Shown here one piece after another: positions 1 through 64,000 of a stretch of DNA of 64,000 nt. The translations under genes were made by a program, and so were the position numbers. Under the pieces are notes generated by a model. It had not been told where the DNA came from. It saw only the letters and a list, made by a program, of their open reading frames with translations, and made no database searches. How positions within the stretch are numbered: the first letter of the stretch is position 1; each line of letters starts with the position of its first letter. The DNA comes from Phorcus lineatus (taxonomy: Eukaryota > Mollusca > Gastropoda > Trochida > Trochidae). The DNA lies in assembly GCA_921293015.1 (NCBI GenBank), contig OV121088.1:16219645-16283644 (forward strand). The letters are read 5' to 3'.

Positions 1-1722
1 GATTTCGAAAAGGTCGATCAACTGTAGATAGCATGTTCACATTACAAGGCATTGTTAGTAAGTACCTATCCAAAGCCACAGGAGGTAGGATGTATTGTTT
101 CTTCATTGACTTTAACAAAGCGTTTGACTGTGTGGATCATTCACTACTGTGGTACCGACTCATCGGTTATGGAATTCATGGGGATTTTCTTTACGTTGTG
201 AGGGACATGTACTCTAAACTAAAATCGTGTGTGAGAACTGCGACTGGTATAACTGATTATTTCAATTGTTGTGTGGGAACCCGCCAGGGTTGTATGATAA
301 GTCCAACATTATTTTCACTATTTATAAATGAACTGGTGACGGAACTCAAAAACGGAAACTGTCGGGGAATATTTATCTCAGAAACGGAACCAAATTTGTG
401 CTCTTTACTTTACGCTGATGACGTGGCAAATGCAGCAGACAGTGCCGGTAGATTGCAGCAGCAAATCGACTGTATAAGTAACTTTTGTACAAAATGGGGA
501 ATGAGCCTTAACCTTTCAAAATCAAAGATTTTAGTTTTCAGGAATGGCGGGAGATTGAGACATTACGAAAAGTGGTTCTTCGAAGGGGAGGAAATAGAAA
601 CTGTCTCATACTACAAGTACTTAGGAAATATCTTTACGCCAAAATTAATCTGGACGAAAACTACAACAGTATTAGCACAGCAAGCAGAAAAAGTCTGTCT
701 TCTTATATATAGAATTCATTCCATATCTGGCGGTTTGACCATAAACACTGCTATTAAGATGTTTGACGCTATGGTTCTTCCTATTCTAACATATGGAGCA
801 GAAATCTGGGGATACCAAATGTATGAAAGAATAGAAAAGGTACAGACTTCTTTCCTAAAGCGAATTTTAGGCCTTCCAAAAACAACAAGTAATGCTGCCG
901 TCCTAGGGGAAACTGGCCGACAAAAAATCTTCATTCATCTCGTGTTAAAATGTATCAAATATTGGACTAAACTCTTAACCATGGATCTCAATCGCATTCC
1001 TAAACAAACGTACCTGATGTTGTATGGACTGGAGGAAGCTGGACGCACATCATGGGCAACTCACATAAAAAACATCCTATTTCAATACGGGTTTGGTTAT
1101 TCATGGGTATTTCAGGACGTGAGGGATGCAGGACTTTTTCTATCAAATTTCAAACAGCGTATTCAGGACTGTGGGTCTCAGCAATGGCATATTGATATTC
1201 TTGAAAAACCCAAATTAAGAACTTACTCTACTTTTAAAATGAATTTACAATTGGAGCCATATTTATACTGTATAAATGCTAACCCTTTTAAAGAAACTTT
1301 AACTCGATTCCGATGTAGCTGTCATCAACTCCGGATTGAAACAGGACGTCATCAAAACGAAGAAGAGAATGAAAGAACATGTTTCTACTGTGCAAGGTCA
1401 GGCTTAACGTATATAGAAAATGAGTACCACTTTATAATGATTTGTAATGCATATTCACAATTGAGGGTCAGGTACTTAGATAGGTATTATTATACAAATC
1501 CAACCTACATTAAATTCATTAATCTTATGTCAACACAAAGTAAATCTACACTATGTCAGTTATCCAAGTTTATATTTTTTGCCTTAAAGTACAGATTGTC
1601 ACTCAAAGTTTAATGTATTTCATGTTATATTTGTATATATGTATATTTTTGGATATTTTGTATTGATATGTTCATTGGGCCAGTGGCCTACAAACTTCAC
1701 TAATAAACTTATTCATTCAACA
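1..1722 (+). mobile_element. Non-LTR retrotransposon (LINE), 3' portion
   Basis: The copy enters from beyond the left window edge and runs through the reverse transcriptase ORF to a short AT-rich 3' UTR that ends in an AATAAA-like stretch followed by ATTCATTCAA near 1720. The next base pairs belong to another LINE on the opposite strand that is cut in mid-domain, so the junction near 1715-1722 looks like the 3' insertion boundary of this element. The same family recurs at about 52225-52960, whose protein aligns with this one through the whole reverse transcriptase core. Confidence 0.85.
3..1613 (+). CDS. LINE ORF2 reverse transcriptase, C-terminal part (5' end outside window)
   Basis: Reverse transcriptase that would copy the element's RNA at a nicked target. 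The frame is open from base 3, before the first ATG at 33, and reads GFRKGRSTVD, a typical RT motif, so the ORF starts outside the window. Counting from the ATG at 33: FIDFNKAFD (residues 24-32, first catalytic Asp), RQGCMISP (84-91) and YADD (127-130, the catalytic pair). A thumb region and a long C-terminal tail follow, with Cys/His-rich stretches (CSCH near 435, CFYC near 455). There is no internal stop or frameshift, so this part looks young. Which non-LTR clade it belongs to cannot be decided by eye; it resembles the Jockey/I-type group. Confidence 0.85.
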   Translation, partial: FRKGRSTVDSMFTLQGIVSKYLSKATGGRMYCFFIDFNKAFDCVDHSLLWYRLIGYGIHGDFLYVVRDMYSKLKSCVRTATGITDYFNCCVGTRQGCMISPTLFSLFINELVTELKNGNCRGIFISETEPNLCSLLYADDVANAADSAGRLQQQIDCISNFCTKWGMSLNLSKSKILVFRNGGRLRHYEKWFFEGEEIETVSYYKYLGNIFTPKLIWTKTTTVLAQQAEKVCLLIYRIHSISGGLTINTAIKMFDAMVLPILTYGAEIWGYQMYERIEKVQTSFLKRILGLPKTTSNAAVLGETGRQKIFIHLVLKCIKYWTKLLTMDLNRIPKQTYLMLYGLEEAGRTSWATHIKNILFQYGFGYSWVFQDVRDAGLFLSNFKQRIQDCGSQQWHIDILEKPKLRTYSTFKMNLQLEPYLYCINANPFKETLTRFRCSCHQLRIETGRHQNEEENERTCFYCARSGLTYIENEYHFIMICNAYSQLRVRYLDRYYYTNPTYIKFINLMSTQSKSTLCQLSKFIFFALKYRLSLKV

Positions 1723-3073
1723 TGTAATCCCCACTTGTCTGCGTACGTTTCTAAAATTGATAACTGTTTTTGAAGGCCCGATATAACATCAGATACTAAG
1801 ATTACATCATCAGCAAACAATAACAATAATATTTCGAGCATGTCGGGAAATAACTGAACACCAAACTTGCCATGCTTTGCTATTTCGAATGATAGTTCGT
1901 TGATAAAAAAGGAAAATAAAAGGGGACTCAATATACAACCCTGTCTTAAACCCATAGGACATTCAAAATAATCAGTTGATATATTATTACTCTTAACACA
2001 AGCTTTAACGGAGTTATAGATACTTTTCAGTGCTCGAAGCATCTTACCACTCAAACCACAGTCATATAGGCATTCCCATAATTTATTTCGGTCTATCGAA
2101 TCGAAGGCCTTGCGGAAATCGACAAAGGCAACATATAATTTCTTTTTTTCTTCATTAAAGTTTTTTGAATAATAGCATACAGTGTAAAAATATGGTCAGC
2201 AGCGGAATAACCGCTTCGAAAACCAGCCTGGGTTTCTGACAACTTGTCTCTTATATTGGCCCAATTTGTTAATCTAACATTGAGAATACTAGTGTAAACC
2301 TTACTTAAGGTGCATAGTAAGGATATACCTCTATAATTATCAGGATTATCCTTATTCCCCTTCTTATGTAGAGGTATGATGATTGCCTTTGACCACTCGT
2401 CCGGGAATATAGCATCATTAAACATCCTGTTGAATAATATTATCAGATATGGGGTTATGATGGTCTCTGAACATTTAAGCATTTCAATTATTATGTGATC
2501 ATTTCCTGCCGATTTTCCATTCTTTAAATGGTGTATAGCATCATGGATTTCCTTACTAGTTATGGACGATTCCAAAATATATGTATCAAAATCATCAAGG
2601 GCTTTTTCATCTTGAACATTGGTATCGCTTTTGCTAGGCTGTAAATCTGCGCTATTAAAAACATTCTTAAAATGGTTCAGCCAGTTAACAGGTTTAATAT
2701 TAGAACTTCTAATGTCTTTACGTGAAATACTTCTTAACTCTTTCCAAAATCGAGATGAATTATTGATATTATCCCGAAGGATGTTTCTTTTTCTTGTTTG
2801 GTAGTCAAATTTTGAGTTTCGACAAACACTTTTGTATTTGTTTCTCACCGTACAGTATGCACGTTTTGTTGCATATGATTTATTTCGTCTAAATCTTCTC
2901 AAATACTTCCGTGCTTCTTGCTTCGCATTTTTACATTTATAATCGTAAAATCCATTGTAACGGTTAACAGATCCAGTTTTAAATGTTTTTTTCATACAAT
3001 GACAGGCCGAAAGAATAGTGTTTACAAACAGTTGTAGACTTTCGTTTACGTTATCCTCAACTCCATGAATCAT
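1713..3073 (-). pseudogene. LINE reverse transcriptase, frameshifted and 3' truncated
   Basis: Two minus-strand frames together make one RT. 2093-3073 holds the linker and fingers, with LKNGKSAGNDHI, WSKAIIIPLHKKG, NYRGISLL and QAGFRSGYS. A frame slip in an A/T-rich run near 2143-2160 moves the next motif (VAFVDFRKAFDSID) into the frame used by 1713-2090, which carries LRQGCILSP and FADD. The palm is cut after ADKWGLHV, where LNKTKxxVF should follow, exactly at the junction with the plus-strand LINE. It is a dead copy. Confidence 0.8.
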
Positions 3074-3084
3074 ATCCTGAAATG

Positions 3085-4041
3085 CTAGGGAAGATTATTT
3101 AGTGAAGTTAAAAACTCTGAGGCCAACTCATCGTTCCACTTATAAATGAAATTATCAGTACACTCGTCCGCATTTTGTATTTGTGGTAAATCAAACACGA
3201 CATCGTCTCTATCGAAATCGAAAAAAAGAGTCACGGGCATATGTTTTGATTCGACTCTAGAATCTACCTTTAGATCATGATGCAGGTAGAATAAATCACT
3301 AGTACCAATGAAGTAATCAACCGAACTACAACCCTGAGGTGATATATAGGTAAACTCGCCGGTATTGTCGCTAGGGGTTCTCCCGTTAAAAATATAGAAG
3401 TTATGCGAAAAGCATAGCTCGATCAGTTTGCGACCGAATGTGTTTACAAAACTGTCACATGATTGTCTTTCACTAACTGGCACAGATACTTCCTCTGGGA
3501 AAGCAGCCTCGTCTAAACCATGATAGTCGAGTGTCTCTGGTGGGTTGTTACCCCCACCTACACGAGCGTTCAGATCTCCACAGATAATGACGTCACATCC
3601 ATGGTCAGCGTGGTCAATCAGCCATTGGTCGATCTGCTCGATAGCGGTTGTCCCGTCTGCTGCAGCATAAAACGTTGAGCCAATAGGTGGTACATATGTT
3701 GCAAACATCAGGACATCTTTATTGTTGCCAACTATACTTTTATCTAATTTGATACAGACAACATTGTCAATATCTATTTTAATATGTTGGCATTTACAAG
3801 CTAGAGTGTGTTTAAGTAGAACGACCACTCCGCCGGATAATCTTCCAGCCTTTGCTATTTTATGCGCTTTTGATAAGAACATATCATAAGCTGGGAACTG
3901 GGTGATTGACGTTAAATTGTCTATAAATGTTTCCACCAAACAAATGAAATCAAAGTTTTCTATATATTCAATGAAATCTGGAATATCAACCTTTGAAAGA
4001 AAACCTTCTATATTCCAGGTTAAAAGTTTAAATTTTGAGTT
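3085..4041 (-). pseudogene. LINE APE-type endonuclease domain
   Basis: An endonuclease/exonuclease/phosphatase fold that nicks target DNA before reverse transcription. In frame upstream of the ATG at 3939 the minus strand reads KLLTWNIEGF, then DFICLVETF (catalytic Glu region), GGVVVLL, GDLNARVG (catalytic Asp-Asn) and SSVDYFI. The last motif reads SKHMPV where SDHxPV is usual, so a catalytic Asp appears to be lost. A TAG stop at 3085 ends the frame. The reverse transcriptase linker continues in another frame from about 3090, so the polyprotein is broken here. Confidence 0.75.
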
Positions 4042-4104
4042 ATAAGTAGAGTGTTGTACACCTGATGATTGCTTTGGGTCGTCGTTCTGGGCCCGGCCGG
4101 CTCC

Positions 4105-4479
4105 CTAGCTCCCATCCATGGGGACGATGCGGTCAGCAGTCGATCTCCCTGCGACAGAGGGTGGCGGGTCTCCAGGTCGGTGTCGCGATTCTGGGGTAGA
4201 AGCTCCAACCGATGTGCCAGGTCTAGCTGCATGGGCATATCTGCGCGTCCTGTCTGAACTAGAGTTTTCAGGGTTACCTGGTCTCGTCACCAGATTGCCA
4301 TTCTTGTAGAATGCAATTAGCCCTTTGCTTCTCATATCCGTAATAGTTTCTCTTTGAAGTTTTGTGAGGTCATTTGCGACACCAATGTTAACATCTTTGA
4401 ACCTATCTCGATGCTTCAAAACTGCAATTTTGTCATCAGTAAGAGCGAACCGAGCTATAAGAGGGCGCGGTCTCTCCTG
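4105..4479 (-). pseudogene. LINE ORF1 C-terminal fragment (RNA-binding protein)
   Basis: In frame from about 4479 the minus strand reads RPRPLIARFALTDDK and then a region containing DLTKLQRE, the pattern of the C-terminal half of L1-type ORF1 proteins, which bind the element RNA. An Arg/Ser/Pro-rich tail follows, and the stop is at 4105. The first ATG is at 4419, but the homology continues upstream of it, so this ATG is not the true start. The N-terminal part is missing. The endonuclease frame begins about 60 bases further on. Confidence 0.6.
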
Positions 4480-4480
4480 G

Positions 4481-5346
4481 TTAACTTGTTATAAAGATAA
4501 CTATAATAAATTTTATATCCATATGAAATATAAATTGATTTAGCTGGTAATGACGAAGTGACAATAAAAATAATTGTCAAAAGAGAATCAATCATGCCTA
4601 TTGGCTCAAAGATACTTCTTATAAAACCTTTTAAAATTTGCTTGCCGTTGCAAATTTCAAATCCTGGAAAAAAAACAAAAACATTCATGAAGATGATTTC
4701 ATAGTTTTGTTTTGTAAAATCAAAAATCAGTCTTGCCTGGTCTCATGAGCAGTTATAAGGAAAATCAGGGCACGAGTCAAAACAGAACACTCTTCAAGGA
4801 TGAAACAAACCACGCAAACAAGATTAGTCGCAAAAGATTCATCTCATTGTTTCCGTTAGAAAACGTTTCAAGGCAAGATTCTCATTCACATTGTGAGAGT
4901 AATAACTCAACCTACACTAAGCAATCTGAAAGGGAGTGAGTATGCACAACACCATCTTAGGTCACAAAGAGCGTTCTGTTCCGATATTCTAAACTATTAC
5001 CCCCTGGAATTTTTCATCAGGAAAATTTTAACTGAAATTACCAACCCTAGAGTTTTAGAGAATTACCCAAATGAAACGGCATTATACTAGAAAATTGAAA
5101 CACGTGTTACTGATTTCATAAAACTCTCAAGCTCATGCCTTGGAATTTGAATTTCAAATTTTAAAGAAAACCGATTAGATATGAACACGAAAAAAGAAGA
5201 TGAATGCTGGAATTGAAAGCAAATTTCCTCAATGCAAAACTAAGGCCATTTGTAACACGTCGATTTTAAAGGTTTATAAACTGAAAACCTTGCAACATAT
5301 AAACCCTACTATGACATACGCCGTCCTTAAAAGTATTCCACTTTAA
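4481..5346. other. No gene recognised
   Basis: AT-rich sequence next to the LINE 5' boundary. A 68-codon plus-strand reading frame at 4733-4939 has no recognisable motif and is treated as chance. I see no repeat with an internal partner here. Confidence 0.4.
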
Positions 5347-5460
5347 TCAGGGCCGCTAGTATTACTTACAGGAGTAGCTTGCAACGCAAGGTTGTCTTTG
5401 CTTGTAGACAAATCTGCTTCCATCGGCTGGAATCACTTCGGTCCAAAGAAACCGGTTCGT
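5347..5460 (-). repeat. Degenerate SINE fragment
   Basis: Shares the order CCGCTAGTATTAC, then a CATCGGCTGGAA core, with the better preserved minus-strand SINE at 37130-37435, which reads CTGCTAGTAATATT and then CATCGGCTGGAAC at similar spacing. The tRNA-like head and the tail are not visible. This is an old partial copy. Confidence 0.4.
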
Positions 5461-6179
5461 TTCCGATTGTTGCAAAATTTTAAAGTTTTCTTTCCTGGGA
5501 ATATGGCCAATTCAAAACATTCTGCTGAGATTTTTATTAATTCTATTATCCAACTGTAGCTAAGTACCATTTGTTTCATACAACTCAAGATTTCGTAAAT
5601 ATTGCAAACAGTTTGCATATGCAAAAGGTTCCAAAATTTCTATAAGAACGCAATGCAAATTTACTTCATAGCCTTTAAAACCGATTTACCTTCTTTTTTA
5701 AATGGCTTTCATCAACAGTAAGTCCTAAAAAATGTTTGCAAGTTAATTTTGTTTCTTAAACTTGATAACAAGAAAATTTGTTTTATAACGATGGAAATTA
5801 TAAGTTGGGCATCTACGTCATTCCCAATTTTCATGATTGGATTCCTAATTCAATGCACGATTTAAACACTAACTGGGTCCGTAGTTATCTGCTCTACATG
5901 AAATGAATTTGTAATGAAGTCATGAACTATTCTCAATTTTGAACAAGATTGAAGTGAAATTAGATTGTGCAAGTCAAATAGATTAAGAATTTGAATTGGT
6001 ACGCTTTTTAAGGTGTCATGTTCTTATTTCAAACATTATCAGGGGACAATCACAGATTGTTTCATTATCAAGACATTATCAATACAACCAAGTTGTCAAT
6101 AGGAACAATTTATTTCAAAAGCTTCTGGTTTTGAAATGCAGTTACTTCAATCCTCAACACAGACAATTCAGATGATTTG

Positions 6180-6460
6180 CTGACAGGTACGAATTAATAG
6201 CACTTACAACTTAGACAAATAATTTTTGATGAGTAACAACTGTAACATACAGTCACACAGATATTCAAATCAACAAACCATTATCTGAAGCCATCTACTC
6301 CACATAGGGATCACGAATAGAAACGCACTGACGAATAAACACCTGCTAACACCACGGACAAATCTCTATTAACGAGATAGACAACTTCTTCAATTGATAA
6401 ACGCTTAAGATTTGAACATCAGACATTCAAATCCTAACATCAGAAATCGACTGATCCAAG
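6180..6460 (+). repeat. Third, partial copy of the 17-34 kb repeated segment
   Basis: A block containing ATTTGAACATCAGACATTCA and AACATCAGAAATCGACT matches nearly base for base with blocks at about 18060-18140 and 28085-28170. The preceding ACAGGTACGAATTAATAGC matches the start of the same module at 17320 and 27545. Similarity fades beyond 6480. The rest of 5461-8332 shows no gene. Confidence 0.6.
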
Positions 6461-8332
6461 CTTTTCCGTCCTTCCCTTTAACTGAAAACTTATTTTACCG
6501 TATTCATGAATGAATAAGATAAACTTACACAGTTGTTCCAACAGAGGTTGGTTCATACAGATTCTCTCGGTGGCCCTGAGGACATCGTCAGAAATTGATA
6601 AGTTGCAGAGTTATGATTTTTGATTTGACGATCGTAATCCGTCACAGCAGCCTTTGCGACAAACACAGAAAAGTACGGGAAATGCGGCAAGGTCTATCTT
6701 AGCTTATTGGGATGGCGAGAGAAAAGGCCATGCAGGGGAAGATGTCTCCTGCCAAAAGCATGACTGTATATATGACAACATAGTACTTCACTCCACTAAG
6801 TCAATTTCCAGTACGTTTTGAAGACATATTGAATACGAGGGTAACATAACTGTTGAAACGCATAAAAGGGAATGTGAAGACAATTTTTCTTTTAACTCTT
6901 TGCTAAATGGAAAACTGTCTTTTGCGTTTGATTGAGAATTGATGATTGAGAATATTTTACATTATTTTTTAAAGAGTTTTTTTTACATTCCCAAATAGTG
7001 TAAATTAGTGGGAAGATATATAGTGATAAGGAACGTTGCCATATTGTTAAAAAAAAGCATGGGTGATTTTATCTTTTGTGTTACAGTGTGCTTTTGAAAG
7101 TGAGTGGAAATCAATATTAAACAGAGTATTTGGAAACCCCTTCCATACGACATTAATGAGGTGTAGAAAAACGGATTGTCAATCAACTTTGTAGAGCTGC
7201 AGTGTTATGTATTAACGGTAATTTCAAAAAAGTAGATTGTAAAAGTAAAAGAATTTCAATGGGCAATGGTAAAAAGCTTTATCGCAATCGAAAGGTGATA
7301 CTCTCCAGAAACTTAGAGAGTTTATTCGATGATACTTAAGGAAATAGCATGGATTTCCTGAGTTCAATTCCTAACGTTTAATATTACTTTTGCCTGCAAT
7401 CTAAATATGCAAGAATGGTAAACATAAGCAATATCAATCGTTCAATTTTGTTCATGAGCTCATGTCACTTTTGCTTAGTAAACGTTGTTTCATCGCGGGT
7501 CGTTGTATTTTAATTTGTACCGTCATTGGTTTCTTAAAACTATTTGTCACTAATCTGACGTCACAAGGCTCTGACATCGTCTTTCATCTCCTTATTTCGT
7601 TATTGGGGAATTAAGAAACTCATTATCATAGGAGTGACACATGTCTTTTATGAATATATGTTGAATACAAATGTTAACAACGTTCATAAGCAACATGTTT
7701 TATATTCCCGCGGGTCACAATCTCTCTATATCTTATGATGTAACATAATAGAAAGATATTGAAAAAAAGCCGTTGACCGTGTATCAAAGACCTTTATTAA
7801 TGAATAAACATCGGTGTACTAGGTTCATATTAGTCTAAATAAATGAAGTGGTAGGAGCAAAACGTTTAGTTGATTTGTTCATTACAGTAATATAATCAGA
7901 TCCTTTCTTGTGATTATTGAGACGGATCAGTTTCATTTCTACTCTTTTTGTGTATTTAGATTTATGTCATGATCTTGCAAAACATCGAACAAAGCATAAT
8001 ACACTTGATTCCAGATGGAATATTTGCTTTCACATTTCCAAAATGTTAGATTTAAAAAAAAACACTGTTTCATATAGAATTTTATTGAGGATATTATCAT
8101 TTGCAATAGTCCAAAACTATTGATATCAACGTCTTATAGCGAAGTGTGCCACCAAATCAGGCACCCCACAAGCATGGGATGTCCCAAAATATCAATATTT
8201 CAGCTACTTAACTTGAAATAATGATTTACCATTCGGAATTGATTTTTATCGATGTAACATAGGACTGTTTTAGGCTTAAAGAGTTAGAAATTGTTACAGA
8301 TCATGGACAGACATAATGCCAATTATGTATTG

Positions 8333-8412
8333 TTTAGTCAAATATCCATCATTGTGAAGCCACAAGAAATAACAAAATAAAAGATTCTAAACATTTTATT
8401 TTAGTTTGCCTT
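8333..8412 (+). repeat. 80-bp perfect direct repeat, copy 1
   Basis: Identical over 80 bases with 8612-8691. It begins TTTAGTCAAATATCC and ends TTTAGTTTGCCTT. The two copies are 199 bp apart. They could be a small tandem duplication or short terminal direct repeats of a mobile unit; neither a transposase nor an LTR signature lies between them. Confidence 0.9.
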
Positions 8413-8544
8413 CCAGCTCCATATACATAACAGGCAATTAAGTAGTGACACTGTAGTAATTGTAGTCAACATCTGGTCCAATATTTTACATTATGTGAAA
8501 TCTAGATATCCGATTGACAAACTATACAGAGCAAGGATGGGAAA

Positions 8545-8567
8545 TGACGTCACAACTTGTGACGTCA
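8545..8567. promoter_or_regulatory. 23-bp perfect palindrome with two CRE-like sites
   Basis: Two TGACGTCA octamers (8545-8552 and 8560-8567), the consensus CREB/ATF site, face each other as arms of a perfect palindrome with a single central C. The palindrome lies between the two 80-bp direct repeats. Other TGACGTCA sites occur in repeat-like DNA near 29690 and 29710, so these motifs may be carried by a repeat family rather than serve a nearby gene. Confidence 0.4.
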
Positions 8568-8611
8568 TCAGTTAGTTACATAGACTTTCTTAAGGCTTCA
8601 CATGACTACTA

Positions 8612-8691
8612 TTTAGTCAAATATCCATCATTGTGAAGCCACAAGAAATAACAAAATAAAAGATTCTAAACATTTTATTTTAGTTTGCCTT
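8612..8691 (+). repeat. 80-bp perfect direct repeat, copy 2
   Basis: Second identical copy of 8333-8412. Complete identity in a region where other repeats are 75-80 percent alike means the duplication is recent or maintained. The tyrosine recombinase ORF lies about 290 bp to the right, reading toward it. Confidence 0.9.
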
Positions 8692-8978
8692 ATCTACTGA
8701 GTGCACCATAAGTATGCAGCATATGCATAGAAAACCACCAACTATCGACAGTAAACCACAAACTTTAAGTAAAAACTCAATTATAAGAACTGTTCATAAA
8801 CAGGATAACAACAACAAACAGGAAAACTTGATGAAAAAACTTTTAAGTAAAAACCATTCCAAGAACGCTAGATACTACTCATATGAGAAGAAATGTTGCC
8901 CCTTGCCAGAATGAGTGAAGGAGACATTAAATCGAAAAAACAACATATTGTAACCTCGATCAAGTTGGAAAAATACCA

Positions 8979-10013
8979 TCAAGATAGAACATCTGACACC
9001 GCACTCTCAGGAACTCTAGAATGAACATAGTGTCTCTGAAACACCTCAGTGTTTTTCCATCGACCTATCTTCTGCACGATGGCTGGATCTATCCCTGCGT
9101 CGATAGCAACAGTCGCCCCTGTAGGGCGAAACGATTTGGCTGAATAACCTTGGCCCCCTAGCCCGGCCAGAACTATACACTCCTCTAACACACGGGCCAC
9201 AGTTGAAGCAGTAATAGCCTTAAAAGGGGATCTCAATGTAAGAAAAACAGCATTGTCTCCACACAGTGCTCTCTCGTTACGGGTCCTATCAATATAGCAC
9301 TTTAAAGCATCAACCGGATCTAGCTTGGGAGTGTGGTGCTTTCTCAACTCAACTGTAAAACCTGCCCTTGACAAATCATTCTTTATACCAAAAAATGTAA
9401 TCTCTGCGTCCCCTTCATCAGAAAACTGAACTTTGTCTACTGAGAAAATCACATCTCTCTCAACTCTATCCTTGACATCAAACAACTTTGCCTTAGGTGC
9501 TATATCTGAAGGTCTGAGCATAAGGGAAATGGACAACAAGCAAATAACCTTCAGCCTCAAATCCTTAATGGAGAGATGACTATTCTCTTTCCATCTAATG
9601 AACAACTCGCAAAACCTCTTAACCGGCATAACAGATGAAGAAGACAACGGTTGTGACGACCCTGACTTGACTAATGCAGCAATGAGTCTCTTTATAGCTG
9701 TGGACCTGGTCAGATCTGGTAAGGACATACCTTCATACAAAGATGAGATAGCTGAAATGGCTGTACCTAACAATGATCTGGGTTTTGTAGAACTATCAGA
9801 AACATGACACAAGAAAGATGCAAGTACCGCTTCGCTCCTTGGTGGGAAAGCCACATCCTTATCCAGACAGAAATCATAACATTTGCCTAAGATAGAGTTG
9901 TACCCTCTCAAAGTAGAACTAGCCCAACTGAGATGAAATTGATCAACTAACCAAAACGTACGGAAGAGAGAAGTTTTTGGTTGTATGAAGCATCTTTCGC
10001 AAAAAATAAACAT
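8979..10013 (-). CDS. Tyrosine recombinase (XerD/DIRS/Crypton-like), 344 aa
   Basis: Single uninterrupted ORF for a DNA-breaking and rejoining recombinase. Residues 20-150 look like the helical core-binding (SAM-like) N-terminal domain. The catalytic domain shows Arg167 in LMLRPSDIA (box I), Arg296 in KSFRPTGAT (box II), GRW (317-319) and the nucleophile Tyr329 in RHYVHS. Box II usually reads HxLR; here the His is Lys. The GRW matches the Trp seen in place of His in many eukaryotic members. Such intronless ORFs occur in DIRS, Ngaro and Crypton elements. No reverse transcriptase or RNase H of a DIRS element is found nearby, so it may be a Crypton-like or solo gene. The 80-bp direct repeats at 8333 and 8612 lie downstream of it. 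ATG at 10013 is chosen because it gives a full core-binding domain. The lack of stops suggests recent activity or domestication. Confidence 0.8.
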   Translation of the reverse strand: MFIFCERCFIQPKTSLFRTFWLVDQFHLSWASSTLRGYNSILGKCYDFCLDKDVAFPPRSEAVLASFLCHVSDSSTKPRSLLGTAISAISSLYEGMSLPDLTRSTAIKRLIAALVKSGSSQPLSSSSVMPVKRFCELFIRWKENSHLSIKDLRLKVICLLSISLMLRPSDIAPKAKLFDVKDRVERDVIFSVDKVQFSDEGDAEITFFGIKNDLSRAGFTVELRKHHTPKLDPVDALKCYIDRTRNERALCGDNAVFLTLRSPFKAITASTVARVLEECIVLAGLGGQGYSAKSFRPTGATVAIDAGIDPAIVQKIGRWKNTEVFQRHYVHSRVPESAVSDVLS

Positions 10014-13000
10014 TCCAAATGCTCTGGGAGTTTATTTGTAGTTATGTCAGTATGAATAATCTCAATTCAACCAAAACTTATAAATACCATACTTGTTTCT
10101 ATTTGGCTACGATAAGACATTTAGATTTGTTTTACTAGGTGCACCATTACACATGAGAATGATTGTATTATTACATTGACTAGTTGAATGGGATCCATGC
10201 AAAACCTATTTGCAAATCTCTCATTCAGCTTCATGCCTCTCACATATTATTTATCAACTTGTATAACACTTCACAGAACAACATTGATGCCTCATTAAAA
10301 GTCAGCTCAGTTATAAGGAATAACGCAGAATGGATGAACATATTATGGAATACATCAATATACAGATATTAAGTGATAAGATCTTGCTTGAACATACGAC
10401 TACATTCTTGCAAGGCATGGATCTGATGGTTTTATATCTGTTACTTTGTAAAAAGAAACTTTATTTGTGAATTGAAGAAGATGATAAACGTTAACCTATC
10501 ATATCTATCCTTTGTCTGCATTAATAAGAGGGCCCTTCTCATGCCACCCTGGTCATCTGAGCCTCTTAAAACATCAGGCCTTAGAAGTATCTTGTATTAC
10601 TGTCCTGTCAGGAAAAACAAACAATTGTCATTCATTTGACAGTGTTCATTTCAAAATTAAAAAAGCCATAGAGGTCGCAGTTCCACAGGAAGTTAGATGT
10701 CAAGAGAACTATTTTATTTTGCTTTGTGTGTGACAGTATTCCCCGCCTATAACGCCATTTAAAAATTAGAGGACGATTGGAAATAATTTGTAGACAGAAA
10801 AATGATCCAACTGACTGTTCGTGGTGAGTTTACATAACGCTATTACAAATATTTGCAATCGGACACTGTAATTAAAAAAAATAGCAAGATTGCACTGACA
10901 GGCAAATTGACATCTTCTCATGGAGAAGATTTATGTAAAATATTAAAAACAGTCAGTTACACCTTCATAACATACTTCATATACAATGTAGCTGAAAACT
11001 TCTAAACTTCGCTAATCCTATTGAAAACCCGTTTTTCTTTTTATATTTGTACGTGTTGTAACTTGCTTTACACTTCCACAGGAGAAAAACACTAACGTTT
11101 CCTTGATTAAGCTTTAAAAGGATAACAGAGTACAAATATATGTAATTTGTTAAAAATATGGTCTAATTTAAAAAAATTAGTCGTTGTTTCAGAAAAATAG
11201 CATCTTGATGATTGTGTGTTCAGTATAGAGGCTATTCTAACGGTCTTGCTTGAGAAACCTTGATATCAGAGTTTTAGCAAATTGAATGATTGGGCATCAA
11301 TCGAATCATCTGTGACATGACTGATATCAATGAAGCTGACAACCACACACTTGGTGTTCACCTTGTATGTATGAAAAAGTATCATGTTTATGTTTCACTA
11401 AATTAAAATTCGATAGTTCAAGGCGCAACGTTCTCCTCTGTCTGTAGGCCAGATCAGTGACATTTTGATTTTCAAAGGATCGTGAAGAAGAAGACTTATA
11501 ATTACGAGTTTTGTTGCTGCAAATGAAAGAGAAACTCTTCTGCTTCACTCAATAAGTTAAAATGCTATTTATCAAAGAAAGACAAATATCCATCTTATCA
11601 CTTATTCTTTTTCAGGCATATTTGCAGCAATCGGGAAAGATTTACTTTGAGAGTCTAACAACTAGTGACTGATGAAAGAGTTTATTTTTGTTGATAGATC
11701 CCAATGTTACATATGCAATCACATGGTAAAACTGAAACTCTTGCAATCTAAATTCCAGGGTAAGAAATTTATTAGAGTGGTGTAACAATTGAGCAAGTGT
11801 TAAAAGTGCTTGATCACAGATATTACGTTAAGACTGTAATTCATATAGATCTCACTGTTAAAGTCAGATATAAGAAACTATAAAAATACATCTATCTGTA
11901 ATCAGCAATCAGAATCAAACCTTCCATATCTGTGTCCCGCCTACTGGCAAAGCAAAATGAGCCCACTAATAAACCTTCACTCTCTAATCACATTAGCTTG
12001 AGCATCAACAATACATTAGATCTGTATTGATCAAGGGCAATTCTCTCTTACCCTTTGTTTAATGTTCGTGTTCTGCACCTAGCGAACATATAAAAGTGAT
12101 TAGTAATGGAACATTCAGGCCGTGGTCCGAAGGATGACATTTTCATATGTAGTGGTTCATGACCTGTTGTGTTGAAAGTAAGGAAGATTTGAGGAATAGG
12201 AAGAATAATATTAACCCCTCCTTGAGAAAATTTTTCAGTCCTTTAAACACAACTGGCATGTACATATACTAGAATATTACAAACCTAATGAAGTACAGAA
12301 AGTTTCATAGTAAGAAACGTCATTCTTTATCTCAAATAAAATCAATGGTGGCAACAATTAAAATAAACATGATTGTTAGATAAATGTCAAGCGCTGCCCA
12401 TTAGTCACTCTTATTACTGTTGTCCATCAGAGTATCAAATTAATGTATGTGGACAACCATCTGAGGGCCATAAAAAAATTCCGGATGATTGCGCCGTCAA
12501 TATAAAAAACGTATTACCTTACAAAATAAGAATTACCTGACTTTTTACGAGCTCATATTGTATTTCTGTTTTGGTTTAAAGATGTGTTATTTGGGTCTCT
12601 CGAATAGTGGTAAATTACTGCACTTTTGAGTCGTACTCGGCATTGTCTTTTTAAACTTCTTTAGATCAAACCGAAATGGTAATTTATACATATTATGCGA
12701 TGTTTTATTTGTGAGAGTGATTATCAGTTTTAAAAGGCGTGTCATCAATGTTGATTCATCTAGTTTGTAATGTCAAACCCTAAACTTCTTTTGGCGGATT
12801 GTAAAACAATTAATCACATCATTAATAGAGATAAATGTCAGAATGGTAATGAACTACCGCATTCGACATGATAAATGACCTCTCCATATAAGCGCCCCCT
12901 TACCACATTTGTAACTCACAAATACTAGGATTAACCTGCACAAACTTTCTATGTGACAAAGCCAGGTAGTTGCATTGAAACATGAGTTTAGTGTTGCATT

Positions 13001-13385
13001 TCTAGTATTCTAGTATTCAATCTGACACGTACGCGACTGCATGTCCATTAGTCGGTAAGCCAAAACTGTATATACCAGACAATTTCAAATATATTTTGTT
13101 GGCCTAATTTTTTTTGTATGGTCTTAAAAAGTGAAAAGAAAGCTATCATAATTCAATTCCTAAGCGCCCGGTAAATCGATGTAGATGTCTGTATCATTAC
13201 ATACATTACTCCATATACGTTTTTTTATATTGATGGCGCTATCATCCAGCATAGAATAATGCTCTGCAAGTCCATATTTATTGATATTTTTTCTCCCTGT
13301 GCATGATCTACTGAATCCAGGCGTCCGCTCATTGCTTGTATCAATGTTTTAAATCAAAATATAATATATAAGTGACATTTTTACC
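10014..13385. other. No gene or clear repeat seen
   Basis: AT-rich DNA with only short reading frames (the longest about 73 codons) that lack recognisable domains, splice context or codon pattern. Confidence 0.4.
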
Positions 13386-13389
13386 ATAA

Positions 13390-13790
13390 GTACTCATCTA
13401 AAGAGGCAAGAACATCGTTAGGAATATTGAAAGATGGGTGGCTCTGTTTTACATGTCGGTCCAAATGTTCTATCGGATTGATTTTCGGAGTCACTGCTGG
13501 CTATTGAATCATTTCAACCTTATTCTTTTGCGCGATTTTGATGAAAGCAGGATACGTTTGAGATCAACCGTAGGAATGGGTCCCATGTCAATAGTATGGT
13601 TGTAGACATAGAAGTCAAACTTGCAAGCAGTGGAACGCCATCATTTTTTTGTCCTATCCCAAAGAGACCCGTATCCTGTGTATTGCCGGGAACGATTGCT
13701 TCATTTCTTTTCCATCATATGTAACAAAAACTCTCATGCTCTCATGTCACTGTCCTACAATGGTCTACAATTGCATGTGATTTCTTAAAC
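13390..13790 (-). pseudogene. Decayed Tc1/mariner-type DDE transposase remnant
   Basis: The minus strand reads TPKINPIEHLDRHVKQ around 13450-13500, close to the SPDLNPIEHLW box that carries the last catalytic acidic residue of Tc1-like transposases. Upstream (toward 13740) another frame has RVFVTYDGKE-like and YPAFIKIAQKNKVEM-like stretches at the expected distance. Stops and frameshifts break it, and no terminal repeats were found. Two further minus-strand frames at 13742-14274 might be part of the same decayed unit but have no motif I recognise. Confidence 0.4.
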
Positions 13791-16700
13791 ATTGTAAGTA
13801 GCTCTGATGTTCCCAAACGTTTTGAAATAATGAAAAAATGTTGACCATTCTTATGTCTAATTTGTCTAAGGATGTCGCAACATTTCTCATAATACTTTGC
13901 CACTGTCACGCAGGTGTCAACATGCCTCGTCAATAGTGTAACTATTGAATTCATATTTACTAACGTCAGTTGCAATGGAATGTGTAAAAACTTGTTTTTC
14001 CCTATATTGAAAGTATTGTTATTCTCGCGTCTCATGCATACTGCACGTGTATCAATACCAAACATGTCACAATGTATCCTAAGATTTCAAATATAATGAT
14101 ACGACACTTCTTTTTCAGTTCTTTCCATATTAATTGACAATTGAATTGTTTCTTGTTTAATTTCCATATGTAGTTTTTGCTTTCATTATCGATTATCTCT
14201 AGTGGATATTTCGATAAATCTCTACGTAGTTTCATCCAGAGCAAAGCCTGGTCTTTTAAATTATGTTCTAACATACGGATGCTATGTGATATGATTTAGG
14301 ATCAGGTACATACGAATTTACGAGTGAAAAACATCTGATAGTTCACATTTGCTTAAAGGGTCCAACGGTCTGTTAGTCATTTGGTTTTAAATGTTTGACA
14401 AGTATGTCTTTTTCTCAAGACGTCATTCGCCATTGAGAGCCGATGATAATTATGAAATGTAGATACAATAAGTATGTAACTCGTTATATGGTAAACAAGG
14501 TCGATTCAATTAAATCCCATTTCCTTCTTTCTGAAAAAACGAAAAGATCTCGGAGGCTTGTATGTCCAATGTAAACCCTATAGCAATTATAGTAAATTTG
14601 ATTGATAAATAGCCTCTAACGATTATTGATGCCACACTCTCGAATCCACACTCCTCAATCAAGGTCTAATGGCCTAAGGAGGCTCTACAGACATTGCGAC
14701 TACTAAAAAAAATAATTCCGTTTCTTCTCGCAAGATCAAAAGAACTAAAAAGCGCAGAAACAACATTTACTCAACGTCCGCGATATATATATATATTTTA
14801 ACTTTCAGACCTGGGCAACCTCTGATATGTATTGGGAGGATAAGTAACAGACTCAGTTTCAAAAGTATTCCTGAAAACAACACATTGATTATTGTTAACT
14901 ATAAGGACCTTTTGAAAGCAAATATGTAAATAAAAAGATTAAACTCGATAAAACAATAAACCAATTTTAAATTTTAAAAAGTAAAGCTTATTGGCTAAAG
15001 GTAAGGTAAACATTCGTTTGTTAACTTAAGTGAGAATTTAAGATATGTAAACTGTCCCTAGGTAAACCAGCAAAGAATGACACACAAATAATTATATCAA
15101 TATATTAAAATTAAATTATCAGTAAACATAGAGTTTAAAGTGACAATATAAACTAGTATAAATAAGTTATACAATATCAAATGGGTCAAAATTGGCTAGC
15201 TAAAAAAATTTATTCACCAAGTCCTTGATCATACAGCATTGAAAGATTGAGTCCTGTTTTTCATGGAGATTCCTTGATGTTTCCAGTTGTAAAGAGATTC
15301 CAATTAAGTGGAGAAAAATGCCACAGAAGAAAAATCGCAAAGTCAAAATTAATATAGAAACGCATGTTGATCAAATCTTTGAGTAAAAGCTAATAGCTGG
15401 CCTATATCTATCTATCTATTAAGCTATCTATTTATCTATAGAAGGAGAGAACTACTAAGTGAATGTTATTCTCTCCTTGACATCCTGTTGTGAAATAGTA
15501 AGGTGATCAAAATAGGTCACTTAGGTAATCAGATGTATTGTTAATAAAATGGACTCAACGTAGTATTTGGTCTTAGTATATTGTTGATTAAAGAGACTCA
15601 ACGTTGTCTTTGGTCCAAATCTGTAGTCCATGGAACGTGTCTTTATGAAATGAACCAACAGAAAAAAATTAAGGTCTTTTCAGTTCCAGCAAAAGCTTGG
15701 CTTTGACGGAAAGACGCATCTTGCTAATCATTCCAAAAGTTCGTGTCTAACATCATTTTACTTAATGACAACTCTTTAATCAATGAGGATTTTGAGAGCT
15801 GTTCTGAGCAAACTATTCAAAACAAGGACATCTTGAACTGAATCCAAACTAATTACAAACCACTGTAAGTGTATTCTAAAGTCATATTGACGTCCGTTTA
15901 ATGCTTGCTGAATTCGTCCAGGTCAACTGTGAGTATATTTTCTTAACACGAATGCCTGCTTTGATAACAAAACAATAAACAATGGTGGAAAACTATATCT
16001 GATTTGCATTCTAGGATTATAATTCATCTGATGCATGGACTGGGTGGGAATATTAATTCTTGTTTGACACTTATTTAGAAACCAAATTGCAATCATACGT
16101 GATGGAATTTATTGGTAATTATCACTGACAGTTGCATTTACAATGCACATTCAGATCATTAGCTGCCATTCCCGTTATGCTCATAGAGGGAACAGAACAG
16201 TGTTTTACAGAATGGGTCGATGTCAAAGCCAAAGACAAGGGACACTTAGCTTGTTGGTGGCGTCAACTATGTCAAACTTTGTAAATGGTGTTATTTTATT
16301 TAGAGGTAGTGGCTGTTTATGAAAATTAATATTCTTATTCAAGTTACTGTTTCTTTCGATGTAGGGTTGATCCGGAGCTGACAGATTGAACTCAGGTGTC
16401 ATGATGGAAACCCACGTACTTGACCTTAAAGCCTGAAAATACAACATGTATACATTCTTTCGTTAACAGTTTTATAATTGACATTAATGTATTTACTGCG
16501 TTGGCCGTATACAATTACAATTTCTTAAAACGTTTCTCTTATTTCTGCAGTTAATATTTTGTTCCTTTTAGAAACTTTTGAAAACCAGTGATATTGACGT
16601 TGTTCGAACGTTAACACAGTAATATGAATTCTTATTACAGAGGAAATTACTTCATTCAGTCGAAAATGACTCCCAAATTGAAGGCATGCATTGAATCATA

Positions 16701-16975
16701 TTTGGAACTACAGTTATTTGCATTGCATGAATCTCATTAGGAAATGTGGCTTGGGATTTGTCTCATTTATAAAGTTAAATTTGAAAGTGAAATTGGATTT
16801 TGCTATAAAATCAATTCAACGATTCCCAAAGTACTACATTTAGAAATAAGCTGCGTTTTGGGGATATCATATTCTACCTTTAAACGTCGTTGTCAAGGGA
16901 AAATCATGTGTTCTTGTGTGAATACCGAGTTTTTTTTACTTTAATAATAAAAAAACGGAACGCATTCACAATACT
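13791..16975. other. No gene recognised
   Basis: AT-rich DNA with short simple runs (TATATA near 14790, a TATC-type run near 15405-15440). No reading frame with a recognisable domain. Confidence 0.4.
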
Positions 16976-18193
16976 AAGACAAACCTGAACAAGATAACAA
17001 AACTATTGAAGCAATTGATACAAGCAAACCTTTTGGCATCCCTACTTCTCCAACATCAAACATAAACATATGATGAATTGTTGCATTTTTTCAAGAGAGG
17101 TTACATATTATAATGTAGATTTACATATCAGTGAACGTATGTAAGTAAACGATCCCGTCAATTAGAAGTTGAATTTTAAGACAGCCGGAGAAGAGTGGTA
17201 CCAGACATCACAGACCAATCAGCCATCATTTAAGTAGCGGAACTTTATGTTAAAACTGCCTTGGCATGAACTGCAATTCACCGAATCCTCCACTCAGACA
17301 TACCAGAATATGATATGCTGAAAGGTTTGAATAAATAGCTACTAACATTTCATCATTGATGGACTACACTATTAAAGTCATCGTCACTTAGACACTCAAA
17401 TCCACAAAATCACAGGAGAGCATCGCTACCAGTTTTTTAAATTTGTTTATGTTTTTATGAGATTGATTCTCACTTCTTTAGCCTCAAAATAAGTTTAAGG
17501 GATATAATATATAAGTAATGGGTTTACACAACCAAACCAAATCATCACAGAAAGCCATCAAGTTAAGCTTCATAATTGTTATGAAATCAATGATTTTTAA
17601 AAACGTTTTGACTTTCTTGTCTTAATTCTTCTAAACTCTCTTAACTCAACTATTACTATGTTAAGAACCTTCTCATTTATTTGGAATAAAAAATATTTTG
17701 TATATTGCAGTAGTTTAATCTAAGACATTGACATCCTATATGGATGTACTGAATTATTTCGTTTTTGTAATAAAAATTTGAAAGGGCATTGTATTTCTTT
17801 GTCAGATATTTAAATATCACATGACTTCAAACAGAAAATAAAACCCCATATAGGTATGTTTAATTTCTGATTCATATAAATGTTCACGGCTTCTGATTAT
17901 ATTTTGAAAAGGGATTTCATACATGATAATGCCATTTCAAACTTCTCAATACTTGTACTCCTCATACTTGGAAGCAGAATTCATATGAGAATTGTTACAG
18001 ATGGAAAAATAACTGCATATACAACAGACCAATCCTTATTGATGATATAGACAACGTCTGTCATTGATCCAAGCTTTAACGCTAAGATCTGAACATCAGA
18101 CATTCAAATCCACACATCAGAAATCGACTAGCCAGAAGCTTTCAAACTAGCAGCTTATCACCATGAGTTTAAAGGTATGTTTTAAAGGTACAG

Positions 18194-18651
18194 CATTCTC
18201 TCCCAACAGAGGTAGCTCCGTCATAGATTTCTATACAACCTCTGTCTTAATTCGAAGGTTTCTTGTGCACGAAATGTAGAACGCTGATTGGATGCAATCA
18301 AAGTTAGTCGTGCAATCAGCGACGCCGTTTCAAAAGTTATCATTGAAATCGCCTACGTTATTTCCATAAGCTTCCCAAAAGCTAAACTTTATTCGAATAT
18401 GCACCTTGCACTTTGAGTCGTTTAACAGAACACAAACGCCTCATTTTGCGACTGTTTCATTGCACAGGCCTGTGAGACATCAAATATGTTATTCATGCAT
18501 TCGTTGTCTTCATTGGCTGAAATATAGCCAGGTAGTTTAAGTTGCAATATTGTCCCGCTAGGGGAAAGTGCCGGAAGACCGAGAAACCTTCGAATTAGAA
18601 TAGAGGTAGTATAGAAATTTATGACGGAGCTACCTCTGTTAGGAGAGAATG
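18194..18651. mobile_element. MITE with 9-bp target duplication (Mutator-like?)
   Basis: Begins CATTCTCTCCCAACAGAGG and ends with the matching inverted sequence (CTGTTAGGAGAGAATG); the terminal inverted repeats extend at least 60 bp inward with a few mismatches. It is flanked by the exact 9-bp direct repeat AAGGTACAG (18185-18193 and 18652-18660). Long inverted ends plus a 9-bp duplication fit non-autonomous Mutator-like elements. The corresponding site in the duplicated segment (about 28200) lacks it. A diverged partial copy in opposite orientation is at 26862-27170. Confidence 0.8.
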
Positions 18652-20911
18652 AAGGTACAGTGGCTATTATCATTGTTTATGTAAAGGATTTTTATTATTT
18701 TAATTTGCAGCAGTTGCATTAAAAGACGCAGGTCTATAATAACCTAAATGGGGTAATCTGTAGCTTTTATAATGTCATTGAGTAAATGTTAAGCTAAGGT
18801 AATTTATTGACGAAATTCGCATGGAATCTATTACACTGAGAGTAATACACTTTTCAAGCGCAACATCTGGTGAAAATGTTGCTAATCTGAGTATTATCTC
18901 TCACCCTTTTTGAGAGGAGTATGTGTATTTTATCATAAAATTTCAGTGGCTATATAACAAACAAGTTTATTTTATCAATAATGGAAAGATGAAGACGGGG
19001 TATTATTTTTCCTATAAGTCACACGGGAGTTACCCATCTGCCTGGCATTTGATTGGTTGTTGTGATCCTTTGAAAATGAACGTTGTGCCGGGACTTTTCC
19101 CGAGTAGTTCTTTGTTCATCTGTATTCTGCATTTCAACATTTTTTATTTATTCCACGTAGTTGCCATTCGTATTTTCTCTGATGTGCCGTGGCGATTAAA
19201 CATTGAAATAAGTCTGCCAAAATTATGGAAATTAGCGATTATTGAATCACCATATGTTAAGCTTACTGTCTTGAAGAAGGCGTTCTATTGTAATGACGTC
19301 ACAGACACGAGCGACTATGACGTTACATAGCCATCAGTATCGTCACAACAATTTCAGTGAGAGCCGTCTTGTTTTATTACTGGATGACTTTGCATACGCC
19401 TTCAAAGTAATACAAAACTTTTAAATGTAACCATCGAGAAAGAATAAACTTCAACAACAACTACATTTAGCTTTTATTTTGCAAATGTTTACAAATGACG
19501 TGCGTAGGCGTCAAGTAAAGCCACAGCACAAGCGTATGGAGTTGGAGTTTAGCAACCCTAATGCTTTTAAGAAAAACGTTTATTTTTATTATAGTCGAGT
19601 TTTAATCTTCTAAATATTAACCATTGACGTGGGTCTGAGCAAAACAGATAGTACTTGGATGAGAGTACCAATACACATAAAAATTCATGTTTCATTGTTT
19701 TCACAATTGATTTCACAAAACTACTTAGCACTAATATGACGTTACGAGCAGAATGTGTCATGTATTTGCTACGGATAGAAGAATGAAACAATAGTAAAGA
19801 CATGTTTCATTTGTAACTGATGTGACTACAAATATTTTGTATTACAAATATTCACAATATTTCATTTTACAAAGGATAACATCCATTCTCAATATTCATA
19901 TTCATTTCCAAAACTTTGAATATAAAATATATATGAAGTTGATAACAACTGCAATCTCCCAAATTCTCCAAACTTAACCACCTTTGTTCGTAGCTGTTGT
20001 TGGTTTTACAGCAATATTATCTGATTTTATCTCGTGAATATAAACCAAATCAATTTCTTTTCCAATCTGCCGAAATATAATCCGATTTTTATCTTGCAGC
20101 ATATCCTTAAGACCATCACTGATTACAGAGAGAGAATATCCATTGCAAAAGTTTTAGGAGTAAAATGTCAAAACATCAGTTTCTCATATGTTGATTTTGT
20201 TCTAAACTGCTGGAACACGTCCATTCCAGAGATATTCATTTATCATCTTTGACTTCTTCCAGTTATATATTACTCACTTGGCAAGTAAAGACACGGGTTC
20301 AATCATAACTAAAGCTCTAGTATCTTTGCATTGTGAAATTTATATTAGGAAAAGTGTCACGGGACTTGTGAGAAAATTGGAAAGTGAAATTGGTTTAACT
20401 ACATGTATATTAGAATGGAAACATGACACAATAGGACGAACTGTTGAGATTTATGTTCCTAATTATAATAAAGGTAGAACAGAAAGCATGTAGACAATGA
20501 CAATGACAAATACACCCTAGAAGATTGAAAAACTTCCCTGTCGACTTAGCAAGTTTGCTCGGCTGTTCTTGTATTTTTTCTTCATATATTTCCTTTCCAA
20601 GAAGAAATATTACAAGTAAAGACTCATTTTAATCCGTCTATATGATTCCAAAGATAATTTGATTTTATCGTAAGCTGAGGTTAAAATAAATGTCATCAAA
20701 CTCTTGGTAGATTAGTTCATTTCATTTGTCAACTTATCAGTCAAATGCTAATAGATTTTGATTTCACGACAAATCTTGTTATTAGGTGGTTTATTCTTTT
20801 ATACGGATATTGGAGCCTTTCACCTTACTAACACTTATTTAACCTTTTATATCATATCGTTTAACTGTATGTAGATTTCATTTTTAATGTGGTTATTCAA
20901 CTCTCCTTTTT

Positions 20912-21161
20912 GCCAGCCGGAGTTTACATGCTCCTGGTAGGGACTCCCAAGCTGGACAGGTCGAACGGGTAGAAGCCAGACGAAATTTGAGTCGTTCTAA
21001 AACCTGTTTTCTATCTCTCACTATGCCTTTCGTTCCGTCTTTTTCCTCATCCTGTTGATCCCTTTCTCCCTGATCTGTCCACTCTCTTTTGGATTCTTGT
21101 CATCCACGTGTTTAATAACTGAAATATTGTTCAAAGCACGTTAAACCCCCAACTCACTCAC
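20912..21161 (+). mobile_element. SINE with 15-bp target duplication
   Basis: A 250-bp retroposon starting GCCAGCCGGAGTTTACATG and ending in an A/C-rich tail (CCCAACTCACTCACT). It is flanked by an exact 15-bp direct repeat, TCAACTCTCCTTTTT, at 20897-20911 and 21162-21176, the mark of LINE-driven retroposition. A sequence resembling a tRNA B box (GGTCGAAC) lies about 60 bp from its start. A 5'-truncated copy of its last 125 bp is at 58080-58206 in reverse orientation. It is absent from the matching place in segmental copy B. Confidence 0.8.
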
Positions 21162-23435
21162 TCAACTCTCCTTTTTAATTCTTACTTGATGATATTGTTG
21201 AAAACAGCATTTTCTATATTTACTTTTATCAAAAACTAATTATAATACTTTCTCTATTTGCAAATCAAGATGCATCGAGGCTGAAATTTATTATCACCTT
21301 TACATGTATACCTTGTCTGTGATGTCATTAACCGCTGCCAAACGAAACGTGATATTGCTGATCTACCTTTTTAAAAACTTACTTGATGTTGTGTGTGTGA
21401 CAACGACAAGTATATGAAATAAATCTTGGGCTATGTCATACCCTGCAGCATGGTACTGACGATGAAAATACATGTTCACATCTCACATATACATGTACAT
21501 GTATGATCAAAATAATTATAAAGTTTCCATCTAAATACACAGTGTCGATCACGTAATTCGTGAGAGTAAGAACCTGACTATGAATAAAACTTTTTAAAAC
21601 TTTATCGGACTTATAGAAGAATTTTAGTAACCCATTTACTTTTTACAGCTATAATATTGATGATAATTCTTTCCATATATGCATTTTGAATTACCGCAGG
21701 AATGACGTTTTTATATTTTAGAGAAATGTTGCACCTCAGTATCGTCAATAATCACGTTGTAATCACGAGTGAAAATTGATTGTTAAACTGAATAAAGATC
21801 GATGTCTAGTTCGTCATTTAACAGGCCAAAGCAGAAAGTAAAGACAAATGAAAAACTTTGTTCTTTGATATACAAGCATCTTGGTTTTGATCATGCTTGG
21901 TTGCCGAGGGATTATTGTGCAAATTTCGGACACTATTTCAGATAATATATAAGGGATCCTCTTTTTTAATCAACAATTTTTACCACCCTATTTATTGGAC
22001 ATATACAATGAATTTCAATACAATCAACATCCACAGCTATTGCTATACCCTTAGACTGTTGGTGTCTTTTTACACTATTTCATTATCTCAAAACCTCAAA
22101 AAGGTTATTTAAATCATTCAATCAAAACATACCTTGGATCAAATTCAAATGAATCCTCATTCTGCCAAACCAATATGACTGGACTGAAGATTAGAGTTTG
22201 TTTACATGGACGAATAAATCATTCAAGAGATATATGTCAAATATTCATTAACTTCTTCATGAGTGTAAATGAAACTATTTCAATCGATTACTTAAAGACA
22301 ACAGAATAAAGAGCAAGATAATTCATCATGGATGAGAAACAAGTGTGTTAATCATTTCCACACATTAAAATCAACAAATCCCAAGAGGATATTGAATTTA
22401 GCCACTAACTTTACACTTGGGATTCGATTCGAATAATTCATATTTCTTCCTCTTTCACGCCAAAACAGTCATCAAATTGAGCTCCTCGTCACCTAATTTT
22501 AGCTTGTTAGGATCTTTCTTCCTTTCTGTGGCCAAAGTTTTACTCTGGTACTTTTAGAGTTCATTAACTTGTGAATAATTTTTGGCTTAAACACATGATG
22601 AGATAGAGAGTTTCTTCCATCAATCAAAGCTCTTTCATTGAGATCTATACATCAGAATTAACCCACACATTAGAAAGTGACTATATAAATCTTTTAAAGT
22701 GTCATCTAATCATGTTTAAAGGCTCACTTTCTTCTGACTTGAACACTTTCAATTACCGATATTCAGTGTGTTCCATTTGCTATTAAGGATGATATTGATC
22801 TGTAGTTCATGAAATAAATTATTCTTTTTTGTTTAATCTTACAATCGTTCACAAATCCCCTGAATGTGAATCAACATATGCTTATTCAGACGACTGGAAT
22901 ATAATCATGGAAAGGACAATATTTTTTCAAGAACAATAACATGTTATAGACAGTTTTAAGGTTTAAATACAGTTTTAACTAAATGAAGTCATTGATGAAT
23001 GGCATATGTTGATGGAAAACAATGAATTTGATATGAATGTTCAGTGAAAACATACATGTAAATATGTTTACAAAATATCAACAACGTTTCTGTCCTCTGT
23101 TACCGTTCTTAGGTTTATATTAAATTATTATTCTTAAATTATAGTCTTCCAAAAATATACAATTGCAGGTCAAATAAGTCGATATTGAAAACATTGCATT
23201 AAAAATCATATTTCATAACCTATAAACCTTTCTATAAACCTGTTTGTAGTTACAATGTTTTAGCATTCATCAAATAATAATATTCAATTACAAATTGGCG
23301 CTTGTGACCAACATTTTCCAAAGAATATAAAACACAATGAATAAGACGTTTCTTACTACTTGTTGACATACATGATCCTTAAGCGCTAAATCAGTTGTCA
23401 CATTTATATGTTCCAATACTAGTTATTCTAAAAAT

Positions 23436-23437
<2 letters not shown>

Positions 23438-23496
<59 letters not shown>

Positions 23497-23506
23497 GAGA
23501 GAGAGC
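23438..23506 (+). repeat. GA microsatellite
   Basis: About 68 bp of GA dinucleotides with a few interrupting CA units (GACAGAGACAGAGAGACAG). It is not present at the corresponding place in segmental copy B. Confidence 0.95.
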
Positions 23507-26500
23507 AGAACATCTAAAACAGTATGATAACCACCAACAATAACCTCCTTAAATGGAGATTAAATTCTGTTTCAGTAACAGCAAACGTAGACAAAATCTA
23601 GAAATCGTTCTCATATAACAAGTATCAGGTTTCAATAAAGTGTACCACTAGGTTTCCGTTGGGAAGGGAAACATTATAGGATTTTCCGCGCCGTTTATCT
23701 GAGATTAGGAAAAAGGGACAAACATGGGTATAACCAAAACATGGGGTATGATAACGATGTCAACAACGACTGAATCACGACAAAGTAGTACACTAATAGT
23801 AAAACTAAAATACGGTTATTTCATCATTAATTTCCATGATTGTTTTGTATTTTTATTGAATGCGCCTTTGGTCTGAAATCCATGTGACTTTTCCGTTTTC
23901 ATATACAATTCATGATTATTATTATTCATTTTTATATAAAATTTAAGTCGTTACTTAGGAAGATTAATATTGGTTTTCATTATAACTTAGCAATGTATTC
24001 ACACTACTCTTTTATTAGTATATATGTTTTGGCATTTGGAATATGATACTCTGCCTTAAGATCGTACTAAACTACCTAGACATATAGCAAAAGAAAGGTT
24101 CATTGCCTTTCAGTGCAGATTAAATTCTGTTTACAGTAATAGCAAACGTGGGGGGAAATTATTATTCCTTCCCGTTTAACACAAATTAAGACTGAAGGTT
24201 CGTTTGAGTGTGCTTATTGGTATGCCAAAAGGGATAAAATCGTGATAGGATTTTCTAGGTGTCTGATCTCTTGTTTTGCCACTCGTTTAATTTTCTTGGT
24301 ATCCAGCAAAACAAAGAATATGTGGTGTTGTGATAAGATTATTCAAGATAAAATGGCTACAGTAATATTTGGCCTAACCCATTTATTTGTCATATTTTAT
24401 TCTGCTTTTCATGAAACTGGTAACCAATCTAGCATTGTGGAAATCTATTTTACAGTTGTTATTTGATTCACGCAAGCGTGATTTGTTTAAAAAATGTTAT
24501 CGCTTAGGATAGACATACATGTACACAACACACAAAGCTTTCCATCTTAGTTAGTCTTAGTCTTGTAAATATGACATACTTGTCAAAACCTTCAAACACT
24601 TATATTATCTTTGATATCAAATTGTCATAAGAAGAAACATGTTCAACATAACAAAATGTAACAGTTAAGAAGAATCTACAAAGTATATCGGAAATGTCAT
24701 AATTATGATATTATTACTGAAATCAGATTATATTCCAATACAATAATACAACAAATGAAAAATAACTTGGTGATTCGTGATTTGTGCCATCGGCCATCTT
24801 TTTACGAGAAAATTCATTTTAACACGTGCATAATGTTTTAGTGCATTGTCGTGGTAAGATATCTTATGTCATACGTAAATTGAATTTAAATGATGATGTC
24901 GAAAAATTTCCTCACAATAACAGAACACCGTTTCCTTACCATTTTTGTAATCAAAATGTATCATAAGATTTAGGAATATGGTTGTCAGTACCATGGATTT
25001 TCCTTCCCTACTTTGTCCCACTTAAGAATGCTAGAATACCTGTAACGTCTATTTTGACTCCTCTAAATGGCATATGTCCTTCATTTGAAACAGCTTGATA
25101 AATGACTTCTCATTAAACCGGGTCCTCCTAATAACAGAACTAGTCATTTCAGACAGTCCTTTGTCAAACGACGACAAGAGCGATGACAAAGTTTCAAAAT
25201 CCGGCTTTTGAGTACAATGAGACGTCTGGAAACCGTGTTTCTCTGACATCTCAAAGCTTAATAGCTCTGTTACGTGAATTTAACTCAAATATTTTAGATG
25301 CCATTATTTTCTTGCAAGTGTGAGATACATCAAAACTAAATGTCTGAAATTTTCATCATTTCAATAGTGCCTTGAGTCAGCCTATATGATCAAGAATCCT
25401 CATCTTATTACATACATGATTTGATTAGGTAATGCTCCAATTTGATAACCTTTTGTAACCTCATAATAAATGCAATGGAAACCATGGGTTGTCGAAAACA
25501 ATGGATTTTATGTGGCAGCTATTATCAACTTTGACACAATTACTGGGTGATGATTACTTTAAACTCACACAGGCTGAGGGTTCATAAGAAGGCGCTCAAG
25601 GTCCTGCCTCAGGGGACCAAGAGATGATGCGAAAATCTGAGTCTAATTCCTTACATGAAGATGCATTGGGCATATCAGTTTTCTGTTATAACTAAGTGAT
25701 CATTCATAAAGTTAAGCATAACAAGTGTCATATCGCTACATATAAGCCCATGTGCTAATATCACATTTTTCATAAAAGCATTGGTTTAACGTGGGTTCCT
25801 GTATTTGGTTGTCTTTCATTTCATTAAACTTTTCACCACAAATGTTATGTCACGGGACATGGCTAAGACTTTACTTGATAAAATCAGAATTCACCCTAAA
25901 AAATTTCAAATAACTTTTACCAAGAAATGGTAATAAAAATCATCCCTCTGCACAATATCTTTGAAATAAATCCACGTGAATATCAACTTTAAAAAATCTA
26001 AATCTACCATTTCACCGTATTGAATTTCTGTAATTCCAATGACTAGTTTGTGAATAGTTAATATAAGTGCCTTCAAACGATATTGTGGGAGTAGAAATGA
26101 TCATTTACAGCAAAATAATCTAATTATGTCTTCAGAATGTCAAAACAAATCGTTTTTCATATCAAGTTTCATTTTCAAGCTCACTATAGCATAAGAATAA
26201 GCTCCTTATTTTTAATTTCATCTTTATGACTTTCATCTATACTCGAACTTTAAGGGATTCACTTCAAAAGTTAATGTAGTGATGATAGAAAATTTACGAT
26301 CTGAAATTCCCGCAGGTGGGCAATATTGTCAAAACCATCACCAGATCAATAACTACCTAAAAAGATTCATTTTTCTAAATTTATCTATGATACACAAGTA
26401 CTGATTTCAAGTTTTCGTAGGATATTGATGATGGAGCAGTTTTGAATTCTTGCAAATTAGATTTATTCAAAGATAAATGTGATAAGAAACTTGAATTTGA

Positions 26501-26861
26501 TTAGTTTACCTTAAAATAGGCGCATTTTAATAATTTGTTTTGTTTTTACCAAAAATGTGAATTATCTTAAAAAAATACTACAGTTTTTTTTATCTATGAC
26601 AAAGGTATATGATTTTCATTGTAACGATATAACAGTAGTAGAGAAAACAATTCGCTAATTTATTGGACAGGTCAATGTCAAAGGTAAAGATCACTAGTCG
26701 TGTTGAAGCAGGCAGGTTCATTGACTGTGTTTATTTAATGATTATCTAACGAGCTTCTCCTTTCATACCTCTTTTTTCACACCCCTTTTATACCCCGATT
26801 GATATTTTCTTTGTGCTGAAAATCCTGAATTAATTCTTGAGGAACACTGCCTTCATCACTC

Positions 26862-27170
26862 TCTCCCAACAGAGGTAACGCCGTCATAAATCCCTATACA
26901 ACCTATGTCTTAATACGAAAGTGTCTTTGGCTTTCGGCAGTTTCCCCTACCGACACAATATTGCAGCTTAAACTACCTGGCAATATTTAAGCCAATGAAA
27001 ACAATGAATGCATGAATAACATATTTGTTGTCACCAAGGCGTGTGCAATGATACAGTCGCAAAACGAGGTGTTTGTGTTCTGTAAAAAAAGACTCAAAGT
27101 GCAAGGAGCATATTCAAATAAAGTTTAGACTTTGGAAAGCTTTCGGAAATACCTTAGGCGATTTGAATGA
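26862..27170. mobile_element. Partial, diverged MITE copy
   Basis: Starts TCTCTCCCAACAGAGGTAAC and follows the reverse complement of the 18194-18651 element for about 300 bp, including the AACTACCTGGC and GAATGCATGAATAACATA stretches. The far inverted end is missing. Its internal end abuts the start of segmental copy B. Confidence 0.7.
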
Positions 27171-27179
27171 TAAACAAAA

Positions 27180-30100
27180 CTAGATTAGAAAAATAATTAA
27201 AGAAATTGATGCAACAAATTTTTTTGGCAGACCTTCTTCTTGATGTGCCGACTTAAGCATGTGAATCAATTTTTGCAACATCATTGGATGCCCAGGAAAA
27301 TGGATGTCAATTTCTCCCTTTTTACATATTATAACTTACAGTTACATATCATTAAAATCATGCAATTAAAAGGTCCCATCAATTGGACGTTGAACTTAAG
27401 CAAGGCATGGAGAACAGTAATGCCAACTCGCTTAAAGATTTACTTACCATTTAGGTATTCTGAAAGCTTATGTTAAAACCTTCTTGAGTTAGAATGCAAT
27501 TAATCGAATCCTCCACGTAGACAAAGCAGAATATGATTTGCTGAGGGGTACGAATAAATAGCCACTACCATTTCATCATGGTTTGCAGCCCCATTAAGGT
27601 ATTCGTCACTCAGACATTCAAATCCACAAATCCCAGGAAAGCATCATGAGTTTTGTACTTTCTTTGCTTGAAGTATAATATGTGGTTGATTTTCGCCTTT
27701 TGGCTCAAAATATTTGTATGATATGTAATATATATTGTCTTTATATTGGTTTTCGACAACGAAAACAACCAATTACGGAAAAACATTGAATTAAGCTATA
27801 TGAGTGTTATCAAATAATTATCTTAAAGTTAAAGGTTTTCATTCTGTTTCTTGTTTTTGTAACTCTACGCAAATCTACTTATTACCATATAAAGACTCTT
27901 CTGAAGGATTTTCTATGTTGCTTAAATGTTAGTGGTTTCCGATTCATGATATTGTCTTTTTGACCAATAATGTCTAGCCAATAATTCTCTACATGTTTGA
28001 AAGCAGGATTCATATATGAGAATAGCTACAAATGGATAAAAAAACTGCTTATACCGCAGACCAATCTCTATTGATAAGATAGACAACGTCTTTCATTGAT
28101 GCAAGCTCTGACGCTAAGATCTGAACATCAGACATTCAAATCCACATATCGGAAATCGACTAGCCATAAGCTTCCACTGAGTTACCCTATCTTCATGAGT
28201 TTACAGATATCCTTGCATTTGGTTTGAACAGTTGAGATTACCGTATTTGTTGTGAATTAGTACATTATATCTGCCGCAGTAGCTTCGAAAGACGCTTTCT
28301 GTAATTACAATCGCTAATGTCCTAAGTGATCTGATCTTTAGTTTTAACGATAGCAATTGAGTAAATGTATAATTAATTCATATTGGTAATATAAGGACGA
28401 AAAACGCATTGTTTCTATTAGAAGGAAAGCTATACACTTTTCAAGGGCAACATCGTATCGAAAATTTGCTATTTTTAGTGTTAAACGTTGATAACTTGTT
28501 GACATCTATATGTGTTTTTTTCATATGTTGTTTTAGTGGCTAAATTAGAGAATTAGTTTCCGTTGACAAACTTGTTCTTCCTAGTTTGATTGAGATCGTT
28601 AGAATGAGCAGTGTAGATATTGCACAAAAACCTATATAACAAGTAATTGTCACAAAGGTGACCTTGTTCCCAGCCCCAAAAAAGAAATGAGATAAAAAGA
28701 TGGACAAACATGATAGTTTCTACACAGTAGTCAACTTTTCATGATTGATTCAATTGTTATTATCCTTATGAAAGTCTACATACTGATATGACAGATGGCC
28801 TAAGCTCAAGGTTTGGGCCTTGTGATTATTGAAATACGTTAAGTTTCAAGGTGACCACAAATTCGTAATACATGTTGTCTTCTTCTTGAAATATTTCATT
28901 AATAATTTGTAGAAAACATTAATAATATTATATCAGTGTTACCAAAAGAACAAGTAACGAATGTAGACAATCAAACAATCAAATTATAATTGCTTAAACA
29001 AAGAAATATTAATACCATGTAATCAATAGTTTAAAAATGTTAAAAATAGGGAAGGGCATCAGAAGGACGATGCAATTTGATAACCACCTCTATTATTCTA
29101 GGAGTTGATTAAAATTGGTCATCACCGTAAGAAAATTCCATTTGAATTTATAGAATACGTTGGCGAAATCGATGAACCTTTCCCAGCTAACATAAATCAA
29201 AACTGAAGGTTCATTTGAGTTTGCTTATACCATAATGGATGGAAGCATGATAGAATTAACTGTGTCTGGTCTCTGACAAGAAGAGTTTTATAACTACAGA
29301 TACTGCAATAATTGTATTATTTTATTAACGATTAAAGTAATTTTATAAGCCATGCAATATTGAATGATAAGAAAACACATAAATAACTCCTGACTCAAAA
29401 CTATCTAAGACGATGGATTTCAGTCTTACATAGACTGAAGGTTCATTATAAAATGGTAAGATAATATGTTGAGAATTTCTGCTAATACAATTCCTGACAT
29501 TGGTATCAATGTTAAACATAAGCAACTAACTTATATGTTCCATTTTGCTTATATTACTAATAACCTGGCTTATATAACTAAAACCATTGTTTTAGCGTGG
29601 TTCACCTATTTCATCATTGTAGATTTTGTATGATTACTCGCCCGTTGAAGATACCGCTGTTTAATGAATCTACAATGTTATTACGTCACATGACGTCACA
29701 ATTGTTAAGCATGACGTCACAATGTTAGCGCCGTGGCAACAATGGTAATCTCGGCGATTTCCATGCTTTTTTTAAAATATAATTCAGCGAGTAATAAATA
29801 AAATACTAAACTTAGTCCCGTTTAATTACATTTTTATGAAACTCGTGAATGGTATCGGTATCTAACTCGCTTTCGCTCGTTACTTACCAAACCACACACT
29901 CGTTTCATGAATATGTTATTAAACGGGACGTCGTCTAGTATTCTCTATATACTATTTAGTGCTATTGTTTCAATCTATGCCACCGGTATAATGGTAGTAA
30001 ATAAATGTTTCAAGTGTATCATATGCACTTTATCAAATGTTTTGTAATTCAAATATTCACACTGTTTCATGCTGCAAAGGATAACATTATTAATGTTTAT

Positions 30101-33100
30101 ATTCATTACAAAAAAATTATGAATATTAAGATATTTATGAAGCTTGTAGCCAAGTGCCATCTGTCCTACTTCTGGCAGCCACCTTTGTACTTGATAAATG
30201 ATAGTGCCATCAAAAGATGTTTTAAAAAGCAATTTTATCTTAACTGTCTCGTGAATTAAAAAACAGACCAGTTTCATTCCAACTATGTCGAAATGAGATC
30301 AGGTTTTGATCTTGCATCATATCCTAATGACCATCATCGATTACACAGGGGAAAATATTCATTGCACAAGTTAAAGCAATAGAAGTAGTTAACAAAACAT
30401 CAGTGTCTCATGTATAGATTTTGTTCTGAACGGCCGGAGCAAATCCATTGCAAAGAAATTCGTTTATTATCTTTGACGTCCTTCCAGTTAATTTTTACTT
30501 ACATCGTAAGTAAATACACGGACTTCACCACAGCTGAGGCCTTAGTTTCTTTGCATTGTGTAAGTTCCATTAGAATAACTGTCGCGGGACTTGTGAGAAA
30601 ATTGGATAGTGAAATTGAATAATGCCGTTCAAACAATTACTACATAACGAAATAGACTGCACTTTAGAAATGTCATCTTCTTATTTAAAAAAAAATATTG
30701 AAAAAAATTATGCTATTTTAATTACCTTTGTTACCCGTATCTTGTTTTCAAGTAGGAAATTACCACAATATAAGACATCATACCTCAAAGACAAATACGG
30801 GCTAGTGGATTGACAAGCTTCTCTTTAATGTAGTAATTATACTTTTTTGAGACATTTCTGCTCATCTTATAATAATGTTGAATACACTATTTCATACCTT
30901 TACTTTTTTCAAAAAGTATATATATAATCCTTTCTCTATTTGAATATGAAGATGAAACACAGCTGAAAACTTTTATCACCTTAATACCATGTTTGTTATG
31001 TAGTTAATCCCCGCCAGACGAAACGTGATATTGTTGATCTACCTATTATTTGCAATAGCTTTGTATAGAGCTTTGCCTACTATACTTGATGTTTTATGTG
31101 TTATAACGGTAAGCAAATGACACAAATCTTGGTCAGTGTCATACCCTGCATAGTGCTGACGAGGAAATAACATTTTCACGTCTCACATATAGGACAAAAA
31201 TAGCTGTAAGGTAACTATCTTAATAAACAGTGTCAATTCAGTAATTGGTGAAAGAAGCGTCCGACTGTAAATGAAACCTCCTAACATATATCAGATTTAT
31301 TTAGAATGTACAATGTAAGTAAACCATTTACCATTTGGAACTAGTAAATCATATTAATGACAAATGAATTGTTTCCTTAAAAGTATTTATACTTAACGCA
31401 GGTATTACAATGCATTAATGAAAACTTTAATGTTTTCATATCTGATAGAAATACTTAAAAAAGCAAGGAGTTGAATATCGTCAATAAGCCTGTTGCAATC
31501 ACGAGTAGAAATTCATTGCTGGACTGCAGCAAGGACGATGTCTAGTCCATCTTTCATCAGACAATAAGCTCGAAGAGAGGACAATGGTGCCATTGATCAC
31601 CATGACAGGACTCCTTCTGGACGATTATGGCAGATATGCACATGGAAAAAATCCTTTTGCTCTTCGTCATTAAGGCAACTTTATTTTGATCATGCTCTTA
31701 TTGTGCGAATTTCCGACAGTTTCACATTTTTAATACCGCAGTCAGTTTTCTAATCAGCAATCCAAACTGCGCTGTTTATTGGACATACACAAATTGAATA
31801 TTAATAAAATCAACATCCACAGCTACTTGTATATCCTGTCCTACAATTTTTTACAATCATTCATACCAGAAAAGTTAAATCATTCAATCAAAATATCCCG
31901 TCCATTAGACATATAAAAGATAAATTTCAATTCTTCTTCTGCCAAACCGATTTGCCCCTGGACTAAGGTTGGAATTTGCTTACACAGACAAATAAACCCT
32001 TTTAGCATGAATACATTAGCAAAGACAATCATTCATGAGGTTAATGTCAATTGTCACTAATATCATCTTTAGTGAAAATTAACCTATTTCAATCCTTTAC
32101 TAAAACAATCCAGGATATGATTACTTTGGTGTGCGAATAAAGAATAGCTATTGCCCCAGACAATTAATCATCATCAATGAGAAATAATTGTTTAATTCAT
32201 TTCCACCCTTTTAAATCAACAAATAAAAGAGGACATCAGATTTATCCCCTTGAATGTATTTATTTTCGCTTATTTGAAATCTCGTAACTTTCCACTTGGG
32301 TTTCGAAGATTGTGAATCGATTTTTATGCAACACTTCTTCTCCATTAACATCAACACATCACATGAGGTCATCAAATTGAGCTCCGTGGCACCCAATTAG
32401 AGTTTGGTTATTTCCTATTTTCTCTGGACAAAACTGTACTCTGTGTACTTTATAGTAGGATATACAGATGAATATGTTCTTGCTTGAACCTCAGACCAAC
32501 ATCTCATGATGAGATAGAGAATTACTTCATATCATCAAAGCTTTACACTAAGATCTCTACATAAGACATTTCCGCATTCTTTAGATACTAATATTAAGTT
32601 TAAAAACTATTCCGCTGATTCCTCTTTTTAAAAGCATAATGGAAATTTTTAATCCGGCATATCTATGGTAGAAAAGTCGACAATAACCTCTACCATTCCT
32701 AAAGGTTTTCGGTTTAATGGTGGAGATTACATTCGGTATTAACAGTGAACGTATACAAAATCGATGGATCCTTCTCATTTGAGTGTGCTCATAAGAATAC
32801 CGTACGGGAGAGAAACATGATTAGATTTCCTGTGCCTCACTCTTAGAAAAGGAAGAATTGACCAACATGGTTGCAACTTAATTTAGGCTGAGAAACATCA
32901 TGAAAATGATAATGCAACAATAATAATTCTGTTTGTATTCCACTGACGTCTTTTTCAAAGGAAAGTAATGATGGTTTTTATTCCATCTAAGAATTGCATT
33001 TACAATGATCTTTTTACAGCATGTGTTTTGTTTCACTTATAGAACATGGCACTTTTGCCTTAAGAAAGTACTATTTTGTTCTTTAGAAAGTTATAAAAAC

Positions 33101-34430
33101 CTTCGCAGTGAGATATGGAGATCATGTTTTATCTATGTCGGTGTAAATGGAATTGGTTCTCTTGTTTTTGTTATAGCCAAACTAGGGGAAAATTTAATAG
33201 AAAAAGGTAATACTGATTACTATTTTGCCTATTAGATCTATTTGCAGAAAACTATTTACCTATGTTTAGAACTGTAATTAGGGCTAATTAGGTGAGGTCT
33301 GACTGAATGGATCCTGTTATCAATGATCAAGAATGAATGTTTGACATTCCATCCAGGAGGAATGAAAAAAACATCATGAATTAATGTTGTTTTATCTCTG
33401 GCCAAATCTTAATAAATAACCATGGACAAAATCATTTCTTTTCCTCTGGAAATAATGTAGAGGGATAAATGAAAAACCTTCAGTCAAGTCTCACAAATAT
33501 CAAGGTTAACAATCAGTTTTTTGGAAAAATTGTTATGTGTGAATTATTCAAATCATTTCATGGTAGTAGAGGCGTTTTAATATTTTCTCATCAAATTACA
33601 GATATGTGGGCATACTTCCGTGTGCTTTATAAAAATTAACATTGCATTTTGTATATTAATCTTATCATCAAGCAAAACACAAAACATGTGTTGTTGTGGT
33701 AAGATCAACCAAGAGAAATTGCCTATAAAAATGTTTGGTTTCAACCCACCTATTTGTAATAGTTTATTGAGTTCTGTTCTGTATCAACTGCGTTGACCAA
33801 TCAAGTATTTTTTTTAAAAATGATTTATTTGAGTAAGGTATGTATTTTTATGAACATTCCCAAAGTGTTTAAAAAATATTGATAGACTTTGATACCGTAA
33901 AACGTAAAGCTTTGCTTTCTTTAGTCGTTTTTCTTGAATATGTAAATGATTAGCAATACGAAGATTAATCATAGCTTGTTTGATCCTAATCGATACAACT
34001 TGAAAAACATACAGTCAAAACTGTTTAACAAGTTTTACTGAATTTTGTTATTATATATTTGTAATAAACATATTCAATTCTATTTATCTCATCAACTTAT
34101 TACAATTCCAAAGCTGTTTTTACAATTGTCGTTTTAAAAATAATATCAAGATGATATGTTGAATATAGTATTTCAATTAAAAAGAAAATGATTACAATGA
34201 CAATCTCTCTTGAATACATCACCGTAAGTATTAACTTGAACAATTCATTAAAACAGCTTAACATTTTACCTTCTCAAATTTCCGTACATCCAATAACCAG
34301 TGTTGTCCATTTTCAATATCAGTGCCATCAAATTGATGTTGTGGGAGTAGAGATAATAGTGGGCAGTTACACATACTGCAACATAATCTGATTATGTCTT
34401 CAGAATGTCAAAACAGATCACGTTCCTTTC
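27180..34430 (+). repeat. Segmental duplication, copy B
   Basis: Second copy of the segment described at 16980-26170, in the same orientation and about 2 kb shorter because it lacks several insertions found in copy A. No gene is recognised in it. The block at 30502-30608 matches 20280-20385 over 106 bp without a gap, but changes fall equally in all codon positions, which argues against coding constraint. Confidence 0.75.
29802..29943. repeat. Foldback element about 140 bp
   Basis: Imperfect inverted repeat: the left arm contains AATACTA, GTCCCGTTTAAT and ATGAAACTCGTG, and the reverse complement of the right arm contains the same words in the same order. The small internal part has CTCGCTTTCGCTCG. 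Just to the left (29680-29720) are two TGACGTCA palindromes. It resembles a small MITE. Confidence 0.6.
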
Positions 34431-37125
34431 CAAATATTACTATAGAAATTGGGTTATATATAGGAAATAAGCTTCTGATTTCTCAACAAATTTATTTTTA
34501 CCTTCATCTGTACACAAGCAGTTAAGAATTCATAAATACGTTGTGACAGTAACGGTAAATGTCAAAAGATCACTGTTTCTTATCTCAGCATCTGCAAAAG
34601 GACGAATGCCCTTCAGGAATTCGTATTCTGATGTCAATAAATTGGCATAAGTCTGATACTATTACAAGCACTGAATATCAAAACAGCCTACCAGTTTACT
34701 TTCAATATAAGAATTACTGTTGCACTGCTAAACAGGCGAAAAGCACTTTATTAAGAGTCTTCAAAGTCATCTTTTTCTCGTATCTCATTATCCAAAAAAG
34801 TAAGAATGTTCGTTCAGAACGAGTTCAAGTGAACGAGGTCTCCGGCAGCTACAGGTCCTAGAATTTTATCTGCTCCCGGAAAAGTACAAGACTTTCAACC
34901 TTTCTTACCTTGTTTTGTTTACATCATTATATACAAAATTATATATACATCTGATTTTTATTTTAAATTAAAGTCAAAGTGAACCAGTCAACCATAACTT
35001 TGCGTCCTACATGCTTCAGTGAAAAGTCAGTATAGTTCATTTCTTGAACAGTTATCTGCATGAATAAGATAACACTTGATGAACTACGTGCATACAAAAA
35101 TCCTTATGTGGGTCAAATTTGAAAAGAACAAAGTTATGAACGTTATTTAACCATACCTGGAAAAAACACAATTAGTCATGAACAATCTGAAAAACAAATT
35201 CTGTTATCAACGAAATATCATCTGGTCCGTTCCTACGTCGAAAGCTTCACTTTTTGAAACACCTCAGTTTCAAATTTCATAGAAAGGTGGTCAGAGAGAC
35301 ATTCTGGCCTATCAAATTCAATCAACTGGAAGTTTAAAATTGACTTTAATCTTTTAATAAGGTATCTAAGAGTCTGAATCTTTGAAATATAGCATTAAAA
35401 CGAAGTACATGTATGTCAGAAAATTGACATACTCTATCCAACATCGATTTTAGGCAGTGGTTTCTTAAAGTTAAACTTCATATGTGTTATATCTTACGCG
35501 AGACATGTAAATATGCGTTTAATGTCTTCTTCAGATTGACTTTTGTAAGTTTCAGTTTAAGCTTCCTGGTCTGAATTTTTAACTAATGACAGAAGGTACA
35601 GATAGCAAAAAATTTAACAACCCTATACACGCACTACATGATTATATACCATAGCATATGTTCTACTCTTTACTAATTGAATGATGGTGGCTTATTACTT
35701 ATAATATAGACTAATACTCAGAGGATAGTGGCGTGTGGTTATAATGTTGATTGGTACTTTTGCTGATGAGGTATTTCATCCATCTGATTGGAAATTAATG
35801 AAGGTTTGCGGATAACACTGTATGATCCAATTCAGCCAGGATGGATTTTGTAATATAAGCACTTTGATGAATGCTTTATTTTCAGCATATCACTACTTTT
35901 CACCGATTTAATATTTGCCATAGCTACCTGAAATACATAGAGAAACATTTTTATGGATTAAAACTTCTTTATTGCAAGAATGCGACGTTTCGGTGTAGTT
36001 ACTAACACTTTCTTGATAACGATTTTAGTAACTAAACCCTTTTCTTCATACAATGTGATGGCCATTCGTAGATGTGCCTATGACGTGATATGACGTTGAC
36101 ATGAATGTCATACCCGATTTTCCATTCGCGTTCTATATGGGTCAATTCTGATGTTTGTAAAGGTGCAGACGAAATTGTGATTCATCAACAAATCAGACTT
36201 CTATAGTTTCTTAGGTTCAGGTTCTTGATTTTCAAACACCACAGAACGTTCAAATACAAATTGCAACTCAACGGTTTTAATTTGACGTATTGCGACGTTT
36301 TTATTTTCGCCTCTCAGTTGAACCTCTTTTCCATAAAAAAGGTTAAAGATACTTAATTCTTTTGCGCCTATTCTCATTTAAAAATTATTGTAATGTTTTC
36401 TAAACAACGTTAAATGCTTTTTTAAACAAGCGACAAGTAAAACGTGTCCCTTTTTGCGCTGTTGCTGGAAATACACACACATGCTGTCATGGAAAGAAAT
36501 ATTATTGTTGCATTGTGTTTTCTGCTTTTAAACAAGTCCAACATTATTTAATCCATTTCTGTTTTTCCTTTTTTGTAAAATTGAGTAGAATTTTTTTAAT
36601 AAAAGAAACATTACTGGTGTATATCAGCGTGAATTCCATTTGCATGTGACTATACTATTATATACCATAGATTATTTCACACCACGAATGAAATTTATTT
36701 CATTTACAATCACTGAATGTCAATAATAAAGTCCTCAGCACATGAACCTCTGTGATGGTATCAGTTCGATCTGCCTGAACATGCTTATGGTATTTGACAC
36801 CCAAGAGTAATGGTATAAGTAGTCTAAATAAAATATGATGTTTTATAAACATGCACCTACACAAATTAGCTTGACATTCATCATTCAAAAATTATTAATG
36901 CATGAAAATTTCCACTTGCCATGAACGCCTGACAAGTCATGCAGATGCAAGATGCAGGTTGTAAGTTACTAACCGTCAATTCTTGTTCTTTGTTACAATA
37001 TTAACGTTAAATTGAGTAAAATACACTTTAAAGAAGGTTGGTTTGAAGCCTTGGACGATAGGATCCCAACACGATCAACAATTTCATTAGAAGGAAATCT
37101 ATCTATCACTTAGTGATGAAGTAAT
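34431..37125. other. No gene recognised
   Basis: AT-rich sequence with only short, motif-free reading frames (100 codons at 34559-34861 is the longest at its edge). Confidence 0.4.
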
Positions 37126-37126
37126 T

Positions 37127-37435
37127 GTGAGGTGAGGTGAGTTGGTGTTTAACGCCGCTTTCAAGATTATTTCGCGGCTGCTAGTAATATTGCAGGGAGA
37201 AAGCCCGCAACACCATTGTGGCTATGTATTGCGGTGAAACCTGCGAGCATCGGCTGGAACTAGCGAACCACGGGTGGTACTGCGCTGAATTTCAGTGTAG
37301 CATTGCACCCAAACCTGACTGCGTGTAGAACAGTTCTCTACTGCAGAAAAAGTTGCCGAGCCCCTGGCGGGATTCGAACCGCGGACCTTCTGATCCGAAG
37401 CCGAACGCGCTAACAACTGCGCTAACCCCCTTCCC
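37127..37435 (-). mobile_element. tRNA-derived SINE
   Basis: Read on the minus strand, the head (about 37428 to 37356) has a Pol III A-box-like TTAGCGCAGTTGTTAGCG and a B box GCGGTTCGAATCCCGCC, as in a tRNA, but the acceptor stem does not pair, so it is not a tRNA gene. A unique body of about 180 bp follows, then a tail GTTAAACACCAACTCACC with CACCT repeats. The tail resembles that of the SINE at 20912-21161. Internal transcription by RNA polymerase III is the expected expression mode. Confidence 0.8.
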
Positions 37436-38283
37436 CCCATGAGTGATGAAGTTAACAGTTTACATAAATAGGGAGGCTTTACATATGTGCTATGGTTTAT
37501 TTACAATACTTTAACCAATTAAACAATCCTAACTACACTACATGATAATATGTAGGCAACTCACATGACGGACCTTACCGAGAATATGAAACAAACTACC
37601 ACTAACCTATTGCGGGACCAATCAACGTAACCGCAGGAGAAGAAACAACCTGTCGAATAACCATACACAACTTCGCAACCGCAGGTCAAACCAACAGCAC
37701 TCCAACGGGACCGTGAGTGATAACTAAATCTTAGGATAATACCAAATATCCAAAGTTGAGACCAGACTGAATAATTTTTACTGAGACACAATTCCTTCCG
37801 TCTAATAGGACAAAATCCTATTTTAAAAAGCTTCTAAATACGAAAACATAGAAATTGATATGGGAGAACAGTCCATCCTAGACTGCTAAGATTTGAGGAG
37901 CCCAATCTGCAAGAAACGATTAATTGTCATTAAAATAAAGTGATCCCCTGCCGTATATTTTAATTTGACATTGAAAAGAAAGTGAAGAATACTCCATCTA
38001 AACAAAATTCTATGAACAAGTTTTATTTCCAATAAGGTTAATCATAGGCGGTGACATATTTTCAATAATAGCAAATGTGCACATATCAGAGCGAGTTATC
38101 GTATTTTTACGTTTGTGACGTCATAAAAGCATTATTCATTAAGTCACCATAGCAGGCCGTTGAAAGCATTGGAGACCGTTTTCTGAATATTTCCATGCGT
38201 TTGAAATGGAATAGAATCGATAATAAAGAAAATGAAAGAACCCTCGGAAGTGTGACAATCATGCGAATTCTATGTGTATAATC

Positions 38284-38547
38284 CTCGCTCTCGCTCGGGT
38301 AATACAAACATTCACACTCGTTTCGTAAAGTCATAAGGCACACTTCCTCGTGTTATAATCTCTAATTATGACCCATTTGGATAATCATAAGTGGTGAAGT
38401 ATTTTCAATATGAGCATATGTGTATGTGCAAGGGAAGCAGGTCGTTTTCTGAATATTCTGAATATCTCGCTATCGCTGACGTAACACAAAAATTCACACT
38501 CGTTTCGTAAAAGTCATGTGACACACTCCCTAGGGTAATAATCTCCA
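38284..38547. repeat. Two diverged 80-bp direct repeats
   Basis: 38284-38363 and 38466-38547 share CTCGCT, then ATTCACACTCGTTTCGTAAA and a final TAATAATCTC-like end. The CTCGCT(T)TCGCTCG and ACTCGTTTC words are shared with the foldback at 29802-29943, so these are probably pieces of the same MITE family. Confidence 0.5.
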
Positions 38548-39779
38548 TTCATTGTCTTGATATCTGTACGTGCGTGTGTTGAAAGTCACACATATTTTCT
38601 AAATACAATGCGAACATAAAAACAATTTCAAGTCAGAGAAACTGCACATTAAGGTTTCAACATTCGAATTCTCATTGCGGAAAAAACAAAGTTTTGCAGT
38701 TAATGTTTTTGTGTGATTTCTCGCTTATACGTGTAAGCTAAAAATACAGGTTTCTGTGTTAAAAAGATTTAGAGCTGTGTTGTTATCTAGAAAAATAATG
38801 TCACGGTCACCGAAGGCAACTGGTCCTTGCACTTTACCTTAGAAAATCCGGTGCAAAATATGAAAAGAACCGAATGAATGGATCTTGAGTTTTTAACTGT
38901 TAAAAGTAACATGCAGTTTTCCTGGCTCAAATAATTCAAGAATACCAAATTGACTGGGACCGGTGTCTTTCCTACAGTTTTTGAGATATCAAGCATACAA
39001 GAGATGAACTATCGAAGTAACCTTGTGACTGAATGAAGGTCAAGTTAAACGAATGTGATAAACCGGTGTGCAAAATATGAAAATATATTCCTGTGAAGGC
39101 ACATGTACATGTAAGGACAGACCCTCTAAACATAATTAATTTGTCATAAACTGAAATGAAATATGAGAAACACCTGTAACAATGGTTTTCAAACATCAGA
39201 AATATGACTGAAAGTCATAATTCATTTCCTTAATTCATATTAGAATTGATTTCTTTAAGTAAAGAAATTACTAGAACTTACTTGTGCCACTGACCCATTT
39301 CGTATAATCTTATTTACAGATTAAATTACTTCAACTTTTAGTACTAAATGAAACATGATGGATTTCTCCGAGTCACGTTTTTCATTAAGGAGAACAGACA
39401 AGCTAAGTTAATTATGTGTTGAGGAATTGTTGAATTGATTCTTGAGGTCGTTTTCGCATTGACAGCTATTCCGATAACATTACTCCGTGCGCCATTTTCA
39501 AAAGGTTTAAGTAAATAGAAAGCTGACAATGTCTGCGTGTCTGCGTCTCCATCAAAATTCCATAAGTTTGTTGACATATTTTGTGTTAACCCCTTAGTAC
39601 TACTTTCTACCATTCTTACAATCTTACATGTATGGAAATCGGTACCCGACAACATTAAATAATCCACCTCCCTTCAGATGTTCAAATTAAGTTTGGAAAC
39701 GTTTTCAGAACGTTCTTTCACGATTCATTATTTTCTATTACTTACTGCTGCACCCTGTGACGATTTTACCTCTTTGCGC

Positions 39780-39855
39780 CATCCTGTCTCAGGGTAAGAC
39801 GTATAGCTGACGCTCCACTCTGCGACAGCTATACGTCTTACCCTGAGACAGGATG
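39780..39855. repeat. Perfect 30-bp-stem hairpin with flanking 8-bp repeat
   Basis: Arms 39780-39809 and 39826-39855 are exact reverse complements over 30 bp; three more pairs inside shorten the loop to about 8 nt. The octamer CTTTGCGC occurs directly before the left arm (39772-39779) and 2 bp after the right arm (39858-39865), like a target-site duplication. No reading frame is contained. It may be a tiny foldback element. Confidence 0.9.
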
Positions 39856-39865
39856 CACTTTGCGC

Positions 39866-42540
39866 ATGCGTCTATATTTGAAATAGACATCATGAACAAC
39901 ACAATTATCTTCATCATATATATGCAATGGCCTCGTTGAAAATTTAGTTGGATTTTTGTCAAGAAACATCTAGAAAATCCAATTTTATGTGTACATTCTT
40001 AGATATATAACACTCATATTACTCGCGTCACAAATACTTTGAAGGACTTGTCCTTAAAGGTGTTGATGTACACTCGTTGATTTATGATGTGGATTGGATT
40101 AGCTGCAACAGTGATGGAGTGAGGTTTGAAATTAGCCTAAAGAAAATATATGCCACCATGATCCCGTTATGAAATGTTACTACCTACAGATGAATAAATG
40201 AGGGTATAAACACCTTCTTGTTTCAAAATATAAATGTATCATAGTGACTTCATTGAACTTGTAACATATTTTGGATAAGCTGTTGGTACGGTCAATGCTG
40301 ATCGTATTGCCAGTCTCTAAAAATGTGGGTTCCGATACCTCAATGTTCTCGACCCGAAACTTGTTTTTGAAAAGTTCTTTTGCAGATAATATAACAAGTT
40401 TGCATACATCATTATCTAAATGGTATGTATTTCTTATAATTTTCATTGCTTACTCTATATTCCAGTCTGGACAAAGATATGATGATATTTCAACCTTTTG
40501 AATGATCAAATTCCGGCCAGCGAAAGTATATAATAAAAGTCTAAAGGAACAAAACAAACATTTGGAATGTCATAAAATTTATGAATTATAAATACAAGAA
40601 TTGAAATTATTGCTCCACTTTAACCGTCATATTTATCACAAAAACTTTTGTATTGTGGCGATCCATCTTCGGGGAAATGATTTAAAGCGTGAAAATGATG
40701 CATCCAAATAACGTGAAGCATAAAAGTAAAGTTTATGCATCGAAATACTCATTGACATACAACCACTTCAATTGCACCTAGAAACATGGAAGGATTAGAC
40801 GGTCTGGTATTATCCGCCATTCCTCTCAGGCTTGAGCAAGTTCTTCGCGGTTTCAAGAAAGCACATCTCTTGTTTTGACTTGACGAACCTAAGAGCCCCA
40901 TGTTCTAATGTTTCATAGCGCGACGTCAGGATTTTGGCATGCATCGAGGCTGCTTGTCTTGCAAGATACAGGAAACGTAACAATTAATTTTTAAAGGATT
41001 TTTTTCATACATGGTTTGATGACAACTAATGTTGTTTCTTTTGTCCGATTGTTTAGATTAATGATTTATTTAGGTTATTATTCATTCATGATAACATAAA
41101 TTTTCAATCAATGATAATATGTGTGGGACAGAAGTACACGTACTCTTAAATTTCTGCGACAAATCAACAACTAACTGTAGAGGGTTAATGGCTATTGGGC
41201 CTTTAAAACCTAAAGAAGCATCCTTATGGTGAAATAATAATCTCTAACACCCAGTAAAGCTAGTTACATAATCAGCATTATATCTTCTAGATTTATTAAC
41301 ATTATTAAACTAAACTGTTATTGTATTTGCCCAAAGTTAATAAAAAGAATGTATCCATGTAGTAAATGCCACTTACACTTACTTACATCATTTGTAACCA
41401 CACAACGTAATGTAACACGATGTGATATGCTAATGTGGATTGGTGAGATATTTTAATTCATTGGAAAAACATGTAAAATGTATATTGAAAATCCTTTTAC
41501 CAGTCATTACTAAAATTTGTATTGAATACATGTAAACTTGCCATTTCGTGATCTTTATTACGTTGACATTTGACTGACATTCCTAATAATCAAGTCTCAA
41601 AAGGGAATAAGAATTAAATTTATGATTTAAATGTTAACGGAAAAGGTTGAATGTTAATCAAATCCCAACGTCATCTTGCCACACTTTGATATATCTTTGG
41701 GGTTATCTTTTACTGAGGATTAAGAAACTCTAATAGGAGCTGACAAATCTCTTGATTAATTGAGGCAAAATCTCATTGAATCAATTCTTTACGAAGTCTG
41801 TTATTAACAGTTGCAGGAATAAACCTATACATCACTATGTGGCCAATAATAGGGACTTGATTTTAAATCATTCTTGTAAAGAATTTGTTTTTTTCTAGTA
41901 AAAGATGAACCCGTTTCCAAGCGTGATTAAGAACAATGATGATAGCTATTATTACTGCAGGAAACATTATTATTGTAGCATTGTGAATTTCGGTGACTTC
42001 AAATGCAATAAGAAAACTAGTGGCAGTATGTTAATTCATTCTCTACGCATATTGTGTTTCGATTTTGAATGATTAACGTTGATAAATGAATTTGATATGT
42101 AAGAACTGCATTTTTACGACTATGTCAGGATAACCGTGTTTTGCATCCTTTTATGAAAACAAGAGCCATAAATAGTTGAATGGTCATTTTTACCAGTGTA
42201 TGATTAGTGGATAATTAGTTGCAAAAATATCATAGATCCGTTGTTATTCAACACCCACGAATTTAGTTTAAAATTGACGGCGTTAGCAAACAAACAAGAA
42301 GACTGAAAACCACAAAAGTCACAAATACGCATAGTTAATATTTGATATAACAAGGCACCAAGAAGGTCTTACGGATTTTGAGTTCTGCTCAAAAAAAGTA
42401 TTTGTAAGTTGCGTTTCCTTGGAAATGGAAAAATATTCTACAAAGTATAAAACCCTATATTCACAAATACATATGACGATTATTCCGTATACCTTTTTTT
42501 GTAAAGTTATGCCTAACGGTTTTATTGAGCTTTGAAAACG
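39866..42540. other. No gene recognised
   Basis: AT-rich sequence without recognisable domains or repeats beyond short simple runs. Confidence 0.4.
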
Positions 42541-42546
42541 ATGAGA

Positions 42547-43050
42547 TACGAGGGGAAGTCAATAAGTTCATAGAAGAGGATATAAAACAAAAGCCAATGA
42601 CGCTTATATTGATTTTATTTTTCAATATAATCTCCCTGGATCTCGATGCACTTTGTCCATTTGTCTTTGAGACACGCTTTGCCCTTGCGTTGACTTCTGA
42701 CTGGCCCCTCAGCCTTGCATTAGTAGCTGCCTTGAGTTCATCATTATCGCCAAATCTTGTACGCAAGAGTGACTTTGAATCGCGAAACAGATATAAGTCG
42801 CTTGGGACCAAATCAGGTCTGAAGGGGGTTGTTAAATTGTTCAAGGCCACCTTGTTGAAGAGCAGCATTTGTGCACAGAAGCGTTTTCATGAAGAAGCAT
42901 AATTCCAGCAGTCAGCATGCCGCGAGCCTCTTCTTCTTGATCGCCACTCTCAATTTCTTCAACAAGTCAGCATAAAAGGCTCTTCTTATTGTAGTTTTAG
43001 GTGGTTTCTAGTTTATAAGTATCACGCTCTTTGAATCTCAGAAAATTGTC
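42547..43050 (-). mobile_element. Mariner element remnant, 3' half
   Basis: The minus strand encodes, in broken frames, a mariner-type transposase end: GIMLLHENASVHK (usually LLHDNARPH), then DLVPSDLYLFRDSK, the PDLxPSD box with the third acidic residue, and further on FGDNDELKAA. The element end is seen at 42547, where TACGAGGGGAAGTCAATAAG has the form of a mariner terminal inverted repeat starting at a TA. The 5' half and the other terminal repeat are missing. Non-functional. Confidence 0.75.
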
Positions 43051-43069
43051 GCCATGATCTTGCCGGTGT

Positions 43070-43215
43070 CCCGGTATAAATTCACCCCCGTATAAAATCT
43101 CCCCCCGGCGACTTTATACCGGTACAAACCCTCCCCTGGAGATTTTATACCGGTATAAAATCGCCTCCCGGAGGAATTATTTCTCTCCCCCTTAGAATAA
43201 AATCTCCCCCCTCAA
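43070..43215. repeat. Cluster of palindromic GGTATAAA/CTCCCC repeats
   Basis: Several copies of a short unit (CCGGTATAAAATCNCCCCC) in alternating orientation. Two of them meet in a perfect 22-bp palindrome centred on TACCGGTA (43141-43162). GC-rich tracts of C5-C6 separate them. It starts immediately next to the mariner remnant. This looks like the end of a DNA element or a foldback-prone simple repeat. Confidence 0.75.
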
Positions 43216-43454
43216 CTTGCTTCTGTATTAGTTTCAGAATTGGTTGTAGACATATTCTATCAACCAGGATAAATAGTTATTTTGAAACAATGACATTAAA
43301 GATTGCTTGAAATAATATTTTGTATTAGATGAGACGTTTTAATGGATTTATTAAGTTGTACTATTTCGTTTTTAAATCTTGCTTTAAGTATTTTTGGGGA
43401 TGAATATTTCGGTATTAGTTGAAAAAAAGAGACAGCTAATGTATACTAGTTTTC

Positions 43455-43960
43455 ATGACAAATTTAAATTTAGAGGGGGCTAATCTAATCTGGGTTGGAT
43501 TACCGATAGAACACAGAAACTCCCCATCTTTATCGACATTCAAAAAAGCCATAGACACGGAAACTGAAATGCATACTAATTTCGACTTACATTATGGTAG
43601 TAGATTTTCTCAAATAATACATTCTCGCCTTAGACTTGAATGCAGCAACTTAAATGCACACAAGTATGGAAGATTCATATCATCAACTCCCGACTGTTCT
43701 TGTGGCCATAATTATGAAGATTCGACCCAATAATTCTTTTCATGTCCATTGTTCATGAATATAAGGGAAAATATGCTTTTCTATAACAAAGGTTTTGACC
43801 TGAGATCGGTCCTATTTGGAAACCCAAATTGTTCCTCTTATGTAAATCACGAACTATTGATATCTGTGCACGAATTTATAGATTTAACAGGCAGATTTGC
43901 ATCAGATCCATAATTGATATATTTCATTGTTATATTGGTAAAGCTTGTTGGCGACTATAT
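43455..43960 (+). pseudogene. LINE 3'-end fragment (RT C-terminal region)
   Basis: The frame reads LPIEHRNSPSLSTFKKAI, the common wNSLPxxIRNSxSLxxFK end of LINE-related proteins, then a C-terminal zinc-knuckle-like module (DCSCGHNYEDSTQ, stop, FFSCPLFMNIRENM). The stop at 43731 and the missing RT core make it a truncated dead copy. A 3' UTR-like AT-rich tail with two copies of CCATGACATGTTCT follows to about 44060. Confidence 0.65.
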
Positions 43961-44242
43961 ATTCATATATATTTTTTTATATACACCATGACATGTTCTT
44001 TATCTTGCTGGCGTAATATATATTCATTATACAATCACCATGACATGTTCTATATTTTGTATTTTGGAGCGGTATTAACATAAGCTTCTAGCTTGTTTAC
44101 CAATCCAGTTCTTTTCTGAAATAAATATGTTTAAACCATCTGGGTTGGATTTACGAGTATATATTTGCAATTATTCTTATTAATGTCAAATTCATATTAA
44201 GCTTTGTCTACCTTTGCATTTGGTACAGATTTTAGAAAAGAG

Positions 44243-44542
44243 CTATAAAAATCGGTTGGTATCATTTATGAAATGATATCCCGATATTATTAGCGATTCG
44301 TTAACACCCTGTGACAAAGATTTGTCGCCGCTTAAGATAGATTTTAATGTTATGTACATTTTAATTAAGTAGTGATTTGATCGGAATCTATCATAAAGTG
44401 GGCATTTAAAGAAGTTATGAAAAAGATCCTCCCGAATGTTTCCACAAGAACAGGCACGATTTTCTGACAACCCTCTGTCAATCAAATGTGAATAGAGATC
44501 GCTGCAGCCAAGAAGAAGAATTTTGACTTCGCCTTGGGCCAA
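44243..44542 (-). pseudogene. LINE 3'-end fragment, opposite strand
   Basis: The minus strand reads GCSDLYSHLIDRGL, then RACSCGNIREDLFHNFF and KCPLYDRFRS, the C-terminal Cys/His module typical of CR1/RTE-like LINE proteins, and a short tail to a stop at 44243. It faces the plus-strand fragment at 43455 tail to tail. The two modules are related but not close copies. Confidence 0.65.
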
Positions 44543-44611
44543 AGTATGTATATTTATATTTTTGTAATATAGTTATTGTTTTACCTGTATATTTCATGTT
44601 CATCAAATACA

Positions 44612-44756
44612 GGATAGACGTCCCCTCTAATGTATATAACAATATGCATCAAACCCAGTATAGATTCGCTCCCTCTTTGGTATTTAAAAATGTGAATCAA
44701 ACCCAGTATAGATTCGCTCATCTATTGAATATAAGAATATGCATAAAACTAAGTAG
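44612..44756 (+). repeat. Short minisatellite, about 48-bp unit
   Basis: Two and a half units sharing AATCAAACCCAGTATAGATT and CGCTC. It runs directly into the 62-bp satellite. Confidence 0.7.
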
Positions 44757-45564
44757 TGACTGCTCTACTAAGAAGACAATTGTATTATACTTGCAGTTGT
44801 GATTGATGTTGGTTAAAGTAATTGCTATACAAAGAATACAATTGTAATATACTTGCAGTTGTGATTGTTGTTCATTAAAGTGAGTGTTTTACAAAGAAGA
44901 TTAGCGTAATATACTTGCAGTTGTGATTGATATTGATTACAGTGATTAATCTACAAATAAAAGAATTGTAATATACTTTAAGTTGTGGTTGATGTTACTT
45001 AAAGTGATTGCTATACCAAGGAGACAATTGTAATATACTTGCAGTTGTGATTGTTGTTCATTAAAGTGAGTGTTTTACAAAGAAGATTAGCGTAATATAC
45101 TTGCAGTTGTGATTGATATTGATTAAAGTGATTAATCTACAAATAAAAGAATTGTAATATACTTTAAGTTGTGATTGATGTTACTTAAAGTAATTGCTAT
45201 ACAAAGAAGACAATTGTAATATACTTGCAGTTGTTCTTATATGGTGATTTAAGTGATTGCTATACAAAGAAGACAATTGTAATATACTTGAAGTTGTGAT
45301 TGCCCTTCATTAAAGTGATTGCTATACAAAGAAGACAATTGTGATATACTTACAGTTGTGCTTATATGGTGATTAAAGTAATTGCTATACAAAGAAGACA
45401 ATTGTAATATACTTGCACCTGTGATTGTTTTTCATTAAATTGAGTGTTTTACAAAGAAGATTAGCGTAATATACTTGCAGTTGTGATTGATATTGATTAC
45501 AGTGATTAATCTACAAATAAAAGAATTGTAATATACTTTAAGTTGTGATTGATGTTACTTAAAG
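44757..45564 (+). repeat. 62-bp satellite with trimeric higher-order structure
   Basis: Thirteen tandem units of 62 bp (two are 63). The core is CAATTGTAATATACTTGCAG with TTGTGATTG. Three unit types can be told apart by their first bases: A (TGATTGCTATACAAAGAAGA), B (TGAGTGTTTTACAAAGAAGA) and C (TGATTAATCTACAAATAAAA). They follow in the order A A B C A B C A A A A B C, so an A-B-C trimer of 186 bp occurs three times. A fourteenth unit stops after about 10 bp at 45575. Confidence 0.95.
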
Positions 45565-45626
45565 TGATTGCTATTACCGCTTCATCACGCCATACTGAGT
45601 ATATTGCTTTAATGACTGACGTAAAA

Positions 45627-45886
45627 GAGTGGCTTCAGGTAATATGTTATAAAGATAATATTTAAAAATTCAAAATTTCAACTGATAAAAGTGGCAATGT
45701 TATGAGGATATAAATGTATATACCAAATGGCACCAAAACAAGTTTGTTTATATAACGAGTGGCTTAAGGTAAGATGTTATAAAGCTAATTTTTCAAAATT
45801 CAAAATTTCAACTGATAAAAGTGGCAATATTATGAGGATATAAATGTATATACCAAATGGCACCAAAACAAGTTTGTATATATAAA
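45627..45886 (+). repeat. 130-bp tandem duplication
   Basis: Two copies, 45627-45756 and 45757-45886, each starting GAGTGGCTT and ending ACAAGTTTGTNTATATA, with about 95 percent identity and no gap. Confidence 0.95.
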
Positions 45887-46381
45887 GAAAGGCAACTAAG
45901 TTCTAACGCCATTTCTTCTATGTGTGCTGCTTTAAATCAAGTCTTGTTGTCTGCATCATGAATGATAAATCTAATCGAACGTTTACTGACGGTTGTTGAG
46001 ATAGCTCAATACACGACTTAAACAAGAAAACAATTGACCAATGAATTGTGTACGTATAAGGTTTGATGAGAAGTGAAAGCAGCTATTTATTTCGTTGGCG
46101 AGAACACACGTGTGATTTCTCTTGTAACTTGGCAGCAGGGATCCCTCAACTACAAACTTGGCTAAGCTATAAACATAGTGGTATATCAAATAAACATAAA
46201 TATGCCGCGAAAACAGTGTTTTAAGAGAGAGTAAAAGTCGAGATTTGTGGAAACGTACGAGGTTAACCGAGTTGTTTGCCGTCCCTCATTTGTAAAATCT
46301 TTGAAAGTAAATGCATGCATTTCGATTTAAGGATTGAAACAAAGATACATTTTCAAAAAATATAAAATGCATGGCTTCTAT

Positions 46382-46387
46382 TTTATT
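46382..46387 (-). terminator. Polyadenylation signal of the multicopper oxidase gene
   Basis: AATAAA on the minus strand about 80 bases beyond the stop codon at 46467, the normal place for a cleavage and polyadenylation signal. Confidence 0.5.
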
Positions 46388-46466
46388 CCAACTACAGTTA
46401 CATTACAACAATAAAAATATCGCTAACAATGGAAGTTTACCTGAAATATTAGGGATTCCAGCGCTA

Positions 46467-47475
46467 CTAAGTATATTTATGTTTTGAAATACCATTATAA
46501 CCAAAAGGAACACGTCCGGTGAAACGATGGAATGCGTTATTGGCCGGTACAATGGTATACACAGCCTCCATTCCGTTCATCACGTGAAAGCTGACATGAC
46601 AATGGAATAGCCATGTTCCTGGATTATCTGTAAACATCTCAACTGTCTCAGTAACGGAGGGGAAGACTTCTATGACATCCTTCCGATGTCTCTTATCCGT
46701 CCTGTGAATAACCGTCTGCCCGTGGAAGTGAACAGGATGGACATCAAAGAAAGACCCAGCTCCCAACACGTACCAAGCGACTCGTTCTCCCTCTGTCATT
46801 ATCAAACCTCGAACATTTCCGAAAATGAGACCGTTGATGGAATACTTCCTGTTCGAAAATACAAAATCAGGGTCAGTTAGATTAGCTCTGCCTGGAGCGA
46901 AAGATGCTGCATTTTCTGCAAGGTAATGACTCGCGTTTTCGTCAAAGGTATTGAAAAGAACGGCAAACTCCCTGTTGATATTGTCAGTACGCTGTCCATG
47001 AGCGTCCAAGATTCCACTTCGACAAATAACTAAAGGTCCAATAAGTCCACTGTCAATATCTTTAGCTAGGTTCACAGAAGAATGATACATCCGACCAATG
47101 CAATTTGGATCGTTTTTTCCAGGACCAGATCTTTTTGGTACTTCCCATTCATAGAGGTACGTCCCTCCAGGCGCGACGGAGTTATCTCCCTTATAAATGC
47201 TCTTATCTTGATAATCGGCCCCTTCGTTTGCTTTGTTATAGAAAAGAGCCTGAGGATGAATTGAATATGGAACAGAAGCCTTGTTCCGGAACAGAACATG
47301 AACAATGTCCCCTACTTCTGCCCGTATGAAAGGACCAAGTACTCCAAGATGTTCGTCCGTTGAAGCTCGAGGTACTTGTCTGGTGAAAGTAGCGTCTGTA
47401 TATTGACGGTAAACTGCTTTCTTGTATTTGGCTCCAATAAAGTTCGGTCCACCTCTGACAAAGGTATAGCCAGGT
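46467..47475 (-). CDS. Multicopper oxidase exon 13 (last), domains 5 and 6
   Basis: One 1,009-bp exon encodes 335 residues and the stop. Domain 5: [36 protein letters not shown] (HxH lost), [12 protein letters not shown]. Domain 6: [42 protein letters not shown] and [17 protein letters not shown], with a complete type 1 site and two HxH pairs of the trinuclear cluster. The C-terminus ([16 protein letters not shown]) is polar with no membrane anchor. An AATAAA follows at 46387. Confidence 0.9.
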
Positions 47476-50400
47476 CTAAAAATGAAAACACAAAGTGTTT
47501 TGCTTCAGATTATTTTGTACAGAGACTTAACAAGATGAGAAAAGCGAGGTGAAAACATCTGATATCTGTAACAAATTAAGCTTTGATGATGAAGCAGCAT
47601 TGTCGATGGTCCATTAACGAATATAGCAACTCATTAATATGCGTTTATTTATAACAGGATTCTCATGGGGATATGTTGTGGCTCATTTTCTTTTTATCAA
47701 AATAAGGAAATGCTCAAAATAAAAGATTGTGTATTAATGTCAAAGGCTAAACTTTCAAAGTAGCACATCAGGTACGTTAAATAAATAAGGTCGTTACTTT
47801 CAAATTACTGTGCATAACATAATAGCTCAAAACCAAAATGTTATGCCTTCCCTTTCATACGATAAGCATTTAACGTCAGAGTACATTGCTGATCAGTATA
47901 TTCTTATAAATGAAACACTTACAGTGACGGATCGGTAAGATTTCCACCTGTGATGAGGTCAATCAAGACAGGTGCGTAGTCCCAGATCACCTCCTCTGCT
48001 GCGATGAAATATCGTCGTATGTGACGTCGACCTTGACCTAGCTGATGCCGTGCACCACAGGAGAAGACGTCGTATAACGCCGTCATTCCTCTACTGAAGT
48101 GAAAGCTTACTTGACACTGCACAGACCACCGACCTATAGAGACGTAGATTATACAAGGACAATGTAAATAATTTAGTTTTCATTAATTAAGCTTAGTAGG
48201 TTCTGTAAATACGACCTGAATTCAATATCCAAAACGAATATTGTGTCACATTTAAAACTGATGTGTTCAAAACGTTCTCCTATATGAAAAGTTTTTGGGA
48301 TGAAAATTGTTCAAGTATGAAGAATTTCCTTCTGCATGTATTCTTTGATATGAATTTGGGTACTCCAAAATACGTGGAATGAATATATAATAAACTTGAA
48401 CATTTATTTTTCGATAGGTCGGCATTAAACTGGGTATTGTGAAGTACCTAGAATGACTTCTCCTCTGCGCCTACGTGTCTTACTTGATATCTCAGAAACT
48501 GGGCAATTTGAAGTACCAAGGATGTATATAGTATACTCATCTCTAGATGTATTCATTTCTATCTCCGTATGGAATTTTGTTCTTTCATAAATAATAGACG
48601 TGATAATTGTCACTGCATGAAAATCCTTGAAGACTAACTCACCAACAGTGTCTGGTACAGAGTTGAGAGTCTCTCCGATTCCCGGATTAATTCGCCTTCC
48701 CTCAACGTGATTTCCGTTAAATTCTAACGTCTGGCCGTTAAAAGCAATGCCGTGAGTGTCACGGAAGGCCCCAAGTCCGAAAATATGCCAAGTCACGTGA
48801 TCTCCAACACACACATCCAATCCAGGCAGATTGCCGAATAAGAACCCGTTGATTCCTGTAAACGTTGAAAGACCAATGAAGAACTCTTCCATGCACACTT
48901 GCATACATATTGTTTCATTTCTTCTCTAGGCAATAATATATAACTAGGTTCTTATGTATATTTTGTTTGCCCGACAACAAATGTAAATAAAATGCTGTGA
49001 TTTCTAGGTACACATATTCTCTGATGTTTTTCTTCGGAATATCTAAAAACATAAAATACATCATAAAAGAATTTTTTAACATCATCTGTGCATTCCCAAT
49101 TCTGGTATTGACATTTCAGTCAATTGCCAACTGTACCTCTCCTTTACTATCACACAGTACACAGAACTATAACGTCTACATAGTCTACATGACAACGTAA
49201 TATAATATATTCTCATGAGTAAACATGTCATATGCTCAAAAGACAACAGTGTCTGAATATCGGTATTTCCCGAGCGCGAGCAAAGATTTCTTGATTTCGA
49301 TACCTCATGATTGCAATTTGGCTTTCTGCGATAGGAGATAGAATCAGAGACATGAATCATCGAAATCTATATGCATAAAATCGGGTTTTACGATTTAATT
49401 TTGGTTGATGTTTATGCATAAAATACAACTCATTATTCTTGATTGCTCACTGATATAAAGTTTTCAATTGAGGAATTTGAAATTTGAATTGAATTTCTGT
49501 TACTGCGACATTCCAAATTTACCGAAAATATAATTAAAGTTGTGGTTGATTAATATATAATCAACGTCTTCATTTTTCTCTCAAAATTGTTTTCCGTTTT
49601 CCTTTTCCCTGCTTATACATCCATAACAGGTTGACTAAACGACAATGTTCCAAATATTACATTTAATATATATGAAGAATATCAAATGTGAGTTACATGA
49701 TGAAGACTTAGAGATCATTACGCTTGAGTTAAATAAACAAGATGTTCCCACATCATAATGAGTTATATGATAAAAACGTACCAAACATCACATTTAAGTT
49801 ATATAAAGAAGATGTAGTGACATCAAATTTGAGTTATATTATGAAGTCGTATCCAACATTCAATTTGGTGTGTGTAATGAACACTTACCGAACGTTATTT
49901 GAGTTATACGATGCGGACGTACCAAACAGCACATTTGACTTACATGATGAAGACATACTAAACTTCACATTTGAGTTACATGAGGAGGACGCATCTAACA
50001 TCAAATTTGAGTTATACGATGCAGACGTCCCAAACAGCACATTTGAGTAACGTGATGCAGACATACTAGGCATCACATTTGAGTTATATGATGAAGACGA
50101 ATCGAGCATCACATTTGAGTTATATGATGAAAACGTACCGAACATCACATTTGATGCCCCAAAGGTCGAATCTGTCTTATCGACACTGCTTGGGTCAGTT
50201 GTAAACGTCTGAATGTTTTCATCGATGTACCAGGATTCATTTTCATTCATTGTTAAAAATAACAGGTAGAAAACACGCGACTCCACGTCCTTGATTCTCC
50301 TCCAATGGGATGGCTTGCTCTGCAAAAAGAGTCAAATAAATGTATAAATGAATATATTCAAAGTCACAAAAACGAACAAGTATTTTCTGTCGTTGAATCT

Positions 50401-53400
50401 ATAATGACTCCGAATGTCCAAAACTACTAAAGCTGGCAAGAAAAATGTCAATGGAGTGGCTTGAGAGTCAATTATTCTGACTTCAGAGTAAATCAGCTGA
50501 TTTCGGTCCAAATATACATTGTAACTGCCTAAAATGTAGCAACAGTCATAACACATTGTAACATTACTTACATAAACGCCTCCCGAATTTTAATTGTTGG
50601 CTTTACATCTGCATTATTTTCAAAAGTTGTTTGTAAAACATAAAATAATGCCTAACATTGGGGTATGCCATGAAATATAAATGATTGAAATTTTGCGAAG
50701 AACATCAGGGTCCTGTTGCACAAAACAAAAAGTTAGCCATAGTGCAATGTTACAGAATGGCACTAAGGTTAACCATAGTTTTGAGTTGCTTTGTGATCCA
50801 TAAAAGAATATACATGTATAAGCTGAAAAACATGCGCACAGACAATGGTGAACCATGATGCACGTGAAAGGGTCCGTGCTTCTGGCTTGTCTCAATATCG
50901 TGCTGAAATATACACATTTGATCAGATACGAGAAGATTAAGATGCCAAGACTCAGCGAAACTAATCGTAACACAGCAACGGACATTACAGGCCGGAGAAA
51001 GTCAATCACCAGTAGACAGTCTCTTCAATGTACATAGAAGTACAATTTCCAAACTGTTGTAGCCTTTGATATTACAGGAAACCCACCGTGAAGTGGTAGA
51101 CCAAGGGCGACAATCCCACATTAGGACGATTCCGCAGAATATTTTCTTCTACGCGGAATCAGACACTGACTTCAACAAACCACGGGTAGGGGTTATATGG
51201 CAGATTTCCGCAAGTTATGAAGATATGAAGAAGGGTGATAAAACATTGTGATAATGTTCGTCAAGATCTGATGATTTGTGTACATATGTGAAGCATAACA
51301 TAACATAACATATTATCGATAGCATAGCATACTACAACTTTCAAAGATAGAATAACCATAGCTCAATATAAGTGAAATAGAATAGCACACAATCATAGGA
51401 AAACTTATACTTATTATAGCAGAACATATCATAACATAATATAGCATAGATGCCATAGCATACCAAGACGTAGCTTAAATAAAATTGAATAGCACAACAA
51501 TAAATATTATATTTCATAGCAAAGCATAGCATATAAGAACACACCGAAAGACAGAGAGTATAACAAAATATAAAGAGTACAATCCAGCATAACGCAGTAC
51601 AGCACAGAGTTATGTCCTTACCATAAATATTTCAGATATCAATCTTTATCATCCAAAACTGCTCCACAGAAGATATTGCTTGTGGAAGATCAAGCGAAAT
51701 CTCTAACAGTAGATTTTAAACAATGCCATGATACAGTCAAGTTCATGACATCACAATTGTTTTAAATCATCAAGTAATGACATCAGAATGCTACGAGGTC
51801 ATAAACATGACGACGTCACTGCTATGACATCATCGCTCTGAGAGTCTTAGTGCAGTGCAGTGTTCAGAAGTATACATTTTTCACGGAATCGAAATGAAAA
51901 ATGATTTTGGATGATAAATAGAATTTAACCCTCGTGTCTTCTGATATCAAATATATGAACACTCGTTGATACAAGTAAAAATATCCCCGGCAAGAATCGG
52001 ATACTTGTACCTTTTATCAACTCATGTTTAAATTAAAATAAAATGCTTCTGATATGTGATACCCATGTTTTTCTACCTGCATCATCATACGTTTGTTACG
52101 GCAATCTAATTGTTTCCATGGTAATCAATTTACACAAAATTTGTAACGGTTTTAACATATAATTATACTCAAGGTGAATTCTGCCACATTCTCCGAAGGC
52201 CATGACATTACATGTATATTTATTTAATTTCAATTGCTCTTGCATAGCGACGTTTGTACCTTTTCAATAACTTGTGGATAGTGAACACCCCATATCTCTG
52301 TTCCATAGGTGACTCTAGGTATAACGACTGTATTAAAAACCTTAAAAGCATCTGTACAAGAAACAATTCCATACCTGCGCTGGTAGCCATAAAACGACAA
52401 TAGAGCCTTAAATAATCAGCCTGGGATGATAAACAACTCTGTGCCCTAGCCCATGATAAGGTGGGAGTAAACACAATACCAAGATATCTATATTTATCAA
52501 CAACCTCAAATATTTTACTTTTATAGTACCACTTTTCACATGACGTAAGAGGACCACCTATCCTGAAAACCATAATTTTAGTTTTATTCAAATTTATTTT
52601 CATTCTTGTTTCATCACAGAACTTTTCAAGTACATTTATTTTTCTTTGTAGCTGAACAGCAGTATCACTAACACTAGACACATCATCCGCAAAGAATATA
52701 GCAACCACATTTGGACAATCTTGAGATATGAAAATACCATTTCTACCGTTCTTCTCAAACATTGAAGATAATTGATTAATGAAAATAATAAATATTATAG
52801 GACTCAAAATGAAGCCTTATCTTGTTCCAATATTACACTAGAAATAATCTGTTATCCCATTTGATGTTCTAACACGAGATGAAAGAGCAGAAATGTACTT
52901 CCTACTTTTCAGAAATTCTATCAAACACCTTGCCAGATAACTATTAATTGCATTAGCTATTCAGAAAGATCTTAACAGCTGTGCTGTCCTTGTACCTGTT
53001 GTAGAGGTAAACGTAAACAATGATATCAGCTTTTCAATGGTACTTCTAAGCTTAAACATATCATTGACTTAAACGCACTGTAAGGTAGTCTTTTTTTTAA
53101 ATAATGAGCAAAACCAGTCTTTGAATCAAGGGTATGAATAAAGATTTGTCTTTACGTATGTCCTGTGTTATCGAGGGTGATTGTGGACGAGTTTCAGTAC
53201 ACCAACCTCAGTGGACCAATCATAGGAATGTCCCTTCTTGCAGATAACGAGAGGACCAATGAGCCCGGTGTACACGTCTTTGACAGGGTTGACAGCAGAG
53301 TGGTATGTGTAGGTGAGGCACGGCTCATCATCTTTGGTTGGGGACGCGCTCTCCCCGACCCGGTATCTGTAAATCACTGTCTCACCTGGTTGGGCGAATT

Positions 53401-56400
53401 TTCCTGTTTTCTGCTTAGCTGAGGTAAATCAAACATTTGACTATGAAACGCATAATGAAAACTGCTACCGCAGACATATACACTATCAAAAAGGGTAGGG
53501 GATTTTTCACTTTGCATGATTTGTTTTATTGAAAACAAATGATTATCCAGGAGAGCACTAATTATTCTTCGAGAGAAATCTTTTTCAGTAAACATTAATG
53601 CCCAAACACAGCACAGTACTACCGGGACAACATCTTGGCAGCCCATGTTTTGTCAATTGTTCGGTGTCATGGCCGCCGTTTCATCTTCCAAGATGATAAC
53701 ACCAGATGTAACAGGGCTAGGATATTACTGGATACCGATCAGATACCTCCAACATCAGAATATCAACAGATTACCTTGGCTCGAATTAAAGCAGGTCGCC
53801 CATCACCCAAGCCCGGACAGCGCTTATGGCGAAGTCAATAATGACGCACCACTCACCGAGAACATGCCTCTGTATCGCAAGAAGAGTGAAATAATCTCAA
53901 TCGAAATGACTTGCGACGCCACATAAGGAATATGCCATGTCTGGGTCGTGCCTGTTTGCCCAATATAGTCTGACATGGTTTTTTACCATATGGTAAATTT
54001 GCAGATTAACCATTGGAGGTCTATGCCACGGTATGTCATTGTGTCTTTGACATGCCGAATGTATGTAATAAAATGCCCTTAGCATATTTTTATATTTTGT
54101 TCCGTTCTCGCCTGCACACGCTGCCTCTTGTAAGCCACCATAAGCCAGTAGTATAATTTTTAAATAACAAAAGATAAAAAAGTACATTTTCTTGCAAAAA
54201 TAAAACAGACAATCAGTTTACTCGTTAAAAGTAATCCGGTTTTTCCGGTTCTAATAAACATCCGTTTTATCCCGTAAGTTTGTGAGTAGTGATTATAATT
54301 CCTATTAACTGGACATATTTGATTTGACTAGTCTCCATGACCTGCTCACTTAGGCCTTGTTGCTGTGCGAAAAATCATGGTTTGAGTGCAGCGCCCTCTT
54401 CAGTGGTAACTTACTTTTATTAAGTGAACACAAAGTTCTGTCAAAGTAATCAAGTGACTTGATTTTAACTGAATATATTTCAAGACGTGTTACCCTGAGC
54501 TAGAGAAGTCGTACAACGAGTCAAGGCATGTACAAGGAATTTTTTAAACATCACGCATTCATTCGTGACTTACTGATGGGATCGTCAGTAACGAATCCTT
54601 CTTCTTCTTTTGGGAACACCAGTCCGTGCACATAGACTGAGTAGTCCCGATCAGCATTGTTTCTGAACACGATCTCGATTGTGTCTCCAACTTCTGCTTT
54701 AATAGGAGGACCGAGAAATCCAAAATGTACCTTAGTGGGATAAAAGAAGAGGTTTGAAGAAGTTAATTATATTCCATCCTGCTAAATCAGCGTATATGAA
54801 TCTGCTCTCGCTCCCTCCTAATATAGCTCCTGATCTCTTTCGGGCTAAATCCCTCGTATGGATTGATATTCGTGGCTATGCTCACCTGTTATTTTTTCAG
54901 CAAATGAAAGGTTGTTAATTTAGGAGCTTGAACTCAACGGATTTTTCCATCCGGGTTGTGCTGTTGCTGAATACGAGTCGTCTCATTGTCTGGTTAGATA
55001 GCTAGCAATACGAGGGTTTTTGCTTGAAAGAGATCAGGGTATTAAAAAGGAGCAAAAGCGGATTCATTTATGCCGATTTAGCAGAATGATTATGTTCGTG
55101 TTACAATTACGTATGTATGTCCAAGAACGTGATTCAAGATCCTGATATCTATCAAGGCATGATACACGGTGTTCCGATTTCCAGGTATTGAATTAGTATT
55201 TCAAGCACATTTCTCCGGGTAATCCAAGTTAAGAACCATGTATAACGTTAGTAAAAGGAAGCTTCCAAAAGGGTTTCTTATAAAACATATTGATATATAT
55301 ATCTTAGCACAACGAGAGAGCATTACTTAAATGCTCTGATCGGTTAGCAACGAAATATAATATTCGGATAATAACTTCATGATAACATTTATCGTATGAA
55401 AAATAAATACGTCCCTTTGATGTCGTGTGTACATGAACGAACAAGAAAATGTTCGTTTGACTAAGTCGATTCTTAAATATCGATAATTAATCATAGTTAC
55501 CTCATCAGGCCCTCTTGGCTTCCTTTGAGTGAAAGACGCGTCAGTATACTCGATGTATAATGCTTTTATATATTTCCCACCAATCCTGTTAGGTCCAGAA
55601 GCAAAGTAGAACGCCGATGAACTGGATAAAGATGAGCAAAGGTTGAAGAAAATTAACATGGTAAATTACACGGTCTCGTCATCATTCGTAAAAGTTAATA
55701 CAGGTTTGTTTGCAAATGTTGTGTTATATTCAAAGTTTACATCTGTAAGTAGTATTGCGGCACTTGCATTTTTATTTAACGTCGCAGTATAATTTAATAA
55801 TGTTTGTTTCGTAAGAATCATATAATATATACTGAATGTTCCTTTCTGTTTTTGTAATACATGAAAGCAGTCTGATTAAAATCGACCATGTTCCGAAGAA
55901 TAAAAGTTTCAAAATATTGACTTTACCGAGATTCGAACTCTATATGTGTGGGCTATCCTCTCCACTAGGTCTGACCGCAGCCTATTGTAGCGCACGTGCT
56001 GACACCAGTTTAGCGCATACAAAACCTAGTCATTAGCGAACCAATCGCATCATCGCGTTTAAAATAAGGATAGCAGAAGTCAATGTTAACGAATGGTGAA
56101 TGAGAGTTACTTGCCCCTAGCTACTGATACCGAATGCTTTTGCCGCACGCATTGTGATTGGTTAGCTGTGTTTACGTAAGAACGTGCGCTACAGTAGGCT
56201 GCGGTCAGACCTAGTGGAGAAGATAGCCCACACATATAGAGTTCGAATCTCGGTAAAGTCAATATTTTGAAACTTTTATTCTTCGGAACATGGTCGATTT
56301 TAATCAGACTGTACATGAAAGTAGAGTTGGCAATTTGGTAGTACCTTGAAACCCTTATGTCTTAAATAGGTTGATGAACATGAGCTGAATTTGATTTATT

Positions 56401-59400
56401 TTTAACCAGGTGCATACTTTTAAGCTAATTCCACAAATGACTGTAACGAGTATCGGAACATTTTTAATTCCAGGTGCTTGGTGATAAAACCAGTGAATGG
56501 TTCAACTGCTTGTTGCAGTCTGTCGATTACAGATTAACCCCGGATTAATCCCGGTTTTTAAAATCGTAGAATAACACAGGAATAATGTTATATTAACAAC
56601 GTCCTCATGATATGACAGGCATTTTCAGACTGAGAATTGTCAGTTTATCAGGAGAAAATGTACTGTATTTGGGAAAAATTTCTTCGACACACACCTATTA
56701 GGCTCAAGCAGTGATCCTCCATTAAACAGATTTTTGCCAGATGGGCCATAATCCCATTCGACCTTTTCAGCTGCAATATAGTATCGTCTCAGTCTGCCTG
56801 TACGATGGTAGATGTTGTTGACACTGTGTATGGAGTTGAAGTAGTAGCTATTCCTTCTTGCAGGCAGGACATGCAGGAATGCTTGCTGGCCAGCTGGAAA
56901 TGGAGAGCACAGTGCCGGATTGATTAAGATTTATTAAGAAAATGTCAGTCTTGTTGCCACAAAACAAGTTGAATATAGTTTGCCTCGGTTAATCCGATGC
57001 ATTATACAACATCTTACAAAAGCCACGCCATTCTTCTTCACTCCATAAAGACTTAAATCGAGTGATTCTAGTGCAGCGACTCATTACCTTTACATAGCAA
57101 CATCTAGAAGTCTCAGAAATAAGGAGTTCATGGACCGGTATTGCGATATGCTTTATGTCAGTTCAAATAAAATGATTTCACATGTGAATCGCAGTTTTAA
57201 AAGGGGATGTATCATTATATCTTAACAATACGTTGCATGTTTATATTGTCATAGTATGTTTATTTTGAGAAATTAAAACAACCTTTAACGATATATAAAT
57301 GTACGAATTGAACGTTTAAGTTTGTGAAACAAAACGTGATAGGGACATTTCGTATTCACAAAAACATTGCATGATATAAATCTTTATATTACATTCCTAT
57401 TAGACTCTTTGAATAAATTAATTGTTAATGCTAGACATTTATTGTATATAAGTTTAATTCATAGACGTTTTGTCTATCTCTAAGACACGATCAATATGAT
57501 ATTTTACGAACGCTTTGTTCGATATGAATGAGTGATCATTTTAACCAAAAACCCGTCTTGGTATAACAAACATCTTAATTTTGTCATGGCTTACATACTA
57601 AAACTGTCCGTTTGATTTATTTACTCTTACGACTAAATTGAGTTTGTATTTCATTGTCTATGTACATGTAATCTTTCAAGTCAATCGATGGGTTGATTTC
57701 GTAGATCCGTCGTCACAATTGCCACTATTTTATGGAAATAAAGTTTCAAATGATCCATATGTGTAAAATAATGGTTGTAGTTGAAACAGCCTGAACTATC
57801 AGCGTTTCTATTCAGCGAATTTTCCTCAATCAAAACCACCAATGTTGCACGTTGGAAATAGTCTGTGATATTTCAACGGGTGCTCTTGTCAAGTCTATCG
57901 CAATAATTGGAAGTTGATGACCCTCGATTGAGTTGATTATAAAACTAATATACTTGTGAGTCAAACGCCTCACTTTATCACACGAAAACAAAATCATCAT
58001 TATGCAAAAGGACACGCACGTCCTGTAGCCTAGCTATTAGTGTCATGTCAGCCACAGTAATGTAACTTACGTCAATAGACTGAGTGAGTTGGGGTTTAAC
58101 GTGCTTTGAACAATATTTCAGTTATTAAACACGTGGATGACAAGCATCCAAAAGAGAGTGGACAGACAAGGGAGAAAGGAATCGAAAGGATGAGGGAAAA
58201 GACATTAGAAACTGTCCTTATAATTGATTTAAACAAATTTATTCAGAGAAAGGATTGGGTACAAGTTATCCAACTTAATGAAACCCTCTCCTATGTACAG
58301 AACTGACATATATAAAGTATAACATAATACATAATACATGAATATATACAAAGAAGAAGAAATACATATATACAAAAGAGCGAACAAAGAAAAATAGTTA
58401 AAATATAATTGATATTATAATTAACTCACAGTTGTATGACACTTATATACGATATTTAAGGCCTAAATGACAGATTCAAGAAAATTTGGCAAACAATGAC
58501 AAAAACTGGGCTAACTCAAAACAAAATCTCTCCAAATTCGCAGACACAAATTTGGAGAAAAGTTATCTCTGCTACACAATCATAATATTTCATATTTAAA
58601 TGAAATGTTACTCGCGACAGTAAGTTTGGAAGAGGTTGATTAATAAAAATGTACTTTATCAAATTTTACTATATTGATCGCCAGTTACAACATCTTAGTC
58701 TGCGGAGGCGGCTCTCGAGCCATCCAAAGGACATCGGACCTGTAGTTTGGCCAATAAAAATGTACTAAATAAAATTCATTTATTTACATACCGTCATACC
58801 AATCAGCAATTCGAGAAGCCAGCAGCCATCTGCCTGGATATTCAGCTACCATAAAAGCTGATCTTACGTGTGCCTGCCAGAAGTTGATGGTGTCCTTTCT
58901 TAAAAAACAATTTTAATCTTTACTCAGGTATATATTTACGCCTCCTTGCTTCTAAAAAATATATAAATCAAATTGATAACAAACAATAATTTCTTTGACA
59001 TAAACGGAATGGATTGCGGTTCATAAAAATTGACAAACATTTTACATACATGTCATATATTTTAGTGTTTTGTCTTGAAGTGGATATTTTTCAGTAGTGG
59101 AAATTGTCATTGAGATGTATGCAATTTCATGAATGCGGTTAAGTGTTTAGACTAGTCCTACATATAGATATTACATCTATGTTAAACAATTGACAATTTT
59201 GAAAAATCACACTAAAACCTAGTGCTATATTTTAATGATATGCATACATAAATTGTCATACTTTTATGATTGTTTTGAAGCAATGTCTGTCAATTGATAT
59301 GGGCTGGCACTGAACAATATTACAGTCTATGCTATACTTTTTTTATCTTTCATTCTTGAAACTCCATCGAATGCTTTGTCGTAGAGTTTGACCATCTAAA

Positions 59401-62400
59401 TAAGCTGGCACCTAACAATAAATAAACTTTAAAAAAAATAATCTGATCATTGCTGTCAGCTACCATGTATTAGTCTAAAAGAAATTCGCAACAGTACAGA
59501 CATTTGATGTTATTGATATCTCACTTTTCACACATCAGGGACAATTTTCTAAAAACATATTTGACTAATTTGCTGACAGTTTCGAGAACATTCACAAAAT
59601 ATTGCTTTCCTTTTTATGTAAACTGGAGGGCAAAAGAAACGCTACTACTAATACGAAAAAAATCAAACTCAGATTCAAACCCAATCGCATGAAAACACAT
59701 CGCAAAATACAAAACATAAATACTACAATGATTGTTTCATATTTAACTGTGGTATCAAACACATGCTTTTCCCAAATTTTGTCAAATTATGGTTTCACCT
59801 TTTTCACGCAAAGCAAAATAGCCCCATGCTCGTATTGGTTGTCAGAAACCCACTTTGTAAAAGAAACACTTGAAGAATAACAGGATTGACTTTAAAACAA
59901 TGTGAGCGAGCATGCGGGATGATTGAAATGGGAGCCACCTACACCCATGTTGCAAGAACGCTTGGCTGTCACCGTACAACTGTCACAAGACTAATGCAAC
60001 GTTATCGTCATTCGGGACAGACCTCAGACAGACCAAGATCAGGCCGACCGAGAGTCACAACCCACCAGGACGACCAATATCTGGGCACGTTACATCGCAG
60101 AAACGGCTTCCTGATAGTGACGTCATCGGGTAAGCAGAAGCACAGTGGCCAGATGTCTAAGGTCCAATGGCATCAGGGCATAAAGACCGTTCCGGAGATA
60201 GCTGTTGACAGCCGAACATCGCCAACGAAGACTGAGATGGGCGAGGGCGTTGGCAGAGGGTGCTTTTCTCTGACGAAAGTCGGTTCTGTCTCTTCAAAGT
60301 AGATGGAAGAGTAGGTGTCTACCGCCGTCGGGGAGAGAGAACCGCACCTTGTTGCGTTTAGGATGTGGTGCCCTACGGAAGAGGAAGTGTCATGGTTTTG
60401 GGACATTCTTCATCCCGTCGTCTGTCCCTTTCTTCGACAACAGGCATAAGGTGTGATCTTTCAACCAGACAATGCCCGATCGCACACACCTGGAGATATT
60501 CAAAACTTCCTTGCAACACACATCGACGTTTTGCCGTGGCCAACATGCTCGCGTGACATGTCACCGATCGAACATCTTTGGGACGCTTTGGATCGTCGTA
60601 TTCGTCAAGGACGTGTCAAAGACGACCACCTCAAGATAACCGCCAGCAACTTGCTCAAGCTCTCCAAGAAGAATGGCAGCGCATTCCGCGTTATGACGTC
60701 AGACGTTTGATTTCCTCTATGCGTCGGAGGGTTAATGCGTGTATTGTGGCAAGGGGAGGCCATACAAGTTATTAATGGGAGCTGTTTTCAACCCACTGAA
60801 CATGGATTTCCCTGGACTGGGATCAGTCATGACAGTGAACTTAGACTTTTTGACCCCCAAGCCAATATCAGAGACTGTGCCGTTGATACCGGAAGCTGAT
60901 TTGTTGCATTTATTTTATGAATATGATATCGTCACATATTCTTGTTGAATAAACATTTTGTTTTCTTAATTTCACTTTTGTATTTATTCTGCAATCTAGA
61001 TTTAAATACATGGTAGCGTTTCTTTTGCCCGTGAGTTTAATTGATATAATTGTAGAATTGTTACGCACCTGTGATTATTTTCTAGAAGCGTCTGGCCATT
61101 TATATGGGCTGCCAGGATGAACTCATGAAGAGACATAAAGTGAAAGACGACCTTTTCTCCAGCGTGAACAACCAACCCTGGAAGGTTACCGTAAATGTAG
61201 CCGTTGATGTTAACCATGTTGTTAGAGGTTCGGAATGCGGCATTCCCTGTTTGAAGAAGTTCTTGACACGCCGTAACATTCTGACAGTTCTGTAGACTAG
61301 CATTGATACACCAGCCTTCCTGCTCATTGATAAAATCTTGGTAGATGACAAATTCTTTGTCAACGTCTCTTCGTCGCCCCTTATCATCTAGTACACCTAA
61401 AACGATTTATTAGTATTTGACAGTGATTCGCAGGACCAGCATATGCGCTGATTAAGTTAAAGGAACCTCATTCCATTATAAACATTTTAACAGAGATAAT
61501 CAGATATTTTGGTATTAAGACCTTCAGTGATTATTTTTATAGTCTAAGATCATTGGACAAAATTCTTCCCCGCGAGGCATGAATATATATATGCTCAAAT
61601 ATGTTCAACGTACTTCTACTTAAATGTGTCAGATCTTCAATTAACTCAGGTAAACTCTAACAAATTAAAACAACAATTTGCAAAGCCATGCAGCTAGGCT
61701 TAAGTTAACCTGTGGCGGAAACTGGCGAGAATTGATGACGGGGCGATGTTGTGCTTTCGAAATAAGCGAATTCAATAAACAAAGATTTGAAAATGTTTTT
61801 AAAGGTGCCATTTCGTTTCTAAAAACAATGACTCAAATGAAAACTATGATGACGTCATACTTGTGAAAGAAAAAACATACCTTTTTTACAGGTGAAAAAC
61901 ATCCCGACCAGACCCGTAACGATATCCATGGGAGCCATCCGATGCGAATGGTAGGCCCATCCAAGACAGTTGTCGTCCTCAGCAGTAGGCGCAAATGTTT
62001 CCCTGACAACCCATTCGTACGTGTAAACTTGTCCGGGAGGAACTCCGTCATCCAGTTTGTCGGCGGGCCCTGTATTGTCTTCGTACAGAGCACCTACAGA
62101 TATGTTTTGGAAGATTTATTAACTTGAATCAAATTAGGATAGGTTTCTAATTACACTTATGAAAAATGTTAAATATAATGTTATCATTAAGAGAAACACA
62201 AATTACCAAAAATACTGACATTAATTTTGTGTATTTTATAAGTTATTAATTGTCTACGCTTACTCGTACTAGAAAATTTTTCTCTGAAATACTAAAATCT
62301 TGCGACAGTTAAATTAAGACTATTACTAGTTCTCCTCGGTACCGTTACAAAAATAACAATGATACATACCTTCAGCATTCTTCAAGTAAAAGACGCCGTG

Positions 62401-64000
62401 GGGATGAACAGTGAATGACTGGTTACACTTAAAGGCCAGGTTAGCAAAAACGATCAGGATTGTGTCGTCCACCTCGGCTCTGAAAACTGGTCCCAGATAG
62501 CCAAGCCAATCTGGTCGTGGAGCTTGATGGAGGAAACTTCGGTCCGTGTACTCCCTGTACACTACTTTATCGTATTTACTGCCAATATGGTCTGGTCCAG
62601 ACTTGATGTATACATCAGCGCCCCTAAAACATAATAAAACAAAAGGTAAAAATCAATGTTAATATATTAAGGGGAAATACGTTAATAGTGTTTTACTTTT
62701 TGTATTGACATTTGATCGGTTTGTCAATGAATGAATAGATATTTTAGCGTTAGATACAGAAATCTCACGAAATGATAAGGACATTCATTCATGAAAAGGA
62801 TTGGGCCCAAGTTATCCAAATTAGAAAAACCCTTTCCAGATATTTACAGCGGTAATCTTGCAACAAGGGACGTGTATGCACAAGAGAGAACCTCTTTTTG
62901 TGTGAAAGATAAAAATATTGACATATTTGAAAACAATTTTGTTTCCGAAAATAGTGCATTGTCATGAAAGATAAGATTAACACTAATTCTAACTCTGTTT
63001 CTGACAACGTTTTCTAGAGATTTAAATATTTTTGTTTTCTGTATGAAATATCAGGGACTTTAAAGGATAACAATTTTCTGTTTCATCATTTCTATCATTA
63101 ATTCTGAATAGATTATTAGTGAGTGAGCTCGTCATGATAAACCATTCTCACGTATGTGAAAGGGGAGGGACACTTTCAAATGTTTTTTAAAAAAAACCAA
63201 AGTAGCAAATCACATACTGAAATTCTTTCAACATAAACATTAAAATCACAAATTGAAAAATCCTTAATGTCATTTCGTTTATATCCAGGCAGTATACAAC
63301 CAATATTTACTGAATCACATCCTATCGATCCACTTAACATGCATTTGTAGAAAATAACGGGCATAAAAAAAACATTAGTCAATTAGTCAAACATATTTTT
63401 GCTTGGGAATCACATTCAAAGCTGACAGAAGGAGAGTTTGGAGTAGATAGTGTTTAATAGGTTATAAACCTAACTTGTATATATAAATAATGGATGTAAC
63501 ACTAGGTTTTTGCAAATAGATCAAGCTGTTGTAAATTCGAGTTACTACCTTTATTAACAGTATAAGTTAATTTTAAACTACAGGAATGTAAGAATCTTGC
63601 ATTTGAAATCTACAAAAGTTAGTTTTATACATAGTCTCTATGTTTCTCAGATTTGGCTTTGATGCGAAACTAATTACCAAATATGTAGTTACAGAAAACA
63701 TTCTCAGTGTGCCATATGTCATTCGTGATTCAACAATTCACTGAGTAGCTCTTTAACAAATACTCGTAACGTTAGCATACACCTACTGGAAATAATGTTA
63801 GCAGTTCATCGACCCTTCTTCATCTTGTTTCCAAATTAAAAAATTGGTAATGTTTTAAGTTAATGATTACTTACGGATCATTATTAACGAGGTTACCATT
63901 CGGGGCATAGTCCCATTCCGTATCAACAGCAGCAATGTATATCACACGAGTTCTTCCAAACGACTGTGCTTTATGAAAAGCGTGTCCACTCACGTTCCAA
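46467..64000 (-). CDS. Ceruloplasmin/hephaestin-like multicopper oxidase (13 exons, 5' partial)
   Basis: Six-domain multicopper oxidase, probably a secreted ferroxidase that oxidises Fe(II) with oxygen as acceptor. Exons in transcript order: 64000-63875, 62623-62370, 62093-61881, 61396-61069, 58898-58792, 56893-56695, 55621-55501, 54730-54574, 53418-53207, 50319-50139, 48855-48643, 48133-47923, 47475-46467. All junctions are GT-AG and keep phase, giving about 1,110 codons against 1,065 for human ceruloplasmin. Trinuclear-cluster histidines: VHPHG and YHSH (domain 1), HPVHFHG and HCHV (domain 6). Type 1 copper sites: complete in domain 4 ([18 protein letters not shown]) and domain 6 ([12 protein letters not shown]); domain 2 has none of the four ligands. 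The C-terminus has no transmembrane helix, unlike hephaestin. The signal peptide probably lies just outside the window. Splice sites are read by eye; the weakest is the donor at 53206. Confidence 0.9.
47923..48133 (-). CDS. Multicopper oxidase exon 12, domain 4 end and domain 5 start
   Basis: Reads [20 protein letters not shown], which gives Cys, His and Met of a complete type 1 copper site, then [16 protein letters not shown], the start of domain 5. Phase 1 in, phase 2 out (CT|GTAAGT). Confidence 0.9.
48643..48855 (-). CDS. Multicopper oxidase exon 11, domain 4
   Basis: Reads [19 protein letters not shown], then [15 protein letters not shown]; the His of THG is the first type 1 copper ligand of domain 4. 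Acceptor TTTACAG, donor G|GTGAGT, phase 1 on both sides. Confidence 0.9.
49674..50145. repeat. 36-bp minisatellite carrying copies of a splice donor
   Basis: About 13 units of 36 bp, nearest to consensus at the exon side and decaying away from it. On the minus strand each unit corresponds to the last 16 bases of exon 10 (TCAAATGTGATGTTCG), the donor GTACGT and about 14 intron bases (TTCATCATATAAC). Donor-like GTACGT or GTATGT survives at 50066, 49958 and 49922, all in frame with the normal donor at 50138 (72, 180 and 216 bp further), and GTAAGT at 49888 (out of frame). Confidence 0.9.
50139..50319 (-). CDS. Multicopper oxidase exon 10, domain 4 start
   Basis: Reads [30 protein letters not shown] and ASNVMF, the segment before NGxxxGNLPGL in ceruloplasmin. 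The donor TTCG|GTACGT at 50138 gives phase 1 and joins exactly to exon 11 ([13 protein letters not shown]). The exon's last 16 bases and its donor are the seed of the minisatellite that starts here; the frame stays open into the repeats for about 80 codons. Confidence 0.85.
51290..51600 (+). repeat. Degenerate CATAA/CATAG simple repeat
   Basis: Low-complexity stretch with many ACATAACATA and ATAGCATAGCATA words, clearest at 51294-51340 and 51420-51540. It lies in the multicopper oxidase intron between exons 9 and 10. Confidence 0.6.
52225..52960 (-). pseudogene. LINE reverse transcriptase fragment in intron
   Basis: Same family as the LINE at the left window edge: TSNGITDYF, stop, CNIGTR, stop, GFILSPIIF, then [21 protein letters not shown] and [15 protein letters not shown]. 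Near 52360 a frameshift moves the alignment ([16 protein letters not shown]) into another frame. It is truncated at both ends and lies in the same direction as the host gene. Confidence 0.85.
53207..53418 (-). CDS. Multicopper oxidase exon 9, domain 3 end
   Basis: Reads [33 protein letters not shown] and [11 protein letters not shown]. The acceptor chosen, CTCAG at 53419, restores phase 1 better than the two AG sites just after it. The donor is GAG|GTTGGT, a weak site, so the exon end is less certain. Confidence 0.75.
53600..53840 (+). pseudogene. Tc1-like transposase remnant in intron
   Basis: The plus strand reads [31 protein letters not shown] and, in a second frame, [13 protein letters not shown], matching the FIFQDDNARxHRA box (second catalytic Asp) and the following WPAxSPDL approach of Tc1-like transposases. 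A short, frameshifted piece without terminal repeats, antisense to the host gene. Confidence 0.6.
54574..54730 (-). CDS. Multicopper oxidase exon 8, domain 3
   Basis: Reads [18 protein letters not shown], then [16 protein letters not shown]. The HxH of domain 1 (HPHG) is VHG here, as expected for a domain without a copper cluster. Phase 0 in, phase 1 out (A|GTAAGT). Confidence 0.85.
55501..55621 (-). CDS. Multicopper oxidase exon 7, domain 3
   Basis: Reads [19 protein letters not shown] and [11 protein letters not shown]. It aligns with the YKKxxYxEYTD segment of exon 2 and of the last exon. Acceptor ATCCAG, donor GAG|GTAACT, phase 0. Confidence 0.85.
55868..56311. mobile_element. Foldback MITE, 130-bp inverted ends, 10-bp target duplication
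   Basis: The arms 55868-55997 and 56182-56311 are reverse complements over 130 bp with two mismatches, both starting CAGTCTGATTAAAATCGACC. The flanks are the exact direct repeat TACATGAAAG (55858-55867 and 56312-56321). Long inverted repeats with a 9-10-bp duplication fit a non-autonomous Mutator-like element. Each arm contains GAGTTCGAATCTC, which resembles a tRNA B box. It lies in the intron between exons 6 and 7. The two small open frames in it are mirror images, not genes. Confidence 0.9.
56695..56893 (-). CDS. Multicopper oxidase exon 6, domain 2/3 linker
   Basis: Contains [18 protein letters not shown], the start of domain 3, after a long basic linker ([11 protein letters not shown]). 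Acceptor TTCCAG, donor AG|GTGTGT, phase 2. Confidence 0.85.
58080..58206 (-). mobile_element. 5'-truncated SINE copy
   Basis: The reverse complement matches the last 125 bp of the SINE at 20912-21161, including GTCCACTCTCTTTTGGAT, CATCCACGTGTTTAATAACT and the tail GTTAAACCCCAACTCACTCA. It lies in the intron between exons 5 and 6. Confidence 0.85.
58245..58290 (+). repeat. Short dispersed repeat, partner at 62793-62836
   Basis: Both places share AAAGGATTGGG, CAAGTTATCCAA and AAACCCT in the same order and spacing. Possibly pieces of one LINE 3' UTR. Confidence 0.5.
58792..58898 (-). CDS. Multicopper oxidase exon 5, domain 2 end
   Basis: Reads [15 protein letters not shown], followed across the junction by AGQQAF. 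Vertebrate proteins have CQVxxHxxAGM at this point; here Cys, His and Met are replaced by Ser, Trp and Gln. Phase 2 in, phase 1 out. Confidence 0.85.
59619..61039 (+). mobile_element. Tc1-like transposon with intact ends
   Basis: About 1.4-kb element bounded by TA on both sides (59619-59620 and 61038-61039). The terminal inverted repeats, 59619-59645 and 61013-61039, match over 27 bp except three central bases; the inner 18 bp (GGGCAAAAGAAACGCTAC) are identical. It sits in the multicopper oxidase intron 4, 30 bp from the splice donor of exon 4, and reads opposite to the gene. Confidence 0.9.
59886..60775 (+). pseudogene. Tc1-like transposase, frameshifted
   Basis: The N-terminal helix-turn-helix is intact ([41 protein letters not shown]). 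The catalytic box [10 protein letters not shown] is in a different frame (about 60270), followed by [13 protein letters not shown] and a TAG where CAG is usual. The DDE region reads [36 protein letters not shown] and [10 protein letters not shown]. The spacing from the second Asp to the Glu is one residue shorter than the usual DD34E. At least two frameshifts and one stop make it inactive, although its ends could still be moved by a related transposase. Confidence 0.85.
61069..61396 (-). CDS. Multicopper oxidase exon 4, domain 2 first half
   Basis: Starts [18 protein letters not shown], then [19 protein letters not shown] and [13 protein letters not shown]. At the place of the type 1 His (DVH in ceruloplasmin) there is ILA, so this ligand is lost. 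The insertion [16 protein letters not shown] adds cysteines and possible N-glycosylation sites (NAS, NVT). The donor AG|GTGCGT lies only 30 bp from the end of a Tc1 element. Confidence 0.85.
61881..62093 (-). CDS. Multicopper oxidase exon 3, domain 1 with HSH
   Basis: Reads [10 protein letters not shown] and [15 protein letters not shown], then [16 protein letters not shown] supplies the second HxH pair of the trinuclear cluster. Phase 1 on both sides. Confidence 0.9.
62370..62623 (-). CDS. Multicopper oxidase exon 2, domain 1 with HPHG
   Basis: Reads [28 protein letters not shown] and [10 protein letters not shown]. The HxH of HPHG is the first pair of trinuclear-cluster ligands. Acceptor TTTTAG, donor G|GTATGT, phase 2 in and phase 1 out. 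Confidence 0.9.
63875..64000 (-). CDS. Multicopper oxidase exon 1 in window (partial), domain 1 start
   Basis: Reads [17 protein letters not shown], the conserved first strands of a cupredoxin domain 1, preceded by [13 protein letters not shown], which may be the mature N-terminus. The donor is CC|GTAAGT, phase 2. The upstream part of the exon lies outside the window. Confidence 0.8.

Follow-up and report, generated by a model that had tools for sequence, protein, structure and literature searches.

A decayed 36-bp minisatellite across an exon-intron boundary of a ceruloplasmin-like gene in Phorcus lineatus

The 64,000-nucleotide stretch of Phorcus lineatus DNA analyzed here (the window) carries a ceruloplasmin-like gene in which a 36-bp minisatellite lies across the boundary between exon 10 and its intron. 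We consider it likely, at roughly three chances in four, that this array is a derived and decayed boundary minisatellite of the kind called "mirages" in amphioxus, that the original donor at 50138 is the one mostly used, and that donors inside the array are used at a low level.

The host gene was modeled on the minus strand of the window, from beyond position 64000 to a stop at 46467. A 766-residue part of its protein contained the Pfam domains Cu-oxidase_2 and Cu-oxidase_3, which together with a three-fold repeat identify a ceruloplasmin-like multicopper oxidase. When a 415-residue stretch that begins in exon 6 and ends in exon 12 was searched with phmmer, 74 distinct PDB sequences were matched at an E value of 0.001, with ceruloplasmin as the top match (E = 1.8e-232, three matched stretches). 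Compared with the ceruloplasmin and coagulation factor V/VIII family, the gene is a family match in which the boundary array alone is unusual. The gene is also called ceruloplasmin/hephaestin-like here. In the gene model, one acceptor was set at 53418 instead of 53410, which kept the frame, and comparison with the neighboring paralogue pointed to a candidate extra exon of 38 residues near 58903-58790 (84% identical). With this exon included, the array-bearing exon is the tenth in the window. Between exons 9 and 10, the intron contains a reverse-transcriptase-like open frame with an FFADD motif, as judged by eye (52220-52816, minus strand), and the intron that follows exon 4 contains a helix-turn-helix frame that by eye resembles Tc1/mariner elements (59874-60302, plus strand).

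The first-pass annotation had placed a 36-bp array at the junction of exon 10 and its intron, with a unit that copies the last 16 bases of the exon together with the start of the intron. TRF recovered this array (68% matches), and comparisons of 16-mers bore out the copying. In unit 1 (50154-50119), 16 bases from the end of exon 10 are followed by 20 from the start of the intron, so that the repeated unit contains both exon and intron sequence of a single junction. Between 50118 and 49640, the terminal 16 bases of exon 10 recurred ten times with 12 to 15 identities; nine of these occurrences lie inside the array, and one starts at 49666. When other 16-mers of exon 10 were compared with the same interval, the best agreement was 12 identities (1 of 149); for 16-mers sampled from the gene span it was 13 (15 of 2,418). 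Similarity to the unit ended upstream of 50155, where six comparisons gave 7 to 11 matches in 36 bases. The features of the boundary are collected in Table 1.

Table 1. The array-bearing boundary in window positions (PWM, weight-matrix score; U1, duplex energy in kcal/mol)
Feature	Position	Strand	Basis
Exon 10 (window count) of the ceruloplasmin/hephaestin-like gene, phase-1 end ...SNVMF G/	50139..50319	-	Gene model; phmmer to ceruloplasmin
Predicted authentic donor GT, TCG/GTACGT	50137..50138	-	Gene model; homologous to the donor at five paralogous junctions
Exon 11; acceptor gives G/GA ATC AAC GGG (GINGFLFG)	48643..48855	-	Gene model; phmmer
36-bp minisatellite across the exon 10/intron 10 boundary, 13.3 copies	49681..50154	-	TRF
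Proximal seven units, exact 36-bp register without indels, open in the exon frame, 13.5% off consensus	49903..50154	-	
Distal decayed units (about six) with indels and stops, about 21% off consensus	49681..49902	-	
Donor-like CTA/GTATGT, in frame, +24 residues, PWM -0.52, U1 -2.8	50065..50066	-	
Donor-like TTA/GTATGT, in frame, +60 residues, PWM -3.04 (weak)	49957..49958	-	
Donor-like CAT/GTAAGT, PWM 4.26, U1 -5.5, TGA created at the exon junction	49942..49943	-	
Donor-like TTG/GTACGT, in frame, +72 residues, PWM 1.72, U1 -4.9	49921..49922	-	
Donor-like TCG/GTAAGT, top score in the array, PWM 4.86, U1 -11.2, +250 nt, frameshift, early stop	49887..49888	-	

Decay was uneven along the array. The proximal seven units differed from their consensus at 34 of 252 bases. 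In the next seven alignment rows, differences amounted to 20.8%, with seven indels; leaving out the last partial row gave 21.8%, with four. These distal counts exclude a final alignment row that extends past 49681 and has 8 substitutions and one end gap. The splice signal was kept in part. It had been claimed that each unit contains the donor; the GT is present in units 1, 3, 6, and 7 of the proximal seven, but units 2, 4, and 5 read AT, GG, and AT in its place. Of the units, only 4 and 7 (94% identical) point to a later block duplication.

Other repeats and elements were noted elsewhere in the window. Downstream of the ceruloplasmin-like gene, TRF found tandem units of 62 bp (13.2 copies) that also form a higher-order period of 186 bp (4.3 copies) at 44755-45574 and, next to this array, a 130-bp unit present twice with 94% matches (45627-45885). 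Open frames at 1713-4104 (minus strand) resembled, by eye, a LINE-type endonuclease and reverse transcriptase. A 350-amino-acid open frame at 8979-10031 (minus strand) gave a subthreshold match to Phage_integrase, a tyrosine recombinase family (24.7 bits against a cutoff of 27.1), and perhaps derives from a tyrosine-recombinase transposon. An Rfam scan of the window returned no matches.

The ancestral state of the junction was read from paralogues. A tandem ceruloplasmin-like paralogue (paralogue A, L002/L003) adjoins the window at about 16289-16303 kb of contig C13, and its exons 10, 11, and 13 are 81%, 85%, and 89% identical to those of the window gene. At the homologous junction (L002), it has one copy of the boundary sequence, TCAAATACCATGTACG on the exon side and GTACGTCGCTTTATTGTACAACTC on the intron side. 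Its donor is thus TCAAATACCATGTACG followed by GTACGT, and the start of its intron is similar to that of the window gene up to ACAACTC. In its intron part, the unit is only modestly similar to paralogue A (shuffle P = 0.034), and beyond the boundary no alignment between intron 10 of the two genes was obtained (best E value, 0.46). This intron measures 838 bp in paralogue A and 1,283 bp in the window gene, and TRF reported no array in the intron of paralogue A.

A search of the whole assembly with exons 10 and 11 gave at least 27 matches, all on contig C13 and in three clusters; the further ceruloplasmin-like clusters occupy 0.18-0.22 and 9.45-9.53 Mb. In the flanking sequence analyzed (about 119 kb on the high side, about 99 kb on the low), exon 10, exon 11, and the last exon matched nothing beyond the window gene and paralogue A, and no third gene copy was thus found. 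Seven paralogous junctions were compared. L024, L025, L026, and L028, whose donors were read by eye, each showed one phase-1 donor and a single copy of the junction; L027 and L029 have the acceptor at the same place, and their exon ends were not located. All five junctions with a readable donor (these four and paralogue A) were therefore single copy and free of an array, and among the six readable junctions, including the window gene's own, the array occurred in the window gene only. In the six further junction regions, TRF reported two rows, one for an 11-bp unit (L026, 1.9 copies) and one for an AT run of 102 bases (L029), neither of which is a copy of the junction. Used as a query against the 957.8-Mb assembly in a search that skipped very common words, the array matched only itself, on C13. 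Since the readable paralogous junctions are single copy, the array is derived and arose by tandem duplication of the exon-intron boundary. The comparison supports the annotation's view that the unit copies the exon end and the intron start, and it shows this exon end to be ancestral.

The array looks old, because its proximal units are 23% apart on average (mean pairwise difference, 0.229; range, 0.056 to 0.361; Jukes-Cantor [JC], 0.27). Four-fold sites in the last exon of the two tandem genes differed at 24 of 137 positions (0.175; JC, 0.20), a value that gene conversion could have lowered. With its units so diverged, the array does not resemble one that is freely expanding, and it is probably not subject to fast turnover.

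A splice from 50139 to the acceptor of exon 11 (48855) is in phase 1, and its product aligned by phmmer without a gap to human ceruloplasmin (4enz chain A); the junction motif that it creates is paralleled in domains 2 and 6 of the host gene. Donors were scored with a human-type PWM and by the ViennaRNA duplex with the U1 end. On these scales, the 11 modeled donors of the host gene had matrix scores of 0.52 to 7.01 and U1 energies of -5.1 to -9.4 kcal/mol. Donor 50138 scored 2.41 and -5.1; its U1 pairing was the weakest of the 11 (the others, -5.6 to -9.4), and four other modeled donors lay below it in matrix score (0.52 to 1.95).

Downstream of 50138, the reading frame is open through seven units and is closed by the TAA inside the GTAAGT at 49888. 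The translation and the recomputed joining arithmetic agree with the earlier claims that the frame is open through about seven units, that donors 50066, 49958, and 49922 add 24, 60, and 72 residues, and that 49888 shifts the frame by adding 250 nt. Among these in-frame donors, 50066 and 49958 have much lower scores than 50138. The GTAACT at 49979 and the GTAAGT at 49943 are likewise in frame, and both make a TGA at the junction when joined to exon 11. A further donor-like site at 49781 (PWM 1.72, U1 -4.9) lies beyond the open frame. The top-scoring extra donors are unproductive and score above 50138, which counts against sole use of 50138; on these scores, appreciable use of donor 49888 is possible.

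The evolution of the units fits neutrality. Differences of the proximal units from consensus were spread over the three codon positions without bias (14, 10, and 10), and 26 were nonsynonymous and 8 synonymous, a synonymous share of 0.235 compared to 0.249 in a neutral simulation. The probability of finding no stop in 84 codons under neutrality was 0.21, 0.17, and 0.12 for 34, 40, and 50 substitutions, respectively. Exon-derived and intron-derived bases had changed alike (12 of 112 versus 22 of 140; P = 0.27). The GT of units 2 to 7 had changed at 3 of 12 bases compared to 29 of 204 elsewhere (P = 0.39), which gives no support for selective keeping or selective losing of the dinucleotide in the units. 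Indels were absent from the proximal units and numbered seven in the distal ones, a contrast with a Fisher P value of 0.042 relative to substitutions (0.14 without the last partial unit) and of 0.005 relative to matched bases (0.036 without it). The lack of indels could reflect some frame constraint. However, the proximal units are also less diverged than the distal ones (P = 0.040 and 0.019), so that a younger age could account for it. Coding constraint on the units was thus unsupported by substitutions or stops, and the indel contrast remains a hint.

These results bear on three other readings of the array. In one, donors 49888 and 49943 would be used often and would act as a poison extension, with the output of the gene lowered by nonsense-mediated decay. 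Donor 49888 exceeds 50138 on both scales (4.86 and -11.2 against 2.41 and -5.1), and its U1 pairing is much stronger than that of any other array site scored; 49943 reaches 4.26, and both give premature stops. However, each is the variant of a single unit and does not recur across units, and the scoring relies on human frequencies, by which four other modeled donors also fall below 50138. We regard frequent use of this pair as unlikely. A splice rheostat, in which in-frame donors of the units compete with 50138, insert 24 to 72 extra residues into domain 4, and do so in a mix set by array length, appears quite improbable. It would draw on a unit length that is a multiple of three, on three GTs in the open frame, on the closeness of the scores of 49922 and 50138, on the indel-free proximal units, and on the use of the next unit's donor in some transcripts of human ABCA7 (PMC5954066). 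The units nevertheless show no excess of third-position changes, their synonymous share is neutral, the chance of meeting no stop is 0.12 to 0.21, the GT is gone from three of six copies and is conserved no better than other sites, the scores of 50066 and 49958 are low, and an insertion would hit a junction that aligns gap-free with ceruloplasmin. In-frame isoforms from donor competition are thus unlikely, and it is very unlikely that the array forms a heritable set of competing donors adding 24, 60, or 72 Ser/Asn/Tyr-rich residues to one of the two tandem proteins, through which repeat turnover would generate in-frame length variants. Of the original interpretation, the origin by boundary duplication stands, but the length-tuned competition of donors with Ser/Asn/Tyr-rich insertions finds little support, given the neutral units and the weak in-frame donors.

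It is also conceivable that the repeat was born elsewhere and inserted at the boundary, where repeat sequence overwrote the end of the exon, as the sharp stop of exon-array similarity at 50155 might indicate. The paralogues, however, have both the exon end, with its SNxM motif, and the donor but lack an array; the motif is found in ceruloplasmin as well, and the genome search, which skipped very common words, placed the array nowhere else. On these grounds, an inserted foreign satellite was rejected; this origin has a next to negligible chance of being correct.

Under the preferred reading, a decayed boundary minisatellite, a stretch of 36 bp that contains the exon 10 donor would have been duplicated in tandem in one of two neighboring ceruloplasmin-like genes, perhaps through slippage at a 2-bp TC microhomology. 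The array would have grown to about 13 units and then decayed. Most transcripts would be spliced at 50138, which would remove the array as part of the intron. Donors inside the array, 49888 above all, would be used at a low level and yield mostly transcripts with premature stops.

The array illustrates how boundary duplications can arise and decay without clear selection, and the tandem paralogue with its single-copy junction offers a clean paired control. If in-frame donors were used after all, minisatellite turnover would lead directly to proteins of variable length. Literature searches on such repeats and, separately, on the gene family gave no description of a boundary repeat in a ceruloplasmin-family gene, which is weak evidence of absence. 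The annotation's statement that no standard description exists can hold at most for this family; the kind of repeat is in print for amphioxus genes and human ABCA7, to which a multicopper oxidase gene is now added.

In amphioxus, the mirages of Adh3 and of the globin genes BflGb6 and BflGb9 are boundary-spanning minisatellites that reportedly do not disturb regular splicing (PMC3087553). As in P. lineatus, they are minisatellite-like tandem duplications of an exon-intron boundary in which many units carry splice signals; their units measure 10 to 72 bp in Adh3 and 150 to 160 bp in the globins, compared to 36 bp here. The mirage of BflGb6 duplicates the acceptor side, whereas the present array duplicates the donor side with a triplet-multiple unit that is open in the exon frame (PMC3087553). 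The VNTR in intron 18 of ABCA7 has a 25-bp unit and begins at and includes the exon 18 donor; its unit begins with GT, and use of the donor one unit further on retains one unit in some transcripts (PMC5954066). Its unit starts at the intron, and retention shifts the frame, in contrast to the 16 exon bases in the unit and the three in-frame donor-like sites found here; the human array differs in length among individuals, with a link to splicing (PMC5954066), whereas the present array is known from one assembly. Internal tandem repeats at exon-intron boundaries, with units of about 30 bp on average and alternative splicing, have also been described in human segmental-duplication genes (PMC2812944). 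The human structures are backed by transcripts and involve near-identical paralogous exons, whereas ours is derived from genomic sequence and its paralogues are more diverged, but both are minisatellites at exon-intron boundaries of duplicated genes (PMC2812944).
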